Source: Zanthoxylum bungeanum (taxonomy: Eukaryota > Streptophyta > Magnoliopsida > Sapindales > Rutaceae). Taken from it: a stretch of 64,000 bases of DNA. Of this stretch, positions 1 to 64,000 are shown piece after piece (position 1 is the first letter of the stretch; every line of letters begins with the position of its first letter). The DNA is taken from contig SKCR01023801.1 in the NCBI GenBank assembly GCA_019454045.1, positions 124,001-188,000 of the forward strand, given 5' to 3'. The translations under genes were made by a program, and so were the position numbers. Below the pieces are notes generated by a model. The model saw only the letters and a list, made by a program, of their open reading frames with translations. It was not told the origin of the DNA and ran no database searches.

Positions 1-540
1 CCACTGTGATGTCGAAGTAAAATGCGCCTTGCGCTTCTTGCCCTTTTAGAAGCTCTGGCTCTGCCTCATTGAGCATAGCCATTAACTCTCCACGAGTTCT
101 ATCTTGGTTCATCATGAACCCGCCCCAGCTTTCGGGCAGAGACTATAAGATCAAATCTATGGAAGTCTCGGCCTCATAGGTAATGCCTAGTTAACCTAGC
201 TGTTCGATGTCAGCAATCATCTATGACACCTAGTGCTCGACAGATGTACCCTCTGACATACGCGAGCGTAAGATCTTCTTTTGTACTTAAGATCTAAGGT
301 TAGATCTATAAAGATCCTTTAATTTCATCATCATGGTATAATGATCTAATCCTTAGTTCTGACGACGAAATTTAGGAGTCTTTGCGGCAAGCATAACAGA
401 TTGAGCACTAAAGTTATCATCACGATGAGTCTTCCAAAGCTCATGCTCTACTATTTGCTCAACTCCGGGCTTAGGCCCGAGAGGTCGCTCTATCAAATAG
501 AGTAACTTCTCAACTCCCAGGACTATCCTGAGATTCATTT
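1..540 (-). pseudogene. Copia-1 gag remnant, cut by the window edge
   Basis: This is a decayed gag (capsid/nucleocapsid polyprotein) of a Ty1/copia element. The stretch 353-538 still reads as gag: it contains NLRIVLGVEKLLYLIERPL and ELWKTHRDD, which line up with NLKIVLGAERILYTIQRPL and ELWKTHSDD in the intact gag of Copia-6 at 41737. Downstream, 352-1 shows further gag similarity in shifting frames, ending in a relic of the SERELLKGSKREAHFAL segment. The zinc knuckle and pol lie to the left of the window. Family assignment rests on direct comparison with Copia-6; the gene cannot be functional. Confidence 0.75.
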
Positions 541-1113
541 CCCAATATGAAAATTAAAGCCGTAAAAGACTTTTTCACCTAGGATTACGTCCTTTGACGC
601 TAATCTTTCAAGTCATCTTGATTGCTATAGTCCAACTATCCAATCAAAGATTTCGGGTACAATCTAATGTAATGATTACTATAGTCTAAGTATATAATTA
701 ACTACAATTTGATTGGTTAAATTCAAATGTATTGATTAAATCCAATTATATAATCAACTATAAATGAAATAGTTTGAATATATTCCTTAACCTTTTTCCT
801 CTGAATCAACTAAGCCTTGGCTTTGGCTCAAAAAGCTTAATGAAACCAGTTAAGCGTGACACATTGACAGTGGGAAAGCTTCGTAATCGAGGTCGATGAA
901 CAAGAAGTGACATTGACTTTGGCCAACAAATCACAACTTTCCCAAGACGTACGATATGGAACAAAGCTTTCGTGATCCAAACACATCCGCGATGTACAAA
1001 TGTCTTGACTTTGGCCAACAAACCAATGCCAATCTTGGATCTTGATAGAGAATCACTCAATGGAAGGAAAAACACTTAATATAAAATGAGGGTTTTTGTC
1101 GCGATTTGCCAAC
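541..1113 (-). other. Copia-1 untranslated leader, gag-proximal part
   Basis: Non-coding leader between gag and the 5' LTR of Copia-1. It aligns by eye with the leader of Copia-6 (41738-42480), including the ordered blocks around CTTGACTTTGGCCAACAAA (near 917 and 1007) and the GAATCAACTAAGCCTTGG block (near 804). The leader is interrupted after position 1113 by a solo LTR and resumes at 3412. No coding potential is seen. Confidence 0.65.
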
Positions 1114-2877
1114 CGTAGGCACTGAATTTTTGCATATAAGTCCCGATGATGAGCCTCGTACGGAGGCACTACTCTTTAAGTTGTGGAAGTTGCGGGAAAT
1201 GGACGTCAGAAGTGAAAATTCAGAAATCAATACCTTGTTGGATTTAATTCGTTTTGCTTAGCTTTGGGTTTGCTCATTGAACCTCTTTTTTAAAACTTAT
1301 CCTCGGTCCAAAACCCCACCAAGCCACACATCAAACCACACCCCACCAAGCCACACACCAAGCCCACCAAAAAGAACAAACCACACGCCTACAAGCCTTC
1401 TAATTCACGCCCAAGCCCATCAAAACCCATCCAGAATAATAATTAACACATTAAACACATGTTGAAATCAAATCAAATCACCTTCCCTAATTAAAGAAAT
1501 CAAATCGAATCCCATAATCCCTTTCCTAAACTAAAACAATTCCCTCCCTAAATTAGAGAGATCATTTCCTTGTAGCACACTAATTAAGAGATATCCTCCA
1601 TAATTGCATGATACTTTCCCTTCCCGTATAAGGATAACCTCAACCATCTCCTATAAAAAGACACCCAAACCAAACCCTTAGACCTCTAGAGCTCATATTC
1701 ACGACACAAACAAAAAATCACAAACAAATAAACTCTCTCTCACACGCCCTATCTCTCTCTCTTTCACCTTAAACACATCAACCAACCCTAACCTAAAGAG
1801 AGCATCCTCACGGCACTTTGAACCAAAAGAACCCTAAAAACCCTACTCGGCCCTCTCTCTAGCCACACGCTCCTCACATAAAACCCTCACGTTAAAAGCA
1901 GCTCTCGCTCAGCTTCCATTCAATAAACACTCTCACAAATAACAAAAAGCTGCTCACTTACACACATATAAGCCAAACAAGCACAGCAGCTGAAACTGCT
2001 CTCAACAAGAACCCTCATCAAGCGCCAAACAAAGCAGCCCACTCTTTAATCGATAACCAAATACACTTGCTCCACTCACGCCCCTTGCCCCACTGACCAA
2101 CCAACCAAACTAAACCATCAACTAAGGACACGCACAACACTCACGCACTCACAGCTTTACGACAGCCACGTTCAGCACCCCACCTTCAACGCGCTAAAAT
2201 CCTAAAGCTCGACACCCTGACCGACAACAGAGGACACACGTCCTAGACTCTCTCACCCCACACCAACTCACAAACAAACAAGCACCACACCCCACGAAAC
2301 CCTAACAAACCAGCCCCAAACTGCCCCTTTAACCGCACAAACATAGCCCCAAACTACATCCTTTAACCCCCACAAACAGTCCCAAAATGCACCCTAAATA
2401 CCGCACAAACTGCACCCCTAAAACCCCATAAAAACCGCACATAGTAGCAAAAAACAGCAGTAAAAATAGAGGAAACAGCAGCCCAAAACAGCGAAGCGAC
2501 CAAGGAAAACAGAAAACCAGTGAACCGGAGGAGTTGCGGAGCATCAACCCTTCCAACAACCGCGTAACGCACTTCCAAGAGGCGACTTAAGAGGTTAGAC
2601 CTGATGGCACATTTTATTTATTTCCGTTCATTTTCAATTATTTATTAGTAATTCTTCGCATGCGTATTGTTGATTTATGTATGTTGTGGCCATGGGATGA
2701 ATGATTTTATGCTATCTCTCGTGGTATATCGGATGGAAACCCAGACGTAAATTCCGTAGCCGAATCCGAATGGACGGTAGTGAGGTCTGAACTTGGGATA
2801 CAATTCCACATACCGCTTGAGAAACGCACATATTTCGTTTCATCTAATCTTGTGTTTATTCATTATTTATTAGAAAT

Positions 2878-2943
2878 AGTATGTTATTTTTATGCATGAT
2901 TTAGTTGTTTAGTATGTTATTTTTATGCATGATTTAGTTGTTT
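2878..2943. repeat. 33-bp tandem duplication
   Basis: Two perfect adjacent copies of a 33-bp unit starting AGTATGTTATTTTTATGC (2878-2910 and 2911-2943), within the solo LTR. Probably a replication-slippage duplication. Confidence 0.95.
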
Positions 2944-3081
2944 CTTTCGCACTAGGAGCTTAATTATATCTCTTCAATGTTTATGTTTAGACAATAGATT
3001 ATTTATTTATGTTTCCGTATTCGTCAATTTAATGTGTCCATGAGATTGTGTGCTTGCCGTTATTTCGACTTACTTTTATGC

Positions 3082-3150
3082 ATGCAAACTTAGATATAGG
3101 TTGTATGCAAACTTAGATATAGGTTGTATGTGAACTTAGATGTAGGTTAT
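3082..3150. repeat. 23-bp tandem repeat, three copies
   Basis: Three adjacent 23-bp units (3082-3104, 3105-3127, 3128-3150). The first two are identical, built on ATGCAAACTTAGATATAGG. The third differs at a few positions. Confidence 0.95.
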
Positions 3151-3411
3151 CTTGCGTATGTATGTTGCGTAGACTTGGTTATATTATTGCAACAAATCAG
3201 TTCATTACAAGTGGCATAAGTAAGGGACCATTCCGAACCCAACGGTTTGAGGTCTTCCCTTGCGAGGGGTGAGTGCGGCCTTAAATCATTTCCCAGTTCA
3301 CACTAGGTGGTGACTCCACTTTATTTCTCCGGTTTAGTCCCCCGCAGGCTACTCCGTACTCCCGACCGGGCCGTGATCCTGGAACAGCGTCGCCGATTTC
3401 TATATCCTACA

Positions 3412-4860
3412 GCAACCAATTTATTATCTTTGATTAGGTCTCATCATACACCTTTAAGCATGCATTATAAAAGCATAATAAGGCACGAAATAAATAATAA
3501 CGATATGCGGATGGATATTAAACAAATTGTTCCTAGAACAAATCTCTCCATTTTCTCTCCCCGGCTAGCACTATATACTTACTTCTACCCAATTACATAA
3601 TACAATAAAGAAACCTCATTAACATTGAGGGGAATTGGTGAGAAGAGAAGTACAAAGAGTCAAGAGATAAAGGCTGGACTTGCAGGTCCAATTTAATAAA
3701 TTTTAAATTTATTACAATAATTTCCAAAATTGCCCTCACCCTTCTAATATCCATTCGATATATATTATTCATATAATACATCCTTGTATTCACACAAAGC
3801 ATGTTATTCAATCAATCTAATCCAATTAATTAATCTTTGAATTAATGATCATCCAATGTTCAAACAACGATTTGATTTGCACAAGTCCAACTCGTTTAAG
3901 AATAAGTACTCAAAGTGCGTATTCTTGAATTATATCGAACTACAATATTAAATTCAATTTAATTCGTATTCAATACTAATTCTAATTTAATTCCAAATTA
4001 AATAATTACACTTATATTTGTGCCTTTTAGACATAGATTCTAAATCCAATCTCGATGGGTCTCAAAGGCCCAATTAACATCCAATGTCAACTTAATTAAA
4101 GTCCAATGGACTTTTAATTAATTTCTTAAGGCATGGACTTTGGCAACCAAAGCCCAATAAAGAATGACCCTTTGCCATAAAATTAATTTTGGCCCATTAG
4201 GCCCAATTAAACTATTTAAAGGCCCAATTATTCTATTTGGACTTTATGGTATGGTTTTAGGCCCAATTTGGATCCAATCCAATTGTCCTAAACAACTTGG
4301 CCCAACCAAGCCCATTAAGCCCAAATACAATAATATTAGCCCAATTCAAAATTAAAGGCTAATTTATTAATTACAATATTCCAAATATCACAATTATTTA
4401 ATTAAAGTGTATTAGCCATAATTAATTAGTTAAATTAATATTTCCAAAAAACCAATTTGCCTAATTAATCATGCTTTAACTAATCAACTTATGTCCAGCA
4501 CAAATTGAAGCAAAATCAACTCATTCCATGCTTCAAATACTCACGGCAATATAGCATTTTTATATCCAATTTTGATTTCAATCCAATTAAATCACAAATC
4601 AATATATCTCATGCATTTAAACACATCAAATGGTCTAAAATTCAAAAATCACCATGAGCTTCTAAGGTCCATAAGTTTCGGCCATGGCATCTAATTTGGG
4701 GAAAATTAATCTAATCAATTTTTCTCAAAATTAATCATGTATAACTCTAAGTTATCATAATCTAAGCATAACCAAACATTCAATTTGAAGATATCATGCT
4801 CAAATCACAAAATCCCCAAAATAAATATATGAACCCTAATTATTTCATGCTTAAAATTGT
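3412..4860 (-). other. Copia-1 untranslated leader, LTR-proximal part
   Basis: Continuation of the Copia-1 leader after the solo LTR. It matches the leaders of Copia-4 and Copia-6, starting with the CAACCAATTTATTATCTTTG block. From about 4040 to 4360 it is dense in GGCCCAAT and AGCCCA motifs. A FRAGMENT of the GGCCAAGG...TTTGGGG leader block is visible near 4680. No gene is seen. Confidence 0.65.
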
Positions 4861-4871
4861 CTCTGATACCA
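4861..4871 (-). other. Primer binding site of Copia-1 (tRNA-Met type)
   Basis: The minus strand reads TGGTATCAGAG immediately inside the LTR. This is the start of the standard plant copia primer site, complementary to the 3' end of initiator tRNA-Met. It fixes this LTR as the 5' LTR of a minus-strand element. Confidence 0.9.
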
Positions 4872-4872
4872 T

Positions 4873-6817
4873 TGTTGGGTTCTCCTAGAACATGCCAATG
4901 ATCTATTAAGCATAAAGTTGTGTGAATTAACAAAGTAAGTTGCGGAAAAATACTCATTTTGATCGGCAATGGTGGATGTGTAGATAATAAAAATTTACAA
5001 CCTTTGTCAAGTGCTCCAAGCTCTCATTTGTATGTATATTGAGCTCCAATCTTTGATCTTTGAATTCCAAACTCAAGGGGATAGTTTCCCTATCACCTTT
5101 GTAGACTCTTTAATGTCCTAGCAATGGAAAATTTTACAACAAAATCTTCCCTTTGGTAGAGAGCAACTCTCGGCAATCTTGGAGAAAGAGAGGGAGTGAG
5201 TTTCGGCCTTGGTGAAAAAAATGAGAGAGTGAGAGGTTTTTTGATTTTCCAAAATCAAGTAAACTAATACCAAACTTCAAAAGTTAGTATAAGTCAATCA
5301 CACACCAAAAATAAAATAAGGTAATGTGTTTTACAAGTCAAAACCAACTAACAACTTCCATCACCATAAAGTAAGTGTAGTTGACAAGTGATGTGACTTG
5401 TGGGCCCCACTTTAAATTCAAAATCCGAGTGGGCCCGCAAAACACATTTCGGGCTCGGGTTCGTTAATTCCGAATTAACGAATTTTCCGTTGCGACTTAA
5501 TTAAATCAAATTTAATAAAATAATAATGCCTCGTAAAATTATTACGAAAGTCGCTCGTGAATTAATTCTAAATTAATTCGTTCGCCCTAATTAAAATCCA
5601 ATTTTAATTCCGCTTTGAAATCTAATTTCATTTAATATATCGAATATATTATTTAATCGATTAATTCCAAATTAATCGTTCTCTCTCTACTAATATAATT
5701 TTATCCCAGATAAATTACTGCCGCAATTAATCCTAGATTAATTTTCTGTCTCTCATAATTAATCCTAGATTAATTCTGTTCGAGTCAAACATTATCGGTG
5801 AATCTTTGGGAAGCGACCCAAGAGATCTCTGGATATGTTGACAGTAAATATGGTCATCGGACTATCCGAAGACGTGCGTACCCGGTACCAAGTTCCTACC
5901 GATTTACAAGACATAGTTGGCTTCTAGCAAAGCACCGTGCCTACCCAATTCTCTATAAATATTCTTTAAAGGAATATATAATCTTTGTCAGGCGTAGTAC
6001 ACGTAGTATTGCATATTACGATACAGTATCGGATGTCACATGCTATGCCTGGGGCTGGAATAGTGTCTGCCCCGTACGAAGCATATCGGATCACTAGCAA
6101 CTAGTCTCTTTATTGGATAATCATGACCTAGTCATATTATCTCGATGACTGCAGTACTTAAGAGTACCAGTTCCGTATCCCTGCGTGATCATCATCTCCA
6201 TATGACTGAAGTGATACTTCCATCTTGACATCGCACCCAATACACTACAATTCTCAGTATACCCAGAAGAGGCGTACACAGAACTGTTGAAGCCCTAGAT
6301 GACCAAAACCAAAGTATACTGATTGTCGCAAGTATTAGTGATGCAAGTCTCAGGTTAAGATCAAATACACCTACCCTGATTCGGATTCCAATAGACACAT
6401 AGTCATACTACCAATGAGATTCTGATGGGTCTATCCAGAGCGAAGCTATTTCCGTACCATCGGTAAACATAACCTCCTTTTACACTTGCATGAGTATCCA
6501 ATACCCAAATATATGAGAACTATGCCGTTACGCTTCCATAACACGCACAAGTGTAATACTAGCCTATTCCGTATTATCGATGTCCAGTCTCGATAATACT
6601 ACGACTAGGGATATTTAATGATTAAACCTTACGTGGATTAATACTGTCTCATATCTTATTAATCCGGTACTAATCATATGGACTTTTATCATTTATATAT
6701 CCAAGTAATCTAATTACAAAATGATAAAAGAGCAATTTCCTTTGTCACATAGTTAATTTGTACAACAACACCATGTTCTGTAAAAATAATGATGCTATGG
6801 GTCATAATTGTCCAACA
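4873..6817 (-). mobile_element. 5' LTR of Copia-1
   Basis: A 1.95-kb LTR bounded by TGTTGGG and CCAACA. It shares long blocks with the LTRs of Copia-3, -4 and -6, including the GGGATATTTAATGATTAA and CGATGTCCAGTCTCGATAAT stretches and the end block CTATGGGTCATAATTGTCCAACA. The primer site sits on its left and the unrelated Copia-2 gag relic abuts on its right, so Copia-1 inserted into Copia-2. The left-hand LTR lies outside the window, so the target duplication cannot be checked; the expected sequence is GCCCA. Confidence 0.85.
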
Positions 6818-7129
6818 GCCCAAACATGCCCTGCAATGACTCTATCATCTGAGATGCTATAGCCATAGGCTCATGCTTTGCACCAAGAACCTCAGGCATC
6901 CATACTAGCAAGTAGCAACAGGCTTTCTCATTAGTTGCGACCCATTTTCTGTTGGCATAGCGTATGTCTTAGCCAGCGTTTCTGGCCGGCTCGGGAGGAC
7001 ACTCCTCTATCAAGACGACAACTTTAGGTCTTCACAGACCAGGATAGCGTTCATGTTACTTTTCCATTTGACATAATTTTCTCCTGTTAATTTATCATTA
7101 GAGAGAATTACAATTATCGGAGAAACCAT
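6818..7129 (-). pseudogene. Copia-2 gag 5' fragment
   Basis: Relic of the N-terminal part of a copia gag, starting at the ATG at 7129. The translation begins MVSPIIVILSNDKLTGENYV, close to the Copia-5 gag start MVSQIISILSNDILTGENYV at 47966, so both belong to one family. The frame breaks after about 50 codons, although the nucleotide similarity continues to 6818, where Copia-1 interrupts it. No function is possible. Confidence 0.75.
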
Positions 7130-7680
7130 GGCTGAAATAAAATAAGTAAATATATATTTTCTATTCATTCATCGCAAATTAAAATTATCAAACATTAGGC
7201 ATAATTTTAAACATGATACATGAACCATGAGTAATGAATTAGAAACCTAAGATAATTACTATGCCACAGAAATCTATCATCCCATAAATAAGTGCCGCCA
7301 TAGGGTAGGTCAAGTATTTGCATGATAGATCGAGACAATTTCAATTGATTAATATATATGGGAATAACTTTTATACCTATATTAACCAACCATTGTTTAA
7401 TTTGATTAAGGAATTTTGATTAACATTTAATCATTCCTTTGTGAGTGTGACCCATTATTTCGGAACCCTGGACTTAATTAGTGAAGTGCCGTGTAGTATA
7501 GGTCAGTTCACCAGATACATCTAGAGTCTCTATCCTCTCGAAATCCAAACTTGATATAGATCCAAAATGGACACCATCCATGGAGGGACGAAAACAAAGC
7601 CGTCTCGAGGCATCTTTTGAATCTTATGTTAGAAGACTAACAACAGAGATCACGAGATATATTTTCGTATATCCCTCTCT
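7130..7680 (-). other. Copia-2 leader fragment
   Basis: Non-coding sequence aligning with the Copia-5 leader (47967-48520), including the shared blocks around CCTTTGTGAGTGTGACCC and AGGTCAGTTCACCAGATA. Similarity stops abruptly after CCCTCTC near 7680, where the gypsy LTR sequence begins. Confidence 0.65.
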
Positions 7681-7845
7681 AACACCCCGCCAGAGACAAG
7701 GTGCTACCGATATTAGGTAGGATTAACTTATCTCCATAACCTCTAAATTTACAGAAAATTAGGCATGATGTATCATAAAACTGGACAACCTGGACCAAAA
7801 TACAACATCAAAAATGAAACCTGAAATAGATATCATTTATCAAAA

Positions 7846-7993
7846 GGACCTCGGGTCCACAAAAAATACATCAAAATCATCACCTAAGGGCTCCGTGCCC
7901 ATATCATATATCAACACTCAAGGGCTCTGTGCCCATAACATCATAAGCAATCAAAACATTTACTTAATATATACAAGCAGCGTGCTTAGCACG
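7846..7993. repeat. Array of four short hairpins in the Gypsy-1 LTR
   Basis: Four short perfect inverted repeats in 148 bp: GGACC/GGTCC (7846-7858), GGGC/GCCC (7888-7900), GGGC/GCCC (7922-7934) and CGTGC/GCACG (7981-7993), with loops of 3-5 nt. Stem sequences differ between positions. Confidence 0.7.
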
Positions 7994-10900
7994 AAAAATA
8001 TAATATTAATCACAAATCCTAGACCTCTAAAAAAATTTCCAGGACACTTGCGAGAGTGACTTCCGCTTGGTGATCCGCGTCTCGAGCATGACTTCCAAAA
8101 CTATCATGGTTGACCAATCTGCAAGCCAACCTACAAAACTAGCAAACTGGTTTGGTGTGAGTTATAAAACTCAGTAAGTAACCATATTAGTACTATAAAC
8201 AAACAAGTCAAACATATCAACAGTTTATCAAAATTACTAAATTGTTACAAGTTCAGATTTATTAACTTATTATTATCCTTTTTGCTTAACCTATGCCAAA
8301 TTCCCATGTCTAAATGTTCACATATATACCAATCTATTAACCAAACATCCAAATAACACAAGACATCAGTACAAATATCACATAATATGTCATTTTACAT
8401 CGAAATCATTTCAATCGCAAGAAACATGAAGTCATATTCTTAAACTTTATTACGAATGCACATCTTTGAAATATCATCAAATCAATAAACCAAACAAACT
8501 TTCTTCTATTCGATTACAAACTGTATTCAATGCCAAAATAAACCTCTTTTAACTTTCTTTAATTACGGTAACCTTACAATAGCTTAACATTCGGGATTCA
8601 TATGCATTCGCACATGCCGTAGCACACTTCTCTTATATACATGAAAATACAATTTTAGAGTTCTTACACATATACATACATACCAATACAATTTAACAAA
8701 CACGCCTTATAACATCTAATACTCACATCAGTTTTCAAATCATTCATTCATGTCACATAACCATCATTGTCCATACATCTTATGAATTTTATTATACATA
8801 TACATTCACTCAAACATACATACAATCATCGTACAACCGATAACGAAGCACATATAACAATCAATACATCAGAGAACATATCGTCAAAGAATACAAACAC
8901 ATGGCTGGCTTACACATACAATACTCGTACGAGACTCATTACTTATTTTAGAATATGTATGAGATGAATTCCATCCGAACAAAATCCTAACCAACTCGAC
9001 TCCCACACCACAAAATCATCAACCAATAAACATACACACATGCACACATATCACAGAACACAAACTCATCACAAGACTTCTCATACACAAGCACATCCAT
9101 GACAAACACTTTAAGATATCATTTAAACACTCACATACATACCTATATTTCAAACATACGAATATAAATATTATTACGAATTCAAATGCCATAACTTTAA
9201 CAATCCTCATATCTTTCATTGATCGATCAAACATACTTACTTTTATATTTTATATCTGGAAACCTTTGATATAGAACTTATTAATTAAACATATTCGTTC
9301 AAAAAATGCTTAGCTTATACTAATTCCTTATTATACTTAACCACTTCAATATGTATATAAATAAATCGCATATATAAAACAATAACAACTTATTCATATA
9401 CCATACACATACATAAGCTAACACCAAATCGTAAATCATAGTTTACTCAATTTACCAATTTTGTATACCCAATCTATACATATCTTAACATCATATGCAT
9501 ATACGAAAATATGTTCATATACTTATACATTTACATACACGTATTCATATTGTTACAGGTTCATACCCTTACGTACATCCATACATACACATAGACATTA
9601 AGCTCACCAAATATTTAACTTCATATCAAAGCATTAATAAACATTCATACCTGTGGCGGCTGATAAACTTAACTATGGGTAATCTCGTATCCCGTACTCA
9701 AAATCACCTATTAACTGTCCTCTTTTTATCCTAACATGTTAATTATATATATATATATATGTGTATTCAAAGCATGAATTCACCAATTTAAGTTCTCATT
9801 GCATGGGTTACTTACTTGGCTTCGCGAGCACTCTAGGTCCTAATCAAGTCTGCCAAAATAAATTGCGAAACATCGTCAGAATCATAGCTTACAGAATTCT
9901 AGAGTTAATTTAAAAAAATCTCGAATCTTTCCAGGATAACCAAAACACATCTGATTTCAACATTTTCAGTTCCAATAATCTTAAAACATCATTGGAAACT
10001 AATTCAAGCTACTAGTTAACTTAAATCCTCGGTTTACGTATTTTTGGAAAATCTTCCGAAAAAGTTTCCGAAAATGCTATGGAAGGGTCCTGAACCCTCC
10101 GAACTTGCCCGAATTTATCTAAACAGTATCATATCATCGTACTCGACTCATATCTATCATTACGATAAAAAAATATAATAATACACGAAAAACTCACTTT
10201 TACTGGAAACTTGCATATTCTATCAGACCGATCCAACTCATTCCGTTTTCACTCGAATTTTACCAAATGCACATATTCAATATACTCATACTCAATAATT
10301 CAATTTTATATCATTACGCTACTATACGAAGCTACTGGAAACATCCAAACATTTAATGATAAACTTGAAATAGCGAATTTTTACCGAGATTTTGAGGGCA
10401 TTCACGGACTCCAAATTATCCCACGAATGTGCTAGAATCGACGGAATTCTAATCGAAGTGACTGTTTGTTTGTGGGTCACTATTCACTACCAACTCATTT
10501 CGCAAACAACTGTACACGGAATGGAAAAATCGTCATTGTCAACTTGTAGTACTCTCAGAGAGTTTCGATTTGGAGGGTGGCTTAGGCCCTGAAATGAAGC
10601 GATGAGATGAGATTGAAAAATCATTCACATGCCTATTTCTCCTCAATTTTACGGGAATCTGATGACTTTAGGCCGACCGTCGATAGTTGGTGGTGGGTTG
10701 AGCCAGAGCTCATTTCTATGCCCACGCAAGCATATACTAAAAATGCAGGGAGGGGTCGGGGGAGAGGTCATATAGACTTTTGATATTTTTCATAATTATA
10801 GAAACTTGAGGGTATTTATAGAAAAATTCTGGAAATTTACATTTAGACCCCGCAAAATTACAATCAGGCCCCGATTATGGGGGTTTCTTAGAAATTCACA

Positions 10901-11004
10901 TATTTGAAACCCTTCTGATGTAAATTTCGAAAGGTGTTCTACACAAAAGTTGTTTTTCTCGGAAAAACGAGTATGATGGTTCAAGTATCAGCTCGATCGA
11001 AGAT

Positions 11005-11009
11005 CTGTT
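11005..11009. repeat. Target site duplication of Copia-3, left copy (CTGTT)
   Basis: CTGTT directly precedes the TG of the Copia-3 5' LTR. The same 5 bp follow the CA of its 3' LTR at 28583-28587. This pairs two ends 17.6 kb apart and proves they belong to one insertion. Confidence 0.9.
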
Positions 11010-11861
11010 TGTTGGACAATTATGACCCATAGCGTCACTATTTGTACAGATCATGGTGTTGTTGTACAAATTAACAATGTAACAAAAGAGATTGCTCTCT
11101 TATCATTTGTGATTAGATCACCATGATGTATAAATGATAGGAGGTCCCTGTGATTTGTTCCTGGATTGAGAAGATATGAGACAGTATCAATCCACGAAGG
11201 ATAAATCATTAAATATCCCTAGTCAGAGTATTATCGAGATTGGACATCGATAAATGCGTAAAAGACTAGTATTACACTTGTGCGCGTTGTGAGGGCACAA
11301 ACGACATAGTTCTCATATATTTGGGTATATGATACTCATGCAAGTGTAATAGGAGGTTTTGTTTTACCGATGGTATAGGAAACAGCTTCGCTCTGGATAG
11401 ACCCCCTCGGAATTCCATTGGTAGTATGACTATGTGTCTATGGAAGTCCGAAATCAGGGTAGGTGTATTTGGTCTTAACCTGAGACTTGCACCGCTAATA
11501 CTTGCGACAATAAATATACTTTGGTTTTGGTCGTCCAGGGCTTTAACAAGTTCTGTGTACGCCTCTGCTGGGTATATTGAGAATCGTAGTGTGTTGGGTG
11601 TGATGTCAAGACGGAAATATCACTCCAGTCATATGGAGATGATGATCGCGTAGGGATACAGAACTGGTTCTCTAAAGGGTTGCAACCATCGGGATAATAT
11701 GACTTGGTCATGATTATCCAATAATAAAGAGACTAGTTGCTAGTAATCCGATATATGCTTCGTACGGGGCAGACACTGTACCAGCCCCAGGCCTTGCATG
11801 TGATCATCCGATACTGGATCGAAATACGCAATACTACGTATATACGCCTGATATAGAGACA
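11010..11861 (+). mobile_element. Copia-3 5' LTR, truncated
   Basis: First 850 bp of an LTR in plus orientation, nearly colinear with the start of the 3' LTR at 26534 (TGTTGGAcAATTATGACCC against TGTTGGAaAATTATGACCC, then the TTTACCGATGGTAT block). It stops near 11861 in TATAGAGACAAT, where sequence in the opposite orientation belonging to Copia-4 begins. Confidence 0.85.
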
Positions 11862-13356
11862 ATATATCATCCCATAAAGGTGACTAGATACATCCATCAT
11901 CTATTCGTGTCAAGTGATGAGATATCGCGATGTGATTTGCGGATACCACTCGTTTCAAAATACGAATGTGTCCGCAAACACTTTCGGGCTCGGTTTCGCT
12001 AATTCCGAATTAACGCATTTCCGTCGCGACGAGAATTAATTAATTTCGCCTAGCGAAATTACTATTCAGATCGCTAACGAATTAATTCTAAATTAATTCG
12101 TTCGCCCGAATTAAAATCTAATTTTAATTCCGCGTCGAAATCTAATTTCGTTTAATATATCGAATATATAATTTAATCGATTAATTCCAAATTAATCGTT
12201 ATCTCTCTCTAGACGATATTTTATCCTAAATAAAATATCTCCGTAATTAATCCTAGATTAATTTTCTCTCTCTTCTATATAATCCCAGATTATTCAAGAG
12301 TGCAAGTTGTGCGTCATCGGGGGGATTATCGGGAAGCGACCCATGAGATCCCCGGATTAGTTGGCAGTAAATGCGGTCGCCGGAGTATCCGAATCACGTA
12401 CGTACCAAGTACTACGTTCTACCGATTTACGAGACATGTTCGGTTTCTAGCAAAACACGAAGTCTACCCAAATTCTCCGGTCATATCCTTTAAGAATATT
12501 AAGATCTGTATCAAGCGTAGTATACAATTGTATTGTATTGCGTATATCGATCCAGTATCGGACGATCACATGTTAGGCCTGGGGCTGGAAATGTGTCTGC
12601 CCCGTACGAAACATATATCGGACATCAAACAACTAGTCTCTTTGAATCGGGCAATACTGACCTAGTCATATTGTCCCGACGGTTGCAACCTTTTATAGAG
12701 CACTAGTTCTGTATCCTGCGCGATCATCAACTCCATATGTCTGAAGTGACACTTCCATCTTGACATCACACCCAGTACACTACGATTCCTGATAAACCCA
12801 GAAGAGGTGAACACAGAACCAGTTTAGGTCCCCCAACCACCAAAACCAAAGTTTACCGATTGTTGCAAGTACTAGCGATGCAAGTCTCAGGTTAAGACCA
12901 TATACACCTACCCTGATGCGGCCTCCCATAGACACGCAGACATACTACCAATGGGATTCCGCGGGGTCTATCCAGAGCGAAGCTGTTTCCCGTACCATCG
13001 GTGAAACACGACCTCCTATCGCACTTGCATAAGTATCCAATACTTATATATATGAGAACTATGCCGTTGTGCCCTCACAACGCACACAAGTGCAATACTA
13101 GCCTATTCCGCATTATCGATGTCCAGTCTCGATAATACTACGGCTAGGGATATTTAATGATTAATCCTTCGTGGACTGATACTGTCTCATATCATCTCAA
13201 TCCAGGAACTAATCATAGGGACCTCTCTTCATTTATATATCTATGGTGATCTAATCACAAATGATGAGAGTGCAATTTCCTTATTACATAGTTAATTTGC
13301 TACAACAACACAATGATCTGTGCAAATAGTGACGCTATGGGTCATATTATCCAACA
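11862..13356 (-). mobile_element. Copia-4 3' LTR, truncated
   Basis: Matches 19768-21268 almost base for base and ends ATTATCCAACA next to the polypurine tract. The first 560 bp of the LTR as laid out on the plus strand are missing. Confidence 0.85.
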
Positions 13357-13370
13357 ATCTCCCACTTGGC
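13357..13370 (-). other. Polypurine tract of Copia-4
   Basis: The minus strand reads GCCAAGTGGGAGAT directly before the 3' LTR. This is the plus-strand primer site for reverse transcription, and the same sequence type is found at the corresponding place in Copia-3, -5 and -6. Confidence 0.8.
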
Positions 13371-16159
13371 ACATAGCGAGTCACTCAAGTGTCCAACACC
13401 CGAACTATGTATGGTTCGCTCAAATTGCTGAGAAAAGGTTTTCGTCAGCGGATTTGTTTGATTATCGTTTGACGCGATTTATACGATCATCACATCGCCA
13501 CGATGTATGATCCGAACGAATCAGATGATATAGAAGTATATATCTGGATCATCGATGAGACCTTTAATTCCTTAGCATGTGCTGACGCCTAGCTCAGCTG
13601 CTAACAGAACTATATCTAATCTAATTAGATTTATTTCAATCCAAAAGACTTCTATTGCTGCCTCAGCTGCAGCAATAATCCGCATTTGTTGTTTATTCGG
13701 CAACAGTTATCTTGCTTGGAAGATTTCCAGCTCACTGTCCTGACATTCAAACTTTATAGTACCGTAGTATTTAATTGTTGGAAACTTGCTGTAGTGATCC
13801 CAGTCACTTCAAGTTCTCCTTCTCCATAGTTTAAGACAACATCTTTAGTTCTCTGAGATACTAACAGATGTTCTTAATTTCAATCCAGTGACTATCACTT
13901 GGATTGACCCGATTGTGACTCCATATGCTCGAAGCGTATGAGACACCAATACAAGTACATTTTAAATGTACAATTTCCCAGAGAGTGTTAACAACTCCAA
14001 ATCTATCCCAGTAGATCTTTATTCCTTGAATAAAGGTTGTTACTCCCCAAAATTCTACGGAGAATTTCTATGAAAGAATATCTATGAAAGCCAAGCTTTC
14101 ACCAATTGCTTTATGGGAATTAAGCTGTCAGTGCGCTCTCCCACTAACCTCCTTATATACACAAGAATTATTTCGTTTTGAGTTAAATCATAAACCATTA
14201 TGATTATTTCAAAACGTCAGTTCCAAGAACCTTATGCTTGCTTCAATCCAAACATGGATCGAATAACCCGGAAACCTTGTTTGTCGGTTATACAAAATCG
14301 TCAAAATGTTATAAACATTCTCCAAAAGGTTTCCTTTTCAGGAAAGCGATTTTGATTTGTAACTGACATATTTCATAAATGAAATATACAGTTATCAACA
14401 AGCATCTTCAAAATGGATTTACCATGGCAACAAGCAAAAGGTTGAACCGTTATTAACACGATGTTGATAACGATACCTTCCGTCATAAGCCTAGCTTTGT
14501 ACGTTGGTATGTTGCCATCCATGTATGTCTTCCTTGAAGACGTTTAATGTACCAATAGGCACAATGCCTTGTGGTACAACTAGTATCCAAAATAGTTGTT
14601 ATACATGGAATCCATTTCGGATTCATGGCACTTTGCCATAATAGGTAGTCGACACATCGTATCACTTCTCAAAACGTAGTCGGATGGTACACCTCCATAA
14701 GATTGACATCTTTATGAGGTTAGATCAGAAACCCATACCCTAGGTTGTTTTCTGACTTTATCCGATCTACGAAGTTCTTGTGTATTTGAAGATTAATGGT
14801 ACAGATTCATTATTGATAAACTGTTTGTGTTCCATTACGGACTTCGTGCCTAGAACAGTATTACTCCGATTTTCATCGAGTATCACTATCCTCCCACTGA
14901 CCACTGCATATCGGTATTCCTCTCAGGAAAAACCGCATGGTGAGCAACAATCACATTGTTCTCATGTGAGATTTACAAGTACTATACTTAAGGTTTCCAT
15001 TAGGATAACCTATATTGGCACTTATCCAATTTGGGTCTTTTAGTTTGGTATCATCCAAACGTTATGCCTGGCATACCCAAATTATCAGGAATGAGAAACC
15101 CCGTTTCTTCCCTGTTCATATCCTATATGACATCTGTCAAACAGATTTATATGGAACCTTATTCTAAATAAGTTTTGCACTGCTGTTAATACATATCCTG
15201 TAGAAGGAAATAGTAGCTCAGAGCGACTCGTGATAAACCTAATCATGTCCAACAAAATTCGGTTTTAGTTCGGACACACCGTCTAACAGACGTGTCTTGA
15301 GAGGAGTCCTCATATGAAAGAATACCGTACTCTTTCATGTATATATGAAACTTACTGCTTAAGTATTTTCCAATACGGTCAAACCGTGGTGGAATAATAC
15401 TATAGCCGATCTGTTTTTCTATTTCGTGTCGAAACTCTAAAGTTTCCGATCTGTGTTCTTCAAAAGAAACACAAAACCATAACGTGATGCTACATCCTTT
15501 AAGGTCACGAAACATTCATGTTCACATCTAGTCCAGCTAGATATGGGCCCACTAACTTCACCATGAATAGGGCTAACAAATCGGTGGCTTTTATACTATT
15601 ACCAAGTAAATAGTATTTTAGGTACTTTACCTAATAAACTAGATTCGCAGACCTTATTTGAATAGTCAAATCAGTCCTAGTACCCACTCTTCAAAAGTGT
15701 GGATATACGAGTCTTCTTTGAGTGTGTCCCAGATAACAATGCCACAAATAAGTCTCTGTTGATCAAATCAATTTGAGTTATTTATTTGTCATTTTATATG
15801 TTTGAGATTTTATTTATATTCAAAATATAAATTCTGTTATTTACATCTAATGTATTTATCTCAGTATCATCTTTATATAATAAAACACTTTAGTGTTCTA
15901 AAATATAAAGGTTTATCCGCAACGGATTAAACACTGATATAGAGATAATGTCTCTAGTCAAACTAGTTACATCATAACAGTTCCTAATTTAAGTACATAC
16001 CCGATGGTAGTTCCTAAATTTAGGTATCTATGATCGAAACAACGACTTTCGTCCCGTTTCCGATTGCAGAGAAATCTCGGCTTGAAGTCAGTATCCAGCT
16101 CTTAGCGGATTCTGAACATCAATACATATTTATTTTATGTACCACACTAAGTATTTAAA
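13371..16159 (-). pseudogene. Copia-4 pol remnant (protease, integrase, RT, RNase H)
   Basis: Heavily decayed pol, recognisable by colinear nucleotide and peptide similarity to Copia-6 pol. RNase H relics lie at about 13371-13760, reverse-transcriptase relics at about 13760-15000, and integrase at 15243-15515. In the integrase part the RSETLEFRHEIEKQ segment matches KSETFEKFKEFRHEVEKQ of Copia-6, and KEYGILS is retained. The second catalytic-Asp block LRSDRGGEY has become PRFDRIGKY. Gag-pre-integrase relics lie near 15640-15780. Stops and frameshifts occur throughout. Confidence 0.75.
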
Positions 16160-16640
16160 ATCTAATTTCAATACTAGTAGTGAACATAACTTTGATAAAT
16201 ATTTTTAAAGTTAGAGCCTCGCCCTTTCTTTAATTCCTTCGTGTCTTCCATACCCAATTGGCAGTCACTTTGGGATATGTCAATTATCCTTTTCAATATT
16301 TCACAAACCTTTGGCCAAGCCTTGGGTTTCGGAATATCGAAACGATATGCACCTTGTGCTACATGCCCAATTGCAAACTTTGACTTTTCTCCACTAGAAT
16401 AGTCAATTAATTCTCTAAGAATCATTAATTGCAATTTTAATACTTTTAAATCTAAAGATAGATTTATTATAAGTATATTAATTAAGCATTAAAGTCATCA
16501 TCACATAAATCTTCCAAAGATTTTATGCTCTACTATTTGCTTAATTATGGGCTTAGTCATAATAAGTTATTTTATCAAATAAATTAACCTATTATAATTC
16601 CCAATTGAAAATTAAATCATTTAAAACATTAATCCCAAGG
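16160..16640 (-). pseudogene. Copia-4 gag remnant
   Basis: Decayed gag between pol and leader. An open stretch at 16174-16434 holds a mixed-up gag C-terminus (ELKKGRG and neighbouring basic residues). The sequence near 16500-16600 matches the VEHELWKTH and LYLIERPL part of the Copia-1 and Copia-6 gags. A short internal deletion or rearrangement is likely because the gag is much shorter than the 350 codons in Copia-6. Confidence 0.6.
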
Positions 16641-19189
16641 ATTATATATTTTAAATATTCAACCTTTCAATTCTTTCTTGATTTTAATAGTCCAACTATT
16701 TAATCAATTTAATAAGGTACTATTTATTATAATGATTACAATAATCCATTATTTAATCAACTATAATTTAATATTGATTACTATAATCCAATTATAAAAT
16801 CAACTATCATTTAATTCAATTATATTGATTACTATAATTCAATTATAAAATCAACTATATATTGAATGAGTTTGTATATAGTCCAACTATATATATATTT
16901 TTAAAACAACATAAAATATTAGTCCAACTAATACTTTTGATTAATACGACGAGTAAAATATAAATGAGCGTGTTTAGCGAGTAATTGAACAGTGTTGCAA
17001 ATTCAATACTTACCTCCCACTATTTTTCGTCGAGCCTCTAACCCTCTGTGGAGTACTCGGGAAACCGTGTTTCCTAGTGGGCTAGGATCCTATTAAATAA
17101 CATACAACCTTGACTTTGGCCAACAAGCTGTATGCTATTTAACTAGGTAGATCTCACAGATCAATTGGATCCAATCCAATTCCTAGATCCGGTTAGGTGG
17201 ACATCCAAGTCCTAAACATATTACTTATGCCAATGTATCTAATACATTTTCCTGACCATATCCTCCGAATCATCTAGGCCTTGGCTTTGGCACAACAAAC
17301 CTAATGACTCCAGTTAAGCGGGACCCATTGACAAGGAAAGTTTCGTAATCAATGTCTTTGGACAAGAAGCAATCTTGACTTTGGCCAACAAATCACAACT
17401 TGGACAAGACACCGATGTGGAACAAAACCCTCATGATTCAAATACATCCAATTGACAAGGTCTTGACTTTGGCCAACAAACCAATGCCAATTGGATCTTG
17501 AACAAGAATCATTCAATGGAAGGATAACCGCTTAATATAGAACGAGGGTTTTTCGCGTGCAAATTGGCTACCAATTTATTATCTTTGATAGGTCTCATCA
17601 TCATACACCCTTAAACATGCATTCTAAATACATAATAAAGCGAGTATGAAAATAAATAATAATGATATGCGGATGGATACTTTACACATTGATCCTAGAT
17701 CAAATCTCTCCCTTTCTCACTCAAGCTAGCACTAGTATTACTTCTACCCGTTACACTACACTTCTAAAGAAACCTCATATACATAGAGGGGAATAGATGA
17801 GAAGAGAATACAAGAGAACGAAGGTGAAAAGGCTGGACACGCAGGTCCAATTTAATAAATCGAATTTATTACAACAATTTCTAAAATTGCCCACCCATCT
17901 AATATCCATCCGATATACATTATTCATTCAACACAACCACGTATTCACACACATAAGCATGCTATCAATCAATCTAATCAAATTAATTAATCTGATAATT
18001 AAGTGATCATCCAATGTTCAAACAACGATTTGATTTTGTTCGAGTCAAACTCGTTTTTGCGAATAAGTACTTGAAGTATGAATTCATGAATTAAATTAAA
18101 CTACATCATTAAATCAAATTTAACATGCATTTAATACTAATTCACTATTCAATTCCAAATTAAATATTACACTTTTATTTAATAAACCTTTTACGATTTA
18201 AATTCCAAATTAATCGTAACGCGTCTCAAAGACCGATTAATGTCCAACGTCAATTCAATTAAAGTCCAATGGGCTTTTAATTGATTTCTTAAGGCGTGGA
18301 CTTTTGGTCAACTCGGGTCAAACCGATAACCAAAGTCCAATCCGGGATTTACCCCATAAGCCCATAAATCAATCTTGGCCCATTAGGCCCAATTGAACTT
18401 TAAAGGTTCATTAAGTCGCATTTGGGCTTTATGGTTAAAGTTTTGGGCCCAATTGGATCCAATCCACTTGGCCTAAACCAAACTTGATAAATCAAGCCCA
18501 ATAGGCCCAAATACAACTATAAAGTCCAATTTCCAAAATTAGGCCCAAATAATTAAATTCAAAATCCAATTTTCCCAATTTAATTACCAAAGTGTATTAC
18601 ATGATCTATTACCCAAATCAAACTTTCTAAAACATGAATTTACATAATTAATCATGATCATTTTCATTATCACATGTCCAACACACAAATGAAAAATCAA
18701 AACCATTACATGCTTCTTAGTCTCTGCCACCCAAAAGAGGGATTTTGTGTCCGATTCGGTTTCGATCAATCGAATCCACAATCGACATCAAATCACCATC
18801 CATTTTGATTTTATACACATCCAATATCACAAAATCAAAATTACCAAGACATTAGGGCAATAAACACCATTCGGCCAAGATAAGGAATTTGGGGTTTTTG
18901 TCCAATTCGAAATCCAATCCAATTCGATTCAAATTAACGTCAACCTAATCTATTCTAACTCATCAAATGAATTAAAAATCAAAAAATCCAAGATCCAAAA
19001 TTCCAATTCCTATTCGGCCAAGGTATATATTTTGGGGAAAATAATTCCAAATCATTTTTTATCAAATTAGACCAACCAAAATGAAATTAAACATGTTATA
19101 AGCATACTCAAACAATCAATTTATTCAAATCATGCTCAAATCACATTTACCCAAATTTTAAGCCCTACAATTTCATGCTTGAACCTATA
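16641..19189 (-). other. Copia-4 untranslated leader
   Basis: A 2.5-kb non-coding leader colinear with those of Copia-1 and Copia-6. It contains three copies of CTTGACTTTGGCCAACAA (near 17112, 17388 and 17462) and a block dense in GGCCCAAT/AGCCCA (about 18290-18560). A single copy of the TTCGGCCAAGG...TTTTGGGG block (near 19013) is tandemly triplicated in Copia-6. No gene is seen. Confidence 0.7.
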
Positions 19190-19202
19190 GCTCTTGATGC
19201 CA
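19190..19202 (-). other. Primer binding site of Copia-4 (variant)
   Basis: The minus strand reads TGGCATCAAGAGC next to the 5' LTR. It resembles the tRNA-Met site TGGTATCAGAGC but has one substitution and one extra A. Copia-5 has the same variant. Confidence 0.75.
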
Positions 19203-19203
19203 T

Positions 19204-21268
19204 TGTTGAGTTTTTATTAAGGTCCCAAGATCAAACAAGCAATGAAAATAATGTGTAAATACATCGACGAAGATAGCGGAATACTTACATCGATGTGGTT
19301 GAGTCGATTTGAAGACGATTGAAGCCAATATGCTCACTGTTTTGGCGCATGAACTGCAGCAGTCCACTGTCCTCCATCTTCTGTTTTGAGCTGCGAAAAT
19401 GAGCTTCTAGATTCGTCGGATGGATCCCGTCTCATGGTCGAACCTCCCTACCACCTTCGCAAGACTTGTAAGTGTGCTAGCACTTGATTTCTCACCATGA
19501 AAAAAACCACTCTTGGCTCCCTTTGTTCACGCCATTTCTGGTTCCAAACCAGTGAAGAAAACAGACTGTTATGCGTGAGGAGAAGAGAGGAAAAATGTGT
19601 CTTCACACTTTTTGTTTTTGTTTTTCCAAAAAAAACGTAAGTAAGAAAGAGAGAAGCAATGATGTATATCATTAACCAAAAAAAAAATGAATTTTTAGAT
19701 AAAAACTCTTCAAAAACCGTGAAAAGCATTTCCCTCCAAAAATTCATCATCATCACACATTGAGAATAGAGACAATGTATCATCCCATAAAGGTGACTAG
19801 ATACATCCATCATCTATTCGTGTCAAGTGATGAGATATCGCGATGTGATTTGCGGATACCACTCGTTTCAAAATACGAATGTGTCCGCAAACACTTTCGG
19901 GCTCGGTTTCGCTAATTCCGAATTAACGCATTTCCGTCGCGACGAGAATTAATTAATTTCGTCTAGCGAAATTACTATTCAGATCGCTAACGAATTAATT
20001 CTAAATTAATTCGTTCGCCCGAATTAAAATCTAATTTTAATTCCGCGTCGAAATCTAATTTCGTTTAATATATCGAATATATTAATTAATCGATTAATTC
20101 CAAATTAATCGTTATCTCTCTCTAGACGATATTTTATCCTAAATAAAATATCTCCGTAATTAATCCTAGATTAATTTTCTCTCTCTTCTATAAATCCCAG
20201 ATTATTCAAGAGTGCAAGTTGTGCGTCATCGGTGGATTATCGGGAAGCGACCCATGAGATCCCCGGATTAGTTGGCAGTAAATGCGGTCGCCGGAGTATC
20301 CGAATCACGTACGTACCAAGTACTACGTTCTACCGATTTACGAGACATGTTCGGTTTCTAGCAAAACACGAAGTCTACCCAAATTCTCCGGTCATATCCT
20401 TTTAAGAATATTAAGATCTGTATCAAGCGTAGTATACAATTGTATTGTATTGCGTATATCGATCCAGTATCGGACGATCACATGTTAGGCCTGGGGCTGG
20501 AAATGTGTCTGCCCCGTACGAAACATATATCGGACATCAAACAACTAGTCTCTTTGAATCGGGCAATACTGACCTAGTCATATTGTCCCGACGGTTGCAA
20601 CCTTTTATAGAGCACTAGTTCTGTATCCTGCGCGATCATCAACTCCATATGTCTGAAGTGACACTTCCATCTTGACATCACACCCAGTACACTACGATTC
20701 CTGATAAACCCAGAAGAGGTGAACACAGAACCAGTTTAGGTCCCCCAACCACCAAAACCAAAGTTTACCGATTGTCGCAAGTACTAGCGATGCAAGTCTC
20801 AGGTTAAGACCATATACACCTACCCTGATGCGGCCTCCCATAGACACGCAGACATACTACCAATGGGATTCCGCGGGGTCTATCCAGAGCGAAGCTGTTT
20901 CCCATACCATCGGTGAAACACGACCTCCTATCGCACTTGCATAAGTATCCAATACTTATATATATGAGAACTATGCCGTTGTGCCCTCACAACGCACACA
21001 AGTGCAATACTAGCCTATTCCGCATTATCGATGTCCAGTCTCGATAATACTACGGCTAGGGATATTTAATGATTAATCCTTCGTGGACTGATACTGTCTC
21101 ATATCATCTCAATCCAGGAACTAATCATAGGGACCTCTCTTCATTTATATATCTATGGTGATCTAATCACAAATGATGAGAGTGCAATTTCCTTATTACA
21201 TAGTTAATTTGCTACAACAACACAATGATCTGTGCAAATAGTGACGCTATGGGTCATATTATCCAACA
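19204..21268 (-). mobile_element. Copia-4 5' LTR
   Basis: Complete 2.07-kb LTR bounded by TGTTGAG and CCAACA, flanked on the left by the primer site. Related to the LTRs of Copia-1, -3 and -6 over most of its length. Confidence 0.88.
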
Positions 21269-23140
21269 ACACTTTGGTTAATTAAATATGAAATTTGGAA
21301 TTTTTTGTGTTTAATTAATTGGGCTTAAATTGGATTTGGGCTTTAAAAGTTGTTATTGGGCTTATTGGGCTTGGTTTGTACTAAGTTGGGTTTAGGCAAA
21401 ATTGGTTGGATCCATTGGGCCCAGAAACGTTTCCATAAAGCCCAAATGCGACTAATGGACCTTTAGTATTTAATGGGCTAAATTGATTTCTAGGCTTATT
21501 GGGTAATTCCCGGATTGGGATTTGGTTATTGGGTTTGACCCAAGTTGACCAAAAGTCCACGCCTTAAGAAATTAATTTAAAGCCCATTGGACTTTAATTA
21601 AATTAACGTTGGACGTTAATCGGGCTTTGAGACCCGTAACGATTAAATTAGGAATTTAAGTCGTAAATGTTTATTAATAAAGTGTAGTATTTAATTTGGA
21701 ATTAAATAGCGAATTAGTATTAAATACAAATTGAATTGGATTTAATTTTGTAGTTTAATTTAATTCGAGAATTCGTACTTTGAGTACTTATTCGCAAAAC
21801 GAGTTTGACTCAAGCAAAATCAAATCCTTGTTTGAACATTGGATGGTCATTAATTATCAGATTAATTAATTTGATTAGATTGATTGATAACATGCTTGTG
21901 TGAATACATGGTTGCGATGTATGAAAAATGTATATCAGATGGATATTAGATGGGTGGGGCAATTTTAGAAATTGTTGTAATAAATTTGATTTATTAATTG
22001 GACCTGTGAGTCCAGCCTTATTACCTCCTTATTCTTTGTATTCTCTTCTCACCTATTCCCCTCAATATAAATGAGGTTTCTTTAGAAGTGTAGTGTAACG
22101 GGTAGAAGCAAATACTTGTGCTAGCGGGAGAGAGGAAATGGAGAGATTTGATCTAGGATCAATGTGTTAAGTATCCATCCGCATATCATTATTATTTTAT
22201 TATACACGCTTTATTATGTATTTAGAATGCATGTTTAAGGGTGTATGATGATGAGACCTTAACAAAGATAATAAATTGGTTGCCAATTTGCACTCGAAAA
22301 ACCCTCACAAAATATTAAGCGTTTTTCCTTCCATTGAGTGATTCTTACTCAAGATCTAAGACTGGCATTGGTTTGTTGGCAAAGTCAAGGCCTTTGTCCG
22401 TCGAGGATGTGTTTGAATCACGAGAGCTTTGTTCCATATTGGTGTCTTGTCCAAGTTGTGGTTTGTTGGCCAAAGTCAAGACCACTTCTTGTCCATCGAC
22501 ATTGATTACGAAGCTTTCCATGGTCAATGGGTTTCGCTTAACTGGGATCACTAAGTTTGTTGTGCCAAAGCCAAGGCTTAGTTGATTCAGAGGAAAAAGG
22601 TTAGGCAATATATTGGATATATTGGCATATATAAGATATATGTTTCGGACTTGGATGTCCCCCTACTGGATCTAGGAATTGGATTGGATCCAATTGATCT
22701 TAGAGATCTACCTAGTTAATTATCATACAATTTGTTGGCCAAAGTCAAGATTGTCTGATATTTAACGGGATCCTAGCCTACTAGGAAACACGATTTCCCG
22801 AGTACTCGACAGAGGGTTAGAGGCTCGCCGAAAAATAGTAGGAGGCAATAATTGAATTTGCAATATTCATTTAATTACTTGCCATATGCGCTCAAACAAA
22901 CATCATTCGTCAAATAAATTAAATGTTAGTTGGACTAATATTTAAATAGTTGTTTTAATAAACAATTGGACTGTATTCAAACAAATTAAAAGTATAGTTG
23001 ATTAATATAGTTGGACTATAATAATCATTATATTTAAAAGTACCTGAAATCATTGATTAAATAGTTGGACTATTAGAATCAAGATAAAATTGAAAGATTG
23101 ACATTTAAAACATAATCCTAGGGAAAATGTATTTAAATGG
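21269..23140 (+). other. Copia-3 untranslated leader, 5'-truncated
   Basis: Plus-strand leader, the reverse-complement counterpart of the Copia-4 leader from about position 18600 downwards. It carries TTGGGCTT/TGGGCCC-rich sequence (21310-21600) and three TTTGTTGGC(C)AAAGTCAAG motifs (near 22370, 22460, 22733). The part next to the primer site is missing. Overlapping short ORFs at 22334-22608 are the leader repeats translated by chance. Confidence 0.7.
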
Positions 23141-23740
23141 TTTAATTTTCAAATTGGGAATAATTTCAGGATGGTCCTGGAAACTAATAAGTTACTTTAT
23201 TTGATAAAATAACATATTAGGCCTAAGCCCGGAGTTAAGCAAATAGTAGAGCATGATCGTTGGAAGATTTATGTAATGACAACTTTAGTGCTTAATCCAT
23301 TAAGCTTGTCGCAGTAGACTCCTTAATTTCTTAATCAGAAATAATGATTAGATCCTTAAAGTATGATAATGAAATTGAAGGATCTTCATAAATCTATACT
23401 TAGATTTTAGAAGTACTAAATAGCAATAATTAACCCTTGGAGAGTTAATGACTATTCTCAAGGAGACAAAGTCAAAGTTTGCAATAGGCAAGTAGCCAAC
23501 GCGCACCTTACTTCGATATTCTAGAAACCCAAGGCTTGGCCAAAGGCTTCTGGAATGTGGAAAAGGGCAAAGGCAAAATCATTATAATCTTCTAGGAAGA
23601 TAAATGACATATCCCAAAATGTCTGCCTAAATTGTGGCAAACGGGATCGCGGAAGCTTGACTACCGTTTTAACAAAGCATACATGAAGGAATTGAAGACG
23701 AGCAAGGCTCTGACTTCAAGTAGGTTTGTCATAAAAATAT
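23141..23740 (+). pseudogene. Copia-3 gag remnant
   Basis: Decayed plus-strand gag. Near 23215-23300 the sequence matches the KPGVEQIVEHELWK region of Copia-1 gag. Near 23620-23650 a relic of the CCHC zinc knuckle begins CLNCGKR and is then disrupted. Many stops and an internal deletion make it non-functional. Confidence 0.7.
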
Positions 23741-26510
23741 TCGCTACTAGTATTAAAATTGGATTTTAGATACTTAGAGTGGTACATAAATATGTACTGA
23801 TGTTCAGAATCTGCTATGAGCAGGATACTGACTTCAGTTGAGATTAATCTACGAATTGGAAATGGGACGAAAGTCACTGTTTTAACTGTAGATACCTAAG
23901 TTTAGGAACTACCTTCGGGTATGTACCTAAATTTGGAAACTGTTATCATGTAATTAGTTTGACTAGAAACATTATCTCTATATCAGTGTTTAATGCGCTG
24001 CGGATTTACCTTTATATTCTAGAACACTAAAGTGTTTTATTTTATAAAGATGATATTGAGATAAACACATTAGATGTGAATGACATAATTTATATTTTGA
24101 ATATAAATAAAATCTCGAACATAAGACATGACAAACAAATAGCTCAAACTGATTTGATCAGAAGGAACTCAATTGTGGCATTGTTGTCTGGGACACAACT
24201 AAAACAAGAATCGTATATCCACACTTTTGAAGAGTGGGTACTCGGACTGATTTGATTCTATTCAAATAAAGTCTACGAATCTAGTTAATTGGGCAATGTG
24301 CCTAAAACATATTTACTCGGTAAAAGTGCAAGTGCCATCGATCTGTAAGCCCTAGTTCATAATGAAGCAAGTTGGCCCATTTCTAGCTAGGCTAGAGGTG
24401 GATATGAATATTTCGTGACCTTTATGGATGTGGCATCGCGTTGTGGTTATGTGTTTCTTTTGAAACACAAATCGGAAACTTTTTCAGTTTCGACACGAAA
24501 TAGACAAACAGATCGGCTAAAGTATTAAACACCACGGTTAGACCATGATGAAAATACTTAAGCAATAAGTTTCTAATATACTTGAAAGAGTATAGTATTC
24601 TTTCAATGAGGACTCCTCCCGGAACATGTCAATTTGACGGTGTGTCCGAACAGAGTAACCAAATTTTGTTAGACATGATAAGGTTAATCATGAGTCGCTC
24701 TGAGCTACCATTTCCTTCAACGGATACGCATATACAATGCAAAATTTATTTAGAATAAGGTTCCATAAAATCTGTTTGACAGACTTCATATTAGATATGA
24801 ACAGGAAAGAAACCAAGTTTCTCATTCTTGAAGATTTGGGTATGCTAGGCATATGTTTGGATGATACCAAACTAAAACCCAAATTGGATAAGTGCCAATT
24901 GTAGGTTATCCTAGGGATACCAAAGTATAGTACTTATACATCTCACAAGAGAACAATTTAATTGTTGCTCACCATGCGGTTTTCCTAAGAGGAATACCTA
25001 TATGCAGTGGTAAGTGGGAGGATAGTAAAACTCGATGAAAATCGGAGTAATACTATTCAAGGCACCGAATCCTAATGGAACACAAATAGTTCATCAAGGA
25101 TGAAACTATACCATTAATCTTCGAATACACAAGAACCGCGTAAGTCGGAGAGAGTCAGAAGACAACCTGTGGTATGAGTTTCTGATCTCACCTCATAAAG
25201 ATGTCAATCTTTTGAGGAATACCAACTGACTACGTATGAGGAAGTGATACAAGGTATCGACTCCCTATTATGGAAAAGTGCCATGATAATCCAAAATGGA
25301 TTCCATGTATATCAACAAGTTTGGATACTAGTTGATGTACCACAAGGAATTGTGCCTATTGGTACTATATAAGTCTTCAAGGAAGACATACATGGAAGGC
25401 AACATACCAACGTACTAAGCTAGGCATGTAGCGGAAAGGTATCGTTATCAACATTGTGTTGATTACGATTCAACCTTTTACCCGTTGCCACGGTAAATCC
25501 ATTTGGATAATGCTTGCTAATGCTGCATGTTTCATTTATGAAATATGACAGCTGAATGGGAAAATCGCTTTCCTAAAAAGGAAACCTTTTGGAGGATGTC
25601 TACAACATCCTGACGATTTTATCGTACCAAAACTAGCAAACAAGGTTTGCAGGTTAATCGATCCATGTTTGGATTGAAGCAAGCATTAGGTTCTTGGAGT
25701 TATCGTTTTGATGTAATCATAATAGTGTATGATTTAATTCAAAACGAAAAGGATTCTTGTGTATATAAGAGGGTTAGTGGGAGCGCACTGACATTGACTG
25801 TCTTATAAATAATGATAATATGTCATTTCTTGGAAATGATATTCCCATAAAACATATCGGTGAAAGCTTGGCTTTCATGAAAAACTCTCCGAGAAATCGT
25901 ACATTGAAAAATGTTCGTGACCTGGTGTCTCATACGCTTTGAGCATATGGATTCACAAACAGGCCAATCCAAGTGATATTCACTGGATTGATATTAAGAA
26001 CATCCATTAGTTTCTTAGAGAACTAAAGATGCTGTTTTAAAATATGGAGATGGAAAACTTGAAGTGACTGGGTTCACTGCTGCAAGTTTCCTTAACCGAT
26101 AAAGACGACTAAAAGTTGCAACAACGATACTATACAGTTTGAATAACGGAACAGTGAGCTAGAAATCTTCCAAGCAAGATACTGTTACCGAATAAACAAC
26201 AATGTGGGTTATTGCTACAGCTGAGGCGGCAATAGAAGCCATTTGGATCGATAATAAATCTAATTAGATTAGATATAGTTCTGTTAGCTGCTGAGCTAGG
26301 CGTCAGCACAGGCTAAAGAATTAATGGTCTCATCAACGATCCAGATAAATACTTCGACTATTCATCTGATTCGTTCGGATCGTACATCGTGGCGATGTGA
26401 TGATCGTATAAATCGCATCAGAAGATAATCATGCAAATCCGCTAACGAAAGCTTTTTCTCAGCAATTTGAGCCAACCGTACATAGTTCGGGTGTAAGACA
26501 CTCGAGTGAC
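23741..26510 (+). pseudogene. Copia-3 pol remnant
   Basis: Decayed plus-strand pol, colinear with Copia-6 pol: protease relic (about 23750-23960), gag-pre-integrase (about 24100-24350), integrase (about 24380-24900), linker and reverse transcriptase (about 24900-25900) and RNase H (about 25900-26500). At about 25610-25690 it still spells DFIVPKLANKVCRL, matching GFIVPRLANKVCKL in Copia-6. No ORF longer than about 65 codons survives in sense. Confidence 0.75.
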
Positions 26511-26519
26511 TGGCTATAG

Positions 26520-26533
26520 GCCAAATGGGAGAT
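26520..26533 (+). other. Polypurine tract of Copia-3
   Basis: GCCAAATGGGAGAT directly precedes the 3' LTR, the same type of tract as in the neighbouring copia elements. Confidence 0.8.
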
Positions 26534-28582
26534 TGTTGGAAAATTATGACCCATAGCGTCACTATTTGTACAGATCATGGTGTTTTTGTACAAATTAACT
26601 ATGTAACAAAAGAGATTGCTCTCTTATCATTTGTGATTAGATCACCATGATGTATAAATGATAGGAGGTCCCTGTGATTTGTTCCTGGATTGAGAAGATA
26701 TGAGACAATATCAATCCACAGAGGATAAATAATTAAATATCCCTAGTCAGAGTATTATCGAGATTGGACATCGATAAATGCGTAAAAGACTAGTATTACA
26801 CTTGTGCGAGTTGTGAGGGCACAAACGACATAGTTCTCATATATTTGGGTATAGGATACTCATGCAAGTGTAATAGGAGGTTGTGTTTTACCGATGGTAT
26901 GGGAAACAGCTTCGCTCTGGATAGACCCCCTCGGAATTCCATTGGTAGTATGACTATGTGTCTATGCAAGTCCGAAATCAGGGTAGGTGTATTTGGTCTT
27001 AACCTGAGACTTGCACCGCTAATACTTGCGACAATCAATATACTTTGGTTTTGGTCGTCCAGGGCTTTAACAGGTTCTATGTACGCCTCTGCTGGGTATA
27101 TTGAGAATCGTAGTGTGTTGGGTGTGATGTCAAGACGGAAGTATCACTCCAGTCATATGGAGATGATGATCACGTAGGGATACAGAACTGGTTCTCTAAA
27201 GGGTTGCAACCATCGGGATAATATGACTTGGTCATGATTATCCGATAATAAAGAGACTAGTTGCTAGTAATCCGATATATGCTTCGTACGGGGCAGACAC
27301 TATACCAGCCCTAGGCCTTGCATGTGATCATCCGATACTGGATCGAAATACGCAATACTACGTATACTACGCCTGATATAGATCTTATATTCCTGTAAGG
27401 ATATTTCTGGAGAATTGGGTAGGCATGGCGCTTTGCTAGAAGCCAACCTTGTCTTGTAAATCGGTACAAACGTAGTACTAGGTACTTACGTGTTCGGATA
27501 GTCTGACGACCGAATTTACTGCCAACATATCCGGGGATCTCATGGGTTACTTCCCGAAGATTCACCGATGACGTATGACTCGTACTTTTATTAATCTGGG
27601 ATTAATTAGATGAGAGAGAAAATTAATTTGGGATTAATTACAGAGATATTTTATCTGGGATAAAATATCGTTTAAAGAGAGATAACGATTAATTTGGAAT
27701 TATTCGATTAATTAATATATTCGATATATTAAACGAAATTGGATTTCGACGCGGAATTAAAATTAGATTTTAATTTGGGCGAACGAGTTAATTTAGAATT
27801 AATTCATTAGCGATGTGAATAGTGATTTCGCTAGGCATAATCACTTAATTGCGTCGCAACGGAAAATTCGTTAATTTGGAATTAGCGAACCCGAGCCCGG
27901 GATTATTTGCGAGCGCATTCGTATTTTTGAATTCGAGTGTGGCACGTAAATCACATCAAGCGTCAAATCGCTAGTTGCATCTAGCGTCACATCATTCGTC
28001 AATCAAATGATAGATGTCGTTAACTTTGAGTGATTGACGCCAGTCATTATTCATTGATTGATGGAGTTGATGTGAGTGGTTGGAGCCTTAAAAGCTTGAC
28101 TTTGGGAAAGAGAAAATAAGGAATTAATTTTGGAAATTAATTTAGTGTATTAGATACACTTTTTTCACACAACCAATATACAACTCTTCTCTCTTTCTTC
28201 ATCTCTATCACACACCCAACAAGGTCCATTTTTATTCTGGTTTGCCGAGAGCCAAGGAGGAAAAGAGAAGCAAAGTGTGATGTTTTTGTGGCAAAAACAT
28301 CAAGAGCTAGCACTCCGAGAGACATGCGAAGGTGATAGGGAAGTCCACCCATGAGCTTGGGATCATTTGACAAAGCTTGGAGCTTGACGAAGGACCTTCA
28401 TGGCCGATTCTTGGAGGAAACCAGCAGCTCACTGCCGTGACATGTGGGAGGCAGAAAATAAATTTTTGTTTGCCACCGCATCGCTCAACCGATCGATGTA
28501 AGTATTCCGTGACTTCCTCGAATGTATTCACATGTATGTTTATGCTTGTTATTCGATCCTCGGGACCGTAGGAACTCCAACA
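26534..28582 (+). mobile_element. Copia-3 3' LTR
   Basis: Complete 2.05-kb plus-strand LTR from TGTTGGAAAATT to CTCCAACA, followed by the CTGTT duplication. Its internal ORFs (26845-27177 plus, 27311-27565 minus) correspond to the same LTR ORFs in Copia-6 and are not independent genes. Confidence 0.88.
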
Positions 28583-28587
28583 CTGTT
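28583..28587. repeat. Target site duplication of Copia-3, right copy (CTGTT)
   Basis: CTGTT following the 3' LTR, identical to 11005-11009. Confidence 0.9.
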
Positions 28588-28819
28588 GCTATTTTGATAG
28601 CCGAAATAAGAAACTTTTATGCGTATAATGATATAAATAGAAATCGCATAGCCGGTTCTCGCAACCACGCGTTCTCCAATGCGACGAAGCTTCAATTTAA
28701 AATGTTTCGACCTATTTTCCAACACATATACTCTTATTTTCGAATAATATCCCGTTTCAAATTCTTAACTTTAATTCGGAAACCTTCCAACATTGTTCCG
28801 AAATACTCGGGATATTACA
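28588..28819 (-). mobile_element. Gypsy-1 LTR, 5' end of the LTR
   Basis: On the minus strand the LTR starts TGTAATATCCCGAGTATTTC, a common beginning for plant Tekay/Del-type LTRs, and runs down to the Copia-3 insertion. Together with 7681-11009 it makes an LTR of roughly 3.5 kb. It is preceded on the minus strand by a purine-rich GATGGGAGAA tract (28820-28829), so this is the 3' LTR. Confidence 0.75.
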
Positions 28820-29526
28820 TTCTCCCATCTATATAAAAATTTCATCATCGAAATTTCTCCATTCTTATGTCTGATCATTTAGAATCGAACACACGTATGT
28901 TACAATCTTACCCGTATTGCAGAAGTTATCTCACTTTACACATTTTCAAAGGTTATGTATTTGATACATCAATACAAATCATGTTATTTCAAAACAAAAC
29001 ATATCGAATCGAACATTTCATACTAAAAATACATCAAACTTATAATCTCAATTCATATTCACTCATTGGAATACGCTTAAACCACTTCAGATTCATCTAT
29101 CAACAGAATTGGAAAGTCGAACATAAATTTCATACAGTCAGTCACATGCATCATCAGAAACGAAGAACATAACACAGGTTCTTTACAGGCAATCAAATAC
29201 AGTATCATAAAAGAAACTTAATATGGATTTCATACTATTCATTTCATCCATAACCTGAAATGGAACATATTCATTTCACACCATGTCATTCTATATCATA
29301 TCATATCATATCTATAAACACTATCAACATCAAAGTTTACATACACATATATCCAATCGCACATACAATATTGTATGGCTAACAACAAAGCATAAATAAC
29401 CATCACAATAATCAAAAGATTTGTGACTAACTATAAACTTACATACGTACTCATATAACAGACATAAAATTTTATATCAAAAAATACATCCAATGTCCCA
29501 TCCAAAAGTGACATATAATCATACAT
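28820..29526. other. Gypsy-1 internal 3' region or degenerate repeat, no gene seen
   Basis: AT-rich sequence to the right of the Gypsy-1 polypurine tract. Only short non-conserved ORFs are present, none with a recognisable domain. It probably represents a decayed non-coding 3' part of Gypsy-1, with simple-sequence blocks such as repeated ATATC near 29295-29315. Confidence 0.4.
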
Positions 29527-31596
29527 TGTAACGACATGAAATTACATAACTCAAGTAGAGTATTAACTTGTATAAATTTTTCTCCGAACATTAGAGAAAA
29601 TTATCGAGATGACTTAGTGGGCCCAACCTTAATTCAAGCCAAGTAATTTTATATATAGGCCATAAATAAAGTTGGATTAAGATTAACCCAAAGTCTAGGC
29701 CCAACTAGAATCCCACATTTTATCCCAAGTCTCCCAATTCTAGAAAAACCTAAAAATTTCAAGAATTTTCTTTATTAGTTTAAGTCATTTAAAAGAGAGA
29801 AAGAAAGGAAGAAACTTCCCATTCCCCCTTTGCCGTGAACTTCAAAATAAAAGAAGAAGAACAATTACATTTTATGTGTTTGATATAGTGTTGAGATTGA
29901 AGAATTACATTTTACAGGGATCGATAGAATGCATATGAGATTGTGTTGGAGGGTGTAATTGATGATATTTTATGTGTTTGATATAGTTTTAGCTTGAGTA
30001 GTGTTGTAAAAGCTAAGAGTGAAGATGAAGTTAAATTTGGGTTCTGAAAACAGCCTAGCATCGCGACGCGCACACCCATCATCGTGACACGTACTAGATA
30101 ATTGCCCTTGGTATGGCTCTAGAATGTGAGCGTCGTGATGCCAAAGGACTAGCGTCGCGAGGCGTAAAGAAAAAGAGGCTTATTACTCGGTGCTGTTTGG
30201 TGAAAGTCGTGACGCTCAGCTCTTAGTGTCGCGATGCGTGAGAGAGTCATGATGCCAAACCCTTGCATCGCGACACGAAGAACAGAGGTTGCCCACTACC
30301 TCACCTGATTGGGTGAGCATCGCGACGCCCATGTCCTGTGTCACGACGCGTGACCAGATTTATAGGATCAGTTTTTATCGATTCCAATTTTATCTTAAGA
30401 TGTTATGGGGCACTCTAAGGGTCTCGTATAAGTGTGTAAACAAACATTAAGTCGTGTCATAAACATAGAACATCAACCATGTATTGCATATGCTTTTCTA
30501 TTTATTATAAGAAAAATAACGATTTCTTTGGCAGTAGATCGACGTCAAAGCACTTGTGATCACCCATGTCGTGCACCGCACTTGACTTGCCGTAGCACAA
30601 AATTTTATTATGATTTTTAAATGGTTTAAAGCTTATTGAATTTTGGTTTCATTTGTTTTGAGATAAGTGGTATACTGAAATGAGAGTTATGAAGTAAACA
30701 GAAAAAAATTTAATACAGTTTGTTATCAGATATATGTTTTGAGTATGAAATGATTTCTAGACACAATTTTCATGATTTTCGGGAGGCATGGGGGAAAACC
30801 CACCTCAGATGTAACTTTGTACCAATATAGAATTGACAGATATAGATATCGTGTGCACACGCAGTTCAGGACTAGGGATGGTTGATGCCCCTAGATCTCA
30901 GATTTTGAGTCAGGAGGGTAGCATATATCCGCACCCCGGCTCCAGATTTATGGCTTGGGGGACAACGAGACGTAGTGCCCCAAGACAACCAGATTATGCG
31001 TAAGGGGGGATGCTCTTGAGCACCAAATTATCAGCAGATTCCTAAATATCACAGATAGACAGTTTTCTTTAAAAATGATTTATCACTACAGTTTTGAAAG
31101 GAATACATGATTTATGATTTTTAAATTCAGAATTTGATTCACTGTTTCTGAGCATCCATTAATACTTTAGTTTCTTTTTTGGTTCTTATAGCTCCATTTA
31201 CTGAGTTCCTTAGAACTCACCCCCCACTCTCCAATTTTTGCAGGACCATTCCACTGGTGAGTCACAGTCATATTTTGGAGACATAGATCAGGGGCAAGAG
31301 CATCACTGCAATCTCTAGTCACAAGGGTCCATCATGTCAGACCTACATTCATACGTAATGTAGTTCGTTTTATTTTCTTCTTGATGTAGGACATGTTTAT
31401 GCTTGTATAAAGTACTCAGGCCATGTATGTTCATTACAGTTTATGTGTTATCACAGATTCATAAATATGTGTGCATGTATAGTATTAGGTAGAATTTATT
31501 TAAGATAAGAAAATGGCAGTAGATCTAGTTAATAGTCAGTGGCTTAGGTGGCAGTGGAATCTGTCATCTGCCGGTAGCTTCCCAGATCAGGGATGT
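29527..31596 (+). mobile_element. Gypsy-2 LTR (Tekay/Del-like)
   Basis: Plus-strand LTR of about 2.1 kb. The start TGTAACGAC (29527) is typical of this group, and it contains GAGTTCCTTAGAACTCACCC (31203-31222) near the 3' part. The end ATCTGCCGGTAGCTTCC...GGGATGTTA resembles the usual end of such LTRs (ending GTTACA) and is cut by Copia-5. It has no paired LTR in the window, so it is a solo LTR or a fragment. It contains a striking array of GTCGCGAC-like palindromes (30060-30347). Confidence 0.65.
30060..30347. repeat. Five paired GTCGCGAC-type palindromes
   Basis: Ten octamers related to GTCGCGAC, arranged in five pairs at 30060/30081, 30132/30154, 30206/30228, 30246/30267 and 30319/30340. 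Within-pair spacing is 21-22 bp. Pairs recur at about 73 bp, apart from one 40-bp step. Deviations from the consensus are almost all C-to-T or G-to-A. Confidence 0.85.
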
Positions 31597-33845
31597 TATA
31601 AGAAACGCTTTTCTTACGCAGCGGAAGCACGTTAGGCACCCGGATCAGACATGAAAATTTTTTCTGCCCTTCCCTTTGAGTGGCCGAATGCAACCAGTAC
31701 CACCACTGAAATTTTGCTTCTATTTTAGATAAAAGTACAGCCCCGGAACAGTCCCCGAACATCCGAACAAAAATTGGATTATTTTTGACCCAAAACACAC
31801 CCAATTCACTGCCCAGTTCAGCCCTTTAATTTTAGTTTCTGCTATATTTCAGGTCTGATTTTTCATCCAAAAACATTCCCAACACAACCCTAAAACATCC
31901 CTTAAAGTTCCCTAAAAATTCTGGATCAAAAGGAAGTCAAACTGAGTCTCATTACACAACTTTTGGGTGCGACAGTGAACAAAAATAAGCCTCACTGCCG
32001 TGTGACTATGAAAACGAAGAAGAAGAGTTTTGGTTCAACACCATAAAGTCTTCCGACAGAAACTAGTGTGGGCTAGACTCATGAAATTAATCCCTAAACT
32101 TTTTAGAGATTGAATCACACTTAGGAAATCCTTTTATTTTTCTTTTTGTTCTTATTTTTATTTTCTTAACACTTTGAGAGAATTTGGAGAAGAAGAAGAT
32201 GGAGGCTAGGGTTCAAAATTGAGATTAGGAAAAAGGATAACAAACCCTTTCTTTTATTTTTATTTTTATTTTTCTTTTTGTTCTTATTTTTATTTTCTTA
32301 GTATAATTTTCCTTTTATACTAAGGGTTATTAATTTCCAAGATTAACAAACCCTTCCCCTCCCCTCCTATTGCAAGTTTTGGCCAAGAAAATATTTTTTT
32401 TTATTAATTTTGTAACATTTAATTTAATTACCATAATGGAAAAGATGTTACAAAAATAAAAAGGTAAATGACTTTAAAATTTATAACTTCCAAATTTAAT
32501 CCAAGAGTTATGCAACCTAGCATAACTCACCAAAGGTTTATAAATTTAATGCAAGAGTTTTGCAACCTAGCATAACTCACCAAGGGTTTCCAAACCCCGA
32601 GATTGGAAATTCCAAATTTGGTCTCATTAAATTATATCATATATAATTTAATATTATGTATTCAATAATTATCATATAATTATTAAACCATATATTAACT
32701 TTTAATATATAGTTTCAAGTGTGACAAAATAATATTATTAATCATATTAATAATATTTATACATATGTGAGTATATAATTGGACTATCCAATTGTACTAA
32801 ATCCGCTACAGTTTATTGAGTTAGCACGGGGACCAAATGGACCTACGGTTCCGAGCTCCAATAATCTCGAAATATCTATTAAGCTCTCAATTAAATATTC
32901 CGAATTATTAACTCCGGGTTATTCCAATAAAAACCCGAAGCTGTACTCTCGTTTCCGCATATAGTATATTAAGTCGAACCACGTCGGTGTCCATCGATAT
33001 AGTCACTACATACAGATTAACCCTTCATGAGTATCTCGTAGTTAGAGCCAGGTCATAAAGTCCGTTATACCCCTATAATTATTTTTACCTTAAGTACCAT
33101 TGATTCTCTAATGAACGATTTATTCATAACCATTATGAATTTTAATCTTTCTATTCGTAATAGAAAGACTTGAGCGCTCTAACCGTTCAAGTACCGAATT
33201 AACCCTTAAGAAAGATACTCCTCTACTTCTCGCAAAAAGGAGTGAACTTCATGTCTATGTAAAATTTCTGCAGCTACACACCATACCATGCCCCCAAAAT
33301 ACGTAGCTATTGGTCGAGACGACTACACCAACCTCACCTTTGTAAATCAAAGGACATAGCCTGCCATATAGGAGTTCATAGTACACTCAAGATTAAGATC
33401 AATCCATATATGACCATATAGTAGATCGAAATGAATTTCTTTATTTAACGGATATTATAAGAAAGTCATTTCTATCTGGGTCCAGTCCTATATGATCACA
33501 ACATACAAGGTGACTTCATTCTCATATCTCCACATGGACGATCCCGGATCAAATTCATCATACAATTATAGAACATACCACAACTATAGATAAACCACAA
33601 ATAAAGTACCCGCTTTGTTTGCTCTCTATGGACTATTTTAGATTACTAATTTCAGACTTAAATCCTCTTGTGTATGACACTCATACACTAAGTCTGAAGG
33701 TACATGTGTACTCTAGGGTATTCAAGATAATTTACAATATGTAAAATTTAAACAAATACTTTGATAAATGAATAATGCATCATTTTATTTTATAACATAT
33801 AAAACCTTTTACATTATATGAAGCTCGAGGTCATATATCCCAACA
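31597..33845 (-). mobile_element. Copia-5 3' LTR
   Basis: A 2.25-kb LTR ending ATATATCCCAACA on the plus strand, next to the polypurine tract. It aligns with 49656-51165 (shared CGCAGCGGAAGCA and TTAGGCACCCGGATC blocks at one end, GCTATTGGTCG at the last shared point). The outer TG has decayed to TA by comparison with the 5' LTR. Confidence 0.85.
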
Positions 33846-33858
33846 ATCTCCCACTTGC
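33846..33858 (-). other. Polypurine tract of Copia-5
   Basis: The minus strand reads TGCAAGTGGGAGA before the 3' LTR. Confidence 0.75.
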
Positions 33859-34030
33859 ACTAGAGAAAATGGGACATGTCTATGTAATCCTAGACCATTT
33901 AGGTGACCTCTAAACACTTTAGCCAACAAGGTCTTTGTAAATGGATCAGCCAGGTTCTCTGCGGATGCAATTTTTATGACAAAGACGTCTCCTCTCTGTA
34001 CTATCTCCCTTAAGAGATGATATTTCCTCT

Positions 34031-34552
34031 CTATATGCTTTCCCCTCTTGTGGCTTTTTGTTCTTTTGAATTTGCCACTGCACCACTATTATCGTAATAA
34101 AGTGTGAGTGGTTTATCCATATCTGGAATAACTTCCAGATCTCCCAAGAATTTACAGAGCCAGACTACTTCCGTAGCTGCTTCACAAGCTACTACATACT
34201 CAGCCTCCATGGTGGAGTCAATAATACAAGATTTCCTTATACTCCGCCATACTATAGCCCCACCACCTAGGGTAAACACTGATCCAGATATTGATTTCCT
34301 AGAATCGATATCCGTCTGAAAATCAGAGTCTGTATATCCCCTTAGGATCATATCCTCACCGGAATATACAAGTATATAATCTCTCATTCTCTTAATATAC
34401 TTGAGAATGTGTTTCACAGCCACCCAATGATCCAATACTGGGTTAGATTGAAACCTACCGACTACTCCCACAGTAAAACAGATGTCCGGTCTCGTGCATA
34501 ACATAGCATACATGAGACTACCAACTGCTGATGCATATGTGATATGTCTCAT
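34031..34552 (-). pseudogene. Copia-5 RNase H domain remnant
   Basis: Open stretch of 173 codons with the copia RNase H signature: ASAVGSLMYAMLCTRPDI at the start, GYTDSDFQTD (first acidic residue), DSTMEAEYVV (catalytic Glu) and LYYDNSGAVA (Asp). It breaks just after GEQ-like sequence: the expected HIxxRYHxIR part is lost behind a frameshift. Degrades the RNA strand during reverse transcription in active elements. The upstream RT is in other frames, so the polyprotein is dead. Confidence 0.85.
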
Positions 34553-35324
34553 TTTTTCAACATCTTGAGGTGTCTTAGGAGACTTTTCCTTTCACAAGTT
34601 AATTCCATGTCGATAAGGCAAATTGCCTTTCTTGGAATTCTGCATCCCAAAATGCACAAGTATCTTGTCAATATAGGATGTCTGAGACATAGCTAACAGT
34701 CATTTCTTGTGATCCCAAAGTATCTGAATCCCAAGAACATAACTGGCCTCCCCCAAATCATGCATTTCAAATTGGTTAGCTAGCCAGATTTTCACGTCCA
34801 ATAATATTTTTACATCGTTCCCAATGAGTAAAATATCATCGATGTATAAAATAAGAAAAACCATATTCCTGTCAATGACGCGCTTGTATACACAAGGCTC
34901 ATCAACATTCTGCTCAAAGTCATAAGACTTAATCGTGTTATCAAATCTTATATTGTAAGATCGAGATGCTTGCTTGAGTCCATAAATGGACCTTTACAAC
35001 TTGCAAACCTTTTGCTCTTGACCTTGGGCTATGAAACCCTCTGGTTGTACCATATAGATACACTCATCAAGATTGCCATTCAAGAATACAGTCTTGACGA
35101 CAATTTATCAAATCTCATAGTCATAATATGCGGTAGTGGATAGAATAGTATGGATGGATTTGAACATGGCTACTACCGAGAAAGTTTCCTCATAGTCAAC
35201 TACCTCTTTCTAGGTGTAACCCTTGGCCACTAGCCTAGCCTTGAAGGTATGTACCTTCCCATATACTCCCCTCTTTCTCTGTATATCCACTTGCAACCTA
35301 TATGTTTTACCCCATCAGGTTGGT
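34553..35324 (-). pseudogene. Copia-5 reverse transcriptase remnant
   Basis: Decayed RT between the RNase H and linker relics. The catalytic box is still readable on the minus strand as LILYIDDILL, with YIDD at 34835-34846. An IYGLKQAS-like relic lies near 34970-34990 and a MDVK/AFLNG-like relic near 35075-35100. Several frame changes and stops interrupt it. Confidence 0.75.
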
Positions 35325-35783
35325 CTATAAGTTCCCAACTGAGTTGGAGTACATAAACTCCATCTCTAGGTTCATGGCTTTAAGCCATTCCTCTTTATCA
35401 GAATCATATATTGCACCACGATAGGTCAATGGATCATCTACACCATCGCTGGATGCGACAACTTGTGCCTCTCTAACTCCTAGATAGCGATCAGGTTGTC
35501 GTACAACCCTCCCCCCACGTCTAGGTGGTAGACCATTATGATGAACATGCATTTGACGCTCAGATGTCGAATGTGATATGTGTTTGTCAACTATCATTGA
35601 CGATGGTGTGTTGGTCGAACCAACAAGTAACTCCTCGAGTAACACTTTACTTCGAGGTTTGAACTCCCTCATATAGTCCTCCTCTAGAAACGTAGTATTT
35701 ATCGATAAAAATACTTTCTTATCTTCAGGGCTATAGAAGAATCCACCCCTAGTCTCCTTAGGATAGCCTAAAAATAGGCACAC
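35325..35783 (-). pseudogene. Copia-5 integrase C-terminus and linker remnant
   Basis: A 152-codon open stretch. It starts CLFLGYPKETRGGFFYSPED, typical of the region after the copia integrase core, followed by a basic RRGGRVVRQPDRY linker and the beginning of the RT domain (EEWLKAMNLEMEFMYSN). It runs directly into the Copia-6 insertion on its right; its upstream half is at 46211-46372. Confidence 0.85.
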
Positions 35784-35790
35784 TTGAGAA

Positions 35791-35795
35791 CATGG
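35791..35795. repeat. Target site duplication of Copia-6, left copy (CATGG)
   Basis: CATGG immediately before the left LTR, repeated at 46206-46210 after the right LTR. Confidence 0.93.
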
Positions 35796-37769
35796 TGTTG
35801 GATTCTATAATATGTCCCAAGGAAAGATTAAGCATTCATGAAATACAACAAAGAATATATATAAAAGACGAAGTATGGCGGAATCATACTTACAATGCTT
35901 TGTTGATGAAGAAAAACAAACCAAATGGAAGCTCCAAGGTGGATGACTTTCGGCCAAGGAAGACAAGAAGAAGGAAGCTCCAAGCTTTGTGTATTCCTTG
36001 CTCTATGATGGTTTCCCTATCACCTCTTTTGATCCCTTGAAGGTGCTAGCCTTGTATGTTCCAAACAATGACCTTTTCTTCAAGCTTTTGGCAACCAAAA
36101 TGAAGAAGATGAAGACCAAAAACTGCATGCAGTTTTCGGCCAAGTGAGAGAGAGAAGAGAGTTTTTCTTATTTTTGTTCTCATTGATTTTTGATACCAAA
36201 AATCAATTTATATTTATGCCATAATATTTATTAAATAATAATAAATCTATGACACAAGCCATGCAAAGGCTTAGAGTGTCAAACACTCTAATTCCATGCA
36301 TAACATTTGAGTGAATTACACACTATCACCATGCAATGCATCATCAATATAATAATACATATAATGACATGTGTCATGTGGGCCCCACACGTTTCCAAAT
36401 GAAAGTGGGCCCACGTGCACTCACGCGTTCGGGTTCGATATTTCCGAAATACCGAACTTGCGTTGCGACGTTAATTAAATCGAATTTAAATAAATAATCG
36501 CTCCTAGCGAAATTATTATTTACGTCGCTTACGAATTAATTCTAAATTAACTCGTATGCCCGAATTAAAATCTAATTTTAATTTCGCGTCGAAATCGAAT
36601 TTCAATTATTATATCGAATATAATAATTTTACCGATTAATTCCAAATTAATCGTTCTCTCTCTCTAAATAAGGCACTTTATCCGAGATAAAGTTTCTCCG
36701 CAATTAATCCAAGATTAATTAAGTTCGAATCAAATATCATAGGTGAATCTTCAGGAAGCGACCCAAGAGATCTCCGGATATGTTGGCAGTGAATACGGTC
36801 GTCGGATAATCCGAACACGCACGTACCTCGTACTACGTTCTTACCGATTCACAAGACAAGGTTGGCTTCTAGCAAAGCGCCATGCCTACCCAATTCTCCA
36901 GAAATATTCTTATAGGAATATAAGATCTATATCAAGCGTAGTATACCGTAGTATTGCGTACATCGATCCAGTATCGGATGATCACATGCTAGGCCTGGGG
37001 CTGGAGATGTGTCTGCCCCGTACGAAACATATATCGGACATCAAGCAACTAGTCTCTTTAAATCGGACAATCCTGACGTGGTCATATTGTCCCGACGGTT
37101 GCAACCTTTTATAGAGTACTAGTTCTGTGTCCTGCGTGATCATCACCTCCATATGTCTGAAGCGATACTTCCATCTTGACATCACATCCAGTACACTACG
37201 ATTCTCGATAAACCCAGAAGAGGTGTACACAGAACCGGTTAAGGTCCCCAACCACCAAAACCAAAGTTTACCGATTGTCGCAAGTACTAGCGATGTAAGT
37301 CTCAGGTTAAGACCATATACACCTACCCTGATGCGGCCTCCCATAGACACGCAGACATACTACCAATGGGATTCCGCGGGGTCTATCCAGAGCGAAGCTG
37401 TTTTCCGTACCATCGGTAAAACACAACCTCCTATCGCACTTGCATAAGTATCCAATACTAAATATATGAGAACTATGCCGTTGTGCCCTCACAACGTGCA
37501 CAAGCGCAATACTAGTCTATTCCGCATTATCGATGTCCAGTCTCGATAATACTACGACTAGGGATATTTAATGATTAAACCTTTGGGACTGATACTGTCT
37601 CATATCATTCTCAGTCCAGGTACTAATCATATGGACTTTCGCCATTTATAAGTCAAAGTAAATAATATTACAAAACGGCAAAAGGCAATTTCATTATCAC
37701 ATAGTTAATTTTGTACAATAATACAATATCATTTACAAACAGTGACGCTATGGGACATAATGTCTAACA
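35796..37769 (-). mobile_element. Copia-6 3' LTR
   Basis: TGTTGGATTC to ATGTCTAACA, 1974 bp, next to the polypurine tract. The ORFs at 36743-37114 (plus) and 36982-37350 (minus) recur in the other LTR. Confidence 0.93.
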
Positions 37770-37782
37770 ATCTCCCACTTGG
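37770..37782 (-). other. Polypurine tract of Copia-6
   Basis: The minus strand reads GCCAAGTGGGAGA immediately before the 3' LTR; the pol stop codon lies right beside it. Confidence 0.8.
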
Positions 37783-37783
37783 C

Positions 37784-38548
37784 CTATAGCCAGTCACTCA
37801 AGCATCTAATACCCGAACTATGTATGTGTCGTTCAAAAACTTGCTGTAGAACAGCTTTCGTCAGCGGATCTGCAATGTTGTCATCTGATGTGACCTTCTC
37901 GACTTTTACATCGCCACGATGTATAATCTCCCGAATCAGATGATAACGTCGAAGAACATGCTTGGACCGTTGATGAGACCTTGGTTCCTTAGCCTGTGCT
38001 ATAGCCCCGTTATTGTCACAATACAATGGAACGGGCTCAGCTGCTAACGGAACTACTCCTAATCCGATTAGGAACTTTCGGATCCAAACTGCCTCCTTTG
38101 CTGCTTCAGATGCAGCGATGTACTCCGCTTCTGTTGTTGAATCGGCAACAGTATCTTGCTTGGAAGATTTCCAGCTCACTGCTCCGTTATTCAAGCAAAA
38201 AATGTACCCGGATTGCGACTTGTAGTCATCCTTGTCGGTTTGGAAACTTGCATCGGTATACCCAGATACCGCAAGTTCTCCACCTCCATAAATTAAGAAA
38301 GCATCCTTAGTTCGTTTAAGATACTTAAGGATATTCTTAACTGCTATCCAGTGACCTTCACCTGGATCGGCCTGATAGCGACTGCACATGCTCAAAGCAT
38401 ATGAGACATCAGGTCGTGTACATATCATGGCATACATGATCGATCCGACTGCCGAGGCGAACGGTATCCGACTCATGTGGTCTCTCTCTTCCTGAGTCTT
38501 AGGACACATGTCCTTAGACAGAGAGGTACCACGTACCATTGGAACCAT
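37784..38548 (-). pseudogene. Copia-6 pol segment: RT end and RNase H
   Basis: A 254-codon open stretch ending at the natural pol stop. It starts in the RT/RNase H connection (FASAVGSIMYAMICTRPDVS) and carries the RNase H residues: GYTDASFQTD, ADSTTEAEYIA, LYCDNNGA and KHVLRRYHLIREII, then ADPLTKA near the end. All key residues are present, so this domain is intact; only the upstream frameshift at about 38540 separates it from the RT. The real polyprotein enters from the preceding segment, so the first Met is not a true start. Confidence 0.88.
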
Positions 38549-38838
38549 CCCCTCTTGGATTGTTCCATGTTGAATCTCTTCAACACTTTATCAATGTATG
38601 TACTCTGGGAGAGTCCAAGCAGCTTTCTAGATCTATCCCTGTAGATCTTTATTCCAAGAATAAAGGCTGCTTCTCCCAGATCTTTCATGGAGAATTTTAA
38701 TGAAAGCCAAGCTTTCACCGACGTTAGCATGGGAATGTCATTGCCTATAAGCAATACGTCGTCGACATAAAGGACAATAAAAGTAAGTGCTCTCCCACTA
38801 ACCTTCTTGTATACACAAGGGTCATCTGCGTTTTGCAC
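38473..38838 (-). pseudogene. Copia-6 pol segment: RT catalytic box
   Basis: Contains FIVLYVDDVLLIGND, with the YVDD catalytic box at 38758-38769, followed by the thumb region (LKFSMKDLGEAAFILGIKI) and LGLSQSTYIDKVLKRFNM. The last 30 or so codons run into the wrong frame, because a small indel near 38540 moves the true frame to the RNase H segment. Confidence 0.88.
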
Positions 38839-38842
38839 GAAA

Positions 38843-39796
38843 TCATATTTTTATGATCTCATCAAAACGCTGATTCCATGACCGTGATGCTTGCTTCAAT
38901 CCATAAATGGATCGATTTAACTTACAAACCTTGTTTGCAAGTCTAGGTACGATAAAACCGTCAGGCTGTTGCATATAAACATCCTCCAAAAGGTTTCCGT
39001 TAAGGAAAGCGGTTTTAACGTCCATCTGCCATATCTCGAAGTCGAAATATGCAGCTATTGCAAGCATTATCCGAATGGATTTAATCATGGCAACGGGTGA
39101 GAAGGTTTCGTCATAATCAATACCATATTGTTGACGATACCCCTTCGCTACAAGCCTAGCCTTGTACGTTTGTACGTTGCCATCCATGTCGGTCTTCTTC
39201 TTGAAGATCCATCTGCATCCAATAGGCTTTACGCCTTCTGGTGCATCAACCAGTGTCCAAACTTGGTTGGCGTACATGGAATCCATCTCGGACTTCATGG
39301 CTTCTTGCCATAAAGCGGAATCGATATTTTGTATCGCTTCCTCATACGTAGCCGGCTCATTATCCTCAATAAGATTAATATCTATATGAGGTGAGATCAG
39401 GAACCCATACCTCTCAGGTACTGTTCTGACTCTCTCCGACCTACGCGGTCCTTGTGTATGTGAAGTTTGTGGTACAGACTCATCCCGGACGGTCTGTTCT
39501 TGTTCCGTCGTTGATTCATTGCCAGGAACAGTATCACTACGATCTTCATCGAGTTCTACTTTCCTCCCACTTACCACTGCATTTAGGAATTCCTTCTCAA
39601 GGAAAACCGCATGTAGAGCAACAAATACTTTGTTCTCTTGTGGGTGATAGAAGTAATATCCTTTGGTTTCCCTAGGATATCCAACGAAAAGGCATTTATC
39701 AGATTTGGGTTCAAGTTTGGTACCTTCCAAACGTTTAACATATGCCCAGCATCCCCAAATCTTTAGGAAAGAGAACCTGGTTTCCTTCCTGTCCAT
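38843..39796 (-). pseudogene. Copia-6 pol segment: integrase C-terminus and RT fingers/palm
   Basis: A 317-codon open stretch. The first part (FLKIWGCWAYVKRLEGTKLE, KCLFVGYPRETKGYYFYHP) is the copia integrase tail. A variable acidic/basic linker follows (about residues 75-130). The RVT_2-type reverse transcriptase starts at WQEAMKSEMDSMYANQVWTL and continues through IGCRWIFKKK, KARLVAKGYRQ, MDVKTAFLNGNL and IYGLKQASRSWN. The frame is lost just after FDEII, where the YVDD segment takes over. Confidence 0.9.
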
Positions 39797-40158
39797 ATCT
39801 CATATGGAGTCTGTTCAACAGACTTCGACGGTACCTTATTCAAAATAAGTATAGCACTGTTTAATGCGTATCCCCAGAAGGATATTGGTAGCTCAGTGCG
39901 ACTCATCATTGACCTTACCATGTCCAACAAGGTGCGGTTTCTCCGTTCGGACACACCGTTTAATTGCGGTGTTCCAGGAGGAGTCCACTGTGAAAGAATA
40001 CCATATTCTTTCAAGTAATCTTGAAACTCATAACTTAAGTATTCGCCACCACGGTCTGACCGTAATGTCTTAATACTCTTCCCTGTTTGTTTCTCCACTT
40101 CGTGTCGAAACTCTTTGAATTTCTCAAAAGTTTCCGACTTGTGTCTCATAAGATACAC
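39763..40158 (-). pseudogene. Copia-6 pol segment: integrase core
   Basis: Integrase catalytic core, second half: HKSETFEKFKEFRHEVEKQT, the second Asp in TLRSDRGGEY, and the Glu in VSERRNRTLLDMVRSMM, then FWGYALNSAILILNKVPSKS and TPYEIWTGRKP. The first catalytic Asp (HTDVCGP) lies in the preceding segment. A small indel after RKPG shifts the frame to the next segment, which overlaps it. Confidence 0.9.
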
Positions 40159-40190
40159 ATAACCGTAACGAGATGCATCATCTGTAAAGG

Positions 40191-40667
40191 TTACGAAGTA
40201 GTGTGAAATCCACCTCTAGCCTGGCTAGACATGGGCCCGCATACGTCAGTATGAACGAGAGCTAACAGTTCTGTGGCACGTTCACCTTTACCGCTAAAAG
40301 GTGATTTAGGCATTTTGCCTAAAAGACAAGATTCGCAGACGTCATATGAATTGGGATCAAATTCGTCCAAGTACCCACTCTTTGAAAGTGTGGATATGCG
40401 AGTCTTGTTGATGTGTCCTAGACGACAATGCCACATATAAGCTTCATCTTTTAGATTACTCCTTTTGAGCCTTTTGTTTGTCATTTTAGGAGATTCATTT
40501 ATATTCAAAATATAAAGACCGTTATTTGCAACAGCTGTGCAAATTTCTGCATCATTTTTATATAAATAACACCCAGTGTTCCTGAATACAAAAGTGTAAC
40601 CCTGCTGGGTTAACAAGGATACAGATATAATATTCCTAGTTAAACTAGGCACAAAATAACAGTTCAA
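40191..40667 (-). pseudogene. Copia-6 pol segment: protease end, gag-pre-integrase, integrase start
   Basis: Starts after the protease (FVPSLTRNIISVSLLTQQGY) and holds the zinc-binding gag-pre-integrase module WHCRLGHINKTRI...CESCLLGKM. It ends with the beginning of the integrase core, LVHTDVCGPM with the first catalytic Asp. At about 40203, after RGGFH, a two-base gain (or a one-base loss) shifts the frame; the following TFTDDASRYGYV sequence is present in the next frame, so the break is recent and slight. Confidence 0.88.
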
Positions 40668-41737
40668 AAGTTTAAGTTCATGCCCTGAGGGCAGAGTACT
40701 AAAACAAAAGTCCCTACGGCCAAAACAGCAACTGGTGTTCCGTTTCCGACCCGTAGATCCATCTCCCCTGATGCCAGCACCCTGCTATCATGCAGATCCT
40801 GCACATCAGTACAAATATGAGCACCACAACCAGAATCAAAAATCCAATTTTTAAAACTAGAAGTATTCATATTTATCTCAATAACAAACATACCAGAGGC
40901 AATGGCCTTGCCAGCCTTGATATCCTCCCTCTGCACAATGCTCATTCGGCAGTCACGTTTCCAGTGACCCCTCTTGCCGCAGTTGAGGCAGATGTCGCGA
41001 GATTTGTCCTTTGGCTTCCTAGAAGCCACTGTCAACTTGCCTTTACCCTTCTTCTTGAACTTCTTCTTCCTTGCACCTCCAATTGCCTTGGGGCCACCCT
41101 TTGGCGCATGAGAGGTCAATGCAAAATGCGCCTCGCGCTTGCTCCCCTTTAGGAGTTCCCTTTCGGATTCCTTTAAGATAGATAACAGCTCTCCAAGAGT
41201 GTCATCTGTATCCATCAACTTGTAGTTGACTATGATTTGTTTCCAAGTATCAGGAAGTGACTGCAAGATCATATCTATAGTCAGCTCAGCCTCCAAGACT
41301 ATTCCCATATTGGCCAACTCATCAATATCGGCGATCATTTGAGCCCCGTGGGCTTCAACTGATGCGCCGTCTGTCATCCGGGAGCGGAAGAGTTTCCTTA
41401 CTAGCTCGTACCTCTTCATCCGCTTATTGGTGCGGTGAAGATCACGCAATCTTGCCATCATGTTATAGGGATCCAAGTCCCTATTCTGGCGTCTGAAATG
41501 CTGGGTCATTGCAGCTAGCATAACTGACTGAGCTTGGTCACAATCATCACTATGAGTTTTCCATAACTCTAGCTCCAGTGGCTCAGTGGGTTTAGGCGGG
41601 AGAGGTCTCTGAATAGTATACAGTATCCTCTCAGCCCCAAGCACTATCTTGAGGTTCATTTCCCAGTCGGCAAAGTTTGTCCCTTTGAAGACATTATCGC
41701 CCATGATTATGTCGCGGATATTACCTTTGCCAATCAT
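40664..41737 (-). CDS. Copia-6 gag with the start of the protease
   Basis: A 357-codon ORF beginning at the first Met after the leader. It encodes the structural polyprotein that packages the element RNA. Residues from about 18 to 200 match the copia gag core (TNFADWEMNLKIVLGAERI, ELWKTHSDD, MIADIDELANMGI, LQSLPDTWKQIIVNY). A lysine-rich stretch (KKKFKKKGKGK) precedes the nucleocapsid zinc knuckle CLNCGKRGHWKRDC (CX2CX4HX4C, 40949-40990). The aspartic protease motif WIFDSGCGAHI follows. The ORF then terminates by a frameshift near 40680 inside the protease. Gag itself looks intact, so trans-packaging by or of other copies is conceivable. Confidence 0.92.
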   Translation of the reverse strand: MIGKGNIRDIIMGDNVFKGTNFADWEMNLKIVLGAERILYTIQRPLPPKPTEPLELELWKTHSDDCDQAQSVMLAAMTQHFRRQNRDLDPYNMMARLRDLHRTNKRMKRYELVRKLFRSRMTDGASVEAHGAQMIADIDELANMGIVLEAELTIDMILQSLPDTWKQIIVNYKLMDTDDTLGELLSILKESERELLKGSKREAHFALTSHAPKGGPKAIGGARKKKFKKKGKGKLTVASRKPKDKSRDICLNCGKRGHWKRDCRMSIVQREDIKAGKAIASGMFVIEINMNTSSFKNWIFDSGCGAHICTDVQDLHDSRVLASGEMDLRVGNGTPVAVLAVGTFVLVLCPQGMNLNF

Positions 41738-44210
41738 CTTGACAACTATAGTCCAACTATAAAGTCAACGATGTTATGGGTACAGTCAAACTGTTACATA
41801 TAAAAATAACAATATATTAGTCCAACTAATTATTTAAAATATTGACGAAATAATTTTGAAAGACGCGTAAGGCTAATATCTGAATGAAATTGCAAATTCA
41901 ATAATAGCCTCCCACTATTTTCTTCAAGTTTCTAACCCTCTGTAGACAACTCGGGAAATCTAATTTCCTAGTGGGCTAGGATCCCGTTAAATAACACACA
42001 ACCTTGACTTTGGCCAACAAGTTGTATGATATTTAACTAGGTAGATCTCGAAGATCAATTGGATCCCATCCAATTCCTAGATCCGGTAGGTGGACATCCA
42101 AGTCCGAAACATATATCTAATAATATGTCAATGTATCCAATACATTTTCCTAACCATTCCTCTGAATCAACTAAGCCTTGGCTTTGGCAAAACAAACCTA
42201 ATGATTCCAGTTAAGCGGGACCCATTGACAAGGAAAATTTCGTAATCAATGTCGATGGACAAGAAGTGATCTTGACTTTGGCCAACAAATCACAACTTGG
42301 ACAGGACACCGATGTGGAACAAAACTCTCATGATTCAAAAACACATCCTGATTGACAAAGGTCTTGACTTTGGCCAACAAACCAATGCCAATTTCGGATC
42401 TTGAGAAAGAATCATTCAACGGAAGGAAAATCGCTTAATATTGTTTGAGGGATTTTTCGCGTAATTGGCAACCAATTAATTTATCTTTGTTAGGTCTCAT
42501 CATCATACACCCTTAAGCATGCTTCTAAAACATCATAAAGCGCGCGTAAAGTAAATTAATAGTGATATGCGGATGGATATAAAACAACTTGTTCCTAGAA
42601 CAAATCACTCCCTTTCCTCTCCCCGTTAGCACTATTCTACTTCTACCCAATTACATAATACAATAAGAGAAACCTCATTTACATTGAGGGGAATTAGGTG
42701 AGAAGAGAATACAAAGAGATAAAGAGATAAGGCTGGACACGCAGGTCCAATTTATAAATTCCAAATTTACAATAATTTCTAAAATTACCCTTTCCCTTCT
42801 AATATCCATCCGATATACACTATTCATTCATCACATACATATATATTCAAACAAGACATGCTTTTACAACCAATCTAATCCAATTAATTAGTCTTTGTTA
42901 AAGTGATCATCCAATGTTCAAACAACGGTTTGATTTTGCGCGAGTCCAACTCGATTGAGAATAAGTACATAAGGTACGAATTCGCGAATTATATCGAACT
43001 ACTAATTAAATCTAATTTAATTCGTATTCAATACTAATTCAATTATTTAATTCCAAATTAAATGTTTACACTTTTAATGTGCTTTAAAGACTTAGATTCT
43101 AAATCCAATCTATTGGGTCTCAAAGCCCAACTAACATCCAATGTTTAATTTAATTCAAGTCAAATGGGCTTTCAATTGATTTATTAAGGCTTGGGCTTTG
43201 GTCAATGTGGGTCATACCCAATTACCAAGCCCAAATAAGGAATCACCCTTAAGTGCCATAAAACCAATTTCAAGCCCATAAGGCCCAATTAAATTATTAA
43301 AGCCCATTAATTATATTTGGACTTAATGGAGTGATTTAGGCCCAAATTGGATCCAATCCATTTGGCCCAAATCTACTTGGTCCAACCAAGCCCATTATGC
43401 CCAAATACAATATTAAAAGCCCAATTCACCAATTAAGCCCATTAATTAAATTTTAATATTCCAAACATTAAAGTCCAATTAATTAAAGTGTAATACCAAG
43501 ATTAATATATTAAACCAAATATTTCAAAAAACCCATTTAATTTATTAATCATGTATTGTTCAAAATAAATGTCCAACATTAATTTTAACAAAAAATCAAC
43601 TCCTTTACATGTCTTATGTATTCGGCCAAGGTGAGTTTTTGTGTCGATTTGCTTTTCAATCCGATTGAATTACTAATCTACGTTCCGTACACGTTCTAAG
43701 TCATCCAATGATCTTAACACAAAAAATTCCAATCCACTCCAAGTAGCAACACATTCGGCCAAGGCATGAGTTTAGGGGAAAAATCATCCAATGCATTTTT
43801 CATAAAATTGATTCATATAACATCATGTTATATACATGCAAGCATACTTATTAATCAAATTTCACAAGAACATGCTTATATCAATTCTTCATGCCATTCG
43901 GCCAAGGTGAAGATTTTGGGGAAAAATCATCCAATGCATTTTTCATAAAATTGATTCCATGTAATATCATTCTATATACATGCAAGCATACTTATTCATC
44001 AAATTTCACAAGAACATGCTTTTATCAATTTACCACACCCATTCGGCCAAGGTCAAAATTTTGGGGAAAAATCATCCAATGCATTTTTCATAAAATTGAT
44101 TCCATGTAATATCATTCTATATACATGCAAGCATACTCATTCATCAAATTTCACAAGAACATGCTTCAACCAATTTTGTCAAATTTTAACCTAAAGTATT
44201 TCATGCTTAA
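41738..44210 (-). other. Copia-6 untranslated leader
   Basis: A 2.5-kb non-coding leader between primer site and gag. It carries three CTTGACTTTGGCCAACAA motifs (near 42003, 42272, 42363), a block dense in GGCCCAAT/AGCCCA (43090-43490), and a three-copy tandem repeat near the primer site. ORFs in it are short and lie within repeats. Confidence 0.75.
43753..44182. repeat. Tandem repeat of about 144 bp, three copies
   Basis: Units start at ATTCGGCCAAGG at 43753, 43896 and 44041 (periods 143 and 145 bp). Each contains GGGGAAAAATCATCCAATGC and ACATGCAAGCATACTYATT-type sequence and ends near CAAGAACATGCTT. The related Copia-1 and Copia-4 leaders appear to have one copy, so the expansion is specific to Copia-6. 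Confidence 0.92.
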
Positions 44211-44229
44211 CCATGGCTCCATGATACCA
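44211..44229 (-). other. Primer binding site of Copia-6 (tRNA-Met type)
   Basis: The minus strand reads TGGTATCATGGAGCCATGG one base inside the 5' LTR. Compared with the usual TGGTATCAGAGCCATGG it has a small TG insertion. It identifies the right LTR as the 5' LTR. Confidence 0.85.
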
Positions 44230-44230
44230 T

Positions 44231-46205
44231 TGTTGGATTCTATAATATGTCCCAAGGAAAGATTAAGCATCATGAAATACAACAAAGAATATATATAACA
44301 GACGAAGTATGGCGGAATCATACTTACAATGCTTTGTTGATGAAGAAAAACAAACCAAATGGAAGCTCCAAGGTGGATGACTTTCGGCCAAGGAAGACAA
44401 GAAGAAGGAAGCTCCAAGCTTTGTGTATCCTTGCTCTATGATGGTTTCCCTATCACCTCTTTTGATCCCTTGAAGGTGCAGCCTTTATGTTCCAAACAAT
44501 GACCTTTTCTTCAAGCTTTTGGCAACCAAAATGAAGAAGATGAAGACCAAAAACTGCATGCAGTTTTCGGCCAAGTGAGAGAGAGAAGAGAGTTATTTTT
44601 GTTCTCATTGATTTTTGATACCTCATTTAATATAAAAATAAATAATTATGTAAATAACATATTTATGAAATAAAATAATAAATCTATTACACAAGCCATG
44701 CAAAGGCTTAGAGTGTCAAACACTCTAATTCCATGCATAACATTTGAGTGAATTACACACTATCACCATGCAATGCATCATCAATATAATAATACATATA
44801 ATGACATGTGTCATGTGGGCCCCACACGTTTCCAAGAAAGTGGGCCCACGTGCACTCACGCGTTCGGGTTCGATATTTCCGAAATACCGAACTTGCGTTG
44901 CGACGTTAATTAAATCGAATTTAAATAAATAATCGCTCCTAGCGAAATTATTATTTACGTCGCTTACGAATTAATTCTAAATTAACTCGTATGCCCGAAT
45001 TAAAATCTAATTTTAATTTCGCGTCGAAATCGAATTTCAATTATTATATCGAATATAATAATTTTACCGATTAATCCCAAATTAATCGTTCTCTCTCTCT
45101 AAATAAGGCACTTTATCCGAGATAAAGTTTCTCCGCAATTAATCCAAGATTAATTAAGTTCGAATCAAATATCATAGGTGAATCTTCAGGAAGCGACCCA
45201 AGAGATCTCCGGATATGTTGGCAGTGAATACGGTCGTCGGATAATCCGAACACGCACGTACCTCGTACTACGTTCTAACCGATTCACAAGACAAGGTTGG
45301 CTTCTAGCAAAGCGCCATGCCTACCCAATTCTCCAGAAATATTCTTATAGGAATATAAGATCTATATCAAGCGTAGTATACCGTAGTATTGCGTACATCG
45401 ATCCAGTATCGGATGATCACATGCTAGGCCTGGGGCTGGAGATGTGTCTGCCCCGTACGAAACATATATCGGACATCAAGCAACTAGTCTCTTTAAATCG
45501 GACAATCCTGACCTGGTCATATTGTCCCGACGGTTGCAACCTTTTATAGAGTACTAGTTCTGTGTCCTGCGTGATCATCACCTCCATATGTCTGAAGCGA
45601 TACTTCCATCTTGACATCACATCCAGTACACTACGATTCTCGATAAACCCAGAAGAGGTGTACACAGAACCGGTTAAGGTCCCCAACCACCAAAACCAAA
45701 GTTTACCGATTGTCGCAAGTACTAGCGATGTAAGTCTCAGGTTAAGACCATATACACCTACCCTGATGCGGCCTCCCATAGACACGCAGACATACTACCA
45801 ATGGGATTCCGCGGGGTCTATCCAGAGCGAAGCTGTTTTCCGTACCATCGGTAAAACACAACCTCCTATCGCACTTGCATAAGTATCCAATACTTAAATA
45901 TATGAGAACTATGCCGTTGTGCCCTCACAACGTGCACAAGCGCAATACTAGTCTATTCCGCATTATCGATGTCCAGTCTCGATAATACTACGACTAGGGA
46001 TATTTAATGATTAAACCTTGGAGGACTGATATGTCTCATATCATTCTCAGTCCAGGTACTAATCATATGGACTTTCGCCATTTATAACTCAAAGTAAATA
46101 ATATTACAAAACGGCAAAAGGCAATTTCATTATCACATAGTTAATTTTGTACAATAATACAATATCATTTACAAACAGTGACGCTATGGGACATAATGTC
46201 TAACA
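44231..46205 (-). mobile_element. Copia-6 5' LTR
   Basis: TGTTGGATTC to ATGTCTAACA, 1975 bp, near-identical to 35796-37769. Followed by the CATGG duplication. Confidence 0.93.
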
Positions 46206-46210
46206 CATGG
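46206..46210. repeat. Target site duplication of Copia-6, right copy (CATGG)
   Basis: Identical to 35791-35795. Confidence 0.93.
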
Positions 46211-46725
46211 CTCCAATTTAGTAGTCTTATTCTTAAGCACATGTGCTGGACACCCCCATATGCGGAAATATCGTAAACTAGTTTTACGAAAACTCCACAA
46301 CTCTAAGGGAGTATTAGGAACAGACTTAGCTGGAACTACATTGAGGATATGCATTACAATGCATATCCCCAAAACAAACTATGTAGTGAGCTATAAATAA
46401 AAATAGATCTCATCATGTCTAGTAAGGTTCGATTTCTCCTTTCTGCAACACCATTTAATTGTGGTGTTCTAGGTGCTGTGAGCTGGGATACTATCCCATG
46501 CTCAACCAAGAATGATTCGAAATCTCTATCAAGGTATTCTCCTTCATGATCTGATCGTAGAGTTTTGATTGTTTTATCTAACTGGTTCTCAACCTCAGTA
46601 TGATAGTCTTTGAACTTTTCAAAAGTATATGACTTGTGCTGCATTAGGTAATCATACCGATATCCAGAATAATCGTCAATAAATTTGATGAAGTATTCAT
46701 AACCACATTGGGCTCTTACATTCAT
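46211..46725 (-). pseudogene. Copia-5 integrase core remnant
   Basis: Two overlapping frames carry the integrase of Copia-5. The first (46354-46725) has EYFIKFIDDYSGYRYDYLM, the second Asp in TLRSDHEGEY, and the Glu in VAERRNRTLLDMMRSI. The second frame (to 46211) continues with NVVPAKSVPNTPLELW and FRIWGCPAHVLKNKTTKLEP, then is cut by Copia-6. The frame change near 46360 and loss of the upstream part make it a pseudogene. Confidence 0.85.
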
Positions 46726-47390
46726 CGGTCTGTAAACTTTCGATTGTATAAGCTCAAGTGGTTGACTGGCTCTTATACCTCATTCTAAAAAAGATTCGCA
46801 GACTGGTAAAGTTCCGAGCTTTAACTGGTTTAAGGCTCCGTTCTTTATCAACTTATCTATCTGGTCAAGGCTGATATGAACAAGTCTAAGATGCCACAGA
46901 TATGTGTCATCGTGAGAAGTATTTTACCATTTTGTTTTAGGTTTCTCAACCTTAAATATTTCAGTGTTGAGCAGTGACTTATGTGTTAACGATCTTAACA
47001 CATACAAGTTATCTCATAGTTTCCTTAGAATATAGGTAATCCATTTTTGAAATAATAACTATTATTACTCGATAAAATGATAACCATCATGCAATAGTTT
47101 TGAAAAACGAAATCAAATTTCTATGAAAAAATAGGAACAAACACCACTTTATTTAAATTCAAATAACTTTTATTTGAAAAATTGTAAACTGATAACTCCC
47201 ACAGCTTTACTGAAACATCATCCCCTGTCATGGCTCTCATAGTAAAGTTACCTTTAGCAAAGGTCTTTACGTGTATCAAGTTGCTATACCCTTAGCCTTA
47301 CTAGTTTTTCTTTCTCTTCTTTGCAGTTTTGAAAGACTTCGCAACACTTGCCTCTTCACTAGGTTTACAAGGATCCATCAACATGGACTC
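46726..47390 (-). pseudogene. Copia-5 protease/gag-pre-integrase remnant
   Basis: Strongly decayed region between integrase and gag relics. Weak similarity to the gag-pre-integrase module is visible around 46860-46910, where the minus strand gives TYLWHLRLVHISLDQIDKL-like residues, and to the region preceding it at 46960-47000. No usable ORF remains. Confidence 0.55.
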
Positions 47391-47966
47391 CTAATGGGTG
47401 AGCTCATTTGGCAGGTGGAGCAAAGTAAAAGTCAACTTATTCATAATATAGTTGCTTTTAAACTGCATGAAACGCTTCAGAAGAGTTTCCTTAATCATGG
47501 TCACCTGGCTATGCTCGTCAATAAGAGCACCATGGGTTTCAGAAGTGTTGAGATAGGTCATCAACCTTAAGACGTGCTCTCGGACTGATGTCCCTTCCTT
47601 CATCCTAGCATTAATCACTGAGACCATAGCCTCATGACATTGACGCTCCTAAGGCTACCCGAACATGCCCTGCAATAACTCCATCATCTGTGATGCTGAA
47701 GCCATAGGTTCATGTTTTGCAGCAAGAACCTCGGACATCCCTGCTAGCAAATAGCAACGAGCTTTCTCATTAGCTGCGACCCATTTCTGGTAGGCATCGC
47801 GCATAGCTTGGCCATCATTTCTGGCCGGCTCGGGAGGACACTTCTTTGTCAGGATAAACTTTAGGTCTTCACAGACCAAGATAGTGTTCATGTTACTTTT
47901 CCACTTAACATAGTTTTCTCCCGTTAATATATCGTTTGAGAGTATGGAAATAATTTGAGAAACCAT
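47391..47966 (-). pseudogene. Copia-5 gag remnant
   Basis: Starts at the ATG at 47966 (MVSQIISILSNDILTGENYV). The first frame runs through VKWKSNMNTILVCEDLKFIL and AMRDAYQKWVAANEKARCYL to ELLQGMFG near 47655. A frameshift then leads into a second frame with VINARMKEGTSVREHVLRLM and HGALIDEHSQVTMIKETLL, ending at 47391. This is the N-terminal and middle gag; the zinc knuckle is missing. Copia-2 at 6818-7129 is a relative. Confidence 0.85.
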
Positions 47967-49641
47967 GGTTGAAAAAAATAAACATGGATTTAACATTTAT
48001 TCATCACATATTAAAATTATCAAACAATTTTGGCATAAAATTAAACATGATGCATGAACCATGAATAACAAATTAGAAACCTAAGAGATTTACTATACCA
48101 AGGAAATTTATCATCCCACAAATAAGTGTCACCGTAGGGTAGGTCAAGTATTTGCATGATAGATTGAGACAATCTCAATTGATTAATATATGTGTGAATA
48201 ACTGTTATTCCAATATTAACCAACTACCATTTGATTCGATCAATGAATTTAGATTAACAGTTAATCATTCCTTTGTGAGTGTGACCCTTCGTTTTGGGAC
48301 CCTTGGACTTAACTAGTGAAGTGCCGCAGTGGTGTAGGTCAGTTCACCAGATAAATCTAGAATCCTTATCCTCTCAGAATCCAAACTTGATATTGACCCA
48401 AAATGGACACCATCCGCAGGGGGACGAAAACAAAGCCGTCTCGATGCGCCTTCTGAATCTCACATTTTCGGACCAACAACGGAGATCACGGGATATACTG
48501 TCGTTTATCCCTCTCCCACTCACTATTTTGAGTTTAAGGTTTCTATTTATAAAAAAATATAATATTTTAATTTAACCAGTGTGAATAAATTTATGGCGGC
48601 TAAATCATAACTCTTATTTACACTAGTATACCATTAGTGACCTAACCAATTTTAACTCTTAAAATTTGTATCACTAATTTTCATTAGTCTCTACTAATTG
48701 TATTACTCAATTAAACTAATTTAATAAGAGCATTATTAATGACCTATTATATTTAACTCTTAAAATACTAGAACACTAATTGATTTAAAATTTTAGAATC
48801 CTAAAATGGTCAAGATTTAAATTAAACCATTTAATTAATCTAAGTGCATTATAAAATCCAATGGTACATGAAATTGTATCCCGAGTGCATACCATACTAC
48901 CGTCCATTCAGATTCAGCTATGGAATTTATATCCGGGTTTCCATCCTATATACTAATGGAATTTATGTTGCACTTATTAAGCCCAATATATTAGAATTCA
49001 AATTTTAAACCTTAAAATCAATTAATCCAATTAATTATTTTCCATGCATATCATATTTTTATTTAAACATTTTAAATCACATAAAATCATATTTCATGTC
49101 TATAATGATAATGCATCTAAAGCATGTTCTGTCATTTGAAATGTAAGAGTAGGCGCCCTAAGTTATATGACATGTTATTCAAGCATTTCGAATTAAACAA
49201 ATATATAACATAAAAAATATTTTGCATTGACCGGGCTCTTATTTTTCCCTATACTAATCTAATTAGTACAAAAATTCCCAAGACATCCATTGGTCTTCAA
49301 ATCACGCTCCAAGGTGGTATTGGCTCCTTTTGCGACTTCGGTGCTCAAAATTACAACAATTGAAATTTTACATTGGAAAATTAAAATTACAACAATTTTA
49401 AACAATGGCCTTATGGACTTACATCCCAAAATCAAAACCAACATAAGAATAAGAGGCAGAAAAATTTACGACCAATGCAAAATCCATTCATCACATGAAA
49501 ACCAATAACCATTCATCACATGAATATTATTTTGTGCCTACTCATCTAAATATGCATATTAATATTTATAACTCATATAAATATATAAAAACATTAACTT
49601 TAAATGAAAAAGTGAAGGGTTAAGAATACTTTTCAACCTTG
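47967..49641 (-). other. Copia-5 untranslated leader
   Basis: A 1.7-kb AT-rich non-coding leader, partly shared with Copia-2 (7130-7680). The block near 48880-48960 contains CATACTACCGTCCATTCAGA and TCCGGGTTTCCATCC. No gene is seen. Confidence 0.65.
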
Positions 49642-49654
49642 CTCTTGATGCCAA
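49642..49654 (-). other. Primer binding site of Copia-5 (variant)
   Basis: The minus strand reads TGGCATCAAGAGC directly inside the 5' LTR, the same variant of the tRNA-Met-type site as in Copia-4. Confidence 0.75.
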
Positions 49655-49655
49655 T

Positions 49656-51165
49656 TGTAGGAAACACTTTCCTTGCGCAGCGGAAGCATGTTAGGCACCC
49701 GGATCGGACATGAAATTTTTTTCTGCCCTTCCCTTTGAGTGTCGAATGCAACCAGTACCACACCACCAAAATTTTTCTTCTAATTTAGACAAAATTCTAG
49801 GCTCGAAATAGCCCAGGAACAGTCCCCGAACAGCCGGACAAAAACTTGACTTTTTTGGACCCGAAAAGCACCCAATCCACTGTCCAGTTCAGCCCTTTAA
49901 TGATTCAGTTTCTGCTATGTTTCAGGTCTGATTTTTCACCCAAAAACACTCCCAACATAGCCCCAAAACATCCCTTAAAGTTCCCTAAAATTTCTGGATA
50001 AAAGGAATTCAAACCGAGTCCCGTTACACAACTTTTATGCGCGGTAGTGATAAAAAATAAACCTCACTGCCGTGTGACTATGAAAAAGAAGAAGATGATT
50101 TTTGGTTCAAAAATGAGATTAGGCAAAAAGAAAATCCAATTTTCTTTTTATACTTAGGGTTATTAATTTCCAAGATTAACAAACCCTTCCCATCCCCTCA
50201 TATTGCAAGTTTTGGCCAAGACAATATTTTTTTTAATTAATTTCGTAACATCTAATTCAATTACCATAATGGAAAAGATGTTACAAAAATAAAAAGGTTA
50301 ATGCCTTTAAAATTTATAATTTCCAAATTAAATCCAAGAGTTATGTAACCTAGCAGAACTCACCAAGGGTTTCCAAATTTAATGCAAGAGTTTTGCAACC
50401 TAACATAACTCACCAATGGTTTCCAAAACCCAGGATTTGGAAATTTCAAATTTGGCCTCATTAAATTATATTATATATAATTTAATATTATGCATTCAAT
50501 AATTATCATATAATTATTAAAACCATATATTAACTTGTAAAATATAGTTTCAAGTGTGACAAAATAATATTATTAATCATATTAATAATATTTATACATA
50601 TGTGAGTATATAATTGGACTATCCAATTATACTAAATCTGCTACAATATATTGAGCTATCACGGGGACCAAATGGACCTACGGTTTCGAGCTCCAATAAT
50701 CTTGAAATATTAATTAAGCTCTGAATTAAATATTCCGAATTATTAACTTCAGATTATTCCACTAAAAACCTGAAGCTGCACTCTCGTTTCCGCATATAGT
50801 ATATTAAGTCGAACCACGTCGGTGTCCATCGATATAGTCACTACATACGGATTAACCCTTCATGAGTATCTCATAATTAGAGTCGGGTCATAATGTCTGT
50901 TATACCCCTCTAATTATTTTTACCTTAAGTACCATTGATTATCTAATGAACGATTTACTTATAACCATTATGAATTTTAATATTTCTATTCGTAATAGAA
51001 AGACTTGAGCACTCTAACTGTTCAAGTACTGAATCAACCCTTAAGGAAGATATTCCTCTACTTCTCGCAAGAAGGAGTGAACTCTATGTCTATGTAAAAC
51101 GTCCTCAGCTACACACCAGACCATGCCCCCAAAATACGTAGCTATTGGTCGGGATGCTACATAAA
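49656..51165 (-). mobile_element. Copia-5 5' LTR, truncated
   Basis: Aligns with 31597 to about 33315 of the 3' LTR. Similarity ends after GCTATTGGTCGGGATGCTAC near 51165, and the last 530 bp of the LTR are absent. The sequence that follows begins TGTTAGGGATATGGCC and belongs to another repeat. The ORF 51041-51241 crosses this junction and is not a gene. Confidence 0.8.
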
Positions 51166-51174
51166 AACCAACCT

Positions 51175-51399
51175 TGTTAGGGATATGGCCTATACCCAAC
51201 TGTGTGGATGGGCTATATGTACAGTTTTGCAATATTTTCATTAATTAATAAATGAAAATCTTTATTTATGGTCTTACATAACTTATATGAATCATCAGAC
51301 ACGTAATAAAGCCCTTGGAGTAATAAGATGATGGCTTCCACACCTTATGAAATCAATTACTTTTAAACATTCCTAGTCATGTTTTTTTGTGAATTCTGG
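51175..51399 (+). mobile_element. LTR-like fragment, left of the LOG element
   Basis: Starts TGTTAGGGATATGGCC, resembling the sense-strand start of the Copia-5 LTR (TGTTGGGATATATGACC), so probably the plus-strand start of a related copia LTR. It is interrupted at 51400-51404 by the LOG element and presumably continues at 60695. Weakly supported. Confidence 0.45.
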
Positions 51400-51404
51400 G
51401 CAAT
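51400..51404. repeat. Target site duplication of the LOG element, left copy (GCAAT)
   Basis: GCAAT directly before the TG of the left LTR, repeated exactly at 60690-60694 after the CA of the right LTR. Confidence 0.93.
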
Positions 51405-53541
51405 TGACCGGCGTAAACACACACGTATAACGCAAGCGCACGTATCGTTCAAGTAGTATAAAAAATATCGATCCCACGAGGACTTAATTCCTACTGTTGT
51501 TATTAATTATTGAATCTATTTATTTACAAATATCTAATTAAAAGGGAGAATGGATTGATTGCTTGATTGATTGAAAGTGGTTTTACAAAATAAATAAATA
51601 AATAAAAAGACAAAAGAAAATACTAAGGAAAATAACAAAAGACACAAAGATCTAGGGTTGTGATTTCTATTAATATCATTTAAAAGATGAAGTGATTATT
51701 TTATGTTTGTGTAATAATCATTTACTAACCTGGAACACTAAATTATGTAAAAGCCTCTTCCGATGGTCAATTACAAATACCCAGTTTAACCCAATTGAAC
51801 CATATTCCTATGTCAACCACATTACCTGGATTCATTAAGTTCAAGTTCCAATTATGGCTACCCCCGCCCGACAGGTATATTCATATCCTGTAAGGAAATC
51901 TATTAAAGGGTTATCTATCCTCAAGGAAGATCGTGGGCTATTAAGTCTAAGGCTGAAACCTAAAATCCCTATGTCTAGTTCATTTTAGATTTACCATATC
52001 AATCTTATTGGTGATCAGACAACAAGAAGCATTAAGCTTAAGACTTAATAAATAAACCTTTAATTACCCAACTATAAAATAATCCCTTATAAACCGGTGA
52101 TATTAAAAGTCATCACAACCCCTAATTAATTAACACATAATTAGGACTAGTAAATACATAAAATTAAAAGACATAAAGTAAAAGCTGAAAAGTAAATTAC
52201 AATAAAATAAAATGCTAAGGTAAAAGGAATTACTTTTACTACTACTACTTTAGATATCTCCCATAAAATAATATATAAACTTGTGATAATATTACCAACC
52301 GACCATTCTGGCGGTATCCTGATTAAGTCAAATTAAGTCCAACCAGCCATTAAGGCGGAACCAAAAATAAATTTACCAACCGACCAGTCTGGCGGTATCC
52401 TTGATTAGTCAGGTTTAAACCAGATTAAAATTAATTACCAACCGACCAATATAGCGGTATTCCTTATTAAGTCAATATTTTAAATAGTGAATATATTATT
52501 TTTAAGGGAGATTAATCTAAATAGCAATAGTAGAAGAATTACCTTTCACCCTAGCTGAGAAATTATTTCAACATGGTGAATAGTAAAAACTGTAAAAAGT
52601 AAAAAGTAAAAATTAAATTACTATTATTACAAAAAGTAATTAAATTATTTACAAAACTAAAAATAAAATAAAAAATAAAATAAAAATTCTAGAGAGAGAA
52701 ACTCTCTCAAGAGAGAGAAATCAAGAGAGAGAAAGGTGTACAAAATTCTGAAATTCGCGCTCTATTTATAACAAATATTTTACTGTTCGGGCACTGTTCG
52801 CGCGTCGCGACGCCAAGGACCTGCGCGTCGCGACGCGCAATTTGTCGACGTGGCACAATGATACGGCGACACGTAGCAGGCGGCTGACTGTACATGCGAC
52901 ACGTGTCAAGGCGGCTAATTCTCAATTATTGTGATGACGTGGCGATGACGTGGCGATGACGTGGCGTAGGCGTGTGTTGCATTTGTCGGCACAATAGGAT
53001 TGCGACACGTGGCGACACGTGTCAAGGTTGATTGGCTGAGGTTGACGTGGCATGTTGACTCGGTTGACCTGCTGACGTGGACGATGATGTGGCATGACAC
53101 GTGGCAAGGTTGACTCGTTGACCGCTGACATGGCTGATGACGAGGCGACACATGTCAAGTCTGAGTGTCGGCAGCATATGATGATGACACGTGGCACGGC
53201 GCATGTTAGCAGATCGGCTGTGATGGTGACACGTGGCACGGCGCATTTTAGCAAAGTCAAAACTTATCAAATTGTTGACCGTTGACCAGGCGCATGTTAG
53301 CAAATCCGGCTCACGCTGGGCGTCGCGGCGCGCTGTGCTTCAGCGTCGCGACGCGCAGAAGACGAAAATAACCCTGTTGACGCATTTTTGTCCGGTTTTG
53401 CCCCAAATTGCCACCAGTGCTATCTAAACTTTATTTATCTGCAAAATAACAATAAAACACATCAAAACATTCACAAAACTCAAGAAACTATACAAAATAT
53501 TAAGTTAAATGAGTGGGAAATGTGATATAAATACCTCATCA
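51405..53541 (-). mobile_element. 3' LTR of the LOG element
   Basis: TGACCGGCG to CTCATCA on the plus strand. Differs from the right LTR by scattered substitutions and 1-2-bp indels (about 98% identical by eye), indicating a fairly recent insertion. Contains a minus-strand TATA box (52762-52770) and the G-box-rich block at about 52849-53240. Confidence 0.93.
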
Positions 53542-53554
53542 CACCCCCAAACCT
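53542..53554 (-). other. Polypurine tract of the LOG element
   Basis: The minus strand reads TTAGGTTTGGGGGTG up to the LTR boundary (TGATGAGG begins the LTR). Purine-rich with a G5 run, as expected for the plus-strand primer. Confidence 0.8.
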
Positions 53555-54335
53555 AACATTTTGCTAGTCCTCGAGCAAAATACAAAATAAAATAACATAA
53601 CAAAATTTAACTAAGCCACTTTCGTAGGGATCACAGTTGCATTTAGCATATGCAACAAGCCTTTAAACCCCTAGGTGTCCCTAGTGGACGAGTTGTAGTC
53701 TCGTGAGGGTTTACAACAATGATACCCACAAACATTTTACAAAAGTAAAAAGGTATTAAAACTAATGCACACAAAAGCAAAAAGACAAGCGAAAAGAGAA
53801 TAAAAAAAGTTAGTGACTAATCAGGTGAAAATTCTTCTCCAAGTTACTAGTTGTTTTGTTTCTTTCTAAATTACCGAATAAGTAAATTCTCCGATTATTT
53901 TTACCATTCTCCATATATACAGCCAACAGAATATTAATTAACTCATTTTTGCCCACAACAGTCATAAGTGCAGTTGATAAGAGAGTAATATTTTTGTCCT
54001 AAAGTTCTATCAGATTTCACACCTTTGTGTAGCAATGGAATAATTTTCTGGTTTTTCTTTTTTTTTTCTTTGATTTTTTCTCTATTTTTATTTTTATACA
54101 ATACCTTCCGTCTATATAGCGAGCTTTGGGTTGGTGGCTCCCAAACCAGTTGGCTTTAGGGCACCAGGTGTTAAGACACCCCTACGAACTTAATTACTCA
54201 GACTTCAGATATATATATTTTTGCAGCATCTTTGATCCATGTAGCGAGCTTTGGGCCAATGACTCCCAAACCAGTTGGTTTTAGGGCACTAGGTATTAAA
54301 ACACCCTTACAGACTTAATAACTCGGATCTCGGAC

Positions 54336-54376
<41 letters not shown>

Positions 54377-54886
54377 CTATCACTATTTAGAGATGCTTCC
54401 TCCAATTAAACTATAGCACGGAATATTACAATCTTTTCAATTTTTAGCTCATGTCCGTATGTTTCCATGTAAGTTCATAATACCTGTCAACTGAACATAA
54501 GAAGATTCATTTTAGTCAGTTTTAAGGAGAATTCACAAATTAAATAATTCAAAAGGAAATAAACAAAAATTAACTTATTTCAAAATAGGTTTGAGATACG
54601 TCTCAGGAGTGGAAATTCCTTACTCGGCTATCTTTTACCAATTCCACCTTTTTAGTCAAAATAAAAACACAAAAACACAAAATATTTTTGTAATTTTTGA
54701 AAAATTTTCAATTTTTTTGTATTTTTCGAAAATTTTGGACTAAAAATAAAAACAACATACAAACTAAAAACAAGGTACTAATCAACTAAATCCCTCCCCC
54801 AAACCTAAATGAGACATTGTCCCCAATGTCTTAAACAGTAAAAGGAGAGTTAGAAGGTGTACCTGGTTAGCTGAAATCTACAGGAA
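53555..54886 (-). other. Non-coding 3' interior of the LOG element
   Basis: No gene is seen. It contains a 125-bp tandem duplication (54117-54338), a 36-base T run on the plus strand (about 54339-54374), and a CCCCCAAACCTAAATGAGAC-type block at 54797. Similar blocks occur in the non-coding 3' parts of plant Athila/Tat-like elements, to my recollection. The start of the repeated module discussed in the findings lies near 54590. Confidence 0.65.
54117..54338. repeat. Imperfect tandem duplication, period 125 bp
   Basis: Two units starting TAGCGAGCTTTGGG at 54117 and 54242, sharing CTCCCAAACCAGTTGG and the following AGGGCAC/ACACCC blocks. The second unit ends in a long T run. Confidence 0.85.
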
Positions 54887-55540
54887 TTAAAGGTTAAGAT
54901 CCAGATTAATTCGACGCCTCTTACCACGATCGTCCTCAGACCAATTTATCTTCGAAATGATAGGGTCAACTTGTGGTTCATAGGCTATGAGTTGATCTAT
55001 TAGATCCGGAGCAAGTCTGGCAGTGAAGAGGAGTTCTTTCATAGGTTTTGAAACGAACCCATTTCTCCGAGCATCATCAAGAAACACACAAAGAAAATCA
55101 TAAAATCCATCAACGTTGAGTAGTCCAAGCGGTTTCTGGTGTATGTTCAGGTTCGCCCAAGATAGAACTATAAAAATTTCCTCCAATGTACCCAAACCAC
55201 CTGGCAAAGCAATAAAAGCATCAGCACGGTTAATCATTTCTACCAAACGTTCAGACATACCTGATACGATCAGTTCCTCTCCGTTTGATGATCCAATAAG
55301 ATTTGCCTCTGCCAAGGGTTTTGGGATGATTCCCAAAACGTGACTGCCTCCTTCCTGTACGGCTTTTGAAACGATCCCCATAAGTCCGAGATTTCCTCCG
55401 CCATATATTAAGTGCATATTCCTTGCGGCTAATACTCGACCCAACTCCTGTGCTGCTTCTATGTATTGTGGTTTAGTACCAACAGTACTACCGCAAAACA
55501 CACAAATGTTTTCAACTCGTCTTTTTGAAGTGGCTTCCAT
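54887..55540 (-). CDS. LOG: LONELY GUY-type cytokinin riboside 5'-monophosphate phosphoribohydrolase
   Basis: A 217-residue, uninterrupted ORF of the plant LOG family. These cytosolic/nuclear enzymes release active cytokinin bases and ribose 5-phosphate from cytokinin nucleotides. Visible family motifs: ICVFCGS (12-18), YGGGNLGLMG (46-55), SER with Arg98 (96-98), and the signature PGGLGTLEE (113-121) with catalytic-type Glu121. Length is normal for the family (about 210-240). The Lys that usually follows the Arg is Leu99. The C-terminus is GKRRRINLDLNL: a basic patch plus an LxLxL sequence. Host LOG genes normally contain several introns; this copy has none. It lies in the sense direction of a retrotransposon, between gag remnant and 3' LTR. 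Activity cannot be judged from sequence alone. Confidence 0.93.
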   Translation of the reverse strand: MEATSKRRVENICVFCGSTVGTKPQYIEAAQELGRVLAARNMHLIYGGGNLGLMGIVSKAVQEGGSHVLGIIPKPLAEANLIGSSNGEELIVSGMSERLVEMINRADAFIALPGGLGTLEEIFIVLSWANLNIHQKPLGLLNVDGFYDFLCVFLDDARRNGFVSKPMKELLFTARLAPDLIDQLIAYEPQVDPIISKINWSEDDRGKRRRINLDLNL

Positions 55541-56819
55541 TTTTCTATGTATTTCTTTTTCAAATTAGGATGCCTTCAAGAGTGCAATGACGGGCTAAAT
55601 TTATAGTACCTGAAAAGGGTGAGTAATATAATAGCACTAATATCTTACAAAGGACGATTGTTAGCTAAACAACAAAATGAATCGTGAAAGGTCAAAAAGT
55701 CTGGATCCTGTCTACGAAAATAAAGATAATTACAATAGAAAAGCGAATCAAAGAAATAATTAAGGCAACGGAATTGTGTACGCAATACGCCACTCGCTCA
55801 GTATAAATTCATTAGGATGTGTCTCAAGATTTCATTCCTTACTCAGCCATCACAAATGAATTAGCTCTCTTCTTTTTGATTGTCAAACACAATTCCTTCT
55901 GTATTAAAATGCTCCGTTTGTGCTTTTCTCTACAAAAATAACACACAAAATTAAAAAGTTCACACTATGTATACACAAAAGAGTTTAGAAGATAATACAT
56001 AGTCAGCTGAAATTTTACAGGAAAAATTACCGATAGGAAAAATTTATGTCCAATTTTTTTTTTTTTTACCACGATCGATAATTGACTATTTTTTTAGTGA
56101 AAATTCGACAGAGTCTCCTCTAAAAATTTAAAATCTCCCCAAATTCATCCTAAAACAATTCACAATCCTCCAATTTCAACAAAATCAACCACAAACTCAT
56201 TCAATTTTCGATTATCCCCCTTTTACTCCAAAATTTCAAACCTGTAACATTCAATTTCAAAATTAACCACACAAATTATCCACAAAAATCAGATCTGATT
56301 ATGGAAGGTTTTGATCGTGGGTTTGGTGACTGTCTTGGTGATTCACGGTGTGGGTATCTCGGCTTTGGTCGGTTTTGGCAGTGGCGTGGCTGGTGGATCT
56401 CGGTGTGTTGCTTGTCTCTCGGTTTGATGTTCACGGCAGATCTGGCTCGGTTTTGACTCGGCGAAGGAAGGGCTCGGTTACGGGTTACTGGTTTGGTGAG
56501 TGGTTGCGGTTTGGGCGAGGTGACTCTTGGTGATAGGCTCGGCCATGGTGGGTTTCTGGTTTCTGGTAGATCTCGGTTGTGGCGGTGTGGTTTTGGTTCA
56601 CGACTCGGCTGGTGATGACTTGCTCACGGCAAGGATGGCTCTCGGTGGGTTGGCTTGCGGTGGTTGTTGATGCGGCTGGTGGATCTCGGTTTTGGTTTGT
56701 GGTTGAAGTGGCTGTGATGGATCGTGTGTGGTGGTTGAAGATGAAGAAGATGAAGAGTGAAAGGAGATACTGCCAGCACCCTGTTTTGTGTCTCTGATTT
56801 TGAGTCAGCGTCGCGACGC

Positions 56820-56850
<31 letters not shown>

Positions 56851-57048
56851 GGCAAAACCATGTCTTTGAGAGATAAATCCATAAGACTTCTTACTCGGCC
56901 GTCTTTTCTGGATCAACTTTGTATCTTCGTGATTTTGTCAAATTTTTATTTTGTAAAAATCCCGCTTGTACTGGCTTGTTTTGTCCTGATAAATTCCATT
57001 TTAAATTTTTCCTGCAAAACTCACACACAAAATAAAAAGTTCACACAA

Positions 57049-57080
<32 letters not shown>

Positions 57081-57379
57081 CAACAAATTGCATGGGTTGC
57101 CTCCCTGCTAGCGCTAAATTTTTCGTCTTCAGCCAGACGTGACTGAAATTTATCTGTTAAGGAGGTTTCAGTGTCGTTTTGGATGTCCTATCAAAGACAA
57201 TCCCGTGAGCGTTGCTTTTGAAGGGTCTCTTCCAACGGTAAAGTGGTAAAAAGAATTTTGTCTTATTCAATGATCGTGCCACCTTTTTAATCTTTGTCGC
57301 TCCAATAGTTCCTGCAAAGAAAGAAATAAAATTAGGAGGTCTCGTATGGTGCTTGACTTGGAATGGAAGTTCCATTCTT
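55541..57379 (-). other. Non-coding middle interior of the LOG element
   Basis: No supported gene. Two copies of a repeated module (about 55740-56060 and 56840-57080) surround a GC-richer block (56290-56800), in which CTCGG/CTCGGTT recurs on the plus strand; its ORFs are low-complexity. Position 56810-56817 holds a single GTCGCGAC palindrome. Near 57083-57115 the minus strand has TAGCGCTAGCAGGGAGGCAA followed by CCCATGC, a block I associate with the end of the coding region in Athila/Tat-type gypsy elements. Confidence 0.6.
55598..55605 (-). promoter_or_regulatory. Possible TATA box of the LOG gene
   Basis: The minus strand reads TATAAATT about 58 bp upstream of the LOG start codon, leaving room for a start site and a roughly 30-nt leader. 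It could be a private promoter captured with the gene or a chance AT-rich match. Confidence 0.4.
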
Positions 57380-58408
57380 TCAAGCTTCTGGGTGATATCT
57401 TTGATTTGTACTCCCCAAAAAGCGATGTTTTTCCTGAATGCTCTGGATCTTTATTAGTTCTGATAGTTGCTCCTCCATTTGCTCTTCTTTTTGCTCCACC
57501 TTTTCTTCATAGATGTATTTGAAAATTTCTGCATTCAGCTCTTCATCTGTCATCTGTGAAATACATGTTTCAAAATTGTCAACCTGAGGATGAAAAGAAA
57601 TGTCAGATTTTAGGTCTTCATCCTCTGATCTGGGTGAAATGATTGGCTCAGGTAAATCTTCATCAAACATTTGTGCAAAGCATTCTCCAAGATCTTCATT
57701 TAGAGGATACAAAATTCCATCCTCAATTTTTGATGCAATTGGTACAAATATTTCAGCTTCATCCTCGTCAGAATCTGAATAATAGAAATCAAATCGAGAC
57801 TTTGCCGGTTCGGGTTCCTGAACTGATACCTCTGGTTGTTGATACTGCTCAGCCTCCTCCTCTGTTGAAATGTCATTGTGAAATGATTGGTACTTGAAGG
57901 CTTCATCAGTGTCATCTGAGAATGGTTCTTGAGGTATATAGTTCTGATTTTCTGTGAATTGTCTGATCTGATCTGTCATTCTCTGTATGGATTCTGTTTG
58001 ACTCTGAATTTGTGCATCAAATTGAGCTGTCTGTTCCTTGAACATGTGAATCAATTGATCTTCCTCGGATGGTTCTGGTTGTTGATAAGGATCGAAGGAA
58101 GATGGTGGATAAGATGGAAAATGTGATTCTGTGAAATGTGATGGTTCTTCGTACCATGAAGGATCTTGATAGTTCTGCCACCCTGGATGGTAGTTGTATT
58201 CGCAATAATCGCTTGTGTGGTCACCATTACATATGTCACATCTCCACATTGAGTTCTGATGAGCAAATGTAGTATTGTTTGGTTCTGGCATCCAGTGATA
58301 ATCATTGGGCTGTTCAACAGGCCACAGAAAACCGGACTGTTGCTCCCAGATTTGGGGTGTATCTTCTTGTAAAGCACGTAGTCTCTCAATCTCCCAGTAG
58401 TGTTCCAT
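57380..58408 (-). CDS. Truncated gag-like protein of the LOG element
   Basis: The open frame extends to 58477, but the first 23 codons are AT-rich and hydrophobic. I prefer the Met at 58408 (MEHYWEIERL), giving 342 residues. In the longer numbering, residues 80-92 form a zinc knuckle CDICNGDHTSDYC (CX2CX3HX4C), followed by YHPGWQNYQDPSW, close to the YNPGWRNHPNFSW-type motif after the knuckle in Athila/Tat gags (from memory). The capsid part normally preceding the knuckle is missing. The remainder is Gln/Glu/Ser-rich and strongly acidic with a possible coiled coil near the C-terminus (EEKVEQKEEQMEEQLSEL). A TTTGATTTCAG just upstream resembles a 3' splice site. It may help RNA packaging, or be a relic. 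Confidence 0.65.
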   Translation of the reverse strand: MEHYWEIERLRALQEDTPQIWEQQSGFLWPVEQPNDYHWMPEPNNTTFAHQNSMWRCDICNGDHTSDYCEYNYHPGWQNYQDPSWYEEPSHFTESHFPSYPPSSFDPYQQPEPSEEDQLIHMFKEQTAQFDAQIQSQTESIQRMTDQIRQFTENQNYIPQEPFSDDTDEAFKYQSFHNDISTEEEAEQYQQPEVSVQEPEPAKSRFDFYYSDSDEDEAEIFVPIASKIEDGILYPLNEDLGECFAQMFDEDLPEPIISPRSEDEDLKSDISFHPQVDNFETCISQMTDEELNAEIFKYIYEEKVEQKEEQMEEQLSELIKIQSIQEKHRFLGSTNQRYHPEA

Positions 58409-58520
58409 TTTTAAGTCACCTGAAATCAAAAGAAAGAAATAAAAATTACAGATAAAAATAAAAAAAATTAGATACAAGTAAATTAGATAGCTTCAAAATT
58501 AATAACTCAAGAAATATAAG

Positions 58521-58538
58521 TCCCCGGCAACGGCGCCA
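58521..58538 (-). other. Primer binding site complementary to tRNA-Asp
   Basis: The minus strand reads TGGCGCCGTTGCCGGGGA, complementary to the 3' end of plant tRNA-Asp (GTC) including CCA. It lies 6 bp inside the right LTR, making that the 5' LTR. This primer is used by Athila-type and related Ty3/gypsy elements. Confidence 0.9.
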
Positions 58539-59905
58539 AAAACTTGACCGGCGTAAACACACACGTATAACGCAAGCGCACGTATCGTTCAAGTAGTATA
58601 AAAATATCGATCCCACGAGGACTTAATTCCTACTGTTGTTATTAATTATTGAATCTATTTAATTACAAATATCTAATTAAAAGGGAGAATGGAATTGATT
58701 GCTTGATTGATTGAAAGTGGTTTTACAAAATAAATAAATAAATAAAAAGACAAAAGAAAATACTAAGGAAAATAACAAAAGACACAAAGATCTAGGGTGT
58801 GATTTCTATTAATATCATTTAAAGATGAAGTGATTATTTTATGTTTGTGTAATAAATCAGTTTACTAACCTGGAACACTAAATTATGTAAAAGCCTCTTC
58901 CGATGGTCAATTACAAATACCCAGTATAACCCAATTGAACCATATTCCTATGTCAACCACATTACCTGGATTCATTAAGTTCAAGTTCCAATTATGGCTA
59001 CCCCCGCCCGACAGGTATATTCCTATCCTGTAAGGAAATCTATTAAAGGGTTATATATCCTCAAGGAAGATCGTGGGCTATTAAGTCTAAGGCTGAAACC
59101 TAAAATCCCTATATCTAGTTCATTTTAGATTTACCATATCAATCTTATTGGTGATCAGACAACAAGAAGCATTAAGCTTAAGACTTAATAAATAAACCTT
59201 TAAATTACCCAACTATAAAATAATCCATTATGAACCGGTGATATTAAAAGTCATCACAACCCCTAATTAATTAACACATAATTAGGACTAGTAAATACAT
59301 AAAATTAAAAGACATAAAGTAAAAGCTGAAAATTAAATTACAATAAAATAAAATGCTAAGGTAAAAGGAATTACTTTTACTACTACTACTTTAGATATCT
59401 CCCATAAAATAATATATAAACTTGTGATAATATTACCAACCGACCATTCTGGCGGTATCCTGATTAAGTCAAATTAAGTCCAACCAGCCATTAAGGCGGA
59501 ACCAAAAATAAATTTACCAACCGACCAGTCTGGCGGTATCCTTGATTAGTCAGGTTTAAACCAGATTAAGAATGAATTACCAACCGACCAATATAGCGGT
59601 ATTCCTTATTAAGTCAATATTTTAAATAGTGAATATATTATTTTTAAGGGAGATTAATCTAAATAGCAATAGTAGAAGAATTACCTTTCACCCTAGCTGA
59701 GGAAATTATTTCAACATGGTGAATAGTAAAAACTGTAAAAAGTAAAAAGTAAAAATTAAATTACTATTATTACAAAAAGTAATTAAATTATTTACAAAAC
59801 TAAAAATAAATAAAAAATAAAAATAAAAATTCTAGAGAGAGAAACTCTCTCAAGAGAGAGAAATCAAGAGAGAGAAAGGTGTACAAAATTCTGAAATTTC
59901 GCGCT

Positions 59906-59914
59906 CTATTTATA
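59906..59914 (-). promoter_or_regulatory. TATA box of the LOG element promoter
   Basis: The minus strand reads TATAAATAG, a strong match to the plant TATA consensus, conserved in the other LTR (52762-52770). It lies about 0.77 kb into the LTR, a normal U3 length. Confidence 0.8.
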
Positions 59915-59948
59915 ACAAAATATTTTACTGTTCGGGCACTGTTCGCGC

Positions 59949-59979
59949 GTCGCGACGCCAAGGACCTGCGCGTCGCGAC
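59949..59979. repeat. Paired GTCGCGAC palindromes, 23 bp apart (5' LTR)
   Basis: GTCGCGAC at 59949-59956 and 59972-59979. The same pair is at 52804-52811 and 52827-52834 in the 3' LTR. A second pair, GTCGCGGC/GTCGCGAC, also 23 bp apart, is at 60469/60492 and 53322/53345. Confidence 0.9.
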
Positions 59980-59991
59980 GCGCAATTTGTC

Positions 59992-60400
59992 GACGTAGCA
60001 CAATGATACGGCGACACGTAGCAAGGCGGCTGACTGTACATGCGACACGTGTCAAGGCGGCTAATTCTCAATTATTGTGATGACGTGGCGATGACGTGGC
60101 GATGACGTGGCGTAGGCGTGTGTTGCATTTGTCGGCACAATAGGATTGCGACACGTGGCGACACGTGTCAAGTTGTGATTGGCTGAGGTTGACGTGGCAT
60201 GTTGACTCGGTTGACCTGCTGACGTGGACGATGATGTGGCATGACACGTGGCAAGGTTGACTCGTTGACCGCTGACATGGCTGATGACGAGGCGACACGT
60301 GTCAAGTCTGAGTGTCGGCAGCATATGATGATGACACGTGGCACGGCGCATGTTAGCAGATCGGCTGTGATGGTGACACGTGGCACGGCGCATTTTAGCA
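59992..60400 (-). promoter_or_regulatory. ACGT-core / G-box array upstream of the LTR TATA box
   Basis: About fourteen ACGT cores within 400 bp, roughly half of them full CACGTG G-boxes in GACACGTGGC or GACACGTGTC context, plus several TGACGTGG. Such sites bind plant bZIP (including ABA-responsive) and bHLH factors. The left LTR has the same array with a few mutated sites (for example GACACATGTC near 53150). Confidence 0.75.
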
Positions 60401-60689
60401 AAGTCAAAACTTATCAAATTGTTGACCGTTGACCAGGCGCATGTTAGCAAATCCGGCTCACGCTGGGCGTCGCGGCGCGCTGTGCTTCAGAGTCGCGACG
60501 CGCAGAAGACGAAAATAACCCTGTTGACGCATTTTTGTCCGGTTTTGCCCCAAATTGCCTCCAGTGCTATCCAAACTTTATTTATCTGCAAAATAACAAT
60601 AAAACCATCAAAACATTCACAAAACTCAAGAAACTATACAAAATATAAGTTAAATGAGTGGGAAATTGTGATATAAATACCACTCATCA

Positions 60690-60694
60690 GCAAT
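60690..60694. repeat. Target site duplication of the LOG element, right copy (GCAAT)
   Basis: Identical to 51400-51404. Confidence 0.93.
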
Positions 60695-61086
60695 CACAAA
60701 GCGGAGAGACTAGCATGATGATATGATCCGCCCTTAAGTGAGGTAGCCGATCTCATAGGCTACTAGCTGAGATCTGTCCGCTTGGTGTATCACATGGATG
60801 CATGAGTTGCTCGTGTATATCGAACTGACCGCTGAAATTTTTCACATGGAGTGTTTATCCCATGTGTCTGTGAGAACTTTCATGTATCGATTGTATGACT
60901 AGTCCTTAGACTTGAGGTCTTTATAATCTTATGTGTGGATCAAATAACTTTGACATTCTCCTTCCCGTTTCAAAAGATCCGGTCATAAGGGTATGATTGG
61001 GTCATTTGTTGGAACACATGAAGTTTGTAAAGATACAACAGAGAATCGCCACTCTCTCGGATAATGTTTTCTTATAAGAGTAGTAT
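60695..61086 (+). mobile_element. LTR-like fragment, right of the LOG element
   Basis: Presumed continuation of the repeat at 51175-51399. It contains no ORF and ends where the Gypsy-3 LTR begins. Its nature is inferred only from position. Confidence 0.35.
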
Positions 61087-64000
61087 TGTAACATCCCAGA
61101 TTTTCGGGACGGTTCTGGAAGATTTCGGACTAATGATATACTCTCGGAGCATGATGATAATGAGGAATAAGAGTCCAAACGACGTTATATGAGTTAGAAT
61201 AATAGATTATGAATATTTGTCGCGTTGGAAAACGCGTGGGATCAAAAGTCAGATACGCGATTTTCATAAAACGTATAAAGTTTACAGTTCTAGTCACATA
61301 ATTTCCAAACGAACACCGATCGAGTTGATTATTGGACCATCAGACTCGTTTTGCCGAGATGAACAACTTTCGTGTTCAGCACTTTTCGAGAATCACATCA
61401 GAAGGGCTCCGAAAATGCGAAATTCCAGAAAGTTTCAGGATATGGGCTGATCAGCAATTTCGCAGGGGCTTATATGATATTTTCCCTGCTAGTATTTAAA
61501 GCCTTAATGTTTTGGGAAATAGCAAATTTGGCAAAACCAAAACATATCCCTCACCCGACCCCCCCATCGTTCCCCTTCGTGGAGCTGCTCGCCGGCGAGC
61601 CTTTGGCCGGCGTCAGGCCGGTGCACCGGTGGCACCGTGATCGTCCGGCGATGAGGAGCAAGCCGGTGGCCGGCGATCGTCCATTAGAGCCGGCGACGAT
61701 GAGGAAACCGAGAGAGTTTGTGGTGTGAATGGGTTTGACGGATCCGGCTCGTCGGTTCGTTTCACGGCCCGAGCCACCTACCAAATCGAAGCTCTCGAAG
61801 AGTACTACAAGTATGCGGAGTCGGTTTCACCGAACAACGGCCGATTGCACGTGAAACGAGGAAAAAAAGTCAGATGAATAGTAGACTCAGATGAACAGTA
61901 ACTCCGATCAGAATTTCGATCGCACCAGCACGTTCGTATGGCCGATGGGAGTCCGAATATGGCCTCGGAATTTCGGTACGACTCTCCGTTTAGATTTTGT
62001 TATTTTCAAGTATATCGATTTATATTCGGATGTTTCCGGTAGTTTCGTAGTGCAACGAATTTGCATGAAATGAATTGAATATGATATAATGTGTTAAAAC
62101 GATAAATGTGGTAGAATCCGGGGAGAATCGGATGAGATATGATCGATCCGGTAGAATTAGTGAGTTTCCGATAAAACGAAGTTTCTCGCGCGACTGAGCG
62201 TAGATGGTCGTAATCATGGTTAAGATATAGATATAGTATTGCGATGGTATTTGAGTAATTTCAGATTAGTTCGGAGGGCTCGAGACCCTTTCGTAGTGTT
62301 TGCGGAAACTTTTCCGCAAGTTTTGCCGCAAACGCGTAAAGTGAGAATCTGAGGTATCTAGTTAGTTCAGAATAATATAGAAAGACATATTAGAGTAATG
62401 AAACTTAAACCGTATAGTCGGTGAGGATTTTAGTATTCCGAGAAAGTCCGTAGTTTATTGTAGATAAGTAGAAAGTTCCGCAAATAGCGGTGCTAACCTT
62501 GTGTTGTTATTGTTTGACAGATCAGACCCGGATCGCGGGCGTTCGCCTAGCCAGGTAAGTAAATCATGTTGCGAATACTTAAGAAATCTAACGTTGCTCG
62601 AAATTAGTAATATAACAAAGTCGTATGTAGTTATATGTATGAAACCTGTATATATAAAGATAAGTGTAAAAGAAAGTAGTAGGTGTATCTATATATACAT
62701 ATAGATGAAAACAAGCAGTTACAAGTATATGTATGAGTAAAGATAAGCATGAGCATATGAAAGTAAAGAGCTGCATATCTAGGTATAAACTAGTGTGTTT
62801 ATATGTATATAGATAGATAAAGTATATGAATGATGTTATGTTTATGATTATAATTAAATCAGACTTGGGTTTGGGGGCTGTAGAAAACTACACCCTAGGG
62901 AATGAGATTAAAGTTTAAAGAACGATAAAATTGTAAAGAAAAGAATAGACAAGCACTGATGTATATAGAGGGGTAAAAAATCAAGAACATAGGCATATAT
63001 TTAGTATGTAAGTATATGGGTTACGAGTATTTTAATGTATGTTAATTTAAGTATGTTTGGGTGTGAGCAAAGCATACTAATGATATCTTATGCTGATAAA
63101 ACATAAGGTAAGTTGCATGAAGTAATAAGCAAGCTGTTTTAGGTACGTATGTGTATGTGTGCGTGTATTGGTTTTGGGAGTGAGTTAAATATGCCAATGT
63201 GGATTGATACAGTATTGATAGCATGTATGTGATGAGTTTAAGCATGTTAGATAAGTTTTGTGTATGCTTAGTGAAATGCATGTATATGAATAATCTCAGA
63301 GTGTTATAGATATACATGATTAAATGTATGTACATGTATGACATTTAATGAATCATGGCTATAGTAGAAAGAAGCATGAGAAAGGCATATATGCATGTGC
63401 ATGTGTGTGTGTTAAGATTTTTTAGAGGTTGAGTTTCAATTAACTATGTATTTGAAATTCAAAGTGTTTTGAAGAAAAGTTGATGATGTTTTTGAAAGAA
63501 AGGTATTTCAGAAAAGTTTCTTACGGTTTTGAGATTCGACTCATGTTTTAAAAGGTTATCCACGGTTTTATGTTTTCGGGGCATGAGGTAAAACCTCACC
63601 CCAGTATGTAACTTGAGATACAGTTCAGAATTGACGGATACTTTGGAATTGACGGATATAGTAGCATGTGCACATGTGGAGGACTGAGGGGACGCTCTCA
63701 GATCCTCGAGCAGGACTAAGGGCTACAGGGTCCCGAAATCCTGATTTCAGAGCTTGGTGGCTACACTGCCAGTTGAGTGATGGTCCTGGGTGTAGAGCTC
63801 TACGTTGCCAGTTGAGTATTGGTCCTGGACGTAGGGTACCACCAGTTCTAGAGATGCCCAGTTGAGTGATGGTCCTAGGCATCGAGTACACCCAGTTGAG
63901 TGATGATCCTGGGTGCAGAGCAGTTTTCAGTTTTTAGATTTTCAGTACACGGTTTTCAGAAACAGAGTTTAGAAACAGTTTTTCAGATTTCGATTTTCAG
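61087..64000 (+). mobile_element. Gypsy-3 LTR, continues past the window
   Basis: Begins TGTAACATCCCAGATTTTCG, the usual start of plant Tekay/Del-like LTRs, and shares blocks with the Gypsy-1 LTR (61318-61400 against 10930-11009 reversed; 62270-62340 against 10030-10110 reversed). The region 62580-63420 is rich in GTATGTATAT-type sequence. There is a GC-rich patch with repeated GCCGGCG at 61560-61690, and the stem-loop array lies near the end of the window. No gene is seen; short ORFs across the GC-rich patch are not supported. Confidence 0.75.
63761..63915 (+). repeat. Array of four stem-loops with a shared 13-nt loop
   Basis: Loops TTGAGTGATGGTC (63773-63785), TTGAGTATTGGTC (63812-63824), TTGAGTGATGGTC (63862-63874) and TTGAGTGATGATC (63896-63908). 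The stems are CTACAC-TG-CCAG/CTGG-GTGTAG, CTACGT-TG-CCAG/CTGG-ACGTAG, GATGCCCAG/CTAGGCATC (one mismatch) and CACCCAG/CTGGGTG. Stem sequences differ but pair in every copy. Confidence 0.88.

Follow-up and report, generated by a model that had tools for sequence, protein, structure and literature searches.

A LOG-family gene under purifying selection in an amplified LTR retrotransposon of Zanthoxylum bungeanum

The window analysed here is a stretch of 64,000 nucleotides from Zanthoxylum bungeanum. Sequence comparison shows that it contains a complete LTR retrotransposon, at positions 51405-60689 on the minus strand, with all the expected features: two LTRs, a primer-binding site (which we take to be of tRNA-Asp type), a polypurine tract and a target-site duplication (Table 1). 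The element reads from right to left, because the primer-binding site on the minus strand adjoins the right-hand LTR; a LOG-type ORF is on the same strand, and LOG is therefore in sense. The two LTRs are 98.4% identical over 2152 columns (K2P 0.0109). An ORF scan found no pol frame in the element, rather than a decayed pol. The original prediction of a complete pol-less element carrying an intact, intronless LOG gene in sense orientation is thus confirmed. It was also stated that all of the surrounding transposon genes are broken or missing, which is not the case, since ORF1 is open throughout. ORF1 shows a weak similarity to the C-terminal part of gag from larger copies of the element described below (28% over 96 aa, E 1.6e-7). 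Non-autonomous LTR elements that lack pol and have at most a gag-like ORF go by the names TR-GAG or LARD-like; the LOG gene is additional to this gag-only pattern.

Table 1. Features of the LTR element in the window. A slash marks the candidate splice junction.
Feature	Position	Strand	Basis
Target-site duplication GCAAT, left copy	51400..51404		sequence
3' LTR, 2137 bp, TG...CA ends	51405..53541	-	sequence
Polypurine tract AGGTTTGGGGGTG (minus strand), adjoining the left-hand (3') LTR	53542..53554	-	sequence
3' non-coding region, on the LOG side of the 3' LTR	53555..54886	-	comparison with other copies
LOG-type ORF, 217 aa, single exon, PF03641	54887..55540	-	ORF and Pfam
C-terminal tail codons, KRRRINLDLNL (NLS/EAR-like)	54890..54922	-	protein alignment
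ACTCACCCTTTTCAG/GTA block 5' of the LOG ATG, candidate 3' splice acceptor	55605..55626	-	copy alignment
Second conserved block GACAG/GATCCAG, candidate alternative acceptor	55701..55713	-	copy alignment
ORF1, 341 codons from ATG, zinc-knuckle-like CX2CX3HX4C	57380..58405	-	ORF
Pyrimidine tract and TTTCAG/GT, candidate acceptor 11 nt before the ORF1 ATG	58416..58445	-	sequence
Primer-binding site TGGCGCCGTTGCCGGGGAC, adjoining the right-hand LTR	58520..58538	-	sequence
5' LTR, 2145 bp	58545..60689	-	sequence
Target-site duplication GCAAT, right copy	60690..60694		sequence

The LOG protein of the window matches PF03641 in Pfam (E 1.2e-34), and its identity to the canonical LOGs of plants chosen for comparison is 43-50%. 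Its predicted structure has a pLDDT of 86, and the closest match in the PDB is the Arabidopsis protein 2a33, with a target TM of 0.95. Residues 203-217, which form a C-terminal tail, have a pLDDT below 50. The tail combines a basic cluster with alternating leucines, and this NLS-plus-EAR-like arrangement is present in 86 of 120 element-type matches as against none of 120 canonical ones; for the terminal LxLxL alone, the numbers are 88 and 0. The window LOG ends in INLDLNL. In the element-type alignment, Leu213, Leu215 and Leu217 are each conserved at 86%, compared to 65, 30 and 27% for the intervening residues 212, 214 and 216. There are variants, such as LDIDLNR in three copies (L139, L140 and L142) and SKKRRLA at the end of three Xanthoceras rows (P0063, P0090 and P0098). 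The same tail is also found in poplar, Malvaceae and Paulownia proteins of the element-type clade. Its composition suggests a nuclear-targeting signal followed by an EAR motif that may bind TPL/TPR corepressors.

The element is highly amplified. In the 3.96-Gb host assembly, exact matches numbered 5,815 for a 35-mer from the LOG active site, 4,558 for the LOG tail motif, 3,454 for an ORF1 motif and 973 for a motif from ORF195 (an ORF of the larger copies), with none for the control in each case. A DNA search with LOG gave 5,883 candidates, and the 40 of these that were scored were all full length at 97-100% identity. The original prediction had proposed a search for dispersed LTR-LOG-LTR copies with different target duplications, and such copies were indeed found: among 12 loci examined, 8 distinct copies besides that in the window have perfect and differing target-site duplications. 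A one-off capture is ruled out by the thousands of LOG matches together with these independent duplications. The 3' non-coding region is 94.5-98.2% identical to that of 20 LOG copies (one covering only 39%), and LOG and the 3' region travel as a common cassette. Of 8 ORF1 loci that lack the exact LOG core motif, 3 have no LOG within 5.5 kb.

Larger copies in the same genome carry pieces of gag and pol (RT, a single RNase H and integrase), followed by an ORF that matches carlavirus nucleic-acid-binding proteins (NABPs) and finally by LOG. The RT-RH-INT order of Ty3/gypsy elements is present in a single 784-aa frame of copy L127, and also in L132. No additional RNase H was found in the L127 frame (E 0.01) or in the L132 frames (E 0.1). 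Athila elements have a 5-bp target-site duplication, TG...CA ends and the same type of primer-binding site as the window element, and the RT motifs of the large copies presumably resemble those of Athila. Tat is distinguished by a further RNase H, aRH (PMC6317226), while Athila, in the OTA superclade of that study, shares with our elements the single RNase H and the presence of extra ORFs after pol and ahead of the 3' LTR. It differs in that the extra ORFs here are NABP-like and LOG, and PF03078 (Athila ORF-1) had no match in the frames scanned. The domain order, single RNase H and extra ORFs point to an Athila-type Ty3/gypsy lineage, and the window holds a pol-less relative. Because the large gag/pol copies also carry LOG, the gene is best described as a resident 3' accessory gene. 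The NABP-like ORF195, which was not found in the pol-less copy in the window, scores 28.8 and 27.6 bits in L124 against gathering scores of 23 and 20.9 for PF05515 and PF01623, and is likewise above both cut-offs in L121 and L129. Its pN/pS is 0.62, a value from only 5 copies, one of which (L127) has an aberrant N-terminal stretch; L116 was left out for its length.

It might be supposed that LOG is a passenger, a retrocopy of a host gene that was caught a single time and then very recently amplified without selection. The gene is indeed intronless, and in the DNA-ranked set it is broken in 8 of 18 distinct full-element copies. However, dN/dS between subfamily representatives is 0.11-0.24, at dS of 0.22-1.53, whereas a neutral simulation gave a median dN/dS of about 0.9 and only 1% open frames at 173 changes; the element LOG thus evolves under purifying selection between subfamilies. 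Furthermore, internal stops are lacking in 143 of the 150 copies with the best scores, in a protein-ranked set biased toward conserved copies, and the element-type LOGs form one clade whose members in poplar, Malvaceae and Paulownia share the tail. This already disfavoured explanation is therefore very improbable. A chance ORF is likewise ruled out, by the PF03641 match, the dN/dS and the simulation.

The element-type clade stands apart from the canonical LOGs sampled from plants, with support of 100/97, in a tree that included 10 of 11 bacterial LOGs, one having been dropped because its matched part contains a stop. These 11 came from 80 kept loci in genome contigs, all with bacterial titles. 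When the host genome was queried with a full canonical LOG, the 150 places scored were all element LOGs at 47-49% identity, so no host LOG was seen among them. An 84-aa canonical piece, however, placed one host LOG gene (on two contigs) at the top of 150, and this has introns and no tail. With the window LOG as query, no plant LOG loci were found in viral contigs; 24 viral-contig loci from a profile search, with 25-49% identity in the best segment, are too distant to belong to the element LOG family. The separate clade, the gag/pol copies and the cassette do not fit the original idea of an element that captured a host-type gene. A different possibility is that the clade consists of ordinary host genes ("LOGL10"), acquired several times, with the tail as a host feature. 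We consider this improbable. The poplar database proteins are annotated as LOGL10 host genes, and location in an element is shown only for the Z. bungeanum copies; but Reevesia pubescens alone accounts for 11 of the best 120 matches and Xanthoceras sorbifolium for 6, which is a large number for one genome, the YgdH domain is reported in consensus sequences of LTR elements from poplar and Citrus (PMC9289625), and the single host LOG examined has no tail.

The predicted fold, R98 and the PGGxGTLEE motif are shared with plant LONELY GUY enzymes (At2g37210, PDB 2a33), from which the element LOG differs in its lack of introns, its added basic and LxLxL tail, and the residues around R98. R98 is invariant in all 22 rows of one alignment, and R98 and E121 are each retained in 36 of 37 element-type rows. 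Where canonical LOGs have MHxRKxxM, however, the window LOG reads MSERLVEM. MHxRKAxM is found in only 10 of 120 element-type matches, compared to all 120 canonical plant matches, and M[HR]xRKxxM in all 11 bacterial LOGs. Among the 104 element-type matches readable at this point, 27 have H96 and 10 have K99, both of which are present in 120 of 120 canonical matches. The activity of the element LOG is uncertain because this His and Lys are mostly lost, and both the label "cytokinin-activating" in the original prediction and the release of free cytokinin from the nucleotide must be regarded as unproven. It is possible, though doubtful, that the protein is an active enzyme converting iPRMP to free cytokinin, with a secondary tail, and that the element benefits through division or delayed senescence of the cells that transmit it. 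The retained fold, PGGxGTLEE and R98 and the purifying selection over the whole ORF are in its favour, and the loss of a motif held by canonical and bacterial LOGs is against it. Rather unlikely, in our opinion, is a pseudo-enzyme scaffold, which would bind a nucleotide but not turn it over and whose sole role would be to display the tail: this would explain why the His and Lys are lost while the tail leucines are held, but conservation of R98 and E121 would not be expected in a dead enzyme.

Expression of LOG would most likely be driven by the LTR, by way of spliced RNAs. Apart from one optional T, the candidate acceptor block ahead of LOG is identical in all 19 of the 19 distinct copies compared, and in three large copies the site ranks 1, 1 and 3 of the AG sites. 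In the window copy, which has 487 AG sites, it does not reach the top 12, and neither the LTR nor the leader yielded a strong splice donor. ORF195 has a candidate acceptor 16 nt before its ATG. A TATA box as a LOG promoter is disfavoured: L116 and L126 both have a broken box, whereas the acceptor block does not vary.

The original prediction knew of no LTR family carrying LOG. This is contradicted by the report of YgdH/LOG domains in LTR-retrotransposon consensus sequences of Citrus and P. trichocarpa (PMC9289625, citing Steinbauerova et al. 2011), and the kind of element is therefore already known. Those Gypsy elements likewise have a LOG-family domain within a plant LTR-retrotransposon; here there are in addition thousands of motif matches in a 4-Gb genome, LOG has an NABP-like ORF beside it, and one derivative lacks pol. 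As far as it concerns YgdH, the account in PMC9289625 is silent on gene order, on a tail, on selection and on copy number. The conserved NLS-plus-EAR-like tail is apparently new, and the open-licence PMC papers searched yielded no report of the tail, of this gene order or of the selection. None of the titles and abstract openings listed there mentions an EAR-tailed LOG or places an NABP ORF inside an LTR element. In orchids, Gypsy elements that encode an AlkB-like m6A demethylase likewise have an enzyme of host type established as an additional ORF of an amplified Ty3/gypsy family, but the enzyme is different and the backbone is Tat/Ogre-like rather than Athila-type (PMC9289625). The profiles matched by ORF195 are those of the cysteine-rich NABPs of carlaviruses and mandariviruses (PMC12172455); unlike these, the predicted ORF195 protein is encoded by a retrotransposon, in the large copies.

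On balance, we slightly favour the reading that LOG is a resident, selected accessory gene of an Athila-type element, probably expressed by splicing, whose product carries an NLS- and EAR-like tail and would affect the host. LOG follows pol and precedes the 3' LTR, a place taken by env-like ORFs in other plant elements, and the clade looks like a single old acquisition followed by purifying selection inside the element. Pol-less copies would be mobilised in trans by proteins from the large copies. Transcription would start in the 5' LTR and yield spliced RNAs, using the conserved acceptor ahead of each ORF. The product would have a LOG fold and a disordered C-terminus, whose basic cluster may direct it to the nucleus and whose EAR-like leucines may recruit TOPLESS-type corepressors, altering host transcription or cytokinin status to the benefit of the element. 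A more specific version, which we offer tentatively, is that LOG fold and tail make up a nuclear TOPLESS adaptor, which might link the repression of host genes to nucleotide or cytokinin status and would be expressed, as in retroviruses, by splicing, beside a carlavirus-like NABP.

What extra ORFs do for the LTR elements of plants is described as an open question (PMC7264820). Here it is directly testable, because the enzyme fold is known, matches number in the thousands, selection is strong and the tail is short. It is worth adding, for annotators, that some of the "LOGL10" genes in databases may belong to elements, in which case estimates of the size of the LOG family would be distorted. Binding of TOPLESS by the tail would mean that a mobile element encodes a dedicated regulator of host transcription; and if the adaptor reading is true, the element would carry two viral-style genes for manipulation of the host.

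The original prediction that LOG lies inside a complete LTR element was right: both LTRs, the primer-binding site (PBS), polypurine tract (PPT) and target-site duplication (TSD) were all located, and LOG runs in the same sense as the PBS. The two LTRs differ by a K2P distance of 0.0109, corresponding to ~0.4 My at a substitution rate of 1.3e-8 per site per year. Blastn (E 1e-5) found no further copies of the element within the window. The LOG frame matches PF03641 and PF18306. For ORF1 a Pfam scan gave nothing at E 0.1; its seven database relatives (59-77% identity) are all ena/lgn contigs of ~1-2 kb, and it weakly resembles the C-terminal gag part of the large, gag/pol-bearing relatives of the element. 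The 3' non-coding region contains two 125-bp units head-to-tail (54084-54373, 76% alike) beside a run of 37 T. The window also holds polyprotein fragments of Ty1/copia type, recognised by eye (37787-41764, minus strand), with more copia-like frames at 34034-35804 and 46357-46779.

Features of the window element and of related host-genome loci (L numbers)
Feature	Location	Position	Strand	Remark
Whole element	window	51405-60689	minus	
5' LTR	window	58545-60689	minus	
PBS	window	58520-58538	minus	
ORF1	window	57380-58405	minus	
LOG	window	54887-55540	minus	
PPT	window	53542-53554	minus	
3' LTR	window	51405-53541	minus	
TSD	window	both flanks of element		GCAAT
ORF195	L121, L124, L129, other large copies	element ~4800-5390		182 aa from Met; between integrase and LOG
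gag	L121			PF03732
RT + one RNase H	L132, L127			PF00078 + PF17917
Integrase	L132, L127, L124			PF17921, PF00665
Distinct insertions, perfect TSD	L113, L114=L115, L119, L120, L123, L126, L128, L131			

The host assembly (3.956 Gb, 51,709 contigs) was searched for relatives. With LOG DNA, the best 40 of 5,883 candidates were all full length (97-100%). With poplar LOGL10 protein, each of the best 150 of 66,459 candidates spans residues 8-215 of 217 or more, and 143 are free of internal stops; this set is ranked best first and hence biased to conserved copies. Exact motifs were counted across the whole assembly for the LOG core (5,815), the LOG tail of one subfamily (4,558), ORF1 (3,454) and an ORF195 35-mer (973), each with a reversed control of 0. 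True locus numbers are lower, because haplotype or duplicate contigs are apparently present in the assembly, as judged from near-duplicates over 9.95 kb (L114/L115, 99.86% identical; L116/L117, 99.95%). L153/L154, which carry a host LOG, are another near-identical pair. Nine of 12 loci examined at their ends, representing eight distinct insertions, have perfect TSDs that differ from insertion to insertion; that of L130 is off by register, and the script gave no resolved ends for L121 and L125. The dispersed LTR-LOG copies proposed as a check thus exist, as eight distinct insertions besides the one in the window. LTR ages for eight other copies are 0.19-1.63 My at the same rate. We are almost certain of the anatomy and amplification of this LOG-carrying element.

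Nine of 20 fetched loci (eight distinct) lack ORF1 by blastn; these are the large copies. Protein-family scans covered the frames of four (L121, L132, L127, L124); L121, by eye, seems to be without most of pol. No aRH domain was listed in the scanned frames of L127 or L132; absence versus presence of this domain separates Athila from Tat, according to PMC6317226. ORF195 followed by LOG was found by tblastn in all nine, with frameshifts in some. In all three copies scanned, ORF195 scores above the Pfam thresholds for two families of carlavirus nucleic-acid-binding proteins, PF05515 (Viral_NABP) and PF01623 (Carla_C4); a search of the PDB gave it no match at E 1. Over the listed portion of the genome, an exact LOG motif follows 10 of 18 ORF195 sites at 0.88-1.18 kb in the same orientation, and the LOG core motif follows 14 of 66 ORF1 sites at 1.46-3.0 kb; as controls, one ORF1 site has it on the opposite strand and none has it upstream. 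Eight of the 52 ORF1 sites without the exact core motif were fetched; five have LOG downstream and three have none within 5.5 kb, so LOG is usual in this family, not universal.

Identity between the nine large loci and the window element is 97.4-98.2% over LOG and 94.5-96.5% over the 3' region, against 84.9-89.3% over the LTR where alignable (65-77% covered), with nothing alignable to the ORF1 stretch. LOG and the 3' region are therefore common to the pol-less and the large families, on different LTR/5' backgrounds, which points to exchange of the cassette between them.

It had been proposed that the window element captured a host-type gene. Given that LOG is also present in large gag/pol copies, that reading gives way to another: LOG is a long-resident accessory gene of an amplified lineage. 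The element LOG is intronless and tailed, whereas the host LOG (L153, with L154 as second contig) is split by introns into four blocks or more, each 61-70% identical to Arabidopsis LOG3, and ends in SLDLKTQTPL with no basic-LxLxL tail. The comparison covers this gene alone, the single host LOG located, and no donor of the element LOG was found. That no LTR family carrying LOG had been described is not borne out. LOG in LTR elements is already known, since PMC9289625 reports that consensus sequences of LTR elements from two Citrus species and, with its filter left off, from P. trichocarpa contain a YgdH domain, in agreement with Steinbauerova et al. 2011. Among the open-licence papers listed, no title or abstract start mentions the LOG tail, selection, or LTR elements of this sort with an NABP-like ORF.

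AlphaFold2 predicts a confident LOG fold for the window protein (pLDDT 86.2; residues 203-217 below 50), closest to PDB 2a33 (E 3.6e-21, target TM 0.95). In a 97-row tree the element-type (56), canonical plant (31) and bacterial (10) rows each fall on one side of a branch, with support of 100/97, 100/98 and 100/100, the bootstrap being not fully settled. Only six element-type rows come from the Zanthoxylum genome, the rest being database matches assumed to lie in elements. On this tree the element-type clade lies outside the sampled canonical plant rows. Species named among the 120 best element-type matches are Reevesia (11), Xanthoceras (6), Populus (5), Paulownia (3) and Diplodiscus (2). Beside R98, compared by sequence, H96 is kept in 27/104 and K99 in 10/104 readable element-type matches (14/37 and 4/37 in a less redundant set), versus 120/120 each in canonical matches; the window LOG reads MSERLVEM where the canonical motif is MHxRKAxM. 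Three predicted Xanthoceras proteins (P0008, P0014, P0031) contain two LOG units or unit parts per frame, which may reflect fusion of neighbouring copies or errors in the gene models. In IMG/VR, 24 viral contigs (L001-L024) encode relatives of LOG whose best segments are 25-49% identical.

Of 40 loci read by script, the LOG frame is intact in 30 (206-217 aa) and broken in 10; in the 18 distinct loci with a full element, a set picked on DNA similarity, it is open in 10 and broken in 8. Pairwise counts on 31 open frames (of 465 pairs, 462 were binned, 2 were undefined and 1 fell outside the bins) give median dN/dS of 0.12-0.19 in those bins where dS exceeds 0.05. Between the window LOG and other subfamilies the ratio is 0.11-0.17 at dS 0.22-1.53, and for the other subfamily pairs it is 0.19-0.24. 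Pooled pN/pS is 0.125 in 11 DNA-ranked open frames including the window. Neutral simulation gives a median pN/pS near 0.9, with 1% of frames open at 173 changes; at 12 changes the first percentile is 0.22 and 67% remain open. Close pairs taken singly are therefore weak evidence, and the argument for selection rests on the deep pairs.

The element genes might be expressed via spliced subgenomic RNAs of the kind described in barley Bagy2 (PMC7264820). The block ACTCACCC(T)TTTTCAG|GTA upstream of the LOG ATG is invariant in 19/19 distinct copies, with variable flanks. Ranked by acceptor-site frequencies, it comes first in L124 (557 AG sites) and L132 (629) and third in L121 (593). The candidate acceptor of ORF1 ranks second in the window copy, and that of ORF195 (TTTTTGCAG|A, 16 nt upstream of the ORF195 ATG) ranks 11 in L124 and 10 in L132. 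Spliced RNAs remain a proposal, because no strong donor was seen in LTR or leader and the LOG acceptor of the window copy is outside the top 12 of 487 AG sites.

LxLxL occurs in the last 22 residues of 88/120 element-type (78/94 of those of 205-235 aa) versus 0/120 canonical matches, and together with a basic cluster in 86/120 versus 0/120. Across 37 element-type rows Leu213, Leu215 and Leu217 are each conserved at 86%, against 65, 30 and 27% for residues 212, 214 and 216 and a core mean of 72%. This alternation is the pattern expected from selection on an EAR motif, and EAR motifs (LxLxL/DLNxxP) recruit TPL/TPR corepressors (PMC12566939). A nuclear EAR mechanism for the tail (KRRRINLDLNL) is tentative, and we think it rather unlikely. 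Exceptions to the tail pattern are a shorter SKKRRLA in three Xanthoceras rows and LDIDLNR in the LOG subfamily of L139, L140 and L142, a naturally occurring variant against which the motif could be tested.
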